Assembly (NCBI RefSeq): GCF_000420385.1
Contig: NZ_ATUV01000001.1
Coordinates: 744,001 to 808,000 of the forward strand
Source: Hippea alviniae EP5-r
GTDB lineage: Bacteria; Campylobacterota_A; Desulfurellia; Desulfurellales; Hippeaceae
Direction: 5' to 3'
DNA: 64,000 nt
Below are positions 1 to 64,000 of the stretch, in pieces. Positions within the stretch are counted from its first letter, which is position 1; the number at the start of each line of letters is the position of its first letter. The position numbers were made by a program, and so were the translations under genes. Under the pieces are notes generated by a model. It was given only the letters and a program-made list of their open reading frames with translations, did no database searches and was not told the DNA's origin.

Positions 1-284
1 ATATTATCAAGCATAAATAGATTCTTACCAAAACCGTCAAAATCAAAAAATCTAAGTGCAGCTTCAAGCCCTAAAGCCGAACCACCAATACCTATCTGAA
101 CAAAGTTCTCATATCTATCAGAAAACTCTTTTGCTATCTCTTTTATCTTCTCTTTCTGACCTTTAACGCATAAGCTCCTTATAAACCCGTAATGGGCAAG
201 AAATTTAAGCCCAAAATCATGCCTTTTCTCATAATAAAACTCAAAAATCTCTTCCATTAAAAGTACTTCTTTGATTTTTTTCAT
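1..284 (-). CDS. pgi: glucose-6-phosphate isomerase, N-terminal part
   Basis: Partial gene: the first 94 codons are inside the window and the rest lies beyond position 1. It interconverts glucose 6-phosphate and fructose 6-phosphate in the cytoplasm. The frame is open from the ATG at 282-284 to the window edge and contains the phosphosugar-binding signature [13 protein letters not shown] near residues 67-79, typical of Pgi just after its first helices. The N-terminus is short compared with E. coli Pgi, as in the compact Pgi of many thermophiles. Its ATG overlaps the TGA of the chemoreceptor gene upstream (ATGA), so the two are probably translationally coupled and belong to one operon with the aldolase gene. 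Confidence 0.85.
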
Positions 285-1462
285 AACTTAAAAACCTCTA
301 TGGTTCTTCTCAATGAGTCAACCTTACTTACGAGCTCAGCCAATCCGTCTTTTATCTTCTCTATTCTCACCGATACATCTTCAATAGCCGCAATCTTGTT
401 TACATTCTCTTCAACATAATTCATGACAGACGATAACTCTTCTACCTCTTCAAAGAATGAGAGCAACTCCCTATAAACATCGTTCATATCAGCCTGAAGA
501 AACCTTGTCTTCTCCATCAAGTTTTCGCTGTTTTTTCTGCTCTTTTCTGCCTTTTTTATTGCTGTTTCCATGATTTTGTAAAAATCTTCAGACATGTTTA
601 CAAGCTTAGTTATCACTTCCCTTATATTTGAAGTTGAGAAATGCGTTTTTTCAGCTAATTTTCTCACTTCATCGGCAACAACGGCAAAACCACGACCAGC
701 TTCTCCAGCTCGTGCTGCTTCGATTGCAGCATTTAAAGCGAGTAAGTTTGTTTGATCTGCAATCTCATCTATTACAAGCACAGAATCCACTACAAGATTT
801 ACAATGTTTTTTAGTTGTTCAACATCTTTTTTCATCTCATAAAACGAAGCAGAAAAACTGCTAACATCGTTTAGATTGTTTTCTATCAAATCAAAACTCT
901 CATTGAATGTATTATTTGACCTTTCAAGCTTTTTTCTAACAATATCAAGTCTGCCACCAAGTTCAGAATACACTTCATTTAACCTACTTACAGACTCTTT
1001 AACCTGACGGGAATAGTTTAAAGCATCAACCGATACACCTTTTATAGACTCAACATCGTTCTCTACTTCAGAAGACAAAGAAAATACAGATAATATAAGT
1101 TCAGATGTGCGTTTTATAACGCTTTTAAGAGTTTCTATGGCTTTATTAAAATTCCTTGCAAGCAAGCCTATTTCGTCTTTAGATAACAAAATCGACTCAT
1201 CTTCTATTTTTGAAGTCAAGTCTTCACTCTCTATCTTTTTTACCACAAAGCTCATATTGCTGAGTTGTTTTAAGATCGTTATCTTTGTTATGTAAAAACC
1301 ACTAAGACCAACAACAATCCCTGCCACTACACAACTAATATCAAAAATAATCCCGTATCCATCTTTTACATCAACAAAAAAAGAAGCAAATATGGGGAAC
1401 ACAATCCCCATACCTATTCCAAAGCTCACCATATAAATAAACAGCTTTTTTGTATAACTCAC
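281..1462 (-). CDS. methyl-accepting chemotaxis protein with no periplasmic sensor domain
   Basis: Chemoreceptor of 393 residues that would signal to CheA/CheW from the inner membrane. Two hydrophobic segments (about 8-28 and 36-58) are separated by only a few residues, so there is almost no periplasmic loop. A HAMP-like region (about 62-115) follows, then a long helical bundle with the conserved signalling hairpin at 233-273 ([19 protein letters not shown] and onward), which is diagnostic for the family. The start is a GTG two bases after the aldolase stop, and the stop overlaps the pgi start. What it senses is unknown; the missing periplasmic domain suggests membrane or cytoplasmic input. 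Its place inside a glycolytic operon is unusual. Confidence 0.92.
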
Positions 1463-1464
1463 GG

Positions 1465-2451
1465 CTATACCCTATTTGCGCTACCCAAAACTTCTTTATT
1501 CTTTCTCATATACATTTTGATTAACTCTTCTCTTGCAGGACCTAAGTATTTTCTTGGGTCAAACTCTTTCGGATTATTCCACAAAAACTCTCTAATTTTA
1601 GCCGTCATAACAAGCCTACCGTCTGAGTCTATGTTTATCTTGCAAACTGCACTCTTCGCAGCTTTTCTTAACTGGTCTTCTGGAACACCGACAGCACCTT
1701 CCAAATTGCCGCCGTATTTGTTGATAATCTCAACATACTCTTGTAATACGCTGCTTGCACCATGCAAAACTATAGGGAATCCAGGGATTCTCCTTTCTAT
1801 CTCTTCAAGTATATCAAATCTCAATGGTGGTGGTTGTTCACCTGGTTTTACCTTAAATTTATATGCACCATGAGATGTTCCAATAGCTATAGCCAAAGAA
1901 TCAACTCCTGTTCTCTTTACAAAATCTTCGACATCGTCTGGGTTTGTGTAAATATTCTTTTCAGCCTTAACATCATCTTCTATACCAGCCAAAACACCAA
2001 GTTCACCTTCAACAGTTACATCGTATTTATGTGCATACTCAACAACCTTTGCAGTGATTTCGACATTCTCTTCATAAGGCAGATGGCTTCCATCAATCAT
2101 AACAGATGAAAATCCCATCTCTATACAGCTTTTACACAGTTCAAAACTATCACCATGATCAAGATGCAAAGCTATTGGAATCTCTTTTAGATTGTTCTCC
2201 TTTGCTATCTCTTTCATTAGCTCAACAGCACCCTGCGCCATCCATCTTAACAATGTTTGGTTGGCGTATTTCCTTGCACCCTTTGAAACCTGCAAGATAA
2301 CAGGAGACTGTGTTAATGTGCAAGCGGTAATTATAGCTTGAAGCTGCTCCATATTATTGAAGTTATAAGCAGGAACAGCATAACCGTTCGCCATCGCATC
2401 TTTAAACATCTCCTTAGTATTTACAAATCCCAACTCTGTGTAATGAACCAT
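1465..2451 (-). CDS. fba: class II fructose-bisphosphate aldolase
   Basis: Zinc-dependent aldolase of 328 residues that splits fructose 1,6-bisphosphate into dihydroxyacetone phosphate and glyceraldehyde 3-phosphate, or runs in reverse in gluconeogenesis. The metal and catalytic motif HLDHGDS is at about 96-102, the second and third histidine motifs are GTSHGAYK near 191 and VLHGASS near 228, and the NIDSDGR phosphate-binding region is near 273. Length is normal for the family. A strong GGAGG lies just upstream of the ATG. First gene of an apparent fba-chemoreceptor-pgi operon. Confident on family and activity; flow direction is not deducible, though an autotroph or acetate user would use it for gluconeogenesis. 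Confidence 0.95.
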
Positions 2452-2489
2452 TTTTTGACCTCCTTTTCCGTCTTTAGAGTTTGCTTTAA

Positions 2490-2518
2490 TTTATATTATG
2501 AAACTCAACCTTCTTCAA
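2490..2518 (-). promoter_or_regulatory. candidate sigma-70 type promoter for fba
   Basis: On the minus strand TTGAAG (2513-2518) and TATAAA (2490-2495) are separated by 17 bases, about 40 bases upstream of the aldolase ATG. The -35 box overlaps the last codon and stop of the upstream nuclease-like gene. Pattern match only. Confidence 0.4.
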
Positions 2519-4050
2519 GTAAAAGGGTATTTCTCCATCTCCACCCTACTTATATTCCTTTCTTTCTTGTCAAACTCCATGCCTATTAGATAAATTGGTT
2601 TATTCTCATTCATGTATTTCTCATAATACTTCTTCTGTTTAATCTGCTCTAAGGCATTCTTGCCTTCTTCTTTGAACTCTATAATATAGATTGCATTGTC
2701 AAACTTTAAGGTTAAGTCTATCCTTTCCTTGTTTGTTATATCTTCTGCTATCAGTTCAACACCCAATGCCTTCATATAGGCATAGAATACACTGACATAG
2801 TATCCTTCATACTCATAGAGCTTCTCACCTGTGAAGTTTGCATAAGGGATAGAAGCAAACAGAGAGATGAGCTCTTGTTTGAAGGTTTCTAAGTCTTGGT
2901 TTATCAAAGCCATATACATATTGTTGCTTATGATAGCTGAGTTGCTTGTTCTTGTCATAAAGTCTGCTATGCTTCCAAAAAGGGATAGTTCAACTTCAAG
3001 GTTTGGTATGCCAAGATAGAAGAGAATGCCTCTTGGTGTATCTTTTGCTTCTGTTATTGTCAAATACCCTGTCTGCCACATCAGTGTTTCAATGTCTATG
3101 AAGTCAACATCAAAGCTGTCAAGCATTCTGTAATCCTTGACTGCTCTCTCTAAGTTTGGCAGGTGGTATCTGTTCTTCTCAATGAGCTTAAGCAGGAATG
3201 TTGGTGTAGCTGTTGAGAACCAGTAATTGCCAAACCTGCACTGGTTGGAGATGAAAAGAAGAATGTCAAATGGGTTATAGACTGGTTCACCAAGCCATCT
3301 ATAGTCATTATACCACTTCTTTATCTTGTCAAAATCAACTCCTTTGAGATGTTCTGCAAATGATGTCTCAACATCCCTTTGGGTATAGCCGCATATTGTT
3401 GCATATCTGGGATTGACTGTTATGTCGTTTAGGTTGTTTAAACCAGAAAATAGACTAACCTTTGAGAACTTGCTTACTCCTGTGATGAAGACAAACCTGA
3501 TGAAGGCATCTGAGTCTTTGATTACAGAATAGAAGTTCTTTAGCTCATCCCTTATCTCTCTTGCTGCTTCTTTGTCTTCTATGTTGTCAAGGATGGGTTT
3601 GTCGTATTCATCGATAAGGATGACAACGGGTTTGTGGCGGTGGTTGACTATCTTCATTATGAATTTCCTGAACACTCCCTGTGTTGTTTCAGCATCTGGT
3701 AATTCCACATTAAGAAGCAGGGAGTTTTCTTCTAATATTTCCTTAATTCTCTTTTGTAAGCTCTCTTTGTCCTTTACACCGCCAGAGCCAAAAGAGATAG
3801 ATATCACAGGATAGCTCTCAAACTCATACTTGTCGTATATATATAAACCCTTGAATAGCTCTTTGTTGCCTTGGAATATCTCTTTGAGTGTGTCAAGGAA
3901 TAAAGACTTACCAAAGCGTCTGGGACGGGATAGTAAGTAATACTGCCCATTCTTGATTAAGTCTAAGGCTAAATCTGTCTTGTCTATATAGACATAATCA
4001 TCTTCTCTTATCTTTCTGAAGGTTGAGATGCCGATGGGGAGTTTTTTCAT
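2515..4050 (-). CDS. AAA-ATPase-like / PD-(D/E)XK nuclease domain protein
   Basis: Accessory protein of about 511 residues with the family layout of AAA-ATPase_like (PF09820) followed by a C-terminal PD-(D/E)XK nuclease fold (PF08011). The N-terminus has the characteristic PIGISTFRKI, a P-loop variant RPRRFGKSLF and a Walker-B-like VILIDEYDKPI. Near the C-terminus DLTLKF...IYIIEFK supplies the D and ExK nuclease residues, followed by a Gln-containing helix (ALEQIKQKKYYEKY). The frame extends to 4101, but I chose the ATG at 4048-4050 because a GGAG sits six bases ahead of it and the family begins there. Members are often multicopy in anaerobes; the function is unknown and mobile or defence roles are suspected. 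All motifs are intact, so it is not a pseudogene. Confidence 0.85.
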   Translation of the reverse strand: MKKLPIGISTFRKIREDDYVYIDKTDLALDLIKNGQYYLLSRPRRFGKSLFLDTLKEIFQGNKELFKGLYIYDKYEFESYPVISISFGSGGVKDKESLQKRIKEILEENSLLLNVELPDAETTQGVFRKFIMKIVNHRHKPVVILIDEYDKPILDNIEDKEAAREIRDELKNFYSVIKDSDAFIRFVFITGVSKFSKVSLFSGLNNLNDITVNPRYATICGYTQRDVETSFAEHLKGVDFDKIKKWYNDYRWLGEPVYNPFDILLFISNQCRFGNYWFSTATPTFLLKLIEKNRYHLPNLERAVKDYRMLDSFDVDFIDIETLMWQTGYLTITEAKDTPRGILFYLGIPNLEVELSLFGSIADFMTRTSNSAIISNNMYMALINQDLETFKQELISLFASIPYANFTGEKLYEYEGYYVSVFYAYMKALGVELIAEDITNKERIDLTLKFDNAIYIIEFKEEGKNALEQIKQKKYYEKYMNENKPIYLIGMEFDKKERNISRVEMEKYPFT

Positions 4051-4116
4051 CATCAACTCCATTTTTAAGTTATCGTAAAGATTATACCTATCAATAAACA
4101 AAAAGTAAACAGTTAA

Positions 4117-5058
4117 CTATTTAACCAACGACACATTTCCAGCTATAAACTGTTTATTGCCATAAGTATAGCGATATACCCTTCCTTCCTTCTCAAACTT
4201 TTCCAATATTTCATTCAGCCTACTCTCATCCAGCGAGAATATACTCTTCAACTCGTCTTTAGAGCATGGCCTTATATTTATCAGTTTTAATATAGCCCTT
4301 TCCACATCATCTTTAAATGCGTCATTCTCTTTGTTAAACCCACCTATAAGCTCAACTTCAACGGAAGTATGCGCACTCAAATACACATAAACATCCATCA
4401 TCTCTTTATCTGAGAGTTTTTCGACCCAACTCTCAGCAGGCGGCCTATCAACCGTGCCTACCTGAACTTTTGATGGCTTTATTCTCTCTATTGCATCACT
4501 TAAGGCTTTCAAATCATCCTTAGAATCATTCAAACTTCTCACAAGTAGAACTTCAAGCCACACTTCGCCTTTGAAGTCTTTGCAAAAATCAACCAAACCA
4601 TCTATTATCCTTTCAATCTTAAGGCTACCGTGCGGCCTGTTTACCTTTATAAAACTACTCTCCAACACAGCATCAAGACTTGGTATAACAACATCAGCGC
4701 TCATCAAATCTTCTCTCACATCTTCCATAAACATGAGACTGCCATTCGTCAGGACTGCAACCTTAAAACCCTTATCCTTAACAAACCTTATAAACCTTCC
4801 CAAATCTTTATTAAGCGTTGGCTCGCCACCGCCAGAAAATGTAACAACATCTATCCTGCCCATCTTATCAACATTTTCAGTAAACTCTCTCTCTATGTCG
4901 GCAGGTTCAAAAAAGCTCTCTCTTTTTACAGTGAGTTTTGTCGTTTTCCCTGCTTCACAATAGACACAGTTGTATGTGCATGTTTTATAGGGTATTATAT
5001 TTACACCCAAACTCAAACCCAACCTTCTTGAAGGCACAGGACCAAAAAGAAACTCCAT
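4117..5058 (-). CDS. radical SAM protein with C-terminal winged helix (COG0731-like)
   Basis: Radical SAM enzyme of about 313 residues. It opens with FGPVPSRRLG, typical of the COG0731 group, followed by CTYNCVYC, the CxxxCxxC ligand set of the 4Fe-4S cluster, and the GGGEPTLN SAM-binding motif. The last 70 residues look like a small winged-helix domain (PCSKDELKSIF...). I prefer the ATG at 5056-5058, which has GGGGTGAT upstream; a GTG at 5067 overlapping the previous stop is the alternative. The substrate is unknown: archaeal relatives act in wyosine tRNA modification, but bacterial members of this group are uncharacterised. It forms a tight pair with the eIF2B-like gene upstream. Confidence 0.85.
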   Translation of the reverse strand: MEFLFGPVPSRRLGLSLGVNIIPYKTCTYNCVYCEAGKTTKLTVKRESFFEPADIEREFTENVDKMGRIDVVTFSGGGEPTLNKDLGRFIRFVKDKGFKVAVLTNGSLMFMEDVREDLMSADVVIPSLDAVLESSFIKVNRPHGSLKIERIIDGLVDFCKDFKGEVWLEVLLVRSLNDSKDDLKALSDAIERIKPSKVQVGTVDRPPAESWVEKLSDKEMMDVYVYLSAHTSVEVELIGGFNKENDAFKDDVERAILKLINIRPCSKDELKSIFSLDESRLNEILEKFEKEGRVYRYTYGNKQFIAGNVSLVK

Positions 5059-5063
5059 CTCTA

Positions 5064-5813
5064 TCACCCCATAAATATTTTTTTCACCAATCTCACAGGC
5101 ACATGCTCAAAATAAACATTTAAAACATCACAGTTTAGATTGCTTATCTCACTTTTATCCATTCTCAAAATCTTATAAAAGTTTCTAAGGTTCTCACTCA
5201 ATAACTTAAACTTATTTGCAACAACATAAAATGGCACATCAAACTCTCTCGACAATAAAGCCAAAGCATAACTACCAATTTTGTTTACAACAGCATCATC
5301 AAAAACTGCATCCGCTCCAATTATAGAGATTTCAACATCTCTCATAACTAAGGAGTATGCGGCATCTTCAAATAAAACAACTTCTATCCCTTCCTTCATC
5401 AGATTCTCAGCCAACAGCTCTCCTTCCCTTGCTGGATGCGAAATAGATAGATAAACCTTCTGCGGCTTTATCATTTTTAAAAGTTTCAATACACTATTCG
5501 AAAAAGAAATTGTCGCTATATTCTTTGCACCCTTAATGTGCTCATAGGCTTCATCAATTGCACTCTCTTCTGCTTTTAAAAGCTCAAACTTCAACCTTTT
5601 AAGCTCATCCTTACTCTTTGCTTTGCAAATTCTGTCAGCTACATTCAAAACCACAGCCATGCCAGACTGAGTTTTCATCATCTTTTCCATATATTCACCC
5701 AAAGGCTCAGAATCAAACAGCTCAATAGCGCAATCAATCATTTTCAAAGCTATCTGGTTGGATGATGAAACCCTATCGTAAGCAAGTTTTTCCAAAATCT
5801 CTATGCAACTCAT
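5064..5813 (-). CDS. eIF2B / ribose-1,5-bisphosphate isomerase-like protein
   Basis: Protein of 249 residues from the superfamily that includes eIF2B alpha/beta/delta, methylthioribose-1-phosphate isomerase (MtnA) and ribose-1,5-bisphosphate isomerase. Supporting motifs are ISHPAREGE (about 123-131), IGADAVFDD (about 163-171) and FYVVANKFKL (about 195-204), which correspond to the sugar-phosphate-binding core. It is shorter than MtnA and bacteria have no eIF2 pathway, so a sugar-phosphate isomerase role is more likely than translation control. This is inference; the substrate is not evident. Its stop overlaps or abuts the start of the radical SAM gene, suggesting the two act together. Confidence 0.75.
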   Translation of the reverse strand: MSCIEILEKLAYDRVSSSNQIALKMIDCAIELFDSEPLGEYMEKMMKTQSGMAVVLNVADRICKAKSKDELKRLKFELLKAEESAIDEAYEHIKGAKNIATISFSNSVLKLLKMIKPQKVYLSISHPAREGELLAENLMKEGIEVVLFEDAAYSLVMRDVEISIIGADAVFDDAVVNKIGSYALALLSREFDVPFYVVANKFKLLSENLRNFYKILRMDKSEISNLNCDVLNVYFEHVPVRLVKKIFMG

Positions 5814-5860
5814 ACAAGCATTTTAATTTAATACTTTTTCATTTACAACCCAAATGAGTC

Positions 5861-5889
5861 TTGCATTTTTATAAAAAACTTAGTAAATT
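5861..5889 (+). promoter_or_regulatory. candidate promoter for proC
   Basis: TTGCAT (5861-5866) and TAAATT (5884-5889) with a 17-base spacer, about 30 bases before the proC ATG. Pattern match only, in a very AT-rich gap that also holds the start region of the leftward eIF2B-like gene. Confidence 0.4.
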
Positions 5890-5921
5890 TTCACCAAAAC
5901 CAAAAAAATGTGGAGGATTAA

Positions 5922-6725
5922 ATGTTAAAAGACAAAACCATAGGCATAATCGGTGTCGGTAAGATGGGCAGTGCACTTCTTACAGGTCTATTGAATGTCG
6001 GTATAGACAAAAAGAATATTATAGTTTCAGATATATCAGACAAAGCAGAAGTAATCAAAGAGAAATATGGTGTTAGGTTTATGACAAACCCAGAGCTTGC
6101 AAAAGAGTCAGATATAATCATTTTGGCCGTTCAGCCAATCGATATATTCGAATGCTTGCAGAATATCTATCCCTTTGTTGACAACAGCAAACTCATAATC
6201 TCAATAGCAGCAGGTATAAAAGTCGAAGTTATGAGATCAATACTAAAAAAGGGAAGATTTATTCGTGTAATGCCAAACATAGCAGCAATCGTAAAACAGG
6301 CTGCAAGTGCGATATACTGTGGCCCAAGAACAACAAAAGAAGATGAAGAAGTTGCCATGGCAATTTTAGGCCTTGTTGGTGAAGTTGTTGTAATTCACAA
6401 CGAAAGATACATGGACGCAGTAACAGGATTGTCTGGTTCTGGTCCTGCTTATGTGTTTGAAGTTATTGAAGCGTTAGCAGATGGCGGCGTAAAGGTGGGT
6501 TTGCGCAGAGAAGATGCTCTAAAGCTTGCAGCCCAAACAGTCAAAGGCGCAGCAGAGTTAGTCTTAAAAACAGGCAAACACCCGGCAGAACTAAAAGACA
6601 TGGTTGCATCACCCGGCGGAACAACAATTTACGGCCTTGCCGAGTTAGAAAAGAGAGGCACCCGCGGTGGCTTCATAGAAGCTGTCTGGGCAGCAACAAA
6701 GAGAAGCGAAGAACTGGGTAGCTAA
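5922..6725 (+). CDS. proC: pyrroline-5-carboxylate reductase
   Basis: Final enzyme of proline synthesis: reduces 1-pyrroline-5-carboxylate with NAD(P)H in the cytoplasm. The 267-residue length is standard. The N-terminal Rossmann motif GIIGVGKMGSALL is at about 9-21. The C-terminal family signature begins at SGSGPAYVFE (about 170) and continues through the MVASPGGTT region near 227, which lines the substrate site. The ATG has a clear GGAGG (tgtggagga) upstream. It is a single gene between two leftward operons, with its own candidate promoter. Confidence 0.96.
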   Translation: MLKDKTIGIIGVGKMGSALLTGLLNVGIDKKNIIVSDISDKAEVIKEKYGVRFMTNPELAKESDIIILAVQPIDIFECLQNIYPFVDNSKLIISIAAGIKVEVMRSILKKGRFIRVMPNIAAIVKQAASAIYCGPRTTKEDEEVAMAILGLVGEVVVIHNERYMDAVTGLSGSGPAYVFEVIEALADGGVKVGLRREDALKLAAQTVKGAAELVLKTGKHPAELKDMVASPGGTTIYGLAELEKRGTRGGFIEAVWAATKRSEELGS

Positions 6726-6743
6726 ACCAATACAGCCACAGCC

Positions 6744-6766
6744 ATAGCTTCATTAGATTGAGCTAT
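6744..6766. terminator. weak hairpin between convergent proC and pilin operon
   Basis: ATAGCT (6744-6749) and AGCTAT (6761-6766) form a short perfect stem between the proC stop and the final prepilin stop. No long T-run follows on either side, so termination activity is doubtful. Confidence 0.25.
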
Positions 6767-7281
6767 TAATCCGTTTTTAAAAATACGGTTAGCCATGCTC
6801 TTTCTCTACTATCACTTTTACTCTGAGAGACTACATCTACAGTATAATACCAACCATCGGCGGCACCTTTAGCATCAATAAGCTTAACATATACTTTATA
6901 GTTTCCGAAGTCTTTTACCATATCAGGGTAATCTATTATATCTTCAACCGAAGAGTGGCTCGATAGCTCAGCTTCAGTATAACCCTTCGCTTTCATATAA
7001 CTTTTACAGCTTTCGCCCCAATTATCTGTATCCTGTTGAATTTTACATATAGACTCATTGTCAGTAGAAAGACCTTTGTAATAAACAAAAGTTCCCATTG
7101 ACGATATAAAGTCTTCCATTCCGCCTTTTGCTGCTTCCAAAGCCGAAGTATACTGTTTAAATACACCAGATATTTTCGTCCCAGTTATAACAAGATTCAT
7201 CAATACACCTATTAATATAACAGAAATAGCAGCCAGAACAAGTGTAACTATCAAAGCTATTCCTTTTTTGTTTTTTATCAT
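6766..7281 (-). CDS. PilX-like type IV pilus assembly protein
   Basis: Small membrane-anchored protein of 171 residues beginning MIKNKKGIALIVTLVLAA, the PilX N-terminus in which GIALIV replaces the usual GFTLIE, followed by one transmembrane helix. The soluble part has two cysteines (CKIQQ and SCKSY), probably a disulfide. The frame runs on to 7344, but the ATG at 7279-7281 overlaps the TGA of the previous gene (ATGA) and has AAGGAAG before it, so the longer start is rejected. Last gene of the minor prepilin cluster. PilX proteins help initiate the pilus and present PilY1; the exact role here is inferred from gene order. Confidence 0.85.
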   Translation of the reverse strand: MIKNKKGIALIVTLVLAAISVILIGVLMNLVITGTKISGVFKQYTSALEAAKGGMEDFISSMGTFVYYKGLSTDNESICKIQQDTDNWGESCKSYMKAKGYTEAELSSHSSVEDIIDYPDMVKDFGNYKVYVKLIDAKGAADGWYYTVDVVSQSKSDSRERAWLTVFLKTD

Positions 7282-8315
7282 TGCAACTTCCTTTCCCTTA
7301 AGGTTATATTCATAGGATAAACAACAAGCTCTGTCATTCTCCACCTATAATGAACATCATCTCCTGTTGGAGTGAATTTTTTTATCTCACCTGTATCACT
7401 ATCCCCTATGGATATAGAACCAGAGAAAGAAAAATTGGGATCTTTCTTTCCTTCCTGATAAACTATAAACACTCTAAGCTGCTTCAATTGCTTATCTAAA
7501 TCGTAAAGGTCGGAAGGTAAAGATGAACTCCATTTATCTATTGTCCCATTATCATTTGTATCTAATCCAAATACTACCTGAAAATCTTCAACGCAATCAA
7601 AAATGGGCTGTCTATTTCTTTTGCCATCTGATTGATCTATAGTGGCTCTATATAATTCATAACTATTAGGACTACACCTTGATGGCATACCGTTTGCAGG
7701 TCTGTAAAGAAAGTAATCAACTCTGTTAAATGGCATATTAACGCTTTTGTCACCAAGTCCAAACACCAGATAAACCTTACCACCTACGAGAGTCAAACTG
7801 CTTAGTTTGCAAGGAGATATTTGCAAAGGCTCCATACTTTTAGGATCAATTATATTAAAGACAACATCGCTCACATCTCCACTCTTTCCCAATTCTTTAT
7901 AACCATTAGAAGAGACATATCCCCAATGTTCTGTTGAACTATTCAAAGCAGCAACTGAAGACCTTATAGCAAGAACGTCAGATTGATTTGGTCCTGTATT
8001 ATCTGACAAACTAAAAGGCGCGAGTGGATCACAATTAGTATTCAATGTAGAAGGGTCTGGTGTATAAGTTGAATCAGAAACAGCTTCGCTACAGCTACCA
8101 TTAGTAATCCTTGGCAAACCAAAACCTGCCATTTCAATATCCTTTCTGAGAACTTCCAAAGCTATATCCGTATTCAGATTACCGCTTGCTATACCAGACT
8201 GTTGAGTTTGAATCTTTAAAATAGATATATAGCTCTTAAAGGTTATAGCTAAAACAATACCCAAAATAGCTATAACTACTAATAATTCTATTAAAGTTAT
8301 ACCTTTTTTACTCAT
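7278..8315 (-). CDS. PilW-like minor prepilin
   Basis: Prepilin of 345 residues with the class III leader MSKKG/ITLIELLVVIAILGI, cleaved and methylated by PilD after the glycine, then a hydrophobic helix. The large globular region has several cysteines and a calcium-loop-like stretch, DTNDNGTID, at about 252-260. Such length and position before the PilX-like gene match PilW, which joins the pilus tip complex. It overlaps both neighbours by four bases. Confident that it is a minor prepilin; the PilW label rests on size and order. Confidence 0.85.
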   Translation of the reverse strand: MSKKGITLIELLVVIAILGIVLAITFKSYISILKIQTQQSGIASGNLNTDIALEVLRKDIEMAGFGLPRITNGSCSEAVSDSTYTPDPSTLNTNCDPLAPFSLSDNTGPNQSDVLAIRSSVAALNSSTEHWGYVSSNGYKELGKSGDVSDVVFNIIDPKSMEPLQISPCKLSSLTLVGGKVYLVFGLGDKSVNMPFNRVDYFLYRPANGMPSRCSPNSYELYRATIDQSDGKRNRQPIFDCVEDFQVVFGLDTNDNGTIDKWSSSLPSDLYDLDKQLKQLRVFIVYQEGKKDPNFSFSGSISIGDSDTGEIKKFTPTGDDVHYRWRMTELVVYPMNITLRERKLQ

Positions 8316-8680
8316 GGCTTGTACACCGTGGTAGTTATAGAATAAGAGTAATCATTCCCGCCATATTTATAAGAAACAGTCACAACTACACTATTGTAGC
8401 TCCCACTATCAAATCCTAACGGGTCTGGCGCAGTTATTTTAAAAACCTCTGTAAAATTTCTGTACCTGACACTAACATTATCAGAACATTTATGCCCCGA
8501 CCTTAAATTATTAATGCAAGACTGAGCTATAGTTATAGCATAATTTCTTAAAGAATTAAGAACATTATACTTTGTATACACTACAAGAGCCTTAGATAAA
8601 GCTACAAAAACAATTAAAGCTATAACTATACTCACCAGCAACTCTACAAGGGTAAATCCTTTAATAGTTTTTACACTCAC
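8312..8680 (-). CDS. PilV-like minor prepilin
   Basis: Small prepilin of about 122 residues with the leader IKG/FTLVELLVSIVIALIVF, a PilD cleavage site and an N-terminal helix. The mature part is short, with two cysteines (QSCINN and GHKCSD). Only GTG starts are available; I chose the GTG at 8678-8680 because GGAG lies five bases upstream, although a GTG at 8686 also keeps the frame. Its 5' end overlaps the end of the previous prepilin gene by about 20 bases, and its stop overlaps the next start. Likely a PilV/PilI-type pilus tip subunit. Confidence 0.8.
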   Translation of the reverse strand: MSVKTIKGFTLVELLVSIVIALIVFVALSKALVVYTKYNVLNSLRNYAITIAQSCINNLRSGHKCSDNVSVRYRNFTEVFKITAPDPLGFDSGSYNSVVVTVSYKYGGNDYSYSITTTVYKP

Positions 8681-9119
8681 CTTCACTCCATTTTCCTAAA
8701 CTTATTCTAAAACGAGAAACATCAACACAATCTATACTCGCTTTGGAATTTACATCATTTATCCTTATATTGCCTGTATGATCAGCTGTTCCATCTGGAG
8801 AAAAATCTACACAATTATACCCTAAACCAATATCACCCACAAACTCATACTTTAAAGACAGACTGCCTTCTTTATTTCCATTCTTCTTTATGTAAACAAC
8901 CTTGAAAGGGTTGTTTTCCCAACAAAGAGAGTATTCATCTTTAGTCGTAAAAGCCTTAAGTCTAAGATAATTAAGCTCAGAGAATATCTTTTTGGTATCC
9001 TTAGCTATACCTTGTCGTTTCACCCAACTGCTATACATCGGCACAGCAATAGACAGCAAGATAGAAATTATAACTATAACTACTATAAGTTCAATCAGAC
9101 TAAAGCCTTTGTTATTCAT
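8661..9119 (-). CDS. FimT/GspH-like minor prepilin
   Basis: Prepilin of 152 residues: leader MNNKG/FSLIELIVVIVIISI with the invariant glutamate five residues after the cleavage site. A GspH/FimT-type globular domain follows with several cysteines (LCWEN, YNCVDF, DCVDV, ECKNY), consistent with two disulfides. It starts exactly at the PilY1 stop (one-base overlap), so it is coupled to pilY1. FimT/FimU proteins sit at the pilus tip and can bind DNA in competent species; that activity cannot be judged here. Confidence 0.85.
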   Translation of the reverse strand: MNNKGFSLIELIVVIVIISILLSIAVPMYSSWVKRQGIAKDTKKIFSELNYLRLKAFTTKDEYSLCWENNPFKVVYIKKNGNKEGSLSLKYEFVGDIGLGYNCVDFSPDGTADHTGNIRINDVNSKASIDCVDVSRFRISLGKWSEGECKNY

Positions 9120-12100
9120 CAGTTCTCAATCTCATACAAAATCTTTGCTGGTTTTTTAGTTGGTGGAGGAGTCCAATTAGACTTATTCTCAGGAGCAACA
9201 CCACTTTTCCACTCCGTAGCCTTACCGTTTTCTTGAGTAAATGGAGTAATATTTCCTTCAGGTTTTGTGACATTGGTTATATTTATATCAAATTTTGATA
9301 TCTCTCCAACAGATGTTTGAAGAAGTAATGTTCCTATTATCTTGCCCGTTTGATAGTTTTTACACTGCTGATTGGTCAATGATTCTCCAGTTGCACAGTT
9401 CATACCCCACAATCTTGACCTTCCACCAAATCCACACACATCTGATGTTGGTTGGGTTGTAGTAAAGAAAACAACATTTTCATCTGTAGTTGTTGCTCCA
9501 GTGATTGTCCTTTCCTTGTTATACCCATCTCCTTCTTCGAGAAGATTTTGATACCAACCATATCCGTTCTCACCTATATGTGAGCAAGAATCATCTGATG
9601 TATACAGACCTGACGGAGTAAAGGAACAATCATTATTCAAACAATCGTCTATTTCTAAACCATATAGTTTCTCAACTTCTCCATCCGGAGTATCATCTTT
9701 ATAAAAATACCTTCCACTGCCAAAATATATAAAATGTTTTTTGAAACACTTCTCGTAATTTATAGAAGCAACAACAGGGCCTATAGGAGTTGTAAACAAC
9801 TTAAAATAATCCCAATTTGCAGGGTTTAAATCAGAAGGCCTTATACCTATTACATTTCCCTTCCATTCGCCGTTTTTATACTCAACTACTCCTTCAAATA
9901 AAATATCCGTGGAACCATCTCCATTAAAATCTACTCCTTGAGTAAACAACCTACCGCCAAATGCATAGTCCGAATCCACTATATTAGACAAATCTTTCTT
10001 ATACACATCAGTTACAGTAAAGAAAGCAGGATTATAACTACCATCACTATTTTTTAAAGTGCTGTTTAAAGACAGAACAAATACATAAAAATGTTGCCCA
10101 ACATCTCCATTATAGTCCGTAGGTCCAGAAGAAAACATTACATAGTAATGCCAGTTTCCTTTATCATCTTTCTTCTTAATAAAAGCTGGCCCAGAATAAG
10201 AGAAACCTAAATCAGGATTACTAAACTCCCATAAAAACTTCGGTTGCGTAGGATCGGTTATATCAAGAGCAAAATACGAAGACAATCCTAAGCATCCCTC
10301 AGGAGAAGTAGATGGATCATGAGTAGAACTGTAATTTTCTGGATCAGGGCATGTATCTTCAGGCGGATTAATACAATAGGTAGAATTATCACATCCAACA
10401 GCTCCGCCGAGTCTCATTCCGCCTATTAGAATTCTTTTCTCTACATTCCCCCATTTATCTTTCATTTCTATTATGTATGGTGTAAGGTCAACAAAATACA
10501 TATGACAGTAATCAGGGTCTGCAAGAAACCTGAGATAAGGTAGAGCATTTTTAGGAATAAAAGCCCACAACTCTTTACCTAAGCTACCAGTTCCAGAATC
10601 AAAAACACTATTTGTAAGCCTTCCAAGTTGGTAAGGGCCTAAACCATCATACCTATACTTACCAACCAAAAATGCATGTAACATACCGTCATTTGCACCC
10701 ACAAAAGCCACAGAATAATCGTCATAATTAACTACCTTAGGAGTTGAATATATAATATCGCCAAGCTTCCAAGTATCTCCCTTATCATCTATAACTCTTT
10801 CTCTATATCCACTTATATCATTCCCGTATATATAGCTTTTAAGATTGTCAAAGGTGATAACTTTATCACTACTATTATCTATAACAATAACTCCATCCTT
10901 ATTAGAATCACCAAATAGGGTTGATGGCTTATAAGTATCAGAGTTATTTAAACTTTGCAGTTGCTCAAGCGGTTTTTCAGAATCTTTCGGCAATGTATCA
11001 CCAACATATGTATATATGGTTCTGTCAGAAGGCTTTTCTTCTGCAAGCTTTTTCCCTGCTTCCCATACATAGTGAGCACTATCTAAACCGTTATAAACAA
11101 CAGCGGGTGTGTCAGAATATTCTACTCCGCCACAACTACTTTTATAGCCCTTTATCTTTAATTCTCCATTTTCAAAATCATATTCTATAATATAATCACC
11201 ACCTGGTTTTCCGTTACTACAAATATCAAGATATTTGTTATCTATTGTATCCTCTCTTATATTACTTACATACCCGTTAAATGTATAGGCGCCATAAAAC
11301 CACCAATTGTATAAAGAACCTATCCATTTCACTTTATAGGTATTAGAAGAATCCACAAATACTTTTTCAGGATAAAAAGCTGCTTGAATTATACCCATAT
11401 TTACTCTCTCTTTCTCAGATAAAACAGAAGCGGCCGTGCCAGAAGAAGCTTGTTTTAAAATTTCGTTAAAGGCTTCCGTGATAGCTTTTTTCAATTCTTC
11501 AGGGTTATCACCTTCATAAAAGCCATAAGGGCCAGTGCCATCTTTATTCTGCTTTACTTCACCGTTTGAGCAATTATTCTCAAGATTCTCAGCAACAGTT
11601 AAGCTTGTGTTAGGATAACTACTCTGATTACAAGGGTAAACCACACTATGATCTCTAGAATCAATGTAATTTCCATAAACAGCCATCCATTTAAGGGCAT
11701 TTGTTCCCTTATCATCAGGATTAGCAAACATACTCACAGTATATGTCTCAACCTGTTGTTTGCCCGGCAAATCCTTAACCAAGTCAGCCGTCCCACCTTT
11801 CCACATGTCGTCTATAGGCTTTATAGGATCAGACTTTGTTGTTGTATCGGGTATATTCCATTCGCCATCAGACATCAAAAGAATGAAATTTTTGGCGCAA
11901 GGAACTTTCACTTCCTTATCATCTATATTAAACTCATAAGGGTTCACATCTCCATATTTTTCTATGGTGTCACTTTTTTGAGAAAAAAGCTCTTTCATTT
12001 CATCTACAGCACATGCAGTACATGTGCCTCCACCAGGGCTTTTGGTGTTTATGCTACTAATTAACTCAGTATAATTATCAGAAAGACCAACTCTATCTTT

Positions 12101-12925
12101 AATGTCACTACTAAAAAATACAGCCCCTATCCTTGGTTTTTGCTCTTGTTTTTCTATCCGCTGCAAAATTCCTTCAACTTTTTTATCTGCAGGATTATAT
12201 GATGAGACATCTTCCATTTTTATTAAGGCATTATTCTCTAATGTGTTAACAACTGATTCTTCAATGTAAGTGCACACTGGATTATTATTACAATTATACT
12301 TATTGGTATAATCTGAACAGCTATACCAACCACCATTCTGACATTCTCCATACCACCACGACCATGAACACACATAATTGTTTTCACAGTTCCGCCAATT
12401 GTCGTATATACTGCAACCATTCTTGCTATATACACATTCACTTATTTTTTGAGTACTTCCTCCTGTTAAAATCCATCTTAAAATATCCATTCTCGTCATA
12501 TATGCAAAATTTAACTCATTACCACTACAAACCCCTGAAGCTGAACACATAGTAATATAGTAACCTTCATTATTGTAATCTTTATAGCACTCTATATCAC
12601 ACGAGTTTGTATCATTTGTTATTTCCCATACACCATTTACTTTTTTGTAATTTTCACCCGGAATAAAATATCCATAATAAGTCTTAGAATTATCATAATA
12701 AGGTTCTTCGTAGGAGGGACTATTTTCTCTTATCTTATAATTAGCGGAGTAATAAGCAGGAAACGACATACTTCCCGAATAGTCTAAAACAAGCATCACA
12801 TTAGATGGTAAATTTGCTTGTATAAACGGTGGTTTTGCGCAATATGGGATATTTTCAGCAAGAGAAAAGTTGGATATAACAAAAATCAACACACCAAAAA
12901 ATATAAATATTAACTTTTTTTTCAT
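9119..12925 (-). CDS. pilY1: PilY1-like type IV pilus tip adhesin
   Basis: Secreted protein of 1268 residues with signal peptide (cut near SLA/EN, residue 23). A von Willebrand A domain begins near 44 with the MIDAS motif DYSGSMS at 48-54 and continues at ILLMSDGEW near 347; it is interrupted at about 109-219 by a segment with 12 cysteines containing two similar Cys modules. The C-terminal half is the PilY1/PilC beta-propeller, with the signature VGANDGMLHAF near 742 and a calcium loop DFNGDGSTD at 999-1007. PilY1 caps the pilus and mediates adhesion, surface sensing and extension. It precedes four minor prepilin genes, whereas many species have it last. Its ATG overlaps the previous stop (TAATG). 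Confidence 0.92.
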   Translation of the reverse strand: MKKKLIFIFFGVLIFVISNFSLAENIPYCAKPPFIQANLPSNVMLVLDYSGSMSFPAYYSANYKIRENSPSYEEPYYDNSKTYYGYFIPGENYKKVNGVWEITNDTNSCDIECYKDYNNEGYYITMCSASGVCSGNELNFAYMTRMDILRWILTGGSTQKISECVYSKNGCSIYDNWRNCENNYVCSWSWWYGECQNGGWYSCSDYTNKYNCNNNPVCTYIEESVVNTLENNALIKMEDVSSYNPADKKVEGILQRIEKQEQKPRIGAVFFSSDIKDRVGLSDNYTELISSINTKSPGGGTCTACAVDEMKELFSQKSDTIEKYGDVNPYEFNIDDKEVKVPCAKNFILLMSDGEWNIPDTTTKSDPIKPIDDMWKGGTADLVKDLPGKQQVETYTVSMFANPDDKGTNALKWMAVYGNYIDSRDHSVVYPCNQSSYPNTSLTVAENLENNCSNGEVKQNKDGTGPYGFYEGDNPEELKKAITEAFNEILKQASSGTAASVLSEKERVNMGIIQAAFYPEKVFVDSSNTYKVKWIGSLYNWWFYGAYTFNGYVSNIREDTIDNKYLDICSNGKPGGDYIIEYDFENGELKIKGYKSSCGGVEYSDTPAVVYNGLDSAHYVWEAGKKLAEEKPSDRTIYTYVGDTLPKDSEKPLEQLQSLNNSDTYKPSTLFGDSNKDGVIVIDNSSDKVITFDNLKSYIYGNDISGYRERVIDDKGDTWKLGDIIYSTPKVVNYDDYSVAFVGANDGMLHAFLVGKYRYDGLGPYQLGRLTNSVFDSGTGSLGKELWAFIPKNALPYLRFLADPDYCHMYFVDLTPYIIEMKDKWGNVEKRILIGGMRLGGAVGCDNSTYCINPPEDTCPDPENYSSTHDPSTSPEGCLGLSSYFALDITDPTQPKFLWEFSNPDLGFSYSGPAFIKKKDDKGNWHYYVMFSSGPTDYNGDVGQHFYVFVLSLNSTLKNSDGSYNPAFFTVTDVYKKDLSNIVDSDYAFGGRLFTQGVDFNGDGSTDILFEGVVEYKNGEWKGNVIGIRPSDLNPANWDYFKLFTTPIGPVVASINYEKCFKKHFIYFGSGRYFYKDDTPDGEVEKLYGLEIDDCLNNDCSFTPSGLYTSDDSCSHIGENGYGWYQNLLEEGDGYNKERTITGATTTDENVVFFTTTQPTSDVCGFGGRSRLWGMNCATGESLTNQQCKNYQTGKIIGTLLLQTSVGEISKFDINITNVTKPEGNITPFTQENGKATEWKSGVAPENKSNWTPPPTKKPAKILYEIEN

Positions 12926-13284
12926 TATTGCCCCCTTACAGAATAAAAAGCAAATTGTCTTTTTTGTCTACAAATCATTCCAACTAAGTGTTTACCTTTT
13001 TTCTCTCTAATAACAAAATTAAGTACAAAAAGCAGACCCCTGTATGTTTTGCTCACAACCTTTAAAAAGGTAATCTTTCTTTTGGCGTCTATTTTTATAA
13101 TCTTAGCTCTAACAAAAACAGGTTTGCAGTGCAAGTTCTTAATACCAACAATATCAAAAAGTTCTACTTTTATCTTTTTAATATTATTCACCTTTATTAC
13201 TTCATATTTTTTTGCCTTACTCTCTAAATTCCCTGTGGCAAAAATGAGCAAAATAGAGAAGAAAAACAACCGTAAGATTTTCAT
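12925..13284 (-). CDS. small secreted protein of unknown function, first gene of pilus cluster
   Basis: Protein of 119 residues with an N-terminal signal sequence (MKILRLFFFSILLIFATG, cut probably near residues 18-23) and a very basic mature part with two cysteines (LHCKP, ICRQK). I do not recognise the family. GAGGTG lies upstream of the ATG and the stop overlaps the pilY1 start, so it is the leader gene of the pilus operon. A periplasmic accessory or chaperone role for PilY1 assembly would fit its position but is only inference. Confidence 0.7.
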   Translation of the reverse strand: MKILRLFFFSILLIFATGNLESKAKKYEVIKVNNIKKIKVELFDIVGIKNLHCKPVFVRAKIIKIDAKRKITFLKVVSKTYRGLLFVLNFVIREKKGKHLVGMICRQKRQFAFYSVRGQ

Positions 13285-13334
13285 TTTTTATCACCTCAAT
13301 TCACAATTTTCTGAATTTATTGTTACACATTAAC

Positions 13335-13351
13335 CGTGAAAAAATCGTGAA
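13335..13351 (-). promoter_or_regulatory. 11-base-spaced direct repeat upstream of the pilus operon
   Basis: On the minus strand TTCACG occurs twice (13346-13351 and 13335-13340) with starts 11 bases apart, about 55 bases before the first gene of the pilus cluster. OmpR/PhoB-family regulators typically bind direct repeats with this one-turn spacing, and such a regulator gene lies immediately upstream. Candidate operator only. Confidence 0.4.
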
Positions 13352-13355
13352 TCAA

Positions 13356-14255
13356 TCACCCAAAAATAACCACAACCTTAAAAATATTCCCTTCCACTTT
13401 ATAATCCACAAACCATCTGTTCCTTTTAGCTACATATTCAACGATTTTCAATCCCAACCCAGAACCTGTGGATATATCTTTTATATCGTTTTCAATACTC
13501 ATAACAACCTTTTTATCTACCCATACCTTTACCTTTACAAAATTCATCGAATACTTGTATGCATTTCTAAAAAGCTCATCAACTACAATCTTAAAATCCG
13601 CAGAATTCAGCTTAACTCTAATATTATCACACTCAACCAAGATAGCTACACTTTTATCTTCATACACATTCTTTAACTCTTCTAACTCTTTGCATATATT
13701 TGTCTCTTCTGGTTTCAAATTTTCTTCAAACTTTATAACACTCTTAAGCAAATTCAAATCACACTCAAACTCATCTACAACAGCCTTTAGTCTCTCAATA
13801 GCATCTACATCACTACCTATCATTTCTATATTGACCTTTTGAGCCGCTATAAAATTGCCAAGTTTATGAGACAAAGAAAGCACCACAAATCTTAAAAACT
13901 CTTCTGATTCATGCTTATATTTAAGCATTTTCTTAAGAAGAAAATGAACAATAAGAATAACAGTTAAACTCAAAGCAAACTCCCACAAAAGCAAAGTGTA
14001 GAGAAATTTCAAGAGTTTATTTTTTATTCTATCTATATTCACAAATACATACTTACTCCCTTCCAATCGGTAGAGTACATACCCTTCAGGTTTTTGCTGA
14101 GTCTCAACTATCTTTATATAGGAAGGCAAATGTTTATCTCCTTCAGACTTATAAAGTTTTATATAGGCTTCTATCTCTCTCTTGTAATAATCAACTATAC
14201 CATTTTTAAAAAACAACACCACAATAGCATCTATAGCCACAAGCCAAAAAATCAC
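13356..14255 (-). CDS. sensor histidine kinase
   Basis: Membrane histidine kinase of at least 299 residues. A first hydrophobic segment (1-16), a periplasmic domain of about 65 residues and a second transmembrane helix (about 82-106) precede the cytoplasmic part. The phospho-acceptor region is SLSHKLGNFIAA with H130, the N box is DELFRNAYKYS near 226, and the G box is STGSGLGLKIVEYVA near 264. The F/G region is shortened. The only standard start is a GTG at 14255 with no ribosome site; the frame stays open upstream and the first helix would be longer with a start near 14270 (ATT, AAGG ahead). It pairs with the response regulator upstream and may control the pilus genes. Confidence 0.85.
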   Translation of the reverse strand: MIFWLVAIDAIVVLFFKNGIVDYYKREIEAYIKLYKSEGDKHLPSYIKIVETQQKPEGYVLYRLEGSKYVFVNIDRIKNKLLKFLYTLLLWEFALSLTVILIVHFLLKKMLKYKHESEEFLRFVVLSLSHKLGNFIAAQKVNIEMIGSDVDAIERLKAVVDEFECDLNLLKSVIKFEENLKPEETNICKELEELKNVYEDKSVAILVECDNIRVKLNSADFKIVVDELFRNAYKYSMNFVKVKVWVDKKVVMSIENDIKDISTGSGLGLKIVEYVAKRNRWFVDYKVEGNIFKVVVIFG

Positions 14256-14293
14256 GCTTGCTATCGTAATAAGGATTACCTTATCTTCAAACG

Positions 14294-14941
14294 CTATCCT
14301 TCTAATAAAATATATCCCCTTCCTTTTATGTTCTTTATCCTATCCTTACCCAAAACATTCCTTAACCTTTTTACATATGCCCTTATAGAATCTTCTCCCA
14401 CATCACTACCATCCCATACATACCTTAAAATCTCATCCACAGACACAACTTTTCCCTTATTCTTTACGAAAAGCTCCAACATACTCCACTCTTTCTGAGT
14501 AAATCCAACGACTTCGCTGTTCTTTTTGGCTATCTTATTATCTAAATCTATACAAACATCACCAATAATATACCTATTTGAATACACTCTTCTCAAAATG
14601 GAATTTATTCTCAAGATGAGTTCCCTTGGTTCAAACGGCTTAGTTATATAATCGTCAGCTCCAAGATTAAAGCAATCTTCTTTGCTTTCTATCCCAACCT
14701 TAGCCGTCAAAACAATAACAGGTATTGAGTATTTTTTTCTTATTTTAGCCAGCAACTCTTCGCCTTTTGAAAATTTCAATATCAAATCCAAAACAATCAA
14801 ATCATAGTGTTTGGAATTGAGAATAATCATTACATCTCTATCATCTTCTATCCAATCGCATAAAAAATCATTCTTATTCAAATATCTCTTTAAAGCATCA
14901 CCGAGATATTTATCATCTTCAACAAGCATTATCCTGTTCAT
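14294..14941 (-). CDS. OmpR/PhoB-family response regulator
   Basis: DNA-binding response regulator of 215 residues. The receiver domain (1-115) has the acidic pair ED at 8-9, phospho-acceptor D52 in IVLDLIL and the invariant K101 in YITKPFEP. The C-terminal winged helix (about 125-215) has the family pattern ending in RAYVKRLRNVLG and KGRGYIL. Partner of the kinase gene 38 bases downstream. The neighbouring pilus operon and the 11-base direct repeat before it suggest its target, by inference. It is divergent from tig. Confidence 0.93.
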   Translation of the reverse strand: MNRIMLVEDDKYLGDALKRYLNKNDFLCDWIEDDRDVMIILNSKHYDLIVLDLILKFSKGEELLAKIRKKYSIPVIVLTAKVGIESKEDCFNLGADDYITKPFEPRELILRINSILRRVYSNRYIIGDVCIDLDNKIAKKNSEVVGFTQKEWSMLELFVKNKGKVVSVDEILRYVWDGSDVGEDSIRAYVKRLRNVLGKDRIKNIKGRGYILLEG

Positions 14942-15006
14942 AAGAACCTTCCTGTAGAAATCCTTTTATTATTTTTATCATATTACACTTGCTCCAACAA
15001 ATAAAA

Positions 15007-15035
15007 TTGAAAAACCTAAACGCTTTTGGTATATT
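15007..15035 (+). promoter_or_regulatory. promoter for the tig-clpP-clpX-hslV-hslU operon
   Basis: TTGAAA (15007-15012) and TATATT (15030-15035) with a 17-base spacer, about 30 bases before the trigger factor ATG, which has AGGAGG at 15056-15061. Good sigma-70 type match. No heat-shock dyad like that before hsp20 is seen here. Confidence 0.6.
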
Positions 15036-15065
15036 CTGCTAACTAAAAGGCAAGTAGGAGGAAGT

Positions 15066-16400
15066 ATGGTGGAAGTAGCAATTGAAGATGTTAAACCTTC
15101 AAGAAAGAAACTTCAGATAAAGGTTGAACCAGAGAAAATTAAACAGAAAAAGGACGAGATTGTAAACGACTTCAGAAAAAGCGTAAATATAAAAGGATTT
15201 AGAAAAGGTAAAGTGCCAAAAGAGATTATCTTAAGAACATACAAGGAAGATATAATAGAAAACACAAAAAGAGAATTGATTGCAGAAGCTTATGAGTTTG
15301 CCATTCAAGATAACAAAATTGAAACAGTTGCAGACCCAGTATTTACTGAAATTAATTATGACGAAGAGAAAGGCCTAAGTTTTACAGCCACAGTCGATGT
15401 GAAACCAGAGTTTGAACTTAAAGAGTATAAAGGCATTGAGATAGAAGCAAAACCTATAGAAATCACAGAAGAAGATATAAACAAAGTTATAGAGCAGTTA
15501 AGAGAAGCATTTGCAACACTCGAAGATAAAGAAGATGGTGTATTCGAAGAAGGTGATATAGGTATTATCGACATAAAGACATTTACAAAAGAGACACACT
15601 ACCCAATAAACGACTTTGGCGGAGAAAATTTGCCTGTCGAACTTGGTAAAAAACAGCTCATTGAAGAGATAGAAAGCCAGCTTGCGGGTATGAAGGTTGG
15701 CGAAACCAAAAAGATAGAAGCAAGCTTTGACAAGGAGTATCCTTTAAGAGCACTAAAAGGCAGGGATGTCGTATTTGAAGTAACGCTAAAATCGTTAAAA
15801 CAGAAAAAACTGCCAGAACTAAACGACGAGTTTGCACAGAAAATCAACAAAGAGTTCAAAACCTATGATGACTTAATTGAAGACATCAAGAAAAGATTAA
15901 AAGAGAACAAAGAGTTAGAAGAGATAGAAAGACAGAAGAATGCACTGTTAGATAAGTTGCTTGAAGAGTATGATTTTGAGCTGCCGCCGAGCCTTGTTGG
16001 TCAAGAGACAAACCAGATGATAATGGAGTATGTAAAAAATATGTACTATGCAGGCGTTGATGTAAGCTCAGATGACTTCAAACCACAAGCCCTAAGAGAA
16101 AAATTTGAACCCGAAGCAAAAAGAAGGGTAAAAGCAACATTCATACTGCTTGAGATAGCAAAAAAAGAAGGCATCGATGTATCAAGCGAAGAGATAAACG
16201 AAGTTGTATCTCAACATGCAAACGCAAATAGAAAGACATTCGACGAGATGTATAAAGAGTATCAGGAAAAAGGCATTTTACCTTTAATTCAGATGGAGAT
16301 ACTGGGCGATAAAGCCCTTGACTTTGTCTATGAAAACGCAAAAATTATAAAACCAGAAGAGAATAAAGAAGAAAACAAGGAGAAGGAAGAGAAAGCATGA
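15066..16400 (+). CDS. tig: trigger factor
   Basis: Ribosome-associated chaperone and peptidyl-prolyl isomerase of 444 residues that meets nascent chains at the exit tunnel. The N-terminal ribosome-binding signature GFRKGKVPK is at about 44-52; an FKBP-type domain follows (about 150-240, with GDIGIIDI and a [10 protein letters not shown] segment), then the helical C-terminal arms and an acidic/basic tail rich in E and K. Length is standard. Strong AGGAGG before the ATG. First gene of a five-gene proteostasis operon; its stop overlaps the clpP start (ATGA). Confidence 0.97.
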
Positions 16401-17017
16401 ATCTTATACCGATAGTCATAGAGAAAACACCACAGGGAGAAAGGGCATACGACATATACTCGCGCCTTTTAAAAGATAGAATTGTAATGCTAAACGGCGA
16501 AATAAATGATGATGTTGCAAATGTTATCGTAAGTCAATTGTTGTTTTTAGAAAGTGAAGACCCAGATAAAGATATATTCCTATACATAAATTCACCTGGC
16601 GGTATAGTAACAGCAGGCCTTGCCATATATGATACAATGCAGTATATAAAATGCGATGTTAATACAATCTGCATAGGTTCTGCAGCGTCAATGGGAGCAT
16701 TAATCCTTGCAAGCGGAGCAAAAGGCAAAAGATTCTCGCTTCCGCACTCAAGGATAATGATTCACCAGCCCATTGGTGGAATAACAGGACAGGCAACAGA
16801 GATAGAGATACATGCAAAGGAGATTCTAAGACTTAAAAAGATTCTAAATGAGATTTTAGCAAAACATACAGGAAAAAGGGTTAAAACCATTGAAAAAGAT
16901 ACCGAAAGGGATTATTTTATGGACGCAGAAGAAGCTTTAAAATACGGTATCATCGACAAAATAATTTATTCAAGGGAAGAAGAGGAGAAAAACAATGAGA
17001 CCAATGGACGGAAATGA
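16397..17017 (+). CDS. clpP: ATP-dependent Clp protease proteolytic subunit
   Basis: Serine protease subunit (206 residues) that forms the two-ring degradation chamber used by ClpX. The catalytic triad is visible as S98 in GSAASMGA, H123 in MIHQP and D172 in ERDYFMD. The INSPGG oxyanion/handle region is at 64-69. An additional hydrophilic tail after residue 195 ([14 protein letters not shown]) is longer than in E. coli. Overlaps tig by four bases and clpX by 23 bases, so the three are translationally coupled. Confidence 0.97.
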
Positions 17018-18251
17018 CGGGCCTGCAGGACCATTAAGATGTTCATTCTGCGGCAAAACACAAGATGAAGTAAGGAAATTGATAGCAGGGCCAGGTGTTT
17101 ACATATGTGATGAGTGCGTTGCTTTGTGCGAAGAGATACTGGCAGAAGACGAAGAGATAAGCAGAAAAGACGACAAATTAGTCCCATTAACGCCCGAAGA
17201 GATAAAAGCAAAGCTTGATGAGTATATAATAGCTCAAGATGAAGCAAAAAAGATTTTAGCCGTTGCAGCATACAACCATTACAAACGAATAAACTCTATC
17301 CAGATAAACAGAAAGAAAGACGATGTCGAGTTAGAAAAGAGCAATATCTTGCTCATAGGCCCAACAGGAACAGGCAAAACCTTAATAGCGAAAACGCTTG
17401 CCAAAATACTCAATGTGCCTTTTGCAATTGCTGATGCAACAAGCTTAACAGAAGCAGGTTATGTCGGAGAAGATGTCGAAAACATACTCGTAAGATTGCT
17501 TCAGGCAGCAGATTACAATGTCAGCCTTGCTCAAAAAGGCATAGTATATATAGACGAGATAGATAAAATCTCAAGAAAGAGTGAAAATCCTTCAATCACA
17601 AGAGATGTCTCAGGTGAAGGAGTGCAACAGGCTCTGCTTAAGATAATCGAAGGCAGCATCGTTAATGTCCCACCATATGGCGGCAGGAAACACCCGCAGC
17701 AGGAGTTTATACAGGTTGATACAACAAACATTCTGTTCATCTGTGGTGGAGCATTTGAAGGGTTGGAAAACATCATAGCAAGAAGAATAAGCAAAAAAGC
17801 TATAGGATTCACAAACCCTGTAACAGTTGATAAAAAGGAGAAATACAACCTATTAAAACAGGTAACGCCAGAAGACTTGATGAAATACGGACTAATCCCA
17901 GAGCTTATCGGAAGATTGCATGTTGTTGCAACGCTTGAAGAGTTAAGCGAAGATGAACTAGTTAAAATTTTAACTGAGCCGAAGAATGCATTAGTAAAGC
18001 AATACACAAAGATGCTTAAGATGGATGATGTAAAGCTTACGATAACAGATGATGCCTTAAGAGCAATAGCAAGAAAAGCGATAGAGAGAAAAGTCGGTGC
18101 AAGAGGCCTAAGAAGCATCATGGAGAGCATAATGGTTGACTTAATGTATAAAATACCATCAATGAAGGATGTTAAAGAGTGCATCATCAACGAAGATGTT
18201 GTCTTAAAAGGCAAAAAGCCAGTATTAGTAAAAAGCAAAAAGAGTGCATAA
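16995..18251 (+). CDS. clpX: ATP-dependent Clp protease ATP-binding subunit ClpX
   Basis: AAA+ unfoldase of 418 residues that feeds substrates to ClpP. The N-terminal zinc-binding domain has C16, C19, C38 and C41 (RCSFCGK and YICDECV). Walker A is GPTGTGKT near 123 and Walker [10 protein letters not shown] near 183; [14 protein letters not shown] and the sensor-2 GARGLR near the end are family motifs. The ClpP-docking loop is IGF at about 273. The ATG lies within the clpP 3' end, seven bases after GAGGAG. Followed directly by hslV. Confidence 0.97.
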
Positions 18252-18794
18252 ATGGAACAGTTTAAAGGAACAACGATTATCTGCTTAAAAAAAGGCTCAA
18301 CTGTTGCCATTGCTGGTGATGGGCAGGTAACACTTGGCAACACGGTTATTAAATCCAAAGCAAGAAAGATAAGAAAACTTTACAACGATAAGGTTATTGT
18401 GGGCTTTGCAGGTGCTACAGCCGATGCTTTTACGCTTTTTGAGAAGCTTGAAGACAAGCTTAACGAGTATGCAGGCAATCTAACAAGGGCAGCTGTTGAA
18501 CTTGCAAAAGAGTGGCGAACAGACAAAATTCTAAGAAGATTGGAAGCGATGCTTATAGCTGCTGATAAAGACAGCATCTATTTAATAAGTGGAACAGGCG
18601 ATGTTCTTCAGCCAGATGAAGATGTTGTTGCTATAGGTTCAGGCGGCAATTATGCCTTAAGCGCAGCTTTAGCACTCATAAAGCATAGCAACTTATCGGC
18701 AAAAGAGATAGTTGAAGAGTCAATGAAAATAGCATCAAAAATCTGCATATACACAAACGAGAATATAACAATAGAAACACTGGGAGAAGATTAA
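18252..18794 (+). CDS. hslV: HslV peptidase subunit of HslUV
   Basis: Threonine peptidase (180 residues) that forms the proteasome-like core of HslUV. The expected catalytic Thr is T7, after a six-residue propeptide MEQFKG, so processing must remove more than the initiator Met; similar short leaders occur in other bacterial HslV. Conserved GDGQVTLG, the KARKIRKL basic stretch and [10 protein letters not shown] follow. The ATG begins immediately after the clpX stop and the gene is followed at once by hslU. Confidence 0.95.
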
Positions 18795-20144
18795 ATGGAA
18801 GAGAAACTCACGCCTAAGAAGATAGTCGAGCTATTAGACAAATACATAGTAGGACAGGCAGAAGCAAAAAAAGCTATAGCCATAGCCCTAAGAACACGAT
18901 ACAGAAGACACAAAGTAAAAGGCGACATAAAAGACGAGATAATGCCCAAAAATATACTAATGATAGGTCCAACAGGCGTGGGTAAAACAGAGATTGCAAG
19001 AAGAATAGCAAAGATAACCAATGCACCATTTGTTAAAGTTGAAGCAAGCAAATTTACAGAAGTTGGATATGTGGGAAGAGATGTTGAGTCAATTATCAGA
19101 GATTTAGCAAGAATCAGCTATGAGATGGTAAAACAAGAAGAGCTAAAAAAGGTTGAAGATAAAGCAAAAAAGGAAGCAGAAGAGAAGGTTTTAGATATAC
19201 TTGTGCCACCACTTAAAAACCAGTCCATCTATAACAACGAAGAAGAAGAGCGACTAAACCGCACAAGGGAAAAGTTTAGAGAAAAATTAAAGAACGGTGA
19301 GCTTGACGATAAGATTATCGAGATAACAGTAAGCCCACAGAGAGCAGAACAGCCAATGCCTTTTATAGAGATAGCGGCAGCACCAATTGATGAGATAGAC
19401 TCAAGTCTAAGGGATATGCTTGATAACCTTATACCAGGCAGAAAGAAAACAAGAAAGGTAACAGTCAAAGAAGCTCTAAAGATATTCCAAGAAGAAGAAG
19501 CTCAAAAACTAATAGACAAAGATAAGGTTAAAGAGAAAGCTATAGAAAAAGCATCAAACGACGGAATAGTATTCATAGATGAGATAGACAAAATCGTGAG
19601 CAAATCGTCATCGACAAGTGGGCCTGATGTATCAAGAGAAGGTGTGCAAAGAGATCTATTACCTATTGTTGAAGGTTCAAGTGTAAATACTCGATACGGC
19701 ATTATAAAGACAGACCACATTTTATTTATCGCAGCAGGTGCATTTCATCAGGTAAAACCAAGCGATATGATTCCCGAATTGCAGGGAAGATTCCCTATAA
19801 GGGTTGAGTTAAAACCACTAACAAAGGCAGATTTTGTAAGAATCCTAAAAGAGCCAAAAAATGCTCTAATAAAGCAATACAAAGCCCTGCTTGAGACAGA
19901 AGGCATTGAGATAAACTTTACAGACGATGCAATCGAGAAGATCTCAGAGATAGCAGAAAAGATTAACAAAGAGACAGAAAACATCGGAGCAAGAAGACTT
20001 CATACACTCCTTGAAAAACTGCTTGAAGATATCTCGTTTGAAGCACCAGATACAGACAAACAGATAACAATCGATGCAGCCTATGTAGAAAACAAACTTG
20101 CAAACATCGTTGAAGATAGAGACTTAAGCAGATACATACTCTAA
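18795..20144 (+). CDS. hslU: HslU ATPase subunit of HslUV
   Basis: AAA+ unfoldase of 449 residues partnering HslV. It begins [17 protein letters not shown], has Walker [10 protein letters not shown] near 58, the intermediate (I) domain at roughly 110-240 and Walker [10 protein letters not shown] near 258. The C-terminus ends DLSRYIL, the tail that inserts into HslV to activate it. Directly follows hslV without a gap. Last gene of the operon; no clear terminator hairpin follows before the next rightward gene. Confidence 0.97.
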
Positions 20145-20214
20145 AATAAAAAAGACTTTCAATTTTATCATCATAAATGCTAAACTTATAAAAAATACAC
20201 TAAAGGAGCAACCC

Positions 20215-21294
20215 ATGAAAACCCGTATCTTCAGAAACAAAAAACTCATAGACAGAGATAAAGAGATAAACTTCTTCCTTGATTGGTTCAATCAATTACC
20301 AGAGTTAATACTTTGGGTTTATGGCCCAAAATCTTCAGGCAAAACAACACTCATTGAGTATGTTGTTGAAAAAGAGTTATTTGAAGATTTTGAGAACTTA
20401 AAACCCAAAGGTAATTGGTGGGTGAAGTATATAAACTTAAGAAGATATCTAATAAGCAACTATTCAAGTTTTATAGAAGCAATACTAACACCAGAGAAAG
20501 ATGACAAAGGCAAGAAAGAAGAGAAACTCTCAGCAAGCTTCAACATTGGAGTATTCAACATAAAAGCAGAACTGCTAAATGAAGTAAAAAACAAAGAGAA
20601 AGACTTATTCAAAGTTCTAATGGAAGAGATACAAAACAGGGTAAAGAAAAACAGACAACCTATAATCATCATAGACGAAATCCAAACACTTGAAGATATA
20701 TACATAAATGGAGATAGAGAACTACTCAAAGAGTTCCTAAACTTCTGTGTCTCTTTAACAAAAGAGACACATCTGTCTCATGTTGTTATCCTAAGCTCAA
20801 ACACTGTGTTTATAGATAGGATTTATAATGATGCAAAGCTAAAGAAGACAAGTGAGTTTTTTAAGATTGACCATTTAGATAAGAGTATAGTTGTAGAGTG
20901 GTTAAGTTCTGAAGGATACACAGAAGAAGAGATAAATCTCATCTATGACTATCTTGGTGGTTGTATTCCAGATATACAAAGAATGATGATGTTAAAAGAC
21001 AAATACAAAAGCATTAAAGAGTATTTAGAGCATAGGGCGTTTTTGGCATATACTGAGATGGTTGACTTACTCACAAACGAAGAAGACTTCAACAAAAGAA
21101 AGATATTTAAAGAGATAGCAAAAGAGATAGTAAAAAACGGCAGATTTATAGCAAAAGAAGAATTACCAACGCAGGTGAAGAAGATTATAAATTTTTACGC
21201 TGAAAAAGAGATACTCTTTTATGACCCGCTTACATTGGAAGTTAAAGGAAATAGTAGGATTTATGAGAAGGGGATGGAGAAGTTGGAGTTATAG
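20215..21294 (+). CDS. ATPase of the archaeal-type ATPase_2 family
   Basis: Predicted cytoplasmic P-loop ATPase of 359 residues resembling the ATPase_2 (PF01637) family that is abundant in Archaea. Walker A is GPKSSGKTT at about 39-47 and Walker B IIIIDEIQ at about 148-155, followed by a sensor-like VVILSSN. The C-terminal part, ending VKGNSRIYEKGMEKL, looks like the winged-helix end of the family. AAAGGAGC precedes the ATG. It stands alone between the hslU operon and the convergent ysxC. The function of this family is unknown and archaeal-type members in bacteria are often transferred; I see no mobile-element ends here. Confidence 0.8.
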   Translation: MKTRIFRNKKLIDRDKEINFFLDWFNQLPELILWVYGPKSSGKTTLIEYVVEKELFEDFENLKPKGNWWVKYINLRRYLISNYSSFIEAILTPEKDDKGKKEEKLSASFNIGVFNIKAELLNEVKNKEKDLFKVLMEEIQNRVKKNRQPIIIIDEIQTLEDIYINGDRELLKEFLNFCVSLTKETHLSHVVILSSNTVFIDRIYNDAKLKKTSEFFKIDHLDKSIVVEWLSSEGYTEEEINLIYDYLGGCIPDIQRMMMLKDKYKSIKEYLEHRAFLAYTEMVDLLTNEEDFNKRKIFKEIAKEIVKNGRFIAKEELPTQVKKIINFYAEKEILFYDPLTLEVKGNSRIYEKGMEKLEL

Positions 21295-21332
21295 ATTAGG
21301 AATTTTGAATACTTAATGTTTATGAAGCGGAT

Positions 21333-21992
21333 TCAAGTTGGTTTATTAACAGGAAAAGATTCAGAAAGTTCCATTATAAAATCGCAGAGTTTGTCTATTC
21401 CCTTTCTCTTTTTGGAAGATGTGAGAAAGTAATTTAAACTGCCGAATTTTTCTTTCAAATACTTTATATTTGATGATATGTCTTTTTGGGTGCTTTTATC
21501 GGTTTTTGTAAAAACGACACTAAATGGTCTTTTGTAAAACTTAAGCCACTCAATAAACATCACATCGCTATCCATCGGTTTATGACGCGAATCAATTAAA
21601 ACAAACACATGATAAAGAAGGTTTGAGTTTTTCAGATAATCTTCAATCGTTATTCTCCATCTGTTTCTCATCTCTTTAGACCTTCTTGCATAACCATAGC
21701 CCGGCAAATCAATAAAATAAAATCTCTCATTTACTTCAATAGCATTTATCAGTATGGTTTTGCCGGGATTTTTGCTCACATAGACTATTTTTCTTCTTAA
21801 TAAAGCATTTATCAAAGAAGATTTACCAACATTACTTCTGCCTGCAAATGCAAACTGCGGAAGACTAAGCAAACGGGCAGCTGACTCGAAGCTGCCCTTG
21901 AATTCAGCCTTTTTAAAAGCTAAACAACCCTTAGGCTCACTTCGTTCTTCTTCGTGTCCAGAATCACCAATGTTCTTCTGTTCGTCAAGCAT
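21333..21992 (-). CDS. ysxC: ribosome biogenesis GTPase YsxC/EngB
   Basis: Essential-type GTPase that assists 50S subunit assembly. G1 GRSNVGKSS, switch region GKTILINA, G3 DLPGYGYA and G4 TKTD are present, and the C-terminal SSKKRKGID follows. The body matches the usual length, but there is a 30-residue N-terminal extension before FKKAEFKGSF. No ATG, GTG or TTG lies in frame between the upstream ATG at 21992 and the conserved core, so translation appears to begin inside the phosphoesterase gene, giving an overlap of about 73 bases. GGGAGAG lies upstream of this ATG. A GTG at 21998 is an alternative. Confidence 0.9.
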   Translation of the reverse strand: MLDEQKNIGDSGHEEERSEPKGCLAFKKAEFKGSFESAARLLSLPQFAFAGRSNVGKSSLINALLRRKIVYVSKNPGKTILINAIEVNERFYFIDLPGYGYARRSKEMRNRWRITIEDYLKNSNLLYHVFVLIDSRHKPMDSDVMFIEWLKFYKRPFSVVFTKTDKSTQKDISSNIKYLKEKFGSLNYFLTSSKKRKGIDKLCDFIMELSESFPVNKPT

Positions 21993-22393
21993 CCACACAA
22001 CTCTCCCGGGTTGATAATATACCCTTTTTCAGTCTCTCTTAAATCTATCCTATGAAGATGGCCATAAAGCACATAGTTATACTCTCTTGCAAGCTTATCT
22101 ATACCAAACGGCTCATGCATCAGAATAAACTCTTTGCCGTCAAGCTCAATCTCAAACGGCGGCTTATGCAATTTCCCTTCACTCTTTTGCTGCAAAAATA
22201 ACACTTCGCCGTCATTGTTGCCAAATACACCGATAAATTTACTATTCAACTTATCAAAATAGTCGAAACAAAATGGAGACACAATATCACCAAGATGGAT
22301 AGTTAAGTCAACACTCTCTTTATTCAATAAATCAACGACGAGCTTTATTGCTTCAATATTATCATGAGAGTCAGAGATTATTCCTATTCTCAT
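21920..22393 (-). CDS. YfcE/MJ0936-type metallophosphoesterase
   Basis: Small metal-dependent phosphoesterase of 157 residues. The five calcineurin-like motifs are all visible: DSH (8-10), GD (35-36), GNND (58-61), a His in LMHEP and GHLH (about 112-115). Relatives cleave phosphodiesters, often 2',3'-cyclic or bis-p-nitrophenyl substrates; the natural substrate is not known. Its ATG overlaps the leuB stop by four bases, and its 3' end overlaps ysxC by about 73 bases in another frame. Confidence 0.9.
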
Positions 22394-23475
22394 ATTTCAA
22401 CTTCACCCACAGCCTTTGCTATTAAATCACCCATCTGCTGGGTATTTACCTTTCTTGTGCCTTCACTGTAAATATCCGGAGTTCTATAACCCATCTTTAA
22501 AATCATATCAACTGCCTTCTCTATTGCTTCGGCTTCCTTGTCAAGTTTAAATCCATACTTCAACATCATAGCAGCAGACTCAATCTGCGCAATTGGGTTT
22601 GCTATGCCAAGGCCGGCAATGTCAGGCGCAGAACCATGAATCGGCTCAAACATACCTACTTCTCCACCAATTGAAGCAGAAGGCAACATTCCGATTGAAC
22701 CGGTTAACATGCTCGCTTCATCAGACAGGATATCGCCAAAAATATTACCCGTCACGATAACATCAAACTGCTTCGGGTCCCTAACAAGCTGCATAGCCGC
22801 ATTATCAACAAGCAGATGATTATACTCAACATCGGGATAATCCTTCGCCACTTTTTCAACAACATCACGCCACAATTGAGAAACATCAAGCACATTCGCC
22901 TTATCAACACTTGTTAACTTCTTTCTTCTCTGTCTTGCAAGCTCAAATGCAAGCCTTACGATACGCTCTATCTCTGGCTCAGTATAAATCATCGTATTTA
23001 TGCCTTTTTTTACGCCATTCTCTTCAACAATGCCTTTGGGCTGACCAAAATAGATTCCACCGGTTAGCTCTCTGACAACGAGTATATCGATACCCTTTAT
23101 CACTTCTGGCTTTAGTGTGCTTGCATCGACAAGTTCATCAAATACTTTAGCTGGTCTTAAATTGGCAAAAGCGTTAAGTGTTTTTCTTATCTTCAACATT
23201 CCCGTCTCTGGCCTTTTCTCTCGTGGCAGATTATCCCATTTAGGCCCGCCAACAGCACCAAAAAACAGAGCATCGCATTTTAAAATCTTCTCAACTTCGC
23301 TATCAGGTAATGGGTCTTCAAACTTGTCAACTGCACATCCACCAATATAAACCTTCTCATACTCAAACTCATGCCCAAATCTGCTTCCGACTTCATCTAA
23401 AACCTTCAAACCTTCTGCAACAACTTCAGGCCCTATTCCATCGCCTTCTGCAACAGCTATTTTAAACTTAGCCAT
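22390..23475 (-). CDS. leuB: 3-isopropylmalate dehydrogenase
   Basis: NAD-dependent oxidative decarboxylase of leucine synthesis, 361 residues. The N-terminal [10 protein letters not shown], the substrate-binding [10 protein letters not shown] and the NAD-binding region GSAPDIAG (about 280) identify LeuB rather than isocitrate dehydrogenase. The ATG has a GAGGTGA upstream, eight bases after leuD. It completes a leuC-leuD-leuB operon followed by a phosphoesterase and ysxC. Confidence 0.96.
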
Positions 23476-23483
23476 ATCTCACC

Positions 23484-23975
23484 TCATACATTTAATAGTT
23501 TCTTTGCATAACCAAAAAGACCGCCGCTTTCTATCAACTGCTGCATAAATTCGGGTATTACACTCGATTTAAAAATCTTGCCGTTTTTCAAAACAACAAT
23601 CTCGCCTTTTTGCGTATCAACTTCTATCTCATCGCCCTTTTCAAGCTCGTCTGAAACATCAGACTCAAGTATGGGCAACCCTATATTAAACGCATTTCTA
23701 TAAAAAATCCTTGAAAAAGACTTAGCAATCACACACGCAACACCGCTTGCTTTTATGGCTATTGGTGCATGCTCCCTGCTTGAGCCCGAACCAAAGTTAT
23801 AACCAGCAACAATTATATCACCTTCTTTTACCTGTTCTGCAAAGTTCTCATCTATATCTTCCATGCAGTGTTTTGCAAGCTCTTTCGGGTCTGAAGTATT
23901 CAGATACCTTGCAGGTATAATAACATCTGTATCAACATTATCGGGATATACCCAAACTCTTCCTTTTATTCTCAT
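23484..23975 (-). CDS. leuD: 3-isopropylmalate dehydratase small subunit
   Basis: Swivelling domain subunit (163 residues) of isopropylmalate isomerase. The signature [11 protein letters not shown] is at about 14-24 and the substrate loop [13 protein letters not shown] near 60. The short length is that of the thermophile/archaeal-type LeuD paired with a 420-residue LeuC. Overlaps leuC by four bases. Confidence 0.95.
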
Positions 23976-25246
23976 TTTATTACCTCATCTGGATGAATTA
24001 TTTTGCCAGCTACAGCACTTGCAGCAGCAACAGCAGGCGAACTTAAATAGACATAGGCTTTTTTAGAGCCCATTCTTCCGACAAAGTTTCTGTTTGATGT
24101 TGATATACAGACTTCACCGTCAGCAAGAATACCCATATAGCCGCCAAGACACGGCCCACATGTCGGTGTTGAGATAACAGCACCAGCTTCAAGAAAAATA
24201 TCAAACAAACCTTCTTTTAATGCCTGCTTATATACTTCAACTGTCGCAGGAATAATGATAAGTCTCACATATTTTGCAACTTTATTGCCCTTTAAAACCT
24301 TAGCCGCTTCTCTTAAATCGGAGATCCTGCCGTTTGTGCAGCTGCCGATAAACGCCTGGTCTATCTTTATATCTTCCTTTATCTCGCTTATGCCCTTTGT
24401 GTTTGACGGCAGATGCGGAAAAGCAACCTGCGGCTCTATATTTGAAACATCTATCTCGATTATATCGCTGTATTCTGCATCATCATCACTTTTTAGAATC
24501 TCATACTCACTTCTGTCGATATCTCTTTCTTTCAGATACTCAATCGTTATATCATCAGGCTCAATGATGCCGTTTTTTGCTCCAGCTTCAACAGCCATAT
24601 TGCACATTGTAAGCCTATCTTCCATAGATAATTCTTTTATCGCATCTCCTGTAAACTCCATTGATTTATATAAAGCTCCTGCAACGCCGATTTTACCTAT
24701 CGTATAAAGAATCAAATCCTTGCCGTATACCCATTTATTGCGTTTACCTTTATAGATGAATTTAATAGACTCAGGCACCCTAAACCAGCTTTTGCCTGTT
24801 GCAAAGGCAAAACCAACATCCGTTGAGCCCATACCAGTTGCAAAAGCACCCAAAGCACCATGTGTGCAGGTATGAGAATCAGCACCGACAACAAGCATGC
24901 CAGGTTTAATATAGCCCTGCTCAGGCAGAAGTGCATGCTCTATCCCGACTTCTCCTGTCTCCCAATACAACGGTAAATCCTTTTCTCTAACAAAATCACG
25001 CATTATTTTGCACTGATTTGCAGAATTGATATCCTTATTCGGTGTAAAATGGTCTGGAATTAAAGCAACTTTATTTTTATCAAACACATCAACGCCAAGT
25101 CTTTTAACAAAATCTATGGCAATAGGTGCTGTTATATCGTTTGCAAAAGCCAAATCAACATCAGCCAAAACAATCTCGCCAGCTTTTAGAAAATCCCTAT
25201 TGCTCTTTTTAGCCAATATCTTCTGAGAAATGGTCATTCCCGCCAT
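23972..25246 (-). CDS. leuC: 3-isopropylmalate dehydratase large subunit
   Basis: Aconitase-family 4Fe-4S subunit of 424 residues. Cluster ligands are seen at SCTNGR (about 297) and TCGPCLGG (about 355), with [10 protein letters not shown] near 123. It is of the shorter homoaconitase-like LeuC type. The frame opens at a GTG (25255), but the ATG at 25244-25246 has AAGGAG eight bases upstream and starts the conserved [11 protein letters not shown]. First gene of the leucine operon. Homoaconitase activity cannot be excluded, yet linkage to leuD-leuB supports leucine synthesis. Confidence 0.95.
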
Positions 25247-25258
25247 AAAAACCACTCC

Positions 25259-26470
25259 TTACACATTGAATATCGATACACTATCGACAAGCTCTTTGAT
25301 ATGGTCGTTTAAAGCTTCAACATTATCCTTTAAGGATGCAACAGCTTCGACAAGTTTTTTGGACTCATCTGAGTTAAATTGAATCTTCTCAATCATATCT
25401 GTTGAACTCTTCTCTATTGCTTTAATTGCATCTGCTATATCGCCTGTTGCTTTTTGTGATTTTTCAGCTAAGCTTCTAACTTCATCTGCAACAACAGCAA
25501 AGCCACGGCCGGCTTCTCCAGCTCGTGCTGCTTCAATTGCAGCATTTAAGGCGAGCAAGTTTGTCTGGTCTGCTATATCTCTAATCAATCCAACAATGCC
25601 TTCTATATTCTTGGTTGCTTCACCTAACTGTTTTGCCAACTCAACAAGCTCGCTCTGTGATTTTTGGAAAACATTCTCATTCCAGTCTGCAACCTGCTGC
25701 ACTCCTTCTGCTGTTTTGTATGATATGTCATTTGCAACTTCGGCAGAGTCCTTTATGCCTTTAACAACAACTCTTAGATTCTCTATAATTGAGTTGATTG
25801 GACCTTCCAAATCTTTAAGCTGATTGTCTTCTGGTATCTCAATCGTGTCAGACACATCGCCTTCTGCAACCCTGTTTAGAATATCCCTTATTATCTCTAT
25901 ATTCTGCTCAAGATACCTTCTCCTCTCTTCGAGCTCCTCCCTTAAATCTCTCATTATAACATAAACATATATAACCTGTCCGTTTTCAACAATCGGCATT
26001 GCATTAACAAAAACAGGAATCTTTTCACCACCTCTATGCATTATGGTTGCTTCACCAACAACAACTTTCTTTTCATTTAAACTTTTAATAACAAGTTTAC
26101 AAACACTGCATTCTGGTGGATTCTCAGGCCAAAGTACCTTAGCAGCAGAATCAATATTAAATAACTCGTTATAGCTCCAACCTGTTATCTCTTCGAAAGC
26201 CTTATTGAAATACAAAAACCTTCTCTCAGGGCTGACAGCAAAAATTATAAAAAAGTTTTCTCTAAAAAATCGCCAACAATAGACATCTGTGGAATAAATC
26301 TTGCAAAGCTTCTCAACCCTTTCTACAAAGTCGCCTTCTTTTAGTAATTTTTTATCTTCTTCAGAAAGCTCCTTAGCCTTATCAGACAAAACTTCATTAA
26401 CTAACCTCTCTATTACCTCAGATTTCATCTGATGATTCTCAATCTTCTCCCTTTTCTTAGAGAAAAACAT
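25259..26470 (-). CDS. soluble PAS-domain methyl-accepting chemotaxis protein
   Basis: Cytoplasmic chemoreceptor of 403 residues with no transmembrane segment. A PAS domain (about 72-180, with [17 protein letters not shown]) is followed by a HAMP-like/linker region and the conserved signalling hairpin at about 298-338 ([19 protein letters not shown] and onward). The sensor part has cysteines at 56, 64, 121 and 124 (CSVCK), which might bind a metal or respond to redox. The start is the ATG at 26468-26470 with GGGGGAGGAG before it, not the upstream one in frame. It follows the DUF2914-like gene in an apparent two-gene operon. Confidence 0.92.
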
Positions 26471-26483
26471 AACTCCTCCCCCT

Positions 26484-26876
26484 TTATTTAACAACAAAAA
26501 CTTTCTCTTTTAACAGTTTGTTATTTTTATCAAAAATTTCAAGTTTCCATACACCTTTCATCGAAGGATAAATAGTTTTATAAGACCAAGTTCTAAATCT
26601 GTTATAAGGTTTAACAGGAAGTTTTATATCAAAGTGCCTATCGTTAAGCACCCATCTCATAACTATATAAGTGGAGTTTTTTACATTTTTAAGTTCAACA
26701 AGACACCAAATTCTTTTTGCTCCTCTAAACTCATCAGAAGGATTCACTACTTTTCTATTTTTAACCCCAGTTCCACAAATTATATTACCAACAGACATAG
26801 AATAAGTCTTAAAACTACCCATAATAACAGTTGCAAAAAACATCAAGATGATAAATTTAAACACTTTTCTCAACAT
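26484..26876 (-). CDS. secreted DUF2914-like protein
   Basis: Protein of 130 residues with an N-terminal signal or anchor (about 5-26). The remainder resembles DUF2914 (PF11141): [56 protein letters not shown] in order. These small beta domains are periplasmic and of unknown function. AAGGAGTG precedes the ATG. It lies just ahead of a soluble chemoreceptor gene, but an operational link is not obvious since one is cytoplasmic and the other secreted. Confidence 0.7.
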
Positions 26877-27015
26877 TGCAACACTCCTTGGAAATAATTT
26901 TTTAATTCTTAAGAAAATTTATATAAAAAATTAAATAAAAAATCCACCTTCTTTAACTTCTAACTACTCAAATTATTCTCTGCTTACTCTCAAAAATCAC
27001 TATATATATTATCCA

Positions 27016-27489
27016 TTAAAGTCTTTCGAATTTACCGCTTTTGCCACCTTCTTTGTAAATAAGACGAATGTTCTTTATCTCTATAGCCCTGTCAATGGCT
27101 TTACACATATCGTATATAGTTAAAGCTGCAATACTCACAGCTGTCATTGCTTCCATCTCAACGCCCGTTTTGTGGGTTATCTTGACTTCTGAGAATATCT
27201 TTATAGTGCAGTTCTCATCATCCATCTCAAAGTTTATATCAACACCTTCAAGATTCAAAGGGTGGCACATTGGTATAAGATATGGAGTCTGTTTTGCTCC
27301 CATTATTCCGCCAACTTGAGCCACAGCCAGAACATCACCCTTTTTCACCTTTCCTTCTTTTACGGCACTATAGGCTTCCTTAGAGAGCTTCACTTCACCA
27401 TAAGCCTTAGCTATACGCAGAGTATAGTCCTTAGCCGAAACATCAACCATCTTTGCTCTTTTCTGTTCATTAAAGTGCGTAAATTCCAT
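27016..27489 (-). CDS. moaC: cyclic pyranopterin monophosphate synthase MoaC
   Basis: Works with MoaA in the first step of molybdenum cofactor synthesis, turning 3',8-cyclo-7,8-dihydro-GTP into cPMP. The 157-residue length is standard. Active-site motifs are MCHPL (about 73-77) and KTGVEMEAMTAVS (about 106-118). One base after the moaA stop. Supports the presence of molybdo- or tungsto-enzymes in this organism, in agreement with mobB and the TorD-like gene elsewhere in the window. Confidence 0.96.
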   Translation of the reverse strand: MEFTHFNEQKRAKMVDVSAKDYTLRIAKAYGEVKLSKEAYSAVKEGKVKKGDVLAVAQVGGIMGAKQTPYLIPMCHPLNLEGVDINFEMDDENCTIKIFSEVKITHKTGVEMEAMTAVSIAALTIYDMCKAIDRAIEIKNIRLIYKEGGKSGKFERL

Positions 27490-27490
27490 T

Positions 27491-28456
27491 TTATCCTCCC
27501 ACTGCTGCCATGCTTGAGTGTATGCCTTCCTTTAAAAGTGCATGCTCCTTTGGTTTTATCTCAACCGCATACTTTATAAGCTTGCTTATTTTTATCTCAT
27601 TTTCTTCTTTTAAGGCTTCCCTTACTCCAACCCTATCTGGATGACCAAGACACGGCAGAATAAAACCGTCGCTCGTTAATCTTATTCTATTGCAAACAGA
27701 ACAAAAAGCACTCGACAAAGGCGTAATAAAACCCACAAAACCACCGTCTATTTTGAAATAATCTGACGGACCGTTGGTTTTCTTATCGGAATGCTCAAGT
27801 TCATATTTGTCCTTTATAATACGCTTTATCTCACTAATGCTTATAAAATACCTTCTCCAATCCTTGACTATATCAGTTGGCATAAACTCAATAAATCGAA
27901 TATCACACTTCACCTTCAAAGCAAACTCAACAAGGTCTAATATCTCATCATCATTTACACCTTTCATAACGACGGTGTTTATCTTTGTGTCTTTAAAACC
28001 CGCATCTTCAATTGCTTCAAAACCATCAAGCACATCCCTTAAATCACCCATTCGTGTTATAAACTTAAACCTTTCAGCTTTTAGCGTATCAAGACTAACA
28101 GTAATCCTATCAAGGCCAGCTTCTTTTAACGATTTTGCATATTTTTTAAGCAAACTGCCGTTTGTTGTTAAAGATATCTCTTCAATCCCATCTATGCTTT
28201 TTAGCATCTCAATAAGATTTTCTACACCCTTTCTTACGAGCGGCTCACCACCTGTAAGCTTTATCTTTCTTATACCCAATCCTGCAGCCACTTTAACAAA
28301 AAGAGCTATCTCTTCATAGCTTAAAATCTCACTCATAGGCTTCCACTCTATGCCTTCCTTTGGCATGCAATAAATACACCTAAAATTACACCTATCCGTA
28401 ACAGAAATACGCAAATAATTTATCTTTCTACCGAATTTATCAATCAGTTCTGCCAT
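27491..28456 (-). CDS. moaA: GTP 3',8-cyclase MoaA
   Basis: Radical SAM enzyme of 321 residues starting molybdopterin synthesis. The N-terminal cluster is CNFRCIYC (CxxxCxxC) near 22-29, the SAM motif TGGEPLVRKG near 68, the C-terminal cluster CSVCNRIRLTSDGFILPC near 251-268, and the GTP-binding GG tail is present at the very end (AVGG). Its start overlaps the thiE 3' end by 13 bases. Adjacent to moaC. Confidence 0.96.
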   Translation of the reverse strand: MAELIDKFGRKINYLRISVTDRCNFRCIYCMPKEGIEWKPMSEILSYEEIALFVKVAAGLGIRKIKLTGGEPLVRKGVENLIEMLKSIDGIEEISLTTNGSLLKKYAKSLKEAGLDRITVSLDTLKAERFKFITRMGDLRDVLDGFEAIEDAGFKDTKINTVVMKGVNDDEILDLVEFALKVKCDIRFIEFMPTDIVKDWRRYFISISEIKRIIKDKYELEHSDKKTNGPSDYFKIDGGFVGFITPLSSAFCSVCNRIRLTSDGFILPCLGHPDRVGVREALKEENEIKISKLIKYAVEIKPKEHALLKEGIHSSMAAVGG

Positions 28457-29043
28457 ATTTTCAACATCCTTTCAAAGTGTTCTTTATCATTTGCAAGCAC
28501 ATCCCTTACACTAACAAAACCGTAAGCCTTTATATCCTTAATCAGATGAATATTCTCAAGTGATATACCACCAATAAGAAAAGCTGGATATCTGCTTATC
28601 TCAACCATTTTCTTAGCCAAATCAATACCCAATGTGGGATGCGGATTTTTCTTTGTTGTAGTTTCAAATACTGGTCCAACACCTATATAATCGCAACAGT
28701 CAGCATTTTCTACATCTTCAATACTATGCGCACTTAAACCTATAATAAAGCCTTCAGGCACTATCCTTCTAACTTCGCATACAGGTAAATCCTTATCACC
28801 TAAATGAACACCGTCAGCTTCAACAGTCAAGGCAAGGTCAACCCTATCGTCAACAATAAAAACAACGCCTTCTGACTTTGTCATCTCTCTTATCTTTTTT
28901 GCTTCATAGAACATCTCTCTATCGCTTTTGCCTTTGCACCTATACTGAATAATCTTAACACCAAACTCTATAAGCTTTTTTGCAGATTCAATACAGCCAA
29001 ATCTATCGTCAACTATTCCATAAAACCCTTTTGGCAAATCCAT
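28444..29043 (-). CDS. thiE: thiamine-phosphate synthase-like protein
   Basis: TIM-barrel protein of 199 residues. Family motifs include IQYRCKGKSD, FIVDDRVDLAL, DGVHLGDKDLP and GPVFETTTK, and the phosphate-binding LIGGISLENI. ThiE joins hydroxymethylpyrimidine pyrophosphate and thiazole phosphate. The gene overlaps gmhB by 31 bases, and AGGAG stands seven bases before the ATG, so the overlap is genuine. No other thiamine genes are near. TenI-type regulators share this fold, but the preserved diphosphate-binding residues favour ThiE. Confidence 0.85.
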   Translation of the reverse strand: MDLPKGFYGIVDDRFGCIESAKKLIEFGVKIIQYRCKGKSDREMFYEAKKIREMTKSEGVVFIVDDRVDLALTVEADGVHLGDKDLPVCEVRRIVPEGFIIGLSAHSIEDVENADCCDYIGVGPVFETTTKKNPHPTLGIDLAKKMVEISRYPAFLIGGISLENIHLIKDIKAYGFVSVRDVLANDKEHFERMLKIWQN

Positions 29044-29543
29044 TTAGCAGCTCCTAAAATATCATCAAAAATCAGTTTAGCCTTTGTTGAATCCTTATAC
29101 TTCTTACCATAACCGGTAAGCACCAAAATAGGTGTTATATTAGCATTTATACCAAGTTCTATATCGCTTTCCTTATCGCCAATCACAAAAGACTTGCTTC
29201 TGTCTATTTCAAACCTTTCAACTGCTTCATCAACAAGCGCTGTTTTCGGCTTTCTACATGAGCAGTTATCTTCCGGTTTATGCGGACAGTAATAAAACGC
29301 ATCAATCAAACCGTCAAGCATCTCATTTAAAACAGCATTAGCCTTATCAACAAACTCTTTTGTAAAATATCCGCGACCTATGCCAGACTGGTTTGAAACA
29401 ACAACAAGCAGATAACCATCGTCCTTCAAAAGCTTAAGCGCTTCTTTGACACCTTTTATTAATTTAATATCTTCTATTCTGCTTAAATAATTCACATCTT
29501 CTATGATTGTGCCGTCTCTGTCTAAAAATACAGCTTTGTTCAT
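29013..29543 (-). CDS. gmhB: D-glycero-beta-D-manno-heptose 1,7-bisphosphate 7-phosphatase
   Basis: HAD-family phosphatase of 176 residues in ADP-heptose synthesis for lipopolysaccharide. Nucleophile motif DRDGT is at 8-12, SNQSGIGRG near 50, the zinc loop CPHKPEDNCSCRKPK near 86-100 and the last motif GDKESDIE near 132. Histidinol phosphatases share the fold, but the zinc loop and length match GmhB. Leads an apparent gmhB-thiE-moaA-moaC operon. Confidence 0.9.
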   Translation of the reverse strand: MNKAVFLDRDGTIIEDVNYLSRIEDIKLIKGVKEALKLLKDDGYLLVVVSNQSGIGRGYFTKEFVDKANAVLNEMLDGLIDAFYYCPHKPEDNCSCRKPKTALVDEAVERFEIDRSKSFVIGDKESDIELGINANITPILVLTGYGKKYKDSTKAKLIFDDILGAAKWICQKGFME

Positions 29544-29574
29544 TTTCTAAACACCCCTACTCAGGTTTTCAATG

Positions 29575-29603
29575 ATAATACAAATTCAAGAAAAATGAAA
29601 CAA
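29575..29603 (-). promoter_or_regulatory. candidate promoter for gmhB operon
   Basis: Minus-strand TTGTTT (29598-29603) and TATTAT (29575-29580), spacer 17 bases, about 30 bases upstream of gmhB. Pattern match. Confidence 0.4.
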
Positions 29604-29619
29604 GTTTAACCTTATTCTT

Positions 29620-29648
29620 TTGCTTAATCTTCACTTATATGTTAAAAT
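29620..29648 (+). promoter_or_regulatory. candidate promoter for the Rpn-type gene
   Basis: TTGCTT (29620-29625) and TAAAAT (29643-29648), spacer 17 bases, ending six bases before the ATG at 29655. The transcript would be leaderless or nearly so; no Shine-Dalgarno sequence is seen before this ATG. Confidence 0.4.
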
Positions 29649-29654
29649 TTTTGT

Positions 29655-30638
29655 ATGAAACACCCAAAACTCACCCAACCACACGATACATTCTTCAAAA
29701 AACTATTCAGCAATGAGAAAAATGTAAGGGATTTTCTTCTCTCTTTTTTGCCAGAAAAACTCAAGCAATCGCTTGACCTAAACTCAATAAAGGTTATAGA
29801 CACAGAGAAGATTTCAAAGAAGTATAAAAGGCATCATATTGATCTGATTGTCGAATGCAAAACAAGAGAAGAAGATAAAAAAGCTCAAATTTACATACTC
29901 TTTGAACACAAATCATATCCAGATAAGTTTACTCTCATTCAAATACTCTCATACATGATGACTATCTGGGAGAAGAACATAGAAAACAAAGAAGAGCTTA
30001 CTCCTATTATTCCCTTTATCTTCTATCATGGAAAGAGAAAGTTTGATCTGGCTGAGAATTTCTCTGATTACTTTTCAGTAAAAGATAAAAACATAAAAGA
30101 GTATCTATTAAACTTCAAAAGCATAATCTTCGATACAAACAGAATAGATGACAAAACACTCACAGAGAAGATAGACAATTTAAATCTCCTTGCTGCCCTT
30201 TTAAGTTTTAAACACATATTTGATGACATAGAAGAACTCAAACCTATATTCAAAACACTGATAAGTTTCGGAGAAAATGGACTTCTTCTGTTTTTGGAGT
30301 ATATTGTAATTAGCAGATCTGTTGATGAAGAAAAACTAAAAGAAGCACTCAAAGAGATTGGAGGTGATAAAGTGCCAACACTTGCACAGAAATGGTTTGA
30401 AGAAGGATTAGAAGAAGGCAAATATATAGGCTGGCAGGAAGGTGAAGTTGAAGGATTGAAAAAGGGATTACTCGAAGCAATAAAGATAGGCTTGCAGCTT
30501 AAATTTGGCAATAACAGTCTCACTCTGTTTGAGTCAGTAAAAGCAATCAAAGATATTGAAAAACTTAAACTCATAAAGGATGCAATTATTGATGCAAAGA
30601 GTGTTGATGAGATAGAGAAGCTTTTACCAAAAGACTAA
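29655..30638 (+). CDS. Rpn family recombination-promoting nuclease / putative transposase
   Basis: Protein of 327 residues of the Rpn/transposase_31 family (PF04754). The N-terminus PHDTFFKKLFSNEKNVRDFL is diagnostic. The PD-(D/E)XK residues appear as HIDLIVEC and ILFEHKS (E-H-K), then a helix with QILSYM. The C-terminal stretch has the glycine-spaced EEGLEEGKYIGWQEGE repeat seen in the family. E. coli RpnA-D stimulate RecA-independent recombination and cleave DNA. The gene is complete, flanked by unrelated housekeeping operons and shows no terminal repeats. Confidence 0.88.
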   Translation: MKHPKLTQPHDTFFKKLFSNEKNVRDFLLSFLPEKLKQSLDLNSIKVIDTEKISKKYKRHHIDLIVECKTREEDKKAQIYILFEHKSYPDKFTLIQILSYMMTIWEKNIENKEELTPIIPFIFYHGKRKFDLAENFSDYFSVKDKNIKEYLLNFKSIIFDTNRIDDKTLTEKIDNLNLLAALLSFKHIFDDIEELKPIFKTLISFGENGLLLFLEYIVISRSVDEEKLKEALKEIGGDKVPTLAQKWFEEGLEEGKYIGWQEGEVEGLKKGLLEAIKIGLQLKFGNNSLTLFESVKAIKDIEKLKLIKDAIIDAKSVDEIEKLLPKD

Positions 30639-30648
30639 AGCAGCATCT

Positions 30649-30666
30649 AAAACACATAAGTGTTTT
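30649..30666. terminator. short hairpin between convergent Rpn and acyltransferase genes
   Basis: AAAACAC (30649-30655), loop ATAA, GTGTTTT (30660-30666): a seven-base perfect stem in the 26-base gap of two convergent genes. The stem supplies its own A/T runs on both strands, so a weak two-way terminator is possible. Confidence 0.35.
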
Positions 30667-31480
30667 ACTTCCACCTGTTATGCATCCAGAAGTATTTATG
30701 CGGTTCTTTCTTTATCCACTCTTCAAATCTTCTATATACTCTATCCATAACATCCTGCACAGCTTCCATCTTGGGCTTGTTATCATCACACATTATAGGC
30801 TCTTCTATCACCGCTGTAAATACTCCGTCTTCTTCCTTTAAATATGCAGGCAGAATAGGAACCTTAAGTCTGCATGAAAACACTCCGACACTCTCGCTAA
30901 CCTTAGCTTTTCTTCCAAAGAACTCAACCTTAAACGAACCATCGCCGCCAGCTTGATCTATCAAAATCCCAAGAACGCTGTTCTTTTTTAAAAGCTTAAT
31001 AAACTCAAACGCACTTAAGCGAGAAGAAAGCACTTTATTACCACAGGATTCTCTAACCGTCTCAACAATGTTATCCACAAATTTCGAGTCAATCGGCCTA
31101 ACCATAATATAAATCGGTTCCTTCAAAACAGCAAATCCACAAACCAAAAACTCAAAATTGGAAAAGTGGGCTGTTGTGAATATAACACCCTTACCCAAAG
31201 ATTTTGCTTTCAAAAAATTCTCATAGCCTTCAACCCTGAAGTGCTTTTCTATAAACTCCTTATCACCCAAAAACTTCAGATTAAAAGCAATCATATCTGC
31301 AAAGTAAAAATAACTCTTCAAAGCCAATCTCTTATAATCGCCACCTATAGCAAGCTTTATGTTCTCCTGCGTTATCCTTCTCCTTTTTGGAAGTGCGATA
31401 TAAACAACAAAAATCAAGAATCTAAACAAAGCCTTCAAAAACCAAAAAGGCAAAAGTTTAAGGATTTTATAAACAATCAT
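30665..31480 (-). CDS. lipid A biosynthesis acyltransferase (LpxL/HtrB family)
   Basis: Membrane-bound acyltransferase of 271 residues that adds a secondary acyl chain to lipid A precursor. An N-terminal hydrophobic anchor (about 10-30) precedes the catalytic motif AHFSNFE (HxxxxE type, about 102-108). DQAGGDGSFKVEFFGRKAKVS and an Arg-rich final part match the family. It is the last gene of a long leftward operon and overlaps the glycosyltransferase gene by four bases. Evidence for lipopolysaccharide in this organism. Confidence 0.88.
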   Translation of the reverse strand: MIVYKILKLLPFWFLKALFRFLIFVVYIALPKRRRITQENIKLAIGGDYKRLALKSYFYFADMIAFNLKFLGDKEFIEKHFRVEGYENFLKAKSLGKGVIFTTAHFSNFEFLVCGFAVLKEPIYIMVRPIDSKFVDNIVETVRESCGNKVLSSRLSAFEFIKLLKKNSVLGILIDQAGGDGSFKVEFFGRKAKVSESVGVFSCRLKVPILPAYLKEEDGVFTAVIEEPIMCDDNKPKMEAVQDVMDRVYRRFEEWIKKEPHKYFWMHNRWK

Positions 31481-32517
31481 TTCAACAGCTCATAATAGAG
31501 TTTTTCAAGCTTCTCAACCTTTTTATCGGCAGTTAGATTATCTATAGCAAACTCAAATGCCTTATTCCTTATACCATCAAGGTCAATCTCCAAAGCCTTC
31601 TCCATAGCCATTTTCAAACCATCAACATAGGGTTTTGCTATTATACCACGACCATCTTTTAGAAGCTCTGGAATCCCGCCAACATCTGTTCCTATAACTG
31701 GCGTTTTTAAAAGAAACGACTCTATAGCAACATTGGGAAAACTCTCCTTCAAAGACGGAATAACCAACACATCAAATCCCGCTATTAACCTATAAGCATC
31801 AGGGACAAAACTAAAGATTTTCACCCTATCTTCAACGCCCAAAGAGATAACCTTATCTTTTAGTTTCTCTGTATCTTTACCAATAAAAACAAGCCTTACA
31901 TCATCCCTTTTTAGCTTTGCAAAAGCTCTAAGTGCAATATCGTGCCCTTTAAAATCAGAATAATTACCAACAACACCAAATGTAAAACCTTCAACACCTA
32001 TCTCTCTTCTTGCCTTATTTCTATCTACACCTTTAAGCTTCTCATAATCAACAGCACTGTAAATCACACTTATCTTCTTTGGATTAACAAGATACCTTTC
32101 AAGCACATCCTTTACAGCTATAGAGTTTGCCAAAAACATATCAATGCGCGGATTGTGATATTTAAACAAATCAAGGGCAGGAAACATAACGCTTCTCTGA
32201 ACAACAAGCTTCTCTTTTTTTCTAAATAGACAGGCAATAAGACCCATCTTATGACCCTTTGAGTGATGCGTATGAACTATATCAACATCGTTGTTTTTCA
32301 AAAAATTCCTGATTATAAGTGCAGACTTAAAAACCTTATCTTCATCAATAAAAACAAACTCTATTCCCTTATCCTTCAACCTTTCATAAACAGGCGAACC
32401 ATAAACACAGGCAACAGAGACTTTATGTCCTTTCTTTTTCAAGCCTAGAACATTTATTATTAGCTGATTTACACCACCTGAAAAATTTGTGGCAGACTCT
32501 ATATTCAATATATGCAT
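31477..32517 (-). CDS. glycosyltransferase family 4 protein
   Basis: GT-B fold glycosyltransferase of 346 residues. The N-terminal acceptor domain shows NFSGGVNQL and DIVHTHHSKGHKMG; the C-terminal nucleotide-sugar domain has VGNYSDFKGHD and the GT4 E-x7-E motif within KESFPNVAIESF, followed by TDVGGIPELL. Likely adds a sugar to lipopolysaccharide core or another glycolipid, given the lipid A acyltransferase next door. Donor and acceptor cannot be named. Confidence 0.88.
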   Translation of the reverse strand: MHILNIESATNFSGGVNQLIINVLGLKKKGHKVSVACVYGSPVYERLKDKGIEFVFIDEDKVFKSALIIRNFLKNNDVDIVHTHHSKGHKMGLIACLFRKKEKLVVQRSVMFPALDLFKYHNPRIDMFLANSIAVKDVLERYLVNPKKISVIYSAVDYEKLKGVDRNKARREIGVEGFTFGVVGNYSDFKGHDIALRAFAKLKRDDVRLVFIGKDTEKLKDKVISLGVEDRVKIFSFVPDAYRLIAGFDVLVIPSLKESFPNVAIESFLLKTPVIGTDVGGIPELLKDGRGIIAKPYVDGLKMAMEKALEIDLDGIRNKAFEFAIDNLTADKKVEKLEKLYYELLK

Positions 32518-33012
32518 TTAAATTTTTGATATAAGATTCTCTACAAACTCCACAATCTTCTCTATCTCGTTTAAATCAACAACAGGAACACCAAGCTCAA
32601 CCTTCTCATCGCTTGCAACCATAACAATGTTCTTTATACCCTGCTCTATCAGATAACCTTCGGATGCCTGACTCCTGTGCACTTCTATCTTCTGCAGATC
32701 TTCAAGCCTGTAGCCTTCAACCAACACCAAATCAAACCCTTTAAACATACCCTTTAGCTCCTTAAGTGGTATTTCTTCGTCCAAATCTTCAACCATTGCT
32801 ATTTTACTTTTACTTGCAAGAACAACCTTCTTCGCACCTGCATGCTTCATTCTGTATGAGTCTTTGCCCGGATAGTCTATCTCAAAATTGTGTGCATCGT
32901 GTTTTATTGCACCAACCCTATAGCCCTTTTCAGAGAAAATCTTTATAAGCTTCTCTATAAGCGTTGTCTTTCCAGAGCCAGAATTACCAACAAAACCCAA
33001 AAACAGTGCCAT
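32518..33012 (-). CDS. mobB: molybdopterin-guanine dinucleotide biosynthesis protein MobB
   Basis: P-loop GTPase-like protein of 164 residues. Walker A GNSGSGKTT is at about 9-17, followed by the MobB-specific GAIKHDAHNFEIDYPGKDS and the LVLVEGYR segment. MobB assists MobA in attaching GMP to molybdopterin. Its start overlaps the last base of the peptidase gene stop and it abuts the glycosyltransferase gene. No mobA is in the window. Confidence 0.92.
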   Translation of the reverse strand: MALFLGFVGNSGSGKTTLIEKLIKIFSEKGYRVGAIKHDAHNFEIDYPGKDSYRMKHAGAKKVVLASKSKIAMVEDLDEEIPLKELKGMFKGFDLVLVEGYRLEDLQKIEVHRSQASEGYLIEQGIKNIVMVASDEKVELGVPVVDLNEIEKIVEFVENLISKI

Positions 33013-34406
33013 TATCTTTGAAGAAGCTCCCTTATAAATTGATAAATTCTCTCAATAGAGTCTATTTTTACTCTCTCTTTCGGCGTATGCACACCTTCCA
33101 TATCAGGCCCAACAGAAATCATATCTATACCCTTAACCTTACCGGAGATAATTCCACACTCAAGGCCTGCATGTATCACTTCGATCTCTGGCTTTACACC
33201 AAACAGATTTTCGTATGTCTCAACTGCTTCTTTAAGTAATTCGGATTGATAGTTTGGCGTCCATGACGGATACCTGCTGTGTCTCTTCAACTCAGCACCA
33301 AATTCCCTTGCAGTAATCTCAATCAACATACCTATCTCGTCCAATCCACTCTCGGATAAGCTCCTTTGATTGGTTGCTATAAAAAATCTATCATCTTCAC
33401 TTTTCACAACGGCAAGATTGTTTGAAGTTTTGGGTGTCTTTTTATCAAGCATCTCAAATACACCATGCGGCAATCTATCCAAAAGGTCAATCAACTTCTT
33501 AAAACTCTCATGTTCGAAGGGCTCCTGACAAGCTTCAAACTCTTCTATCTCAACCTTCACATCTTCATCAGGATACATCTCTTTTGCCTTATCAAGCATC
33601 CTATCAACCGAAGACTTAAGTGTATCGTATGAACTTGCTAAAACCACTGCTTCACATCTATCAGGTATAGCATTTCTTGCCTTGCCGCCATTTATCTCAC
33701 AGAGCTGAAGGTTATACACAGCATCTTTAAGAATTTCCTTCATCAGTTTTATCGCATTCGCTCTGTTTTTGTTTATCTCTTGACCCGAATGACCACCTTT
33801 TAGATTGCTTATCGCAACCCTAAAAGCACTATCAAACCTTTTTTCGCCTTTCCTTGCGGGCAAAAATATCTCAATATCTTCACCACCTGCACAACCAACA
33901 ACAAACTTATTCTCCGTTTCAGAATCTATATTTATCAATCTGTCTGCTTCAAAAAACCCTTCTTCTAAAGCTAAAGCACCCTTTAATCCAATCTCTTCAT
34001 CGCTTGTAAACAGCAGTTTTAGATGCGGATGTTTAGCCGTTCTATCTTCCGCTATAGCAAGAGCTATTGCTATAGCCACACCATCATCAGCACCAAGCGT
34101 TGTGCCATTTGCCTTAAGCCAGCCGTCTTCTTCAATTACTTCAATCGGGTCTGAATCAAAGTTATGCTCAGACCAATCTTCTTTTACGCACACCATATCC
34201 ATATGACCTTGAAGAGCATAAACAGGTTTACTCTCATAGCCTTCCGTTGCAGGCACATCTATTAGAACATTCAAAGCTTTATCTTTTTTGCAAGAAAACC
34301 CATGCTCTTTGGCCCACTCACAAAGCCACTCTGCAATCTTCTCACACTTTGCTGAGCATCTTGGAATCTTTGATATCTCTTTAAAAATCTCTATTACCCT
34401 ACTCAC
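33012..34406 (-). CDS. pepD: aminoacyl-histidine dipeptidase (PepD, M20C)
   Basis: Zinc dipeptidase of 464 residues, close to the family length. The M20 metal motifs are GHMDMVCVKE (about 86-95), LGADDGVAIA (about 119-128) and TSDEEIGLKGA (about 148-158); HAGLECGI near 420 provides the last ligand region. It would hydrolyse Xaa-His and other dipeptides in the cytoplasm. Overlaps the HD-GYP gene by four bases and mobB by one base. Confidence 0.93.
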   Translation of the reverse strand: MSRVIEIFKEISKIPRCSAKCEKIAEWLCEWAKEHGFSCKKDKALNVLIDVPATEGYESKPVYALQGHMDMVCVKEDWSEHNFDSDPIEVIEEDGWLKANGTTLGADDGVAIAIALAIAEDRTAKHPHLKLLFTSDEEIGLKGALALEEGFFEADRLINIDSETENKFVVGCAGGEDIEIFLPARKGEKRFDSAFRVAISNLKGGHSGQEINKNRANAIKLMKEILKDAVYNLQLCEINGGKARNAIPDRCEAVVLASSYDTLKSSVDRMLDKAKEMYPDEDVKVEIEEFEACQEPFEHESFKKLIDLLDRLPHGVFEMLDKKTPKTSNNLAVVKSEDDRFFIATNQRSLSESGLDEIGMLIEITAREFGAELKRHSRYPSWTPNYQSELLKEAVETYENLFGVKPEIEVIHAGLECGIISGKVKGIDMISVGPDMEGVHTPKERVKIDSIERIYQFIRELLQR

Positions 34407-36511
34407 ATCAACAACTCCTCAAACTCCTTTTTTCTCTGTTTGCACTCATACATCATGTCCTCTGCACTCTTACCCGGCACAAACTCTGAAAATGATACAT
34501 AATAACTAATTATCCTACTCCAACCCTTCATAAAAAATTCTTCTTTTGACAGCTTATCTATAACATAATCCTTAACATACTTTTTAAGCTCTGCAGAATA
34601 CAAAGCAGGCTCACTAACGCCAACAACAACAAAATAGAAAGCATCAGGCTCCGTCCTTGCAAGAAACCTTATCTCTTCTCTCTTTTTCAACGCTTCAGCT
34701 GTATGAATTATTATTTTATCACCTATCTCCATTGAGTATCCGTAATTTATATAACTTAAGTTTTTTATATCGAAATAGAACATAACAAACCGTCTGCTCT
34801 CTTTTATGTAATCCGAAACAGCCCTTACAAACTGTTTTCTTCTTAAAAGGCCTGTCATGTAATCCGTTGTAAATATCTGCTCCCTTATTTTATCTATCTC
34901 TTCTGGAACAAATGACTTCTCCTTGCTTGCACTCTTCAGATATTCGTATGCTTCCCTTAATGAGTCTATGGATTTCTCAACTATCTTCTGGTCAAGCTCA
35001 TCTGACATGTGCTTTTGTATAACTTCAAGCGCTCTCTCAAGCGCAAGACTTCTTCTGTAAGGCCTGTTCGTTGTTATAGCATCAAACACATCAGCAATAG
35101 CCAAAATCCTTGCACACTCTGGAATTTCCTGACATGTCAAACCCTTAGGATATCCGCTCCCATTACAGCGCTCATGATGATACCTAACACAATCCGATAT
35201 ATCCTTAAACTGTTTTATGTTTTTTATAATTTGATACGAAAATTCAGCATGATTTTTTATTATCTTATACTCATTGGGTGTAAGTTTACCCGGCTTTAAA
35301 AGAATATTATCTGGAATCCCAATCTTACCTATATCGTGCAGAAGGCCAGCCGTGTAAATCTTCTCCTGCTCAATCTGATTATATCCCAAAGCCTTAGCTA
35401 TACTTTTAGCATAGAATGCAACCCTTTGAGAGTGTCCTTTCGTATATGTGTCCCTTGCTTCCATCATGAGAATAAACGACTCAAGAAAGCTGGTTTGCGT
35501 ATCAACAAGCTCATTGTTTAAAATTGAAACATTCTTTGAAGCAATAAGCATAAAAGTTAGGTGTGCTGCTGAATTTTGAAGAGCAAGTTTATAATCCCTA
35601 TCTATGTTTATCTTCCTATCAAACCCAAAACCAACGGCAACAATAACCCTATCGTTAAATTTAACAGGGACAAAAAGTCCAGATTTTATGTTTATCTGCT
35701 TAGAGACAGAAGAAGGTTTGAGCCCGTATTTATTTAGCTCATCAAAACTAACTATATCACCTATAGATTTCTCGTATATCTGATACAAAATATAATCTTT
35801 TATCTCATCTGTTATTTCAAAACTAAACCTTACTCTAAGCTCATTATTTTCCTTATGGATGGCAACATATATATTCTCATTGGGAAAGATAAAACCTACA
35901 GCTTTAGCATCTGTGATATGAAGTATATTTTTAAGATAAGCAACCACCCAACTCTTAAGCTTTTCTCTATTGAAAAAATCCGGCAGATTTTGACTATAAA
36001 AAAACTCAAACTCCTTAATCATTAAAGAGAGAATTTTGTCTGAAGTATCTATTTTAGATTTATGATAAAGAACAAAAGAAATAACTCTTGCAATTGTTTC
36101 AAGCAGAGATACCTGATTTGGTGTAAATTTTTTAATATCGCTAAACGATGCAACCTGCAAAGCGCCAAAAACCTTATCCTTGAAATAGACAGGAACGCTC
36201 AGCAGGCTTTTCATCCCCTTTTCTATCCATTTTTGACTTGCAAACTGACATGTAGCATAATTTCTAACAACAAAAGTACTCTTTTCGAGAATAGTCTTCG
36301 CAGCTACAGTATCTGATTCAACCTTGTTTCCGTCTAAATCTTCTTCTGAAGAATGACAAATAAGCAAACTTTCATCTTCATAGCTCGCAAAAAACGCCGC
36401 ATTTATATTGAACAACTTTTTAATTTTATTCAGTATATATTGCCAACCATTCTTCTCAAACTCACCACTATGTAAATCTTCTATAATCTCTAAAAACAGC
36501 TTCTCTTTCAT
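34403..36511 (-). CDS. GAF / HD-GYP phosphodiesterase with degenerate GGDEF domain
   Basis: Cytoplasmic regulator of about 702 residues with no transmembrane helix. A GAF domain (about 20-155) and a second GAF-like region (about 175-340) precede an HD-GYP domain (about 350-525) with LLHDIGKIGIPD and HHERCNGSGYP, so c-di-GMP hydrolysis is expected. The C-terminal GGDEF fold (about 545-700) has RTEPDAF where GGDEF should be, so it probably cannot make c-di-GMP. I chose the ATG at 36509-36511 overlapping the previous stop (TGATG); a TTG one codon earlier exists. Embedded between two peptidase genes. Confidence 0.92.
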   Translation of the reverse strand: MKEKLFLEIIEDLHSGEFEKNGWQYILNKIKKLFNINAAFFASYEDESLLICHSSEEDLDGNKVESDTVAAKTILEKSTFVVRNYATCQFASQKWIEKGMKSLLSVPVYFKDKVFGALQVASFSDIKKFTPNQVSLLETIARVISFVLYHKSKIDTSDKILSLMIKEFEFFYSQNLPDFFNREKLKSWVVAYLKNILHITDAKAVGFIFPNENIYVAIHKENNELRVRFSFEITDEIKDYILYQIYEKSIGDIVSFDELNKYGLKPSSVSKQINIKSGLFVPVKFNDRVIVAVGFGFDRKINIDRDYKLALQNSAAHLTFMLIASKNVSILNNELVDTQTSFLESFILMMEARDTYTKGHSQRVAFYAKSIAKALGYNQIEQEKIYTAGLLHDIGKIGIPDNILLKPGKLTPNEYKIIKNHAEFSYQIIKNIKQFKDISDCVRYHHERCNGSGYPKGLTCQEIPECARILAIADVFDAITTNRPYRRSLALERALEVIQKHMSDELDQKIVEKSIDSLREAYEYLKSASKEKSFVPEEIDKIREQIFTTDYMTGLLRRKQFVRAVSDYIKESRRFVMFYFDIKNLSYINYGYSMEIGDKIIIHTAEALKKREEIRFLARTEPDAFYFVVVGVSEPALYSAELKKYVKDYVIDKLSKEEFFMKGWSRIISYYVSFSEFVPGKSAEDMMYECKQRKKEFEELLM

Positions 36512-37881
36512 CAATAACTTTCAAAAAACGCCTTATAAGCCTTATATGTCTCATACAAATCGCTTTTTGAAACAATCTCATAAGGTGAATGCATAGAAAT
36601 TAAAGCAGGTCCGCAGTCAACAACATCCATATTCCATGCAGCTAAATATTTGGCTATTGTTCCACCGCCGCCTTCATCAACTTTACCCAACTCGCCTATC
36701 TGCCAATTCACACCTGCATCATTGAATATCTTTCTTATTTTGCCAACAAACTCAGCTGATGCATCGTTTGCCATATACTTTCCGCCATGTCCTGTAAACT
36801 TCGTCAAAACAACGCCACCGTTTACATAGCTCGCATTATCCTTTTCGTGCACTTCCTTATACATAGGATTTACAGCACCATTCACATCTGCACTTAGAAC
36901 TTCTGAACTCTTCAAAAACTCACCCACATTTTCAAAACTGGGCTCTATGCCCTTCTTCTTCAAGATTTCAACAACAACATCAAGCAAAAACCTTGACTTT
37001 GCACCTGTGTTGCCGTCTGAACCAATCTCTTCCTTATCAACCATTAAAGCAACAATTGTCTTCTTCGAGTTTGCATCAAAGAATGCTTCTTTTGAGCAAT
37101 ATGCACAAATCCTATCATCATGACCGTATGCAGCAATTAAACCTTCATCAAAGCCAATATCTCTTGGTTTAAATGCTGGAACAAGCGTAAGCTCTGCGGA
37201 TATAAAGTCTTCTTCAACAATACCATACTTCTCGTTCAAAATCTTCAAAATATTCAGTTTTACAGTATCCTTCTCTTCGTCATCTATTGGAATACTTCCA
37301 ACGATTAGCTTCATCTTTTCTGCTTCAAAGGCTTCTTTTACCTTCTTATCGTCCTGTATCTTGTGAGAGAGATGTGGCAGAAGGTCTGGCAAAACAAAGA
37401 TTGGGTCGTTATCGTCTTCTCCAACGACAACATTCAAAACTTCACCATCGCCTTTCACTATAATTCCATGAATGGCAAGTGGAATGTTAAACCAGTGATA
37501 CTTTTTAATACCACCATAATAGTGCGTATGAAATAGAGCAAAACCCGTATCTTCAAACAATGGATTCTGTTTTAAATCGATTCTTGGTGCATCTATGTGG
37601 CTTGCTATGATTTTTGCACCAAAACCGTCGCCAATCCTTATTAGAGCAACAGACTTGCCTCTATTGACGATAAAAAAGTCGTCCTTTTCTGCCCTGCTTC
37701 TAAACTCTTCTTCAACAAACCTGACAACTTCCCTTTCTGTTTTGCAGCTTCCTATAAACTCTTTGTATTTCTCAGCAAAGTAAAAAACATTTTTATGATA
37801 CTCATCATCTTTTCCAATCCAACCATTCCTGTTTTTATAAGATAACTTCTCTTTCAACTCCTTTATCTCATCCTTTGTCAT
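36511..37881 (-). CDS. M18 family aminopeptidase
   Basis: Tetrahedral zinc aminopeptidase of 456 residues. Metal-binding motifs are ASHIDAPRIDLK (about 90-101), YGHDDRICAY (about 250), DKEEIGSDGNTGAKS (about 275) and a C-terminal HSPYEIVSKSD. Family members release N-terminal acidic or neutral residues in the cytoplasm. Overlaps proS by four bases and the HD-GYP gene by one. Together with PepD it suggests peptide recycling in this operon. Confidence 0.93.
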   Translation of the reverse strand: MTKDEIKELKEKLSYKNRNGWIGKDDEYHKNVFYFAEKYKEFIGSCKTEREVVRFVEEEFRSRAEKDDFFIVNRGKSVALIRIGDGFGAKIIASHIDAPRIDLKQNPLFEDTGFALFHTHYYGGIKKYHWFNIPLAIHGIIVKGDGEVLNVVVGEDDNDPIFVLPDLLPHLSHKIQDDKKVKEAFEAEKMKLIVGSIPIDDEEKDTVKLNILKILNEKYGIVEEDFISAELTLVPAFKPRDIGFDEGLIAAYGHDDRICAYCSKEAFFDANSKKTIVALMVDKEEIGSDGNTGAKSRFLLDVVVEILKKKGIEPSFENVGEFLKSSEVLSADVNGAVNPMYKEVHEKDNASYVNGGVVLTKFTGHGGKYMANDASAEFVGKIRKIFNDAGVNWQIGELGKVDEGGGGTIAKYLAAWNMDVVDCGPALISMHSPYEIVSKSDLYETYKAYKAFFESY

Positions 37882-39611
37882 TTTCTGCCCTCCTCTATCT
37901 CTTTGTAAAGCATCTCTCTTAACTTTAACACCTTATCTATCACATCGTCCTTTTCTATGAGCTCTTTGTTTCTATCCCTTCTTAAAGAGACTTCAACCTT
38001 TCCGCTCTCAAACGCCTTCTTACCAACGATAACTCTAATAGGAATACCTATTAAATCCATATCATTTAACTTTACACCTACCCTTTCATCCCTATCATCA
38101 TATAACACATCAAGACCCTTATCAACCATCTCATCGTAAAGCCTATCGCAAAAATCAACAAGCTCTTTGTTTCTTGTATCAAGGGAGACAATCTCTATCT
38201 CAAAGGGCGCTATGGAAATCGGCCAGATAATACCGTATTCGTCGTGATTCTGTTCAATTGCAGCCTGAGCAGTTCTACCTATTCCTATGCCATAACAACC
38301 CATAAAGTATGGAATTGTTTTACCGTTTTCATCCAAAAATGTGGCATTCATAGCTTTAGAATACTTCTGACCCAGTTTGAAAATATGTCCGACTTCTATG
38401 CCTCTAATCTTTTTAAGTCTTCCCTTTTTGCACTTAGGACAAATCTCACCTTCTTTAACAACCCTTAAATCAGCTAATTCACACTCAAAATCCCTGCCAT
38501 ATTTTGCACCGACATAGTGATAACCTTCTTCATTTGCACCAACAACAAGGTTGTTTCTATTCTTCAATCTGTAATCACAAATAACTCTTATATCCTTATT
38601 TGGAAAATCTATAGGCCCAATATAACCTTTCTTTAGATTTAGCTTTTCAAGTTCATCATCGCTTACCATCTCAAGTTCAACACTATCCGTTGCACGCATA
38701 GCTTTAACAAGATTCAATTCATCATCACCTTCAATAAAGAAACAGAATACTTCACCCTTTTCATTTTTATAAACAAGCGCTTTAGCAGAAAACTCAGGAT
38801 TCGCATTTAAATATTCACACACATCCCTTATTGTCTCTTTGTTTGGTGTTTTAACCTTTTCAAGTTTTAACTCTTCACCTGCTTCATCTTCTAAGATACT
38901 TGTTGCTCTTTCTGTATTTGAAGCATAATCGCAACTATCACAGACAACTATCTCATCTTCTCCTGTATTGCTCAAAACCATAAACTCTTCTGAGTCTTTG
39001 CCACCTATCGAGCCCGTATCAGCTTCAACGCTTCTAAAAGCAAGTCCGCATCGCCTAAATATGTTGTTGTAAGCAATGCGCATCTTCTCATAGCTCTCAT
39101 CCATGCCCGCTTCGTCCTTATCAAAGCTGTAAGCATCTTTCATTATGAACTCTCGTCCTCTCATTAAGCCAAACCTTGGCCTTAGCTCGTCTCTGAACTT
39201 TGTCTGAATCTGATACAAATTTATAGGCATCTGCTTATAACTTTTAACAAAACGCCTTACGATATCTGTTACAACTTCTTCATGTGTCGGACCAAAAACA
39301 AAATCTCTATCTCCTCTATCCTTTATTCTTAAAAGCTCTTTGCCATAATCGTTCCATCTGCCGGATTCCTTCCATAACTCTGCAGGCTGAATAGCAGCCA
39401 TTAAAATCTCAATCGCACCAGCCTTATTCATCTCTTCCCTTACAATATCGGAAACTTTCCTTATAACACGCAAACCTAATGGCAGGTAATTGTAAATACC
39501 GCTTGCAAGTTTGATAATAAACCCACCACGCAAAAGTAAATTGTGGCTTACAATAGCAGCTTCTTTCTGGTCTTCCTTCAAAGTATATATGAAACTTTTA
39601 GAATAGCGCAT
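37878..39611 (-). CDS. proS: prolyl-tRNA synthetase
   Basis: Bacterial-type class II aminoacyl-tRNA synthetase of 577 residues. Motif 2 is FRDELRPRFGLMRGREF (about 140-156), motif 3 GCYGIGIGR (about 440), and between them lies the editing insertion (about 225-405, with FIEGDDELNLVKA) that deacylates Ala-tRNA(Pro). A C-terminal anticodon-binding domain follows. Start ATG at 39609-39611, immediately after the PsiE-like stop. Confidence 0.97.
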   Translation of the reverse strand: MRYSKSFIYTLKEDQKEAAIVSHNLLLRGGFIIKLASGIYNYLPLGLRVIRKVSDIVREEMNKAGAIEILMAAIQPAELWKESGRWNDYGKELLRIKDRGDRDFVFGPTHEEVVTDIVRRFVKSYKQMPINLYQIQTKFRDELRPRFGLMRGREFIMKDAYSFDKDEAGMDESYEKMRIAYNNIFRRCGLAFRSVEADTGSIGGKDSEEFMVLSNTGEDEIVVCDSCDYASNTERATSILEDEAGEELKLEKVKTPNKETIRDVCEYLNANPEFSAKALVYKNEKGEVFCFFIEGDDELNLVKAMRATDSVELEMVSDDELEKLNLKKGYIGPIDFPNKDIRVICDYRLKNRNNLVVGANEEGYHYVGAKYGRDFECELADLRVVKEGEICPKCKKGRLKKIRGIEVGHIFKLGQKYSKAMNATFLDENGKTIPYFMGCYGIGIGRTAQAAIEQNHDEYGIIWPISIAPFEIEIVSLDTRNKELVDFCDRLYDEMVDKGLDVLYDDRDERVGVKLNDMDLIGIPIRVIVGKKAFESGKVEVSLRRDRNKELIEKDDVIDKVLKLREMLYKEIEEGRK

Positions 39612-39612
39612 C

Positions 39613-40092
39613 TTACCTCTCCCGAGCGTTTTTTATTAACTTTTTAAATTTTTCTCTATCTGGCGTGTATATTATTGTTAATGTTCTCATACCTATTACA
39701 GCTGCAATAACTATTGAATAGGCTATCGCCATCTTAAACTCAAGCTCATGATAGAATGTGGCTATCATAAGCTCTCTTAAGATAAACACAATGGCAGCAT
39801 CTGCAATGTATGAGAGTTTGATTCTTTCAAAGTCAAAGTACGATATAGCCCCTCTAAAAAACTCTATCAGCACGAACAGATTTAACACTTCTTCAACAGC
39901 CTTGGACATGGTTTTATTCGAAGGTGGGAAGTTCATAACAACATCTTTTAATTCCCAAACAAGTTTGATTAAATAAAAAACTATTACTATTAGAATGAGA
40001 ATAGAGAGTATGTATAAAATAACATCCATTGCCTTCTTTACAAGGTCAACCTTCACATTAAGCAGGATATAGAAAAAAGAAGTTAAGGTCAA
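39613..40092 (-). CDS. PsiE-like membrane protein
   Basis: Integral membrane protein of up to 159 residues with four hydrophobic segments. It resembles the phosphate-starvation-inducible PsiE family: LVLIEFFRGAI-like FVLIEFFRGAISY, IADAAIVFILRELMIATFYH. Function unknown. The frame opens at a TTG (40092); a GTG at 40056 or an ATG near 40029 are alternative starts and none has a good ribosome site, so the N-terminus is uncertain. One base before proS, so probably its operon leader. Confidence 0.75.
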   Translation of the reverse strand: MTLTSFFYILLNVKVDLVKKAMDVILYILSILILIVIVFYLIKLVWELKDVVMNFPPSNKTMSKAVEEVLNLFVLIEFFRGAISYFDFERIKLSYIADAAIVFILRELMIATFYHELEFKMAIAYSIVIAAVIGMRTLTIIYTPDREKFKKLIKNARER

Positions 40093-40142
40093 GAGTTATA
40101 GTGATAATAAATTCCCAAGAGTAATAGAAGAGAAAGAGAAAA

Positions 40143-40160
40143 GAAGAGAGCCTACTCTTC
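40143..40160 (-). terminator. weak hairpin at the hspR stop
   Basis: Minus strand: GAAGAG, loop TAGGCT, CTCTTC, then TTTTC. The six-base stem includes the hspR stop codon. Possible weak terminator of the J-protein/hspR unit before the PsiE-proS operon. Confidence 0.35.
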
Positions 40161-40538
40161 CCTTTCTATCTTTATCTCGATAACCCTTGCAGGATGAGAA
40201 GCCTTCTTTTCAACCAAAGAGCCCTTGCGTGATATCTCTTCTTCTATCCTTTTTCTTAGGGCTTCTTCTAAGTTTTCAATAACCTGATGCAACTGCTCTA
40301 TCTGTCTTTTCATTCTCATAATTATATCAACACCCGCTAAATTAACACCCAGCTCTTGTGTCATCTCACGAATAAACTTTATATCTTCTATATCCTTTTC
40401 GGTAAACAGCCTTATATTTCCGGCTGTTCTTTTGGGTCGTATAAGCCCTTCCCTTTCGTACTCCCTTAAAGTATGCGGATGGATATTCAAAATCTCAGCA
40501 ACCATACCTATCGTATAATAACCCTTTTTTACTCTCAT
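40152..40538 (-). CDS. hspR: MerR-family heat shock repressor HspR
   Basis: Repressor of 128 residues. An N-terminal MerR helix-turn-helix (YTIGMVAEILNIHPHTLREY) is followed by the HspR hallmark RPKRTAGNIRLFTEKDIEDI and TQELGVNLAGVDII, then a coiled-coil dimerisation helix. HspR binds inverted repeats before dnaK, clpB and hsp20-type genes with help from DnaK. It starts three bases after the J-protein stop. Its likely targets are the two mirror-image promoters at 41421-41550. Confidence 0.93.
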   Translation of the reverse strand: MRVKKGYYTIGMVAEILNIHPHTLREYEREGLIRPKRTAGNIRLFTEKDIEDIKFIREMTQELGVNLAGVDIIMRMKRQIEQLHQVIENLEEALRKRIEEEISRKGSLVEKKASHPARVIEIKIEREE

Positions 40539-40541
40539 GGC

Positions 40542-41384
40542 TTAACCCTCTAATGCTCTTTTTAGTTCTTCTGTCTCTTTCACATTTTTTGGAATATTGA
40601 CTTTAACCTTAGCATAAAGCGGCTCTCCGTTTACTCCTTTACCTTTAATCTTAAACACTTGATTGCACTGAGTTCCTTTCGGTATTTTTATCGTAACTTC
40701 GCCATCAAGCGTTCTAACCTTAGCAGAACCGCCAAACAGAGCAGTCGTCAAAGGTATCTCAAAGTTTGTATAAAGTTTACCATCTTTTAGCTCGAAATTC
40801 GGGTCTTCCTTCACATTGACGATTATATGCAAATCTCCACGACCACCAGGGCCTGGTTGACCCTTACCTTTAACCTTCAGCTTCGTTCCATTTTTAATGC
40901 CAGCGGGTATCTTAACCTTTACCTTTTCGCCGTTAATATTTAATGTTATAGTCGTGCCTTTTACAGCATCTGCAAAATCAAGGTCCATCGTATAATAGAT
41001 ATCGGCACCCTTTGGTTCATAGGTGTCTCTAAAGTTTGAGTATCTCCTTGCACCAAAGAGATTCTCAAACAAATCACCTATATCAAAACCTGCTGCATTG
41101 TCGAAATTGAAATCAAAGTGGAAATTCTTAAAGTTGCTAAAGTCATAGTTGGCATTACCTTCAGACTCAAAACCAGCAAATCCAAACTGGTCGTATTGGG
41201 CTTTCTTCTTCGGGTCAGAAAGTATAGAGTATGCTTCGTTTATCTCCTTGAATTTCTTTTCAGCTTCTTTATTGTTTGGGTTTAAGTCAGGATGATACTT
41301 CCTTGCAAGCCTTCTATATGCTTTTTTTATCTCTTCTTCTGTTGCATCCCTTGAAACTCCTAATACTTCGTATGGGTCTCTCAT
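40542..41384 (-). CDS. CbpA/DnaJ-type J-domain co-chaperone without zinc finger
   Basis: Co-chaperone of 280 residues. The J domain (1-68) has HPD in [10 protein letters not shown]; a Gly/Phe-rich linker (about 70-115) follows, then two C-terminal substrate domains ([12 protein letters not shown]..., [21 protein letters not shown]). The CxxCxGxG zinc repeats of DnaJ are absent, so it is the CbpA class. It activates DnaK ATPase and sits with hspR, typical of HspR-controlled heat-shock operons. No dnaK lies in the window. Confidence 0.92.
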
Positions 41385-41421
41385 GGCTCACTCTCCTTTT
41401 TCTCTTAAAGTTGCACCTATT

Positions 41422-41449
41422 AATATAACCTTAATAGTATAATTGTCAA
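41422..41449 (-). promoter_or_regulatory. promoter for the J-protein/hspR operon
   Basis: Minus strand TTGACA (41444-41449) and TATATT (41422-41427), 16-base spacer. The -35 is consensus. It lies in the left arm of a 130-base imperfect inverted repeat shared with the hsp20 promoter. Confidence 0.65.
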
Positions 41450-41468
41450 GGTTAGAAAAAATGAAAAA

Positions 41469-41487
41469 TTCCTATTTATAATAGGAA
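41469..41487. promoter_or_regulatory. perfect dyad between divergent heat-shock promoters
   Basis: TTCCTATT-TAT-AATAGGAA: eight-base perfect arms with a three-base centre, midway between the two -35 boxes. Candidate operator or architectural site; it does not match CIRCE. Confidence 0.45.
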
Positions 41488-41521
41488 AAACAAAAAATTC
41501 AAAAAAATTTTATTTCTGACC

Positions 41522-41549
41522 TTGACAATATTACTATCAGGGTTATATT
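41522..41549 (+). promoter_or_regulatory. promoter for hsp20-clpB
   Basis: TTGACA (41522-41527) and TATATT (41544-41549), 16-base spacer, about 40 bases before hsp20. It is the right arm of the mirrored pair; an AGGAGG follows before the hsp20 ATG. Confidence 0.65.
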
Positions 41550-41590
41550 TAGTCTCGGAAACAAAAAAAGAATGAAGGAGGTGAAAAGCC

Positions 41591-42034
41591 ATGCTGAACG
41601 CATTGGAGCCTTTCAGAGAGTTAACAACTCTTCAGGAGAGATTAAACAAGGTATTTGATGACCTTTTGCCAAATGCTTTAAAAAGCAGAGAGACCAGTGA
41701 GTGGATACCAGCAGTTGACATCTATGAGACAAAGGATGCAATAAACATTGAAGTTGAAGCTCCTGGAATGAAGCAGGAAGATATAAAGATTAACCTTGAG
41801 AACAACACTCTTACAATTTACGGTGAGAGAAAGTTCGAGAAGAAGGAAGAAGGCAAGAATTACTACAGAATGGAGAGAAGCTACGGTTCCTTCTCAAGAA
41901 GCTTCTTGCTGCCGGACAATGTAAATGTTGAAGGTATTAAGGCAAAATATAAGGATGGTGTATTAACCATCACTCTGCCAAAGAAACCAGAGTCCAAACC
42001 AAAAGAAATTCCTATTGAAAGCGAAGAAAAGTAA
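41591..42034 (+). CDS. small heat shock protein Hsp20
   Basis: Alpha-crystallin-type chaperone of 147 residues that holds unfolding proteins. The crystallin domain runs from about 35 to 130 with WIPAVDIYE, NNTLTIYGERK and the end motif GVLTITLPKK; the C-terminal tail EIPIES carries the I-x-I-type anchor (IPI) for oligomerisation. Strong AGGAGGTG upstream. First gene of the rightward heat-shock unit with clpB. Confidence 0.95.
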   Translation: MLNALEPFRELTTLQERLNKVFDDLLPNALKSRETSEWIPAVDIYETKDAINIEVEAPGMKQEDIKINLENNTLTIYGERKFEKKEEGKNYYRMERSYGSFSRSFLLPDNVNVEGIKAKYKDGVLTITLPKKPESKPKEIPIESEEK

Positions 42035-42082
42035 TGACGGTAATGCTGAAGGGGGCTTTAGCCCCTTTTGGTTTTGCCGTCA
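42035..42082 (+). terminator. two-tier hairpin between hsp20 and clpB
   Basis: Inner stem GGGGC-TTTA-GCCCC (about 42052-42065) followed by TTTT, nested in an outer pair TGACGG (42035-42040) and CCGTCA (42077-42082). It starts right after the hsp20 stop. Likely a partial terminator or RNA-processing site that makes hsp20 mRNA more abundant than clpB. Confidence 0.6.
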
Positions 42083-42110
42083 AAAATAAAAAAATATTAA
42101 GGAGGAAGAG

Positions 42111-44717
42111 ATGGATATAAACAGACTAACGGTAAAATCGCAGGAAGCCCTACAAACTGCAAAAGAGATTGCAGATTCTCACAAAAATCAGCAGATAGGT
42201 TCTTTACACCTTTTAAGAGCATTAATCTCTGACAAAGAGAGTGTTGCTGTCTCTATCTTGAAGAAATTAGGCATCGATGTATCAGCATTTGCATCATACA
42301 CAGATGAGCTTATTGAGAGAATACCAAAGGTTGAGCTTACAGGCTCAACATCAACACAGTTCTATATAACTCAAGAACTTGATGATGTGTTCAAAAGAGC
42401 CGAAGAGCAGATGCGCTTAATGGAAGATGAGTATATCTCGGTTGAGCATTTCTTGATTGCTCTATCCGAAAAATGCGATGCAGCTGAAGTTTTCAAATAT
42501 TTCAACATCAAAAAAGATGAACTTCTAAAGGCCTTAGTTGATATAAGAGGCGGTGTTAGGGTTACAGACCAAAACCCAGAAGAGAAGTACGAAGCTTTGA
42601 AAAAATACGGAAGAGACATAACCCAACTTGCAAGAAGCGGAAAATTAGACCCGGTTATCGGAAGGGACGAAGAGATAAGAAGAACAATTCAGATACTCTC
42701 AAGAAGAACAAAGAATAATCCTGTTTTAATAGGTGAACCGGGCGTGGGTAAAACCGCTATAGTAGAAGGTTTAGCTCAGAGAATAGCAAACGGCGATGTT
42801 CCAGAAAGTTTGAAAGACAAAATATTAATTGAGCTTGACTTGGGTGCACTGATTGCAGGTGCAAAATTTAGAGGTGAATTCGAAGAGAGACTAAAAGCTG
42901 TCTTAAACGAAGTAAAAAGGTCAGAAGGTAAAATCATACTATTCATTGATGAGCTTCACACAGTCGTTGGAGCCGGTGCAGCAGAAGGTGCAATGGATGC
43001 ATCTAACATGTTAAAGCCAATGCTCGCAAGGGGAGAGCTGCGCTGTATCGGTGCAACAACGCTGAAAGAGTATAGGAAGTATATAGAGAAGGATGCTGCT
43101 CTTCAGAGAAGATTTCAACCAGTATTCGTAAAAGAACCAAGCGTCGAAGACACAATATCAATTCTAAGAGGATTGAAAGAGAAATACGAGCTTCATCATG
43201 GCGTAAGGATAAAGGATTCTGCACTTGTTGCAGCAGCGGTTCTAAGTCATAGATACATAACAGACAGGTTCTTGCCGGACAAGGCAATAGACTTAATAGA
43301 CGAAGCAGCAGCAAGTCTAAAAACTCAGCTTGAAAGTGATATCGAGCCAATAGATAACCTAAACAGAAAGATTGCCCAGCTTGAGATAGAGCGTCAGGCA
43401 CTCAAGAAAGAGAATGACGAAGACTCCAAAAAGAGACTCGAAGAACTCGAAAAAGAGTTGAGCCAGCTCAAAGAAGAGCTTAACCAGATAAAAGCAAGAT
43501 GGCAGTATGAGAAGGGCTTGATAGAATCGATAAGAAAGATAAAAGAAGAGATAGACAAGGTAAAAACTCAGATAGAAATAGCAGAAAGAAACGGCGATTT
43601 TGAAAAGGCGAGTGAGTTAAAATACGGCAAACTGCCAACATTACAGAAAGAGCTTGAAGAGAAACAGAAAGAGCTTAACTCAATAGAAAATAGACTGCTT
43701 AAAGAAGAAGTTACAGAAGAAGAAGTTGCTGCAATCGTCTCCAGATGGACGGGTATCCCAGTTTCTAAGATGCTTGAGAGCGAAAAAGAAAAACTCTTAA
43801 AGATGGAAGAGAAGCTCAAAGAAAGGGTTGTAGGTCAAGACCACGCTGTAAAAGCCGTAAGCGATGCAATCCTACGCTCAAGAGCTGGATTGTCCGATAA
43901 AAACAGGCCTATAGCATCGTTTATGTTCTTAGGTCCAACAGGTGTAGGTAAAACTGAGCTTTCCAAAGCATTAGCCGAGTATCTGTTTGACGACGAGAGA
44001 GCAATGATAAGAATAGACATGAGCGAATATATGGAGAAACACTCCGTTGCAAGACTAATCGGTGCACCACCCGGCTATGTTGGATATGACGAAGGTGGAC
44101 AGCTCACAGAAGCAGTAAGAAGGAAGCCTTACTCTGTAATCTTGCTCGATGAGATAGAGAAGGCTCATCCAGATGTATTTAACATCCTATTGCAGGTGCT
44201 TGATGATGGAAGATTAACGGATTCCAAAGGCGTTACAGTTGACTTTAGAAATACCGTCATCATCATGACATCCAACATAGGGAGTGAGTATTTGACACGC
44301 ATAAAAGGTGAACCTGGCACAGAAGCGTATCAAATAGAGTTCGAAAAGGCTAAGTTAGCTGTCGAAGAAGAGCTAAAGAGAAGATTTAAACCAGAGTTCT
44401 TAAACAGGGTTGATGAGATTATAGTATTCAATCCGCTCGGCAGAAAAGAGATTAAGCAAATCGTAAAACTCCTGCTCAACAAGACAATGAAGAAGGTTGA
44501 AGAAGCTGGATACAAGCTTAAAGTAAGCGATGCTCTGATAGAGAGAATTGCAGATGAAGGATTCGACCCAGTCTATGGCGCAAGGCCACTAAGAAGATAC
44601 ATACAAAACAAGCTTGAGAACGCATTAGCAAGAGCAATCCTAAAAGGCGATTTTGTAAAAGGCGACACGATTTTCGCAGACATAGAAAACAACGAGATAG
44701 TCTTCAAAAAAGCCTAA
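42111..44717 (+). CDS. clpB: ATP-dependent disaggregase ClpB
   Basis: Hsp104-family chaperone of 868 residues that works with DnaK to dissolve aggregates. Two Clp-N repeats (about 1-145), NBD1 with Walker A GEPGVGKT (about 205) and [11 protein letters not shown], the coiled-coil middle domain (about 400-530), then NBD2 with GPTGVGKT (about 606), the GYVGYDEGG pore loop and [10 protein letters not shown]. The middle domain distinguishes it from ClpA. GGAGG before the ATG. Expected to be heat-inducible with hsp20. Confidence 0.97.
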
Positions 44718-44732
44718 TTGAAAAACTTACAA

Positions 44733-44765
44733 GGGATAGTCGCAGTTTTGCGGCTATCCCTTTTT
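44733..44765. terminator. terminator between clpB and the convergent surface-protein operon
   Basis: GGGATAGTCGCA (44733-44744), loop GTTT, TGCGGCTATCCC (44749-44760), then TTTTT. A 12-base stem with one G-T pair and a T-run for the clpB direction. It also lies directly after the stop of the leftward small membrane protein and could end that operon too. Confidence 0.8.
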
Positions 44766-45036
44766 ATTTTACCCACCTTAACTTTAAGCCTTCAATCCAA
44801 ATAATATAGACAAAATCAAGAAGACCAAATGGGCAGAAGCAGAAGATAAAAAATACACCTACGAAGACTATAAAAATTAGCAAGACAACGAGGGATAGGA
44901 ATAATAAACGGCATAGCGCGCAACATAACACCAGCACCCAAATAAAGATCGGGAGATATTTACTTTGAGCTGATAAAACCAAATCAAAGGGAAAATATAA
45001 AATGCGGCTTATTCTTCCCCCAACATAATTATTCAA
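44764..45036 (-). CDS. small membrane protein of unknown function
   Basis: Predicted protein of 90 residues, mostly hydrophobic from about residue 27 to 82, with at least two membrane segments and a cluster of cysteines (LCCALC, FCFCPFG). I recognise no family. Its ATG lies just inside the end of the WSC/PAN gene (eight-base overlap), suggesting coupling, and its stop is followed by a strong terminator. A real gene is likely but not certain; no good Shine-Dalgarno sequence is seen. Confidence 0.55.
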
Positions 45037-46684
45037 ACTTCACATAATCTATAAAAATGTATTCAAAATACCAGTTGTTGGCATATCCTATAATCCTAAT
45101 ATGAGCATTTTTGCCGTAGAATTTTGACAAGGGCACACTGACGAGATGCCATTTTCTGCCGTCTATAATTTTTCTAAAGATATTCACTCTATTTACATTA
45201 ACAATCAAGAGAAAATCTCCATTTTTATTACCTGCAACTCTTACAATCATCTTCTCATCGGGTCTTGTTATCTTAATATCTCCTTCCAAAACAGCTGGGT
45301 CAACTATTGTAATAGGATGCAAATACAAGACACCCGAAGCAAAAGATGGCGGGTTAGCATCGCCGATTTTTATAGCCCTATTTTTCCATCCAAAATATTG
45401 ATTAGAGTTAGGTATCATTGTTGGATTGCATCGATAAACCTTAAATATGCTCCCCCAACTTTCCCTTATCTTAAATTTTTCAGGCATTAATTTAACTATA
45501 TCCTTAACACCAGACACACAGTTTTTGTTAAAAGAAGGTGTAGGAACAGCGTATTTTAGCCAACATTTTGCACTATTCGATTGAACATGCGGCTTAACAT
45601 AAGTCCAAGCAACACACTTAGACTCTCTATAACACGCATTTTTGCAAAGTATTGGATTAGCACTGTTAAGTTCAAAGTTTTTATAATCCATACCCATCCT
45701 ATCAATATCACTCTCAAATACTATTTCACTCTTTGGATTAATTAATCCTGTAAGATAAACACTATTAGCCCAGCTTCCACCACATATTTGACTTTTATCG
45801 CCTGAACATTTCATATTACAATTGTTACTTTTGCCATATTTTCCATAATAGTTGCCACAGAAACACCAAGACGCATACTGAACACCCGCATATAAAAATC
45901 CATGTTTTCTGCATATATCTTTACATTTTCCGATACTCATTTTGGAATCTTGAACAGAAAAGCCAGATAAATCCCTTGCTGAACCATCTTTAAAACAACC
46001 AAGATAGGAGATGCTTAAAACTTGCTTAGCCTGTTTTTTGCTATTAGTTGGTGTGCCTTCGCTATTTTGAGCTGCAACGCTCACTTTTGGACGATTATTA
46101 GCCACAGTTCCAACAAAAGGCAAATGAATTATTTTAGCTGTATGATAATAGACAATAGAAGGCCAAGCCGCATTTGGACCACCTGTAATATGTTTGAGTG
46201 CAAGATGAACTCTTGCTTCTTTACCTTGATATTCAGCAGATATAATTTTTTTAATCTCTCCAGAAATAGAATCGGGTGCCTTCTTCTCCCACTGACCTAA
46301 ACCACCATATCTTAACCAAACAGTAGGTGGCCTTATAACCAAAGAACCCAAAGAAATCTTTTTTATGCCCACACCATCCTTATCCTGTTTGTTAATACAC
46401 CATTTTCCCTTTGCAAGACACCCTTTGGCCAAATTATAATACTCCCAGAATACAGGGTATATAGGATGCGAAGACTCTTTAACTTCAAGCCATGCTTCAA
46501 CACTATCCTGTTCGGGTATAGGTGTATTTAATCCATAAGCTGTAAATTTAACTTCTATTAGAATCTTACTATTCGAAGGCTTTGCTTTGAAGTTATCTAT
46601 CCTTATACCTGTGACTTTCGCATAAGAGAAAGCCGACAAAACAAAAATAAGCAAAATAGTTAATATAACGCTTTTTTTACTCAC
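45029..46684 (-). CDS. secreted WSC- and PAN-domain protein
   Basis: Exported protein of 551 residues. Signal peptide with cut near SYA/KV (22-23). Residues 25-210 are an unrecognised beta-rich region. A WSC domain (about 226-313) shows YLGCFKDG, the spaced cysteines 230, 254, 258, 274, 276, 289, 293 and 301, and [15 protein letters not shown]/apple-like domain (about 323-397) has cysteines 347, 351, 357, 374 and 389. The C-terminal 150 residues look like a jelly-roll carbohydrate-binding fold. WSC domains bind carbohydrate and are best known from fungi; here they suggest surface-glycan binding. Fourth gene of a five-gene operon. Domain calls are by eye. Confidence 0.8.
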
Positions 46685-46696
46685 TGCTTTCCTCCC

Positions 46697-49600
46697 TTAA
46701 AACCTATTTGAGCCACCACCATAAACCCATTTGAACCTTATAAACGCTTTAAAACCTGTGCCACCTGTTTTGATAACTTCAAGTTTAGCATAGTGCCCTT
46801 CTTGGGTTCTAACGCAGTATGTATGACCAACCTTAGCTAATGTGTGAGCATAGTAGTCACTATATCCACTCTTTGGACAAACTTTAACATTACCTAAACT
46901 TACTCTACCCATATCCCTTATCATCCCGACATTAAAGTAAGGTTTATCATAACCCTTTACCTTTGGATTCACAAAACCAGCAGCTATATCCATCTCCCTA
47001 TTTGAGTATTTGCCAGTCTCGAAATCTAATGAGTAACCAACCCATTTCGTAGATTTTGCATGACTCAATACAGCTATCTTAACTCTACCGTTCTTATCGT
47101 TATTCTTCTTGTTGTTGGATATTTTAAATGGAGACAAAAACGAATCTCCCTCTATTTGATCAATAATAAAAAACGTTCTCGTGCTTTGAATATTAAAACA
47201 ATTCACAATCTTTACAATAGCTACACCTTTTCTATTTATATCACCATCAACTCTCCACGGAAGCCTAATTGTTGCACTCCAAAACCGCCCACTCCTCTCA
47301 AAACTTTTAAAATTAACCACAGTAAACGGATAGAACACGAGCCTATGCTTGAAATTACTCCTATTTTCATTGGCTATCTTGACAAGAACATCCGTTGTGT
47401 TTGAACCTCTTGCAAAAAATTTATCAATAGATTTACCGGAATTGTATGTGTTCTCAAAATCATTCAAAAATCTCTCCAACGAAGAAAATTTCCGTTTGTA
47501 TGTTATGAGAATATATGTTCCATCACCTTTGTAATTTGCATAGTTTTTGATGCTAAATTTAAGCACATAAAAGCTTTTATTCTTGGTTGGGTAAAAATCA
47601 CATACAAAATGGCCTTTTCCATCTATCTTACATTTCTTAAACCTGCCATCAACCAAAAACCCGACTGTTTTTACTCTACACTTTCTATTATTACCATATG
47701 CTTCATAATCACCGTTTATTGTAAGATAACCTTGATTTGTCAAATTATTTGATGTTATCATTAAACTTCTAAATACTCTTCTACCGTTTACATAAAGTGC
47801 TTTTATTCTCATTGCACCACAGGCGGGATGTTTATCGTTAAAGTCATTCAACATTCTCTCATAAATGGCTATATCAAAGAAAGGCTTGAACGGCAGAACT
47901 TTAGCCTTATCTAAAGCTATGCTAAACTCATAAGGATTTTTTTCAACACCTTGACTCAAAATATCGTATAATTGTTTTTCTACTCTTTTGAGTTTATAAA
48001 GTAAATTATAAGCATTCTTAAAAACGTTACTTTTTACCCAATCGCAATACCCTAAATTCGGTTTATAGAGTCCTCTCATACAACTTTCAAACCTATATAC
48101 AGCATCTTCTGCTTCTTCTGTAATTAATTTAATTCGACTAAATGTCGAGTTTACCATTCCAAAATACCAGATGAACTCTTTATACTTATTAGCCCTTCTC
48201 TTCTCTACCGACAGACAATTTGCAAAAACCCTCTCCGCACTCTTGAGCTCTGACTCATAAAAAGATAAAGGTTTATAAAATCTCTTATCTATTCTACTCA
48301 TAGCTATCTTCAAAGATTTCTGACGCGGCATTATTTCACTGCTTATAATTTCAAAATTTTCTCCATATTTTAGATAAAGCTTAAATAGAATAGCATTGAT
48401 TTTTCCAGCTTTATCCTCAGCTTCACCAAGCCTTTTATCGATGCTATTTATATTTTTCACAATTTTACAGTAATTAAAAAAAGTCATATTGTAAACTCTT
48501 TCATTTAAATTCTGTTGAGTCTTCAGAAACCCGATATAATCAAGCAACTGTTGATACAAAAATGCAAGTTTAAAACTTCTGTCTTCCATGTTTGACAATA
48601 TACTTTCTGCTCTCATATAATGTTTTTTTACTTTCGGTTCACAAGAACTAACCATACGTTTATCCGAATATACCATTTCATCTTCATCACCACTCATCTT
48701 AGAAAAGATATACTTTGCGCCAAAATTATCGATAAAATTAGAAAGCTCTACTTGTTTCGAGTTGTAATCTGATATCAATTCAATTTCATCTTTATAAAAA
48801 TCTTCAATATATCTACTAAAGTCTTCTACAGCCTTAGAGTAGAGTTCTACATCATGCTCAAGCTTTCTTCTCAATTTTTCATATATTTCTATTCTCTTCT
48901 TAAGAGCCTCAAATGTTATCTTATGTTTACTCTCCATTAACTCCTTAAACTCTTCAGCACTTCTTTCTATCTGATAAATTTCTACATCATTTAAGCTTCT
49001 ATCGTTCTTCAGCTTTTTAACTTCAGACTTTACAACATCGGGAATATTGTCTCTTTTACAAATACTCTCTTTTATTTTTTCAAGTTTATTCATAGCATCA
49101 GCTCGTTTATTTCTAACCATATTCAGTATACTTCTAAAATCAGATTTAAACTTATCCCAATTTTTCACATCCAGTTGAGTTGACCTATAAGTACGATAAT
49201 AATTTTGGGCACTTTTGTAAGCACTTTCACTATAAGAGATAAAAGTTGAGAAACTTATAGACTCGCTTATATAATCGTTTGCAAGCCTCCTTTCAAACTC
49301 AATATAAGGTTCGAAAAATAGCACTTTTGAAGGACTAATACCTTTAGACTCCATCTCTATAACTTTCTCTGTCTTTTTCTGAGCATCTTTTATAGTCCTT
49401 TTTAACTTGCTGTCTATTTCGCCATTTAGACCTTCTATTAATTCTGAATATTCAACACCTTTTACATTTAATATTTTATTTTTTATACTTTTTGCTATTT
49501 TCTCTGTATCTCTGCTCTTAATTAGCTTTTCCCACTCTCTCTTTTTTTTACTTGCTTCTTCAATTACTCTGCTTCTAAATTTATCATTTAATATAAAAAG

Positions 49601-50545
49601 CCTAACATTTTGTTCTGTTGCTGGAATTTCGGCAGACACAAGAGCAGAATAGGCTTTTGCAATATATCTTCTGTTCGCTTTATTTAGAGTCTTTAAAAGA
49701 GAAATGTACGTAGCAATAGTTATTTCTTTATCTTTGGGCAGACTACTATTTATTGTCCATACAGTATCAACCAACTTTCTGTAAGTTTCATCATTATCAT
49801 ATCTGTTTAATGTTCTCTCGTTAACAGGCTCTTTAGCAGCCTTCAATCTCCACGAAATAATGTCATAATGCATCTGCAAGTTTGCAACCTTTTGATAAAT
49901 CTCCCTTTTGGCTCTTTCTGCCGCGCGCTTTGCCTTATCAATAGCATAAAAATATCTTCTATAACGTGTATGAATCAACAAAGCCTCAGCCCATATTTTA
50001 CTTCTTAACTGCTCATAGTATTTTTTTCTGTATGCATAAGGAACACTCCTTCCAAGTTCACTATTCCCTATCCTATCATCAAACCATGCATTAACTCTGG
50101 CAATAAAATCCTTCCACTTAGGCACTGACTTACTAACCTTCCAAGATTCCACCTGCTCTTTTAGGAAGTCTCTTTTGAAATGGAGAATATCCGTTTTTTC
50201 ATTAAATTTTATCATTTGACCGTAAACACTCTTGGTGAAATTCCACGCAACACCAATAACTGAAGCCCCGGCAGAACCTACAAGAATGCCAAGCACTTGA
50301 CTCGCAACTTCTTCACTTATGACTTGTTTAGCCTTATCAAACTCTCCGTGTGACATATGGTCAATTGCCTGCAATATATTTTCAACGGGAATATCTGTTC
50401 CTAATCTTTTATTGAGTTCATTATGAAGCTCATATTTGACGGCTTCCCACGCATATTTCTTTACTTCTTTTGAACTCAAAGCAAAACTATTAACTTGGAA
50501 TATAAAAACAACAACAATCACAACAATAATTTTGAGTCTTCTCAT
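46697..50545 (-). CDS. very large secreted coiled-coil protein of unknown function
   Basis: Protein of 1282 residues with a signal peptide or anchor (MRRLKIIVVIVVVFIFQ..., cut near residue 22). A hydrophobic glycine/alanine stretch lies at about 84-102. From about 150 to 790 it is almost all charged helix (K, E, R rich), as expected for long coiled coils. The last 400 residues are beta-rich with paired cysteines, and end in a compact module with VGHTYCVRTQEGHYAKLEV. No enzyme motif is seen. Twelve bases separate it from both neighbours. It may be a periplasmic or surface fibre; the role is unknown. Confidence 0.8.
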   Translation of the reverse strand: MRRLKIIVVIVVVFIFQVNSFALSSKEVKKYAWEAVKYELHNELNKRLGTDIPVENILQAIDHMSHGEFDKAKQVISEEVASQVLGILVGSAGASVIGVAWNFTKSVYGQMIKFNEKTDILHFKRDFLKEQVESWKVSKSVPKWKDFIARVNAWFDDRIGNSELGRSVPYAYRKKYYEQLRSKIWAEALLIHTRYRRYFYAIDKAKRAAERAKREIYQKVANLQMHYDIISWRLKAAKEPVNERTLNRYDNDETYRKLVDTVWTINSSLPKDKEITIATYISLLKTLNKANRRYIAKAYSALVSAEIPATEQNVRLFILNDKFRSRVIEEASKKKREWEKLIKSRDTEKIAKSIKNKILNVKGVEYSELIEGLNGEIDSKLKRTIKDAQKKTEKVIEMESKGISPSKVLFFEPYIEFERRLANDYISESISFSTFISYSESAYKSAQNYYRTYRSTQLDVKNWDKFKSDFRSILNMVRNKRADAMNKLEKIKESICKRDNIPDVVKSEVKKLKNDRSLNDVEIYQIERSAEEFKELMESKHKITFEALKKRIEIYEKLRRKLEHDVELYSKAVEDFSRYIEDFYKDEIELISDYNSKQVELSNFIDNFGAKYIFSKMSGDEDEMVYSDKRMVSSCEPKVKKHYMRAESILSNMEDRSFKLAFLYQQLLDYIGFLKTQQNLNERVYNMTFFNYCKIVKNINSIDKRLGEAEDKAGKINAILFKLYLKYGENFEIISSEIMPRQKSLKIAMSRIDKRFYKPLSFYESELKSAERVFANCLSVEKRRANKYKEFIWYFGMVNSTFSRIKLITEEAEDAVYRFESCMRGLYKPNLGYCDWVKSNVFKNAYNLLYKLKRVEKQLYDILSQGVEKNPYEFSIALDKAKVLPFKPFFDIAIYERMLNDFNDKHPACGAMRIKALYVNGRRVFRSLMITSNNLTNQGYLTINGDYEAYGNNRKCRVKTVGFLVDGRFKKCKIDGKGHFVCDFYPTKNKSFYVLKFSIKNYANYKGDGTYILITYKRKFSSLERFLNDFENTYNSGKSIDKFFARGSNTTDVLVKIANENRSNFKHRLVFYPFTVVNFKSFERSGRFWSATIRLPWRVDGDINRKGVAIVKIVNCFNIQSTRTFFIIDQIEGDSFLSPFKISNNKKNNDKNGRVKIAVLSHAKSTKWVGYSLDFETGKYSNREMDIAAGFVNPKVKGYDKPYFNVGMIRDMGRVSLGNVKVCPKSGYSDYYAHTLAKVGHTYCVRTQEGHYAKLEVIKTGGTGFKAFIRFKWVYGGGSNRF

Positions 50546-50557
50546 ACAAAACTCCTT

Positions 50558-51526
50558 TTAAATAGCAGGATTTAACACCACAACAACATAAATGTATTTG
50601 CCGTCGCATTTAAACGGCCTGCTCGAACCATACATTCTCTTAGAAAAAGCCTTTAACTGATAAACACCTTTTCCTATTTTAAATGCGTTGCTACTTAACT
50701 CGGTTTGATACTGTTCCTTAGTCAATTTATTGAGTATAAGCTTTACTTTACTTTTTAGCCGATAAAAGTTGCTACCCACTATAATTACTTTAACATTGCA
50801 ACTACTCAAAACCTTTGGGTTTCTATTGCCAAAAAATTTACGCTTCAGAAAATCTGCAAGTTCAAACTTACCTTCACCTTTAACTTTTGAAATAAGACTT
50901 CTATCAACTCTAAAAACAGATACAAGATTTCCTTTTTCTTTGCTCTCTTGAGACATACATACCCTTAAAAAATCATCTAAATTAGCAATTGTATAATTTT
51001 TGGGCTCCTTCTCAAAAACATCAGGTTTCTCAATAAGATGCAAATATACATCTTTACACTCATCATATCGGTCAAAATTAATATACTTAACCGTTGAGTA
51101 ATCGGCAGGATATATTTCAACTTCACGCAAAGGAGTTGGCAGTTTAACATTAAAATACACCAAAAAACCGCTATCTTCATCAATAATCCTTGATTCTTCG
51201 CTTAAAACAAAGCCATCAAAATCAAAATCCCTTATATGTCCATCAACGCCAAGCGACACACCGCTCTTTGAAACAGGATTAAAAGCAGAAAAACCAATAG
51301 GAACAGCATCATATAAAACAGAACTGGTAAAATTGACAAAATAGGCATGCTTTTTATCAAGTTTTAAAAACAACCCATCATATCCAACACTCCTAACATT
51401 CACAGACAAAAACTTACCATCAGACTCTGCTTTTACAATGTCAATTTCTTGTTTACTTGTCGCTTCTTTTTTGCATGAATATGTAAAGAAAATTACAAAC
51501 AATAAAAATAAAAGAAAACTTCTCAC
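50558..51526 (-). CDS. putative lipoprotein of unknown function
   Basis: Protein of 322 residues with a short hydrophobic leader ending FFTYSC, a plausible lipobox with lipidated Cys at residue 18. The mature part is mixed alpha/beta with repeated short beta stretches (FLSVNVRSVGYDGLFLKLD...), four further cysteines (ECKD, RVCM, SSCN, FKCD) and no recognised family. Overlaps the preceding gene by four bases. By position it may anchor or process the large coiled-coil protein encoded next. Confidence 0.75.
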   Translation of the reverse strand: MRSFLLFLLFVIFFTYSCKKEATSKQEIDIVKAESDGKFLSVNVRSVGYDGLFLKLDKKHAYFVNFTSSVLYDAVPIGFSAFNPVSKSGVSLGVDGHIRDFDFDGFVLSEESRIIDEDSGFLVYFNVKLPTPLREVEIYPADYSTVKYINFDRYDECKDVYLHLIEKPDVFEKEPKNYTIANLDDFLRVCMSQESKEKGNLVSVFRVDRSLISKVKGEGKFELADFLKRKFFGNRNPKVLSSCNVKVIIVGSNFYRLKSKVKLILNKLTKEQYQTELSSNAFKIGKGVYQLKAFSKRMYGSSRPFKCDGKYIYVVVVLNPAI

Positions 51527-52299
51527 TTCTCAAATCTCAAAAACAGACCTTCAATCTTCCAGCTTGAACCATCTTTGGAGTATTCAAATCTAAATCCTAC
51601 CTTTTTGGGTGATGTAGGATAATAGCCTTCTACTCTTAAAACGCCATTTTCAAGAACATTCGTTCTCTTTATAACAGGCTGCATTGAATCTATATCATTC
51701 CAATTTATATTAACGGATGCAAACCTTTTGAATACAGATGCGAGTCTCTCCTTTGGAATCTGGTTTTTGAAATTATCAGATGCAAGCATGTAAACCTTAG
51801 AATAATCATTGTTTAATATGCCATCAACAATAGCATCCATTGTCTTTTTCACAAGAAAATTATAATTACTATCAGACGAATTATTGCTATTAGATGCAAC
51901 ATCAACACCTGTGGGTGATAAAGAAATATAGTTTATCTTCCACTCTTCTCCTTCTTTCACCAACACTATCTCAACAGGCATAGAAGAGCCATCAGAAAAC
52001 TCTATTTTACCCTTCAATTTGGCTGTTCCATCTGCATTCTTCTCTCTGCTGCTAAAAGAACAACCTGAGTAATTCCTAAATCTATTATAAGGGAAAACCT
52101 TTTTTAGAGCCGATACAGATGTAACTCTTTTGAAATCATTAGAAACATACATTTGAGCCTTACTATAATCTCCATTCTTTATAGCTGTGAAAAAGTTATT
52201 AGCAACATCAGTTAAATCCGAAGTAAAGAACATTGCAGCAGCAAAGCCAATAACAGCGAGAAAAACAAGAAAAACCAAAACCTTAAACAATTTTTTCAT
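51523..52299 (-). CDS. membrane-anchored protein with two NTF2-like repeats
   Basis: Protein of 258 residues with an N-terminal membrane anchor (about 5-26). Two similar halves follow: the first includes NGDYSKAQMYVSNDFK (about 42-57), the second NNDYSKVYMLASDNFK (about 164-179), each followed by a beta sheet typical of DUF4878/NTF2-like folds (KEGEEWKINYISL, KDGSSWKIEGLFL). Such domains bind ligands or proteins outside the membrane. First gene of the five-gene operon, behind a near-consensus promoter. GGAGG precedes the ATG. Confidence 0.75.
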   Translation of the reverse strand: MKKLFKVLVFLVFLAVIGFAAAMFFTSDLTDVANNFFTAIKNGDYSKAQMYVSNDFKRVTSVSALKKVFPYNRFRNYSGCSFSSREKNADGTAKLKGKIEFSDGSSMPVEIVLVKEGEEWKINYISLSPTGVDVASNSNNSSDSNYNFLVKKTMDAIVDGILNNDYSKVYMLASDNFKNQIPKERLASVFKRFASVNINWNDIDSMQPVIKRTNVLENGVLRVEGYYPTSPKKVGFRFEYSKDGSSWKIEGLFLRFEK

Positions 52300-52368
52300 T
52301 TAAAACCTCCATTTAATAAATTAAATAAAAGTTCCAAAAAATAAAAAATTAACCTTACCTTTTTTAAA

Positions 52369-52397
52369 AGTATAAAATATTTCTAAAAATATGTCAA
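52369..52397 (-). promoter_or_regulatory. near-consensus promoter for the surface-protein operon
   Basis: Minus strand TTGACA (52392-52397) and TATACT (52369-52374), 17-base spacer, about 70 bases before the first gene. One of the best promoter matches in the window, suggesting strong constitutive expression unless repressed. Confidence 0.65.
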
Positions 52398-52419
52398 AAA
52401 ATATGTTATTTCGTAATAA

Positions 52420-53160
52420 TTATTTTAATAATTTCACCAACTCTGGCAAACTCTCTTCACTCTTGCCTATTATCACTTCTTCAGCATAAACAGAAACACC
52501 GGAATATTCCGTATTAAATTCGAAAACAACGCCTTTTATATCGTGAGTTATTTTGGGAAGGCTTGCAGCAGGTTGAACCATGCCGCTTGTTCCGACAACA
52601 AGCATAACATCGCATTGGGCAGCAAGGCTCATGGCTTTATCAAGAATATCCCTATCTAAATTCTCGCCAAACCAGACAACATTGGGTCTTGTTTTGCCAC
52701 CACAATAAACACACTTTGGTGGCAGCTCATCGTCTGAATAAATCTTATCGTCAAAGTAAATCTTGTCGCATATCAAACATTTAGTCTCAAAAATATTGCC
52801 GTGAAGTTCATAAACATTCTTATTACCTGCTCTTTTATGAAGCGAATCTATATTCTGGGTAATCAGAGCAAAATTATCACCAAACATCTTTTCAAGTTCA
52901 ACCAAAGCGTAATGTGCAGGATTGGGTTTTGCTTCTTTTATTATTTTTCTTCTGTAATTATACCATTGCCATACAAGTTTCGGGTTTTTACTGAAGGCTT
53001 CATAGGTTGCAAGCTCACTCGGAGAATATTTGCTCCACAGGCCATCCTTACCTCTAAATGTTGGAATGCCGCTTGCTTTGGATATACCAGCGCCTGTTAA
53101 GACAACCAGCTTTTTAGCGTTTTTTATTCTATCTGCAACTATTTTTAGCTTTTCATTCAT
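52420..53160 (-). CDS. cobB: Sir2-family NAD-dependent protein deacylase
   Basis: Sirtuin of 246 residues that removes acyl groups from lysine using NAD. Motifs: TGAGISKASGIPTFRG (about 21-36), TQNIDSLHKRAG (about 108-119), the general-base His in YELHGN and a zinc site CLIC...CVYC (two CxxC pairs, about 130-155). The sequence WYNYRRK keeps the Tyr-xx-Arg pair that in class III sirtuins such as E. coli CobB recognises succinyl or malonyl lysine, so desuccinylase activity is plausible. Last gene of the dnaG operon. Confidence 0.93.
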   Translation of the reverse strand: MNEKLKIVADRIKNAKKLVVLTGAGISKASGIPTFRGKDGLWSKYSPSELATYEAFSKNPKLVWQWYNYRRKIIKEAKPNPAHYALVELEKMFGDNFALITQNIDSLHKRAGNKNVYELHGNIFETKCLICDKIYFDDKIYSDDELPPKCVYCGGKTRPNVVWFGENLDRDILDKAMSLAAQCDVMLVVGTSGMVQPAASLPKITHDIKGVVFEFNTEYSGVSVYAEEVIIGKSEESLPELVKLLK

Positions 53161-53705
53161 CGGTTTACCTCCAGTATTATTCTGGATGAGTTCTCCAAAG
53201 CACTCACAAGCTGCAAAGCCTTAAACAGGCTATCGGCATAGGCAAATACGCCATGTCCCTTTGCAATAACTATACTTCTTTTTGTCTCTTTTAAATATGC
53301 TGGTATCTCGTCTTTTGCAAGCTGCCAGTTGTTGTAGGGTATATCAAGCACATCAACACTTTTTAAAAAGAGAGAGCCTTCATAATCTATCGGCTCTATC
53401 GTTTTGTATCCTTTTAACGATAAAGCAACCGTAGCCTGTGGATGTGCATGAACTATAGCTTTTGCTTCGTCTATCTCTTTATAAATATTCACATGCAACT
53501 CCACTTCACTTGATGCTGCATTCCATCTAACATCCTTCTCAAACCCTATTTTCACTATATCCTTACCGCGCAGATTAAATAGGCTTTTACCTGTTTTTGT
53601 TATCCAGATACCATCTTTTACCCTGCAGCTCAAATTTCCGCTTGATGCATCAACAAGATGGTTTAAAAACATCATATTTCCAATGCGTCTGAATTCTCCT
53701 ATCAT
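53157..53705 (-). CDS. class II aldolase/adducin family protein
   Basis: Metal-dependent aldolase-like protein of 182 residues. Motifs are ASSGNLS (about 21-27), SSEVELH, the zinc pair HAHP (about 91-94) and AKGHGVF (about 146). The family contains fuculose-, rhamnulose- and 5-deoxyribulose-phosphate aldolases and the methionine-salvage MtnB. Short length suggests a small-sugar phosphate aldolase, possibly recycling 5-deoxyribose from radical SAM by-products, but this is a guess. Overlaps the sirtuin by four bases. Confidence 0.88.
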   Translation of the reverse strand: MIGEFRRIGNMMFLNHLVDASSGNLSCRVKDGIWITKTGKSLFNLRGKDIVKIGFEKDVRWNAASSEVELHVNIYKEIDEAKAIVHAHPQATVALSLKGYKTIEPIDYEGSLFLKSVDVLDIPYNNWQLAKDEIPAYLKETKRSIVIAKGHGVFAYADSLFKALQLVSALENSSRIILEVNR

Positions 53706-54305
53706 TTACGCTCTCCTTCTTTTTATCATTACATAAACTCCAACAACAATCACAGAAAAAGCGATTATATACACATAAGCTTCATGAACCATCTTTTTTA
53801 CAAGCTGCACATTGTTGCCAACACTGAAACCTACAAATGCAAGCACGCAAACCCAGATTAAAGCGCCAAAAAATGTAAACAGGCTAAATCTAAAAAAATT
53901 CATTCTCGCAACACCAGCAGGCAGAGAGATATACTGACGAATACCGGGAAGCAATCTGCCTATGAATGTGCTTATCTCTCCGTGTTCTTTAAAAAACTTA
54001 TCAACCCTATCCAAGCCTTTTTTACCAAGCCCAACATACTTGCCATATTTTAAAAGAAACGGATAACCAAACTTGTAAGAGAGCCAATAGTTAAACCAAG
54101 CGCCGAAAAGACTGCCCAAACTTCCGCTTAAAATGACAAGAGCAATGTCCATTTTACCCTTTGCTGCAAGATAGGCAGCAGGCGGCACAACAACTTCACT
54201 GGGAAAAGGGAAAAATGTGCTCTCTAAAAACATAAGTAAAAAAATACCCGTATATCCACCATATCCTATCGCATTCACTATGAAATTAGCTATCTGCCCA
54301 ACCAT
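53706..54305 (-). CDS. DedA-family membrane protein
   Basis: Integral membrane protein of 199 residues with about five hydrophobic stretches. The DedA signature [20 protein letters not shown] is at about 118-137, and [18 protein letters not shown] near 27-44. DedA proteins act as lipid (undecaprenyl phosphate or phospholipid) flippases and in proton-motive-force homeostasis. GGGAG stands seven bases before the ATG, which lies inside the dnaG 3' end (20-base overlap). Confidence 0.92.
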
Positions 54306-55974
54306 TCAGCACTCCCTTCAACTCTTTAAATATCTCATTGTATCTTGTTATATTCTCTTTTGTTGGCTCACTTTTTAGCTTCTCTTTAATCTCGTTCAAC
54401 ATTTTTTTGAGCCTTTCTATCTTAAACTGAGCTATAAGATATAAAAGCACTTTTCTTCTTTCAAATCTCTCTTCTATATCTGTTTGAGTGAGACTCAAAA
54501 GCTTATAACATAATCTTCTCTCATCTTCACTTAAACCCTTCTCAAACTCGCTTAAGTCAAACTCTTCACCAGTTAGATAAAAGTTAACCAGTTTAAAATA
54601 GAGCGTCTTATACAAACCATCAAGATTATCGGCAAACTCATCAAAATCTTCTATCCATCCCATAAGCTCTATGTCTTTTAATATTATACTCAAAAAAGCA
54701 TCCTGCTTGGTTATGGAAGATAGAAACGAAAACGACGCACTCCTTATACTAAAGATACTCTCAGAAACCTTGAATATATTAGCTGCCTTGTTCATATATG
54801 CAGCCCTAACAACAGGGTCAAACACACTTAAAATTATAGGTTTTATCTCTTCTATAGCCTTTAACTTCTCTGACGGATCTTCTATATTATATTTCGTCTT
54901 TAAAAACTCTATCAGATAATCAAAATACTCTTTGGAATTTTTAACCCTATCAAGATAAGCTTCCTTTGAGTTGTTCAGTATAAAACTGTCTGGATCTTCA
55001 CCCTTTTTAAGCACCACAACAAAAGGCTTAAGTTTTGAAGAGAGCACGATAGGTGCACTTCTAACCATCGCCCTAAAACCAGCTTCATCTGAATCATAGT
55101 TTAAATAAATCTTCTCTGCATACTTAGATAGGGTTGATAAATGAAACTTACTCAATGCTGTACCAAGTGTTGCAGTTGCATTCTTAATACCCACTATATG
55201 CAGCCTTAAACAGTCCATATAACCTTCAGTTATAATCACTTCTTTCGTCTCTCTTATCTTCTGTTTTGCCCAATTCAGGCCAAAAAGAACCTTCTGTTTT
55301 GAGAATATTGGTGTTTCTGGTGAGTTTAAATACTTTGCTTTGGTCTTATCATTTGTTAAAATTCTGCCGCCAAAGGCTATAACACGGCCACTCTCGTCAA
55401 AAATAGGGAATATAACCCTGCCAGAAAATCTGTTAAACAGACCTTTATAGCCATTGACAAAAATACCGCTTTTTAAAAGCTGCTCTTCACTAAAACCTTT
55501 AGATTTTAGGAGTTTTTCAAGCTCACTGCTTTCTGGAGCATAACCCAAACCATACTCTTCTATATGTTCTTTCTCTATATATCTGCTCTTTAAATACTCA
55601 AGTGCAACGCTATTTGCAAAAAGCTTCTCCTTAAAGTAATCAGCGGCTATTCTATGAATTTCAACCAAATCATCATATATGGACTTCTCTTCAAAAGAGA
55701 TGGGGATATTGTATCTTCTTGCAAGCTCCTTTACGGCATCTTTAAAATCAAGATTCTCTATCTTCATCAAAAATGTTATTACATCGCCACTTTCACCGCA
55801 TCCAAAACAGTGAAAGAAACCACCCTTTGGGTTTACAGAGAACGACGGTGTCTTCTCATGGTGAAATGGACACAAACCAAAGTAATTGGAACCTCTTTTT
55901 TTTAGCTGAACATATTGAGATATAAATTCAACAATATCAACCCTTCTTTTTATCTCTTCAACCAACTCTTTCAC
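54286..55974 (-). CDS. dnaG: DNA primase DnaG
   Basis: Replication primase of 562 residues. N-terminal CHC2 zinc domain: [11 protein letters not shown] (about 36-46) and HCFGC. Core motifs include FGGRILT, the toprim segment [12 protein letters not shown] and LNYDSDEAG. The C-terminal helicase-interaction domain is present but short. Start is a GTG. Leads an operon with dedA, an aldolase and a sirtuin; the usual partner rpoD is not beside it. Confidence 0.96.
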
Positions 55975-56017
55975 ATCTGTTAGTTTAACAAAAAAACCAC
56001 TCTGGTGGGATAAATTT

Positions 56018-56045
56018 TTGAATTATTGCTCTTTAGTGATATAAT
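56018..56045 (+). promoter_or_regulatory. promoter for the M24 peptidase-hpf-rapZ operon
   Basis: TTGAAT (56018-56023) and TATAAT (56040-56045), 16-base spacer, with a consensus -10 about 25 bases before the ATG. It drives a run of at least eleven tightly packed rightward genes. Confidence 0.6.
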
Positions 56046-56070
56046 GGGAAAAACCTGCAGGGGGCTTCGA

Positions 56071-57249
56071 ATGAGAGAAGAAATCTTAAAAAGAATAGAA
56101 AAACTCTCAGTAAACCTTGACAGAGATGGGATAGATGCAGCCATTATTATGCAAAATACCGATATTTACTATTACAGCGGAACAATGCCAAACGGTGCCC
56201 TTGTTGTATCAAGTGATAAAAAGGTGCTTTTTGCCATAAGAAAGGGCCTAAAAAGAGCAGAAGAAGAAAGTCCGATTAATAAAGACGATATGGTTGCATT
56301 CAAAGGCGTAAGCCAGCTTCCAAAACTCTTTGAAGAAAGAGAGATAAAACACAACAAAATAGGCATAGAGATGGATGTTTTGCCGACTGATATGTTCTTT
56401 AGACTCAAAAAAGCCTTTCCTGATGCCGAATTTGTCGATATCTCACCTATAATACGCTCACAAAGAGCCATAAAGAGCGAAAAAGAGATAGAGTTAATGA
56501 GAGAGTCAGCAAGAATGCTGGACTGCACAATGCAGGATGCAAAAGAGTTTATAAAGCCACATCAAACAGAGATAGAGATAAGCGCATATTTAGAATACAG
56601 AGCAAGACTTAGACACCATCAAGGCAGATGCAGAATGCGTGGGTTCAATGGTGAGATGCTGATGGGACATGTCCACAGCGGACCGAGAAGCACATACCCA
56701 AACGGCTTGCTAAAGCCAACAACAGGATACGGCATATCACCAAACTTTCCCGATGGTGCATCGAAGTTCAAGATAGAAGAGAATATTTCTATAATCGTTG
56801 ACTTTTTGGGCAACTATCAGGGATACTTAAGCGATGAGACTCGCATATTTGTAATCGGAAAACTTGATAAAGAGATGGAAAAAGCCTATTATTTCTGCTT
56901 GGAAATTATGAACTTCTTGGAAGAGACAGCAAAAGAAGGTGCATCAACGCTTGAGATTTATAACAGCTGTATAGAAAAAGCAAAAAAAGCAGGATACGAA
57001 GATAACTTCATGGGAGCAAAGGATAATCAGGTGCCGTTTGTTGGACATGGAATAGGGTTAGAAGTTGACGAGTATCCGTTCATAGCAAAGGGATTGGATT
57101 TTGAGCTTAAAGAAGGAATGACTTTTGCTTTTGAACCAAAGGTTGCTTTTGAAGGTAAGTGGGCTGTCGGTGTTGAGAATACCTATTTAGTTAAGAAGGA
57201 TGGAGTTGAATCTTTAACAAGATTCCCAAGGGAGATTGTTTATCTATGA
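56071..57249 (+). CDS. M24 family metallopeptidase (Xaa-Pro aminopeptidase type)
   Basis: Dinuclear-metal peptidase of 392 residues with a creatinase-like N-terminal domain and a pita-bread catalytic domain. Ligand motifs: GHVHSG (about 200), IVDFLGNYQGYLSDET with the two Asp regions, GHGIGLEVDEYPF (about 331), FEPK and GVENTYLV. The long frame begins at 56026, but AGGGGG lies seven bases before the ATG at 56071, where MREEILKRIEKL starts as in relatives. Substrate is probably short proline-containing peptides. Confidence 0.9.
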   Translation: MREEILKRIEKLSVNLDRDGIDAAIIMQNTDIYYYSGTMPNGALVVSSDKKVLFAIRKGLKRAEEESPINKDDMVAFKGVSQLPKLFEEREIKHNKIGIEMDVLPTDMFFRLKKAFPDAEFVDISPIIRSQRAIKSEKEIELMRESARMLDCTMQDAKEFIKPHQTEIEISAYLEYRARLRHHQGRCRMRGFNGEMLMGHVHSGPRSTYPNGLLKPTTGYGISPNFPDGASKFKIEENISIIVDFLGNYQGYLSDETRIFVIGKLDKEMEKAYYFCLEIMNFLEETAKEGASTLEIYNSCIEKAKKAGYEDNFMGAKDNQVPFVGHGIGLEVDEYPFIAKGLDFELKEGMTFAFEPKVAFEGKWAVGVENTYLVKKDGVESLTRFPREIVYL

Positions 57250-57590
57250 TTTACGATTTCACATTCCACAACAGATTTAACAAGATAAGAAGATACGAGA
57301 TAGCAGCAAGAAAGATATTGGGTGTGGATGAGACAGATCCAGAGTGGATTATAAGAGACAGATACCTAAAATTGGCAAAAAAATACCATCCAGATGTAAA
57401 CAAAGACAGCGAAGACTTATTTAGAGATATCAATACGGCATATATGATACTGACAAAAAAGGATTTCGACATAGAAAATGCAAAATTTTTAACCATAAGT
57501 GAAGCAGAGATAGATGAGATGGAAAGGGAATACGCCATCGAAAGAAAGACAAATGACTATTACTCTTACTGGAAAAACAGATTCTTCTAA
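57246..57590 (+). CDS. short J-domain protein
   Basis: Protein of 114 residues consisting mainly of a J domain: KKYHPDVNKD has the HPD triad at 48-50 and FRDINTAYMIL completes helix IV. A short acidic/aromatic tail (YSYWKNRFF) follows, with no G/F region, zinc finger or membrane segment. It could recruit DnaK to one partner protein. Overlaps the M24 peptidase gene by four bases; the reason for its place here is unknown. Confidence 0.85.
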   Translation: MIYDFTFHNRFNKIRRYEIAARKILGVDETDPEWIIRDRYLKLAKKYHPDVNKDSEDLFRDINTAYMILTKKDFDIENAKFLTISEAEIDEMEREYAIERKTNDYYSYWKNRFF

Positions 57591-57607
57591 AAAAGGGAGG
57601 GTAAAAA

Positions 57608-57961
57608 TTGATAAAAGTCATCATGCCTATTGAAAATGACCGATTGTGTGAACATTTCGGACATGCACCAAAATTTGCTACTTATGAGATAGAAGACGGA
57701 AAGATTCTAACTGTTGAGATTGAGCCAGCACCAGAACACTATGAAGGCAGCTTTCCAGAATGGATAAAAAGCAAAAATGCAGATGTTGTAATCGTTGCTG
57801 GAATGGGACCTAAAGCAAAAGAGATGCTTGAAAATGCAGGAATAAGGGTTATCACCAATGTTGTGCCGAAAAACGCAAGGGAAATCATCGAAGATTTTAT
57901 AAACAATAAGTTAGATGTATCATACGAAGAAGTTTGCGACCATGAGCATCATCATCACTAA
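57608..57961 (+). CDS. NifX/NifB-like iron-molybdenum cluster-binding family protein
   Basis: Protein of 117 residues of the dinitrogenase iron-molybdenum cofactor family (PF02579): VIMPIENDRLCEHFGHAPKFA at the start and VVIVAGMGPKAKEML mid-protein. The tail CDHEHHHH is a likely metal-binding extension. Start is a TTG with a strong GGGAGGG just upstream; the next ATG, five codons later, would be too far. There are no nif genes in the window, so it more likely carries Fe-S or Mo clusters for another purpose. Confidence 0.85.
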   Translation: MIKVIMPIENDRLCEHFGHAPKFATYEIEDGKILTVEIEPAPEHYEGSFPEWIKSKNADVVIVAGMGPKAKEMLENAGIRVITNVVPKNAREIIEDFINNKLDVSYEEVCDHEHHHH

Positions 57962-57980
57962 ATTTTAAGGGAGGTTTTGT

Positions 57981-58493
57981 ATGAAAATCACTATCACAGC
58001 AAAAAACACCGAGCTTACACCGGCTTTAAAGGAGTATGTAGAGAAAAAGATTGGCAGACTTGAGAGAAAAATAGACGGAACAGCCTATGCCGATGTCGTT
58101 TTGAAGGTGGAAAAATACAGACATATAGTGGATGTAAATCTAAACATTGAAGGAGAGATGATAAAAGCAAACGAATCATCAAAGGATATGTTTTCATCAA
58201 TAGATCTGGTTTATGAAGTTCTTGAAAAACAGATAGAAAAGATGAAAGATAAGTTATACAAATCCAAAAGAAGACAAGCTCAGCAAGAGCAGTTCACAGA
58301 AGCACCAACAGAGAGAGAGCCAGTAATCGTCGAAGAAGAGTTTATACCAAAACCATTAACCGTCGAAGAAGCGATAATGAAGCTAAATGAAGAAGATAAA
58401 CATTTTGTTGTGTTTAATAACTCCGAAAACGGTAAAGTATGTGTAATCTATAGAAAGAAAAACGGCGATTACGGGTATATTATAACAAGATGA
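57981..58493 (+). CDS. hpf: ribosome hibernation promoting factor, long form
   Basis: Ribosome-associated inhibitor of 170 residues that dimerises 70S ribosomes in stationary phase. The S30AE/RaiA domain (1-100: ITITAKNTELTPALKEYVE...) is followed by a linker and the C-terminal dimerisation domain (about 115-170: EEAIMKLNEEDKHFVVF). GGGAGG precedes the ATG. Next to ptsN and rapZ, the usual companions in the rpoN locus of many bacteria, though rpoN itself is absent here. Confidence 0.93.
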   Translation: MKITITAKNTELTPALKEYVEKKIGRLERKIDGTAYADVVLKVEKYRHIVDVNLNIEGEMIKANESSKDMFSSIDLVYEVLEKQIEKMKDKLYKSKRRQAQQEQFTEAPTEREPVIVEEEFIPKPLTVEEAIMKLNEEDKHFVVFNNSENGKVCVIYRKKNGDYGYIITR

Positions 58494-58960
58494 AAGATTA
58501 TACTATATCGGAATTTATAAAGACTGTGGATTTAAACATAGAATGTTCTGAAAAATTTGAGTGCCTAAAAAAGATGGCAGAAAAAATAGCTCAAAAAAAC
58601 AATCTCGACCCGTCTGAGACATTCTCTCTCCTTAAAGCACGAGAAAAGTTTGGCTCAACTGCACTGGGAGGGCTCTTTGCCCTTCCACATGCAAAAATGG
58701 ACAAGCTAAGCTCTCTAATAGGCGGTATATTCACGACAAAAGAACCGATAGATTTTGGTTCCTTAGATGGTATGCCATCTCAAATATTCTTTGTTGTATT
58801 GGCACCATCTTCCAAACCATCAATCCTGCTTAAAGCCGTAGCTAAAATAGCAAAGATATTCAAAGATACCCATCTAAAAGACAAAATAATTAATGCAAAA
58901 GACGAAAATGAAGTAATACAGTTAATAAAAGAAAAAGAAGAAACTCTAAAGAAAAGCTAA
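58490..58960 (+). CDS. ptsN: PTS EIIA-like regulatory protein (PtsN type)
   Basis: EIIA-Ntr/fructose-family domain of 156 residues. The phosphorylatable His is H67 in FALPHAKMD, preceded by REKFGSTALGG. In proteobacteria PtsN takes phosphate from PtsP/PtsO and adjusts potassium, nitrogen and cell-envelope functions. No EIIB or EIIC is present. Overlaps hpf by four bases and lies three bases before rapZ. Confidence 0.9.
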   Translation: MKDYTISEFIKTVDLNIECSEKFECLKKMAEKIAQKNNLDPSETFSLLKAREKFGSTALGGLFALPHAKMDKLSSLIGGIFTTKEPIDFGSLDGMPSQIFFVVLAPSSKPSILLKAVAKIAKIFKDTHLKDKIINAKDENEVIQLIKEKEETLKKS

Positions 58961-58963
58961 CTA

Positions 58964-59821
58964 ATGGAGATAATATTTTTAAGCGGCTTATCTGGAAGTG
59001 GTAAGACCACAGCGCTTAAGGCGCTTGAAGATGCAGGGTATTTTTGCATCGACAACCTTCCATTCGAACTGATAAAGAAGCTGCTTGACATACTCGAAAT
59101 ATCGAGCAATCATTTGAATAAAGTCGCTATAGTCTGCGATATAAGAGAGCCACGCATCAAAGAAGTAATAAAATACATAAAAAAGTGGGTCTCTAAACTG
59201 CCCTACTCTTCTAAATTCGTCTTTCTCACGGCTGATAAAAACGAGCTAATAAAACGGTTTGAACAGACAAGGAGAAGCCACCCTTTAAGCATATTAGAAG
59301 GATTAACATTAGCAGAAGCAATAGAGAAAGAGAAGCAACTGCTTGAAGAGATAAAGAACTCATCAGACGAGATAATTGATACAACAAGCCTAAATGTAAA
59401 CCAGCTCAGAAGATTGATACTCAAAAAATTTGGCAAAAAATCAGACAAGGGATTAATAATTCAGCTAATATCATTCGGATTTAAATACGGACTACCACCA
59501 GAAGCAGACAATGTGTGGGATGTTCGGTTTATTCAAAACCCTTATTTTATAGACGAACTAAAAGATACAACAGGCCTTGATAAAGAAACCTATGAGTTTG
59601 TAATTAATCAAGAGAAAACCCAACTATTTTTAAAACTCATAGAAGAGTATTTGACAAAAATGATCCCATTTTATGCAGAAGAAGGCAAAAGCTATCTCTC
59701 ATTGGCTTTTGGATGCACAGGTGGAAAGCACAGGTCTGTTGCCATTGTAGAATATTTTAGAAACTTTCTTGAAAAAAATGATTACAATATCGAAGTAATA
59801 CATAGAGATTTGGAGAGATGA
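58964..59821 (+). CDS. rapZ: RNase adapter protein RapZ
   Basis: P-loop protein of 285 residues. Walker A GLSGSGKTT is at about 8-16; the C-terminal domain has FKYGLPPEADNVWDVRF and GCTGGKHRSVAIVE, all typical. In E. coli RapZ guides the GlmZ sRNA to RNase E to control GlmS; elsewhere it binds UDP-GlcNAc or nucleotides in cell-wall regulation. Located between ptsN and pyrB with one-to-three base gaps. Confidence 0.95.
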   Translation: MEIIFLSGLSGSGKTTALKALEDAGYFCIDNLPFELIKKLLDILEISSNHLNKVAIVCDIREPRIKEVIKYIKKWVSKLPYSSKFVFLTADKNELIKRFEQTRRSHPLSILEGLTLAEAIEKEKQLLEEIKNSSDEIIDTTSLNVNQLRRLILKKFGKKSDKGLIIQLISFGFKYGLPPEADNVWDVRFIQNPYFIDELKDTTGLDKETYEFVINQEKTQLFLKLIEEYLTKMIPFYAEEGKSYLSLAFGCTGGKHRSVAIVEYFRNFLEKNDYNIEVIHRDLER

Positions 59822-59822
59822 A

Positions 59823-60707
59823 ATGAGACACTTTATTTCAATTAAAGACTTATCAAAGGAAGAAGTTAAACATTTAGTAGAAAGGGCTTTAAAATTCAAA
59901 CAAAACCCTGAAGAGTACAAAGGCAAACTGAAGGATAAAACCATTATCAGCATATTCTTTGAGAACAGCACACGAACGAGAACATCGTTCGAGATAGCTG
60001 CCAAAAGAATGGGTGCAAGTTTCATAAATATAGACCACAATCAGTCGAGCATAAAAAAAGGCGAAACAGACTACGACACAATAATAAACCTAAGCGCTAT
60101 GCAGCCAGATGCATTTATTGTAAGACATTACCACTCTGGTTATCCCTATTTTTTAAGCAGATTTACTAATATTCCAATCATCAATGCTGGTGATGGAACA
60201 GCAGCGCATCCTTCTCAAGCAATTCTGGATGCAACAACAATGCTCGAAGCAAAAGGAAAACTGGAAGACCTAAAAGTTTGCATAATTGGAGATATAGTAA
60301 ACAGCCGAGTGGCAAAAAGCCATATATGGATGTCAAAACTACTCAACTGGAAGCTAAGCTTCTATGGACCAAAAACAATGCTACCGGATAGAAGATGGCT
60401 TGATGGAATAAAGATAGAAAAGAGTCTTGAAGACGCCCTGTCGGGTAAAGATTTCATTATGCTTTTAAGGATTCAACTTGAAAGGGAAAGCGGCAGTAAT
60501 ATACCTTCCTTAAAAGAGTATGCCAAGTTCTTCGGTATAAACAGCTCAAATATTCCGGATTCATATCTAATGCATCCAGGTCCTGTAAATAGAAATGTTG
60601 AGTTATCATCTGAAATTTTAGACAGTTTCAACAAGTCGTTGATAACCAAGCAGGTTGAGAATGGTGTATTTGCCAGAATGTCGATTTACGAATTTTGTCT
60701 TATCTAA
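59823..60707 (+). CDS. pyrB: aspartate carbamoyltransferase catalytic subunit
   Basis: Catalyses the first committed step of pyrimidine synthesis, carbamoyl phosphate plus aspartate. Carbamoyl-phosphate motif STRTRTSFE (about 51-59), the flexible loop region near HNQSSIKKGE, and HPGPVNR (about 257). Length 294 fits the short bacterial type. No pyrI or pyrC follows; RapZ precedes with one base between. Confidence 0.95.
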   Translation: MRHFISIKDLSKEEVKHLVERALKFKQNPEEYKGKLKDKTIISIFFENSTRTRTSFEIAAKRMGASFINIDHNQSSIKKGETDYDTIINLSAMQPDAFIVRHYHSGYPYFLSRFTNIPIINAGDGTAAHPSQAILDATTMLEAKGKLEDLKVCIIGDIVNSRVAKSHIWMSKLLNWKLSFYGPKTMLPDRRWLDGIKIEKSLEDALSGKDFIMLLRIQLERESGSNIPSLKEYAKFFGINSSNIPDSYLMHPGPVNRNVELSSEILDSFNKSLITKQVENGVFARMSIYEFCLI

Positions 60708-60724
60708 AAAAGGAAGGAGCAAAA

Positions 60725-61333
60725 ATGAAAGAAGATAGGATAGCAATGTATAGATTTCTAAGTATTGGTTTCACATATCCAGAAGATAAATTCGAAGATG
60801 TCATAGATAAAGCTATTGATCTATTTCATAGTTCATACACAAATTTAAACAAAAATGGATACAAAATAACAGGCATAAGAAATCTAAAAAAAGGCCTTGA
60901 AGAGTTAAAAGAGATGACGCTTCATGAGTGGCAAGGCGTATATACAGGCCTATTTATATCGAACTTCCCAAAAACGCCGTTTCATCCGTATGAGTCGTTT
61001 TACAAAGAAGGACTCGTTGGCGGTGATGTGTCCGATGAAGTAAGAGAAATTTATGAATCGTGCGGATTAGAAATATTTGATGAAAGGGAGTTTGCAGATT
61101 ATTTAGTGTTTGAGCTTGAGTTTGCAGCATTCCTACTGGAAAATGAGAGCGGTTGCAAACCTGTCATAAAAGAGTTTTTCGAAAATCATCTTTTCAGCTG
61201 GGCTTTGTCGTTTTTTGAAGATGTAAAAGTTGGCGGTGATGTGCCACTGTTTTATAAATCCTTAGGAGAAATGGGATATAGTTTTTTAACAAAAGAGAAA
61301 AAGCTCTTTCAGGAGTTATATGATGAAGGATAA
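60725..61333 (+). CDS. TorD/DmsD-family molybdoenzyme chaperone
   Basis: All-helical chaperone-like protein of 202 residues. It begins RIAMYRFLSIGFTYPEDKF, and contains FPKTPFHPYESFYKEG (about 85-100) and DEVREIYESCGLE, typical of the TorD family that guards Tat-exported molybdenum reductases until cofactor insertion. The frame opens at 60695, but the ATG at 60725 has GGAAGGAG just upstream. No reductase gene is in the window; its client must lie elsewhere. Confidence 0.88.
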   Translation: MKEDRIAMYRFLSIGFTYPEDKFEDVIDKAIDLFHSSYTNLNKNGYKITGIRNLKKGLEELKEMTLHEWQGVYTGLFISNFPKTPFHPYESFYKEGLVGGDVSDEVREIYESCGLEIFDEREFADYLVFELEFAAFLLENESGCKPVIKEFFENHLFSWALSFFEDVKVGGDVPLFYKSLGEMGYSFLTKEKKLFQELYDEG

Positions 61334-61841
61334 AGGATATGTTCAAATTTACACAGGAAATGGCAAGGGCAAAACAACGGCAGCCATAGGACTCGCCATT
61401 AGAGCAGCAGGTGCAGGATACAAAGTGCTATTTGCGCAGTTTGTAAAAGGCCTCCCATACAGCGAGCACAAAGCATTGGAAAAATTCGACAATATAACAG
61501 TCAAACAGTTTGGAAGGGAAGGTTTCATACACTCAAAGCCAACAGAAGAAGACATAAAAAAGGCTAAAGAAGGATACGAATTCGTAAAAAATGCCTTGAA
61601 AAACAACGAATACGATGTAATCATAATGGACGAAGCAAATATAGCAGTCTTCTTTAATCTCTTTAGCGATGACGATTTGATAAAATTGATAGAAGAGAAA
61701 CCTTCTAATACCGAACTTGTCATAACAGGCAGATACGCAACGGATAAATTGATAGAGAAAGCAGACTTGGTTACAGAAATGAGAGAAATAAAGCATTACT
61801 ATCAGAAAGGCGTGCAGGCAAGGGTTGGTATAGAAAAGTAA
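61320..61841 (+). CDS. cobO: cob(I)yrinic acid a,c-diamide adenosyltransferase
   Basis: CobA/BtuR-type corrinoid adenosyltransferase of 173 residues. The P-loop GNGKGKTTAAIGLA is at about 13-26 and VIIMDEANIA near 101-110; it ends with the HYYQKGVQARVGIE signature. It converts cob(I)yrinate to its adenosyl form. Overlaps the TorD-like gene by 14 bases; AGGAG is placed for the ATG at 61320 or, better, 61323. Suggests B12 use or synthesis. Confidence 0.93.
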   Translation: MMKDKGYVQIYTGNGKGKTTAAIGLAIRAAGAGYKVLFAQFVKGLPYSEHKALEKFDNITVKQFGREGFIHSKPTEEDIKKAKEGYEFVKNALKNNEYDVIIMDEANIAVFFNLFSDDDLIKLIEEKPSNTELVITGRYATDKLIEKADLVTEMREIKHYYQKGVQARVGIEK

Positions 61842-61844
61842 GCA

Positions 61845-62795
61845 ATGAAGTTTGTGCCTATCAGGTTAAAGGTTATAAAGCCATCCCCTAAAAGGGATTT
61901 TGACATATACCTAATTGAAGAGACAAAACCCGTTTTACTGCTTGGCAAAAACACTCCACTTGAAGAAGATAGTCCTATCTTAGAATACAATTCAAACTTT
62001 ATAGCATACATACCGGCCAATCAACTCGCATCCTACAAAAGATACATAAGCAACAACATAGACGATATACTAAACGACAGCACGCTTTCAAAGAAAAACA
62101 AAATGTATGCCCTATATGTTTCAATGATAGACAACCTTGAGAACTTGGTTAAAAATCAAAATTTATCACTTGCAAAGAATGTGTTTAAAGATGTTGGAAG
62201 ATTCGTTGCTCACGCCATAAACGATGCAGTTGCAATATCCATATTCATGTCCTTTATAAGAAGCGATATACACAACTTAGCCGTCCACATGTTTAATGTC
62301 GGTGTCTATGCATCTATGCTTGCAAAAAAGATGTTCGAAGATTTATCATCTCAAAAGCTCGAAGAGATTTCAAAGGGCTTCTTCTTGCACGACATAGGCA
62401 TGTTGAAAATAGACAAAAAGATTCTTCAAAAAACAGCAAAATATACAAAAGAAGAGTACGAAGAGATTAAAAAACACCCAATATATGGAGTTGAGATAAT
62501 AAAAAAAGACTTAAAAATACATTCACCCATTGTTGAAAAAATCATATTAGAGCACCACGAAAGAAAAGATGGTTCCGGTTATCCGTTTGGCAAAAAGGAG
62601 ATAAACCAGTTTGCACAGATATGTGCTATGTGCGACGTATTTGATGCCATAACATCAAAAAGAGAATACAAAAACGAACTACCAAAGACAACATTTGACG
62701 CTTTAAAAGACAATAAAGACTTCTTTGTAAGCGAGTTCGGACGGGATATGTATGAAGCTTTCGTAACCTGCTTTAGCCTACCCAATAGACGATGA
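61845..62795 (+). CDS. HD-GYP domain phosphodiesterase
   Basis: Cytoplasmic protein of 316 residues. The N-terminal 120 residues are of unknown fold, resembling the DUF3391-type lead domain. The HD-GYP domain (about 130-310) has FLHDIGML (H182, D183), ILEHHERKDGSGYP (H237, H238, GYP 245-247), so c-di-GMP phosphodiesterase activity is expected. The stop overlaps the mutS2 start (ATGA). Confidence 0.92.
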   Translation: MKFVPIRLKVIKPSPKRDFDIYLIEETKPVLLLGKNTPLEEDSPILEYNSNFIAYIPANQLASYKRYISNNIDDILNDSTLSKKNKMYALYVSMIDNLENLVKNQNLSLAKNVFKDVGRFVAHAINDAVAISIFMSFIRSDIHNLAVHMFNVGVYASMLAKKMFEDLSSQKLEEISKGFFLHDIGMLKIDKKILQKTAKYTKEEYEEIKKHPIYGVEIIKKDLKIHSPIVEKIILEHHERKDGSGYPFGKKEINQFAQICAMCDVFDAITSKREYKNELPKTTFDALKDNKDFFVSEFGRDMYEAFVTCFSLPNRR

Positions 62796-64000
62796 GAGAC
62801 ACCTTAAGCCTACTGGATTACGACAAACTAAAAGAGATTATAAAAAAGCAGATACAAACAGAGTATGGAAAAAAGGCACTTGACAAACTAAAACCCGTAT
62901 TCGATTTCGAAAAGGCAAAAAAAGAGTTCAAAACGCTCAAAGCATTTTTAGAACACTTTAACAAATGGCACACACTGACTATCGACGACATATACATAAG
63001 CGATATTATCGAAGATTCTTTTGTTGGTATGCTCGATGAGAAGGAATTAAAAAACATTGGCGATTTTATATCCCAACTTGTAAGAATAAAAGAAGAGATT
63101 GAAAGCAACGAGAAGGAGTTTTATGCTAACTTTATAAACTTCGACATACCGTATAATCTTCTCGATGAGATAACAAAGGCGATAGATGAGCATGGTCTAT
63201 TGAAAGATTCTGCTTCTGCACATCTATTTGAGATAAGAAACGAAAAAAAGGAGGTTCAGCAAAATATAACGCGGGTTTTAAAAAATATAATGCACTCACG
63301 GGCAAGGGATGTTCTTCTGGATACAGCCGTTTTTTTGAAACGCTCAAGATATACAATTCTGCTTAAACCCAATTTCAAAGAGTATATAAACGGAAGAATT
63401 ATAGATATAGGAAAAAGCGGTGGCTTCTTTGTCGAGCCAGATGCAGTGTTTAACTTAAACTCAAGATTAGAAGAGTTAGAAGCAAAAGAAGAAGCAGAAA
63501 GAAGAAGGATACTTTTTAGTATAACAAATCTCGTAAGGGAGAATGTATCACGGCTAAAAATCAACGAAAGAAAAATAGGCTTTTTAGACTTAAACATAGC
63601 AAAATATCTATACTCAAAGAAATTGCCAGAGTGCGATATTAAATTCTCAAATAAACCTATAATCTACGCAAAAAAATCGAAACATCCGATACTAACATAC
63701 ATAAAAGAAGACACAAAACCTGTTGATATAGACTTAAAATCAAACTCAAAACTGATAATAACAGGCCCAAACACCGGTGGAAAAACCGTATTTTTAAAAA
63801 CAATAGGCCTTATAATTCTAAGTGTGTATTCTGCCATTCCACCATCGGCAGAAGAACTAACCATAGGAAACTTCGATAACCTGTTTGCAGTTATAGGAGA
63901 CCAGCAAGACATATTTGAATCCCTAAGCGGATTTTCATCAAAGATAGCAACCTTCAAAAAGGCATTCGAAAAAGCCACACAAAACACACTTATCCTGCTT
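62792..64000 (+). CDS. mutS2: endonuclease MutS2, N-terminal part
   Basis: Partial gene: 403 codons are inside the window and the frame is open at the window end. MutS2 suppresses homologous recombination or rescues collided ribosomes rather than repairing mismatches. Evidence: N-terminal helical domain starting MRDTLSLLDYDKLKEII, the clamp-like GRIIDIGKSGGFFVEP, Walker A ITGPNTGGKTVFLKT (about 325), and GDQQDIFESLSGFSSKI near the end. The C-terminal Smr nuclease domain would lie outside. ATG overlaps the HD-GYP stop. Confidence 0.92.
   Translation, partial: MRDTLSLLDYDKLKEIIKKQIQTEYGKKALDKLKPVFDFEKAKKEFKTLKAFLEHFNKWHTLTIDDIYISDIIEDSFVGMLDEKELKNIGDFISQLVRIKEEIESNEKEFYANFINFDIPYNLLDEITKAIDEHGLLKDSASAHLFEIRNEKKEVQQNITRVLKNIMHSRARDVLLDTAVFLKRSRYTILLKPNFKEYINGRIIDIGKSGGFFVEPDAVFNLNSRLEELEAKEEAERRRILFSITNLVRENVSRLKINERKIGFLDLNIAKYLYSKKLPECDIKFSNKPIIYAKKSKHPILTYIKEDTKPVDIDLKSNSKLIITGPNTGGKTVFLKTIGLIILSVYSAIPPSAEELTIGNFDNLFAVIGDQQDIFESLSGFSSKIATFKKAFEKATQNTLILL

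Follow-up and report, generated by a model that had tools for sequence, protein, structure and literature searches.

A four-gene envelope-protein operon peculiar to one Hippea genome and its possible part in a modular glycan-binding assembly

The window analyzed here is a stretch of 64,000 nucleotides from a 1.75 Mb Hippea genome (G000). Hippea, a genus of heat-loving sulfur bacteria, is classified in the Hippeaceae, Desulfurellales. A preliminary description of the window had proposed an operon of five leftward, tightly spaced genes with a near-consensus promoter and a terminator at its far end. The features considered are listed below by position in the window, each with the evidence used to assess it.

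52369–52397, minus strand: sigma-70-like promoter TTGACA-17-TATACT in the leader of gene 1 (11 of 12 consensus positions)
51523–52299, minus strand: gene 1, NTF2-like repeat protein of 258 residues (Pfam families and hydrophobic anchor)
50558–51526, minus strand: gene 2, putative lipoprotein of 322 residues (alignment and AlphaFold2 model)
46697–50545, minus strand: gene 3, exported protein of 1282 residues (signal sequence, model and relatives)
46697–47140, minus strand: C-terminal domain of gene 3, approximately residues 1136–1282 (conservation and profile matches)
45029–46684, minus strand: gene 4, exported WSC/PAN protein of 551 residues (Pfam and alignment)
44764–45036, minus strand: 90-codon ORF, described earlier as a tiny membrane protein (codon usage, start and lack of relatives)
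44731–44762: intrinsic terminator stem-loop (T-tract strong on plus, weaker on minus)

Genes 1 and 2 share 4 bases, gaps of 12 bases separate both genes 2 and 3 and genes 3 and 4, and the WSC gene overlaps the 90-codon ORF by 8 bases. The coordinates and spacing of the five ORFs are therefore as first described; the 90-codon ORF does not stand as a gene. Genes 1–4 are convincing genes because their codon usage ranks with that of real genes, each has relatives and each carries an N-terminal export or anchor signal. This signal is a hydrophobic stretch that exports or anchors the product, in gene 2 by way of an invariant Cys18. These four also keep the earlier characterization as exported or membrane proteins without an enzyme match, and no Pfam or NCBIfam match places them in a known pathway. 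The 90-codon ORF is probably not a gene, given its TTG start codon, the lack of a detectable Shine-Dalgarno sequence, its antisense-like codon usage and the lack of relatives among the related loci compared. Its codon score was −0.28, against 0.09 to 0.45 for genes of the window and −0.25 ± 0.18 for antisense ORFs. Scored on synonymous codons alone, it ranked lower than every one of 120 pieces of real genes matched to it in length. The proposed fifth gene thus fails on codon usage, start, ribosome site and relatives.

The promoter is present as described, and a clear ribosome site, AAATGGAGGT, lies between it and the NTF2-like gene. Matches to the promoter consensus were near chance overall (42 found versus 35.4 ± 6.1 expected). 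Sites matching at least 11 of 12 positions numbered only three in 9.5 kb of both strands, and the sole 12/12 site lies inside the 1282-residue gene on the opposite strand. By our own estimate, a site of at least 11/12 would fall in the correct leader by chance in roughly 2% of cases. Four co-directional ORFs, the 4-base overlap, the 12-base gaps and the single leader promoter together support the operon reading. The terminator had been assigned to the far end of this operon, but its T-tract lies on the opposite strand: the stem was scored on the plus strand, where it is followed by TTTATTTT directly 3' of clpB (42111–44717, plus strand). The minus-strand tail is GTAAGTTTTT. The terminator thus belongs first to clpB; bidirectional use is possible, with weaker potential on the minus strand.

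Gene 1 begins with a hydrophobic anchor (residues 1–30) followed by two NTF2-like repeats. DUF4864 and DUF4878 exceeded their Pfam cut-offs on the first repeat (39.9 versus 27.1 bits and 29.2 versus 24.1 bits, respectively), and DUF3887 matched the second more weakly. The original label of a membrane NTF2-like repeat protein is borne out by the anchor and these matches. The gene is present, as a single copy, in 9/9 Hippea genomes, and also in G011. Its occurrence throughout the genus and beside several different partners suggests that the protein may be a general periplasmic helper.

The gene 2 product carries an imperfect lipobox, TYSC, when judged by the pattern [LVI][ASTVI][GAS]C after a hydrophobic stretch; its relatives read LISC, LLSC and IFGC. 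Cys18 is invariant in the alignment of all five relatives. The AlphaFold2 model (pLDDT 75.4) has beta-sandwich domains around a helical insert, and Foldseek returned generic Ig-like matches only. The family occurs in 6/9 Hippea genomes and in G011; stops interrupt the G003 copy, and a contig end truncates the one in G005. A contig scan of the genome collection with the lipoprotein as sole query gave no match.

Gene 3 encodes the largest product. A signal sequence is followed by a helical part (approximately residues 93–905), a beta region (917–1016), a segment of NTF2-like topology (1017–1135) and a conserved C-terminal domain (1136–1282). The model, computed without residues 1–82, is of low confidence (mean pLDDT 57.7), with approximately 800 helical residues preceding the beta region. 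No Foldseek match to it was significant (none with E under 0.001), which leaves the NTF2-like and Ig-like labels for the predicted beta region weak; periplasmic fragments of PBP5 and TraM were among the weak matches. A profile comparison of the NTF2-like segment with gene 1 gave no support for kinship (probability under 1). Searches with Pfam and NCBIfam found no family match for the protein, and a PDB sequence search with its profile gave none. Relatives were found in Hippea only (G001, G003, G004, G005 and G006), and none on viral contigs or plasmids. The family diverges strongly within the genus, to approximately 30% identity.

Being exported, long and helical, with a short hydrophobic segment around residues 80–100 and fast divergence, the 1282-residue protein could be a secreted toxin or antagonism protein, with the lipoprotein and WSC/PAN protein as accessory or protective partners. 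We consider this very improbable, as no toxin family in Pfam, NCBIfam or PDB sequences matched, and the gene occurs as single full-length copies with neither a cassette array nor an obvious immunity gene.

The C-terminal domain, the last 150 residues or so, is by far the best-conserved part of gene 3. In 15 genomes of unrelated bacteria outside Hippea (386 searched), its profile picked out a lone small exported protein, and comparison with the small exported proteins of loci L108 and L110 gave an hhalign probability of 97.9 (E 5.7e-13). A contig scan of the genome collection with the C-terminal alignment recovered two Hippea-type loci only, and a PDB sequence search with the domain profile found no match even at E 10. 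Pfam HmuY (PF14064) matched all five gene 3 family members, always under the cut-off (best E 8.1e-5): the window domain scored 18.3 bits and its relatives at most 23, against a cut-off of 27. These matches, together with two histidines (H1162 and H1241) invariant across the relatives, would be the basis for a role in haem or metal acquisition through an HmuY-like domain. We judge such a role highly unlikely. The match is confined to the last third of the profile (positions 112–157), and on this partial, sub-threshold evidence filing the domain as HmuY was rejected. The invariant histidines could not be matched to His134 and His166, the reported haem ligands of HmuY (PMC2671838). Neither the cluster genes nor the flanking genes scanned include one for a TonB-dependent receptor.

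In gene 4, an N-terminal region without a domain match precedes a WSC domain (residues 227–303; PF01822, 71.4 bits versus a cut-off of 27.8, E 7.4e-20) and a PAN_4 domain (residues 327–377; PF14295, 58.3 bits versus 27, E 7.9e-16), so the WSC/PAN label given to it is upheld. The region beyond them is common only to the relative in G001. Eight WSC cysteines (C230, C254, C258, C274, C276, C289, C293 and C301) are invariant in six relatives, and PDB profile matches were to Kremen (5e-14) and fungal WSC-type proteins. The family is present in 9/9 Hippea genomes as a single copy. Glycan binding by WSC and PAN domains is established in eukaryotes, and the presence of both domains makes gene 4 a putative glycan-binding protein.

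We compared the order of these genes among related genomes. None of the other genomes examined has the same five genes, or the four convincing ones, in this order; fragmentation is frequent among them, and absence from a draft is weak evidence. A conserved five-gene operon is therefore rejected, and the exact operon is peculiar to the window genome. The homologues are largely scattered without synteny, the outcome named in the preliminary description as speaking against it; yet partial groupings recur and the scatter is non-random. The NTF2-like gene adjoins the lipoprotein gene in G004 (74 bases apart) and G011 (4-base overlap), and a 1282-type gene in G001 (47 bases apart). In G008, a run of lipoprotein, two Ig-type proteins (699 and 673 residues) and WSC/PAN protein has gaps of 90, −62 and −19 bases. 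Overlapping parts of this run are present in G002, G003, G005, G006, G011, G014 and G001: an Ig-type gene adjoins the WSC/PAN gene in G001, G005, G006, G011 and G014, and the lipoprotein gene in G002 and G003. Ig-type genes were not detectable in G000 or G004. Where they are absent, the WSC gene stands beside the 1282-residue gene, as in the window, or is fused to a long region, as in G004. That fusion is a single polypeptide of 1635 residues in which two WSC domains and PAN are combined with a long N-terminal region. Its N-terminal region has no relatives elsewhere in the class, and homology of the first 1,200 residues to the helical part of gene 3 was unsupported (hhalign probability 10).

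Other placements are looser. In G003, G004 and G005 the 1282-type gene lies among unrelated genes, for example an enoyl-CoA hydratase-type gene. The NTF2-like gene of G008 is approximately 60 kb from the lipoprotein gene and beside an FGE-sulfatase-type gene. The two types of large protein do not strictly replace each other, as Ig-type and 1282-type genes occur together in G001, G003, G005 and G006.

The genomic site itself is variable. Upstream, a sirtuin-aldolase-DedA-dnaG block is conserved and the gene following the sirtuin differs among genomes, so the operon sits at a rearrangement point. Insertion of the four genes as one block into an otherwise conserved site was considered and rejected: what lies downstream of the sirtuin block varies from genome to genome and leaves no clean empty site. 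The pyrB gene comes immediately before the lipoprotein gene in G002, G003 and G005, and the window has its pyrB homologue (59823–60707) within 8 kb of the operon. Local regrouping would be the simplest history of the operon. These data are also what an accidental recent neighbourhood would leave, in which separate envelope genes were rearranged next to clpB and share transcription without forming a complex. The breakpoint position, the unique four-gene order, the three parts that lie apart in several genomes and the pyrB arrangement, consistent with local reshuffling, all fit such a history. Against it, independent pairings recur (NTF2-like with lipoprotein, NTF2-like with 1282-type, and lipoprotein-Ig-WSC), and chance adjacency of two given genes among approximately 1,700 is about one in a thousand per genome. 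We regard an accidental neighbourhood as somewhat unlikely.

The recurrence of these pairings argues for a shared task of the lipoprotein, the large exported protein and the WSC/PAN protein, and the presence of the WSC/PAN and NTF2-like families as single copies in each of the nine Hippea genomes speaks for working genes and not for debris. The explanation we tentatively prefer, at a little under an even call, is that the four-gene transcription unit encodes parts of a modular, Hippea-typical envelope assembly that binds glycans. All four proteins would cross the inner membrane, as judged from their N-terminal hydrophobic sequences. The NTF2-like protein would stay anchored there as a periplasmic helper. 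The lipoprotein would probably be sorted to the outer membrane, as no relative has Asp after the lipidated Cys (the E. coli rule). On the low-confidence model, the 1282-residue protein may serve as an extended helical stalk or scaffold with a cassette of beta domains at its end, and the WSC/PAN protein would provide the glycan-binding end. An arrangement in which a long connector joins a lipoprotein anchor to a glycan-binding tip would fit the domains, and could make up an envelope-spanning or extracellular structure of the kind first proposed. On this reading the lipoprotein and WSC/PAN protein are retained across the genus and the large protein adjoining them varies (Ig-like in most genomes, the helical 1282-residue protein in the window, a fused long region in G004), so that assemblies of different species would differ in reach or ligand.

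A more specific version is doubtful, in our view, if well short of negligible: a surface apparatus, confined to the Hippeaceae as far as seen, with a fixed lipoprotein anchor, a fixed WSC/PAN tip and exchangeable large connectors of unrelated fold. The connectors, about which we are equally doubtful, would be the helical 1282 family, the Ig-like pair or the fused long region, giving species-specific reach or specificity.

Several observations weigh against the modular assembly. The full gene order occurs once, and the 1282-type gene is among unrelated genes in three genomes. The G008 NTF2-like gene is far from the lipoprotein gene, and Ig-type and 1282-type genes coexist in four genomes. The helical part of the 1282-residue protein and the G004 fusion are without convincing homology. 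Synteny does not uphold the idea of one conserved structure; the way the parts regroup does agree with the weaker claim of cooperating glycan-binding envelope proteins.

No gene for outer-membrane export machinery accompanies the cluster, and exposure at the cell surface is therefore only putative. The proteins might instead never leave the cell, and form or service a periplasmic scaffold that binds cell-wall or capsule precursors. The presence of only Sec-type N-terminal sequences, the lack of a secretion gene in the cluster, the NTF2-like domains of periplasmic assembly proteins (PBP5 and TraM, as in the weak Foldseek matches) and the solitary 1282-type gene of three genomes are all in keeping with this arrangement. 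However, eukaryotic proteins typically carry their WSC and PAN domains outside the cell, and approximately 30% identity within the genus fits exposed proteins better; we consider a periplasmic system unlikely.

A literature search returned nothing on these proteins in Hippea. The modular assembly, if real, would add to the little-known surface biology of this group of vent bacteria a family of envelope assemblies whose large parts are exchangeable, and WSC/PAN domains, familiar chiefly from eukaryotes, would gain a bacterial context. Useful for annotation by itself is the gene 3 C-terminal domain, a widespread exported domain that no Pfam model reaches at threshold. More generally, what looks like a fixed operon when a single genome is viewed can have arisen from mobile parts that regrouped locally.

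Four known systems invite comparison. Gene 1 resembles NTF2-like envelope proteins of the DUF4864 and DUF4878 families, scoring over both family cut-offs, and differs in having two repeats behind a membrane anchor and in adjoining different partners in different Hippea genomes. The C-terminal domain of gene 3 shares with the HmuY haemophore family a strand pattern resembling the end of the HmuY profile. In contrast to HmuY, it has no cognate receptor gene, and its closest full-domain matches are small exported proteins. Gene 4 is comparable to WSC proteins with a PAN domain, for which Kremen-1 and fungal WSC proteins are examples among solved structures, and its own WSC and PAN domains score over curated cut-offs. 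Unlike them, it is bacterial and exported, has distinct N- and C-terminal regions and lacks a transmembrane signalling tail, and it is encoded with large partner proteins. Closest to the operon as a whole is the G008 run (locus L038), whose end genes are homologous to those of the window (lipoprotein, 27% identity; WSC/PAN, 45% over 190 residues) and in which two Ig-like/CarboxypepD_reg-like proteins take the place of the 1282-residue protein.

One relative of Hippea alviniae carries two large Ig-like proteins where the window has the 1282-residue exported protein, another has WSC and PAN domains fused to a long region, and a third has an interrupted lipoprotein gene.
L038 (G008), 8680-15702: run lipoprotein-Ig699-Ig673-WSC/PAN
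L042 (G004), 9965-14872 (-): fusion protein, 1635 residues
L082 (G003), 10077-11545: interrupted lipoprotein gene
Ig699 and Ig673 are homologues (35%), apparently two copies of a duplicated connector, the large protein proposed to link lipoprotein anchor and WSC/PAN tip. The fusion opens with ~1,200 residues that lack relatives, followed by a pair of WSC domains, PAN and a cysteine-containing C-terminal region, which has no match in Pfam and is common to other Hippea WSC proteins. At L082, pyrB is directly followed by the lipoprotein gene, interrupted in the six-frame match by one TGA and two TAG codons, and next comes the beginning of an Ig-type gene; we read this copy as either decayed or mis-assembled.

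The C-terminal domain of the 1282-residue protein also ends small exported proteins of unrelated bacteria.
L108, 742-1959
L110, 1477-2682
L109, 1345-1887
L111, 1204-1887
L112, 1399-2013
The NTF2-like region preceding it may likewise be common to L108, L110 and the 1282-residue protein; profile comparison was not significant.

In three of the Hippea genomes, G008, G007 and G004, FGE-sulfatase-type exported proteins, a possible additional partner, are encoded next to the NTF2-like gene or close by.
L039, 8670-9770
L045, 6224-7324
L036, 1028-2134

A perfect promoter match lies antisense within the 1282-residue gene.
48592-48621 (+): sigma-70 consensus, 12/12, 18-base spacer
No noteworthy ORF was found downstream, and the site is probably a chance occurrence.

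Three other window loci show motif, profile or domain matches.
29655-30638 (+): YhgA-like putative transposase (PF04754, 1.5e-42)
34403-36514 (-): protein matching GAF, HD-GYP-type and GGDEF on a single chain
7278-12925 (-): PilW-like minor pilin gene and 1268-residue VWA/PilY1-like gene
The putative transposase is a lone mobile-element-type gene flanked on either side by minus-strand genes. The GAF-HD-GGDEF order may be unusual. The PilW-like gene has the N-methylation motif and scores over the PilW cut-off, the VWA gene scores below that for PilY1, and together they are probably a type IV pilus cluster of minor pilin and adhesin.
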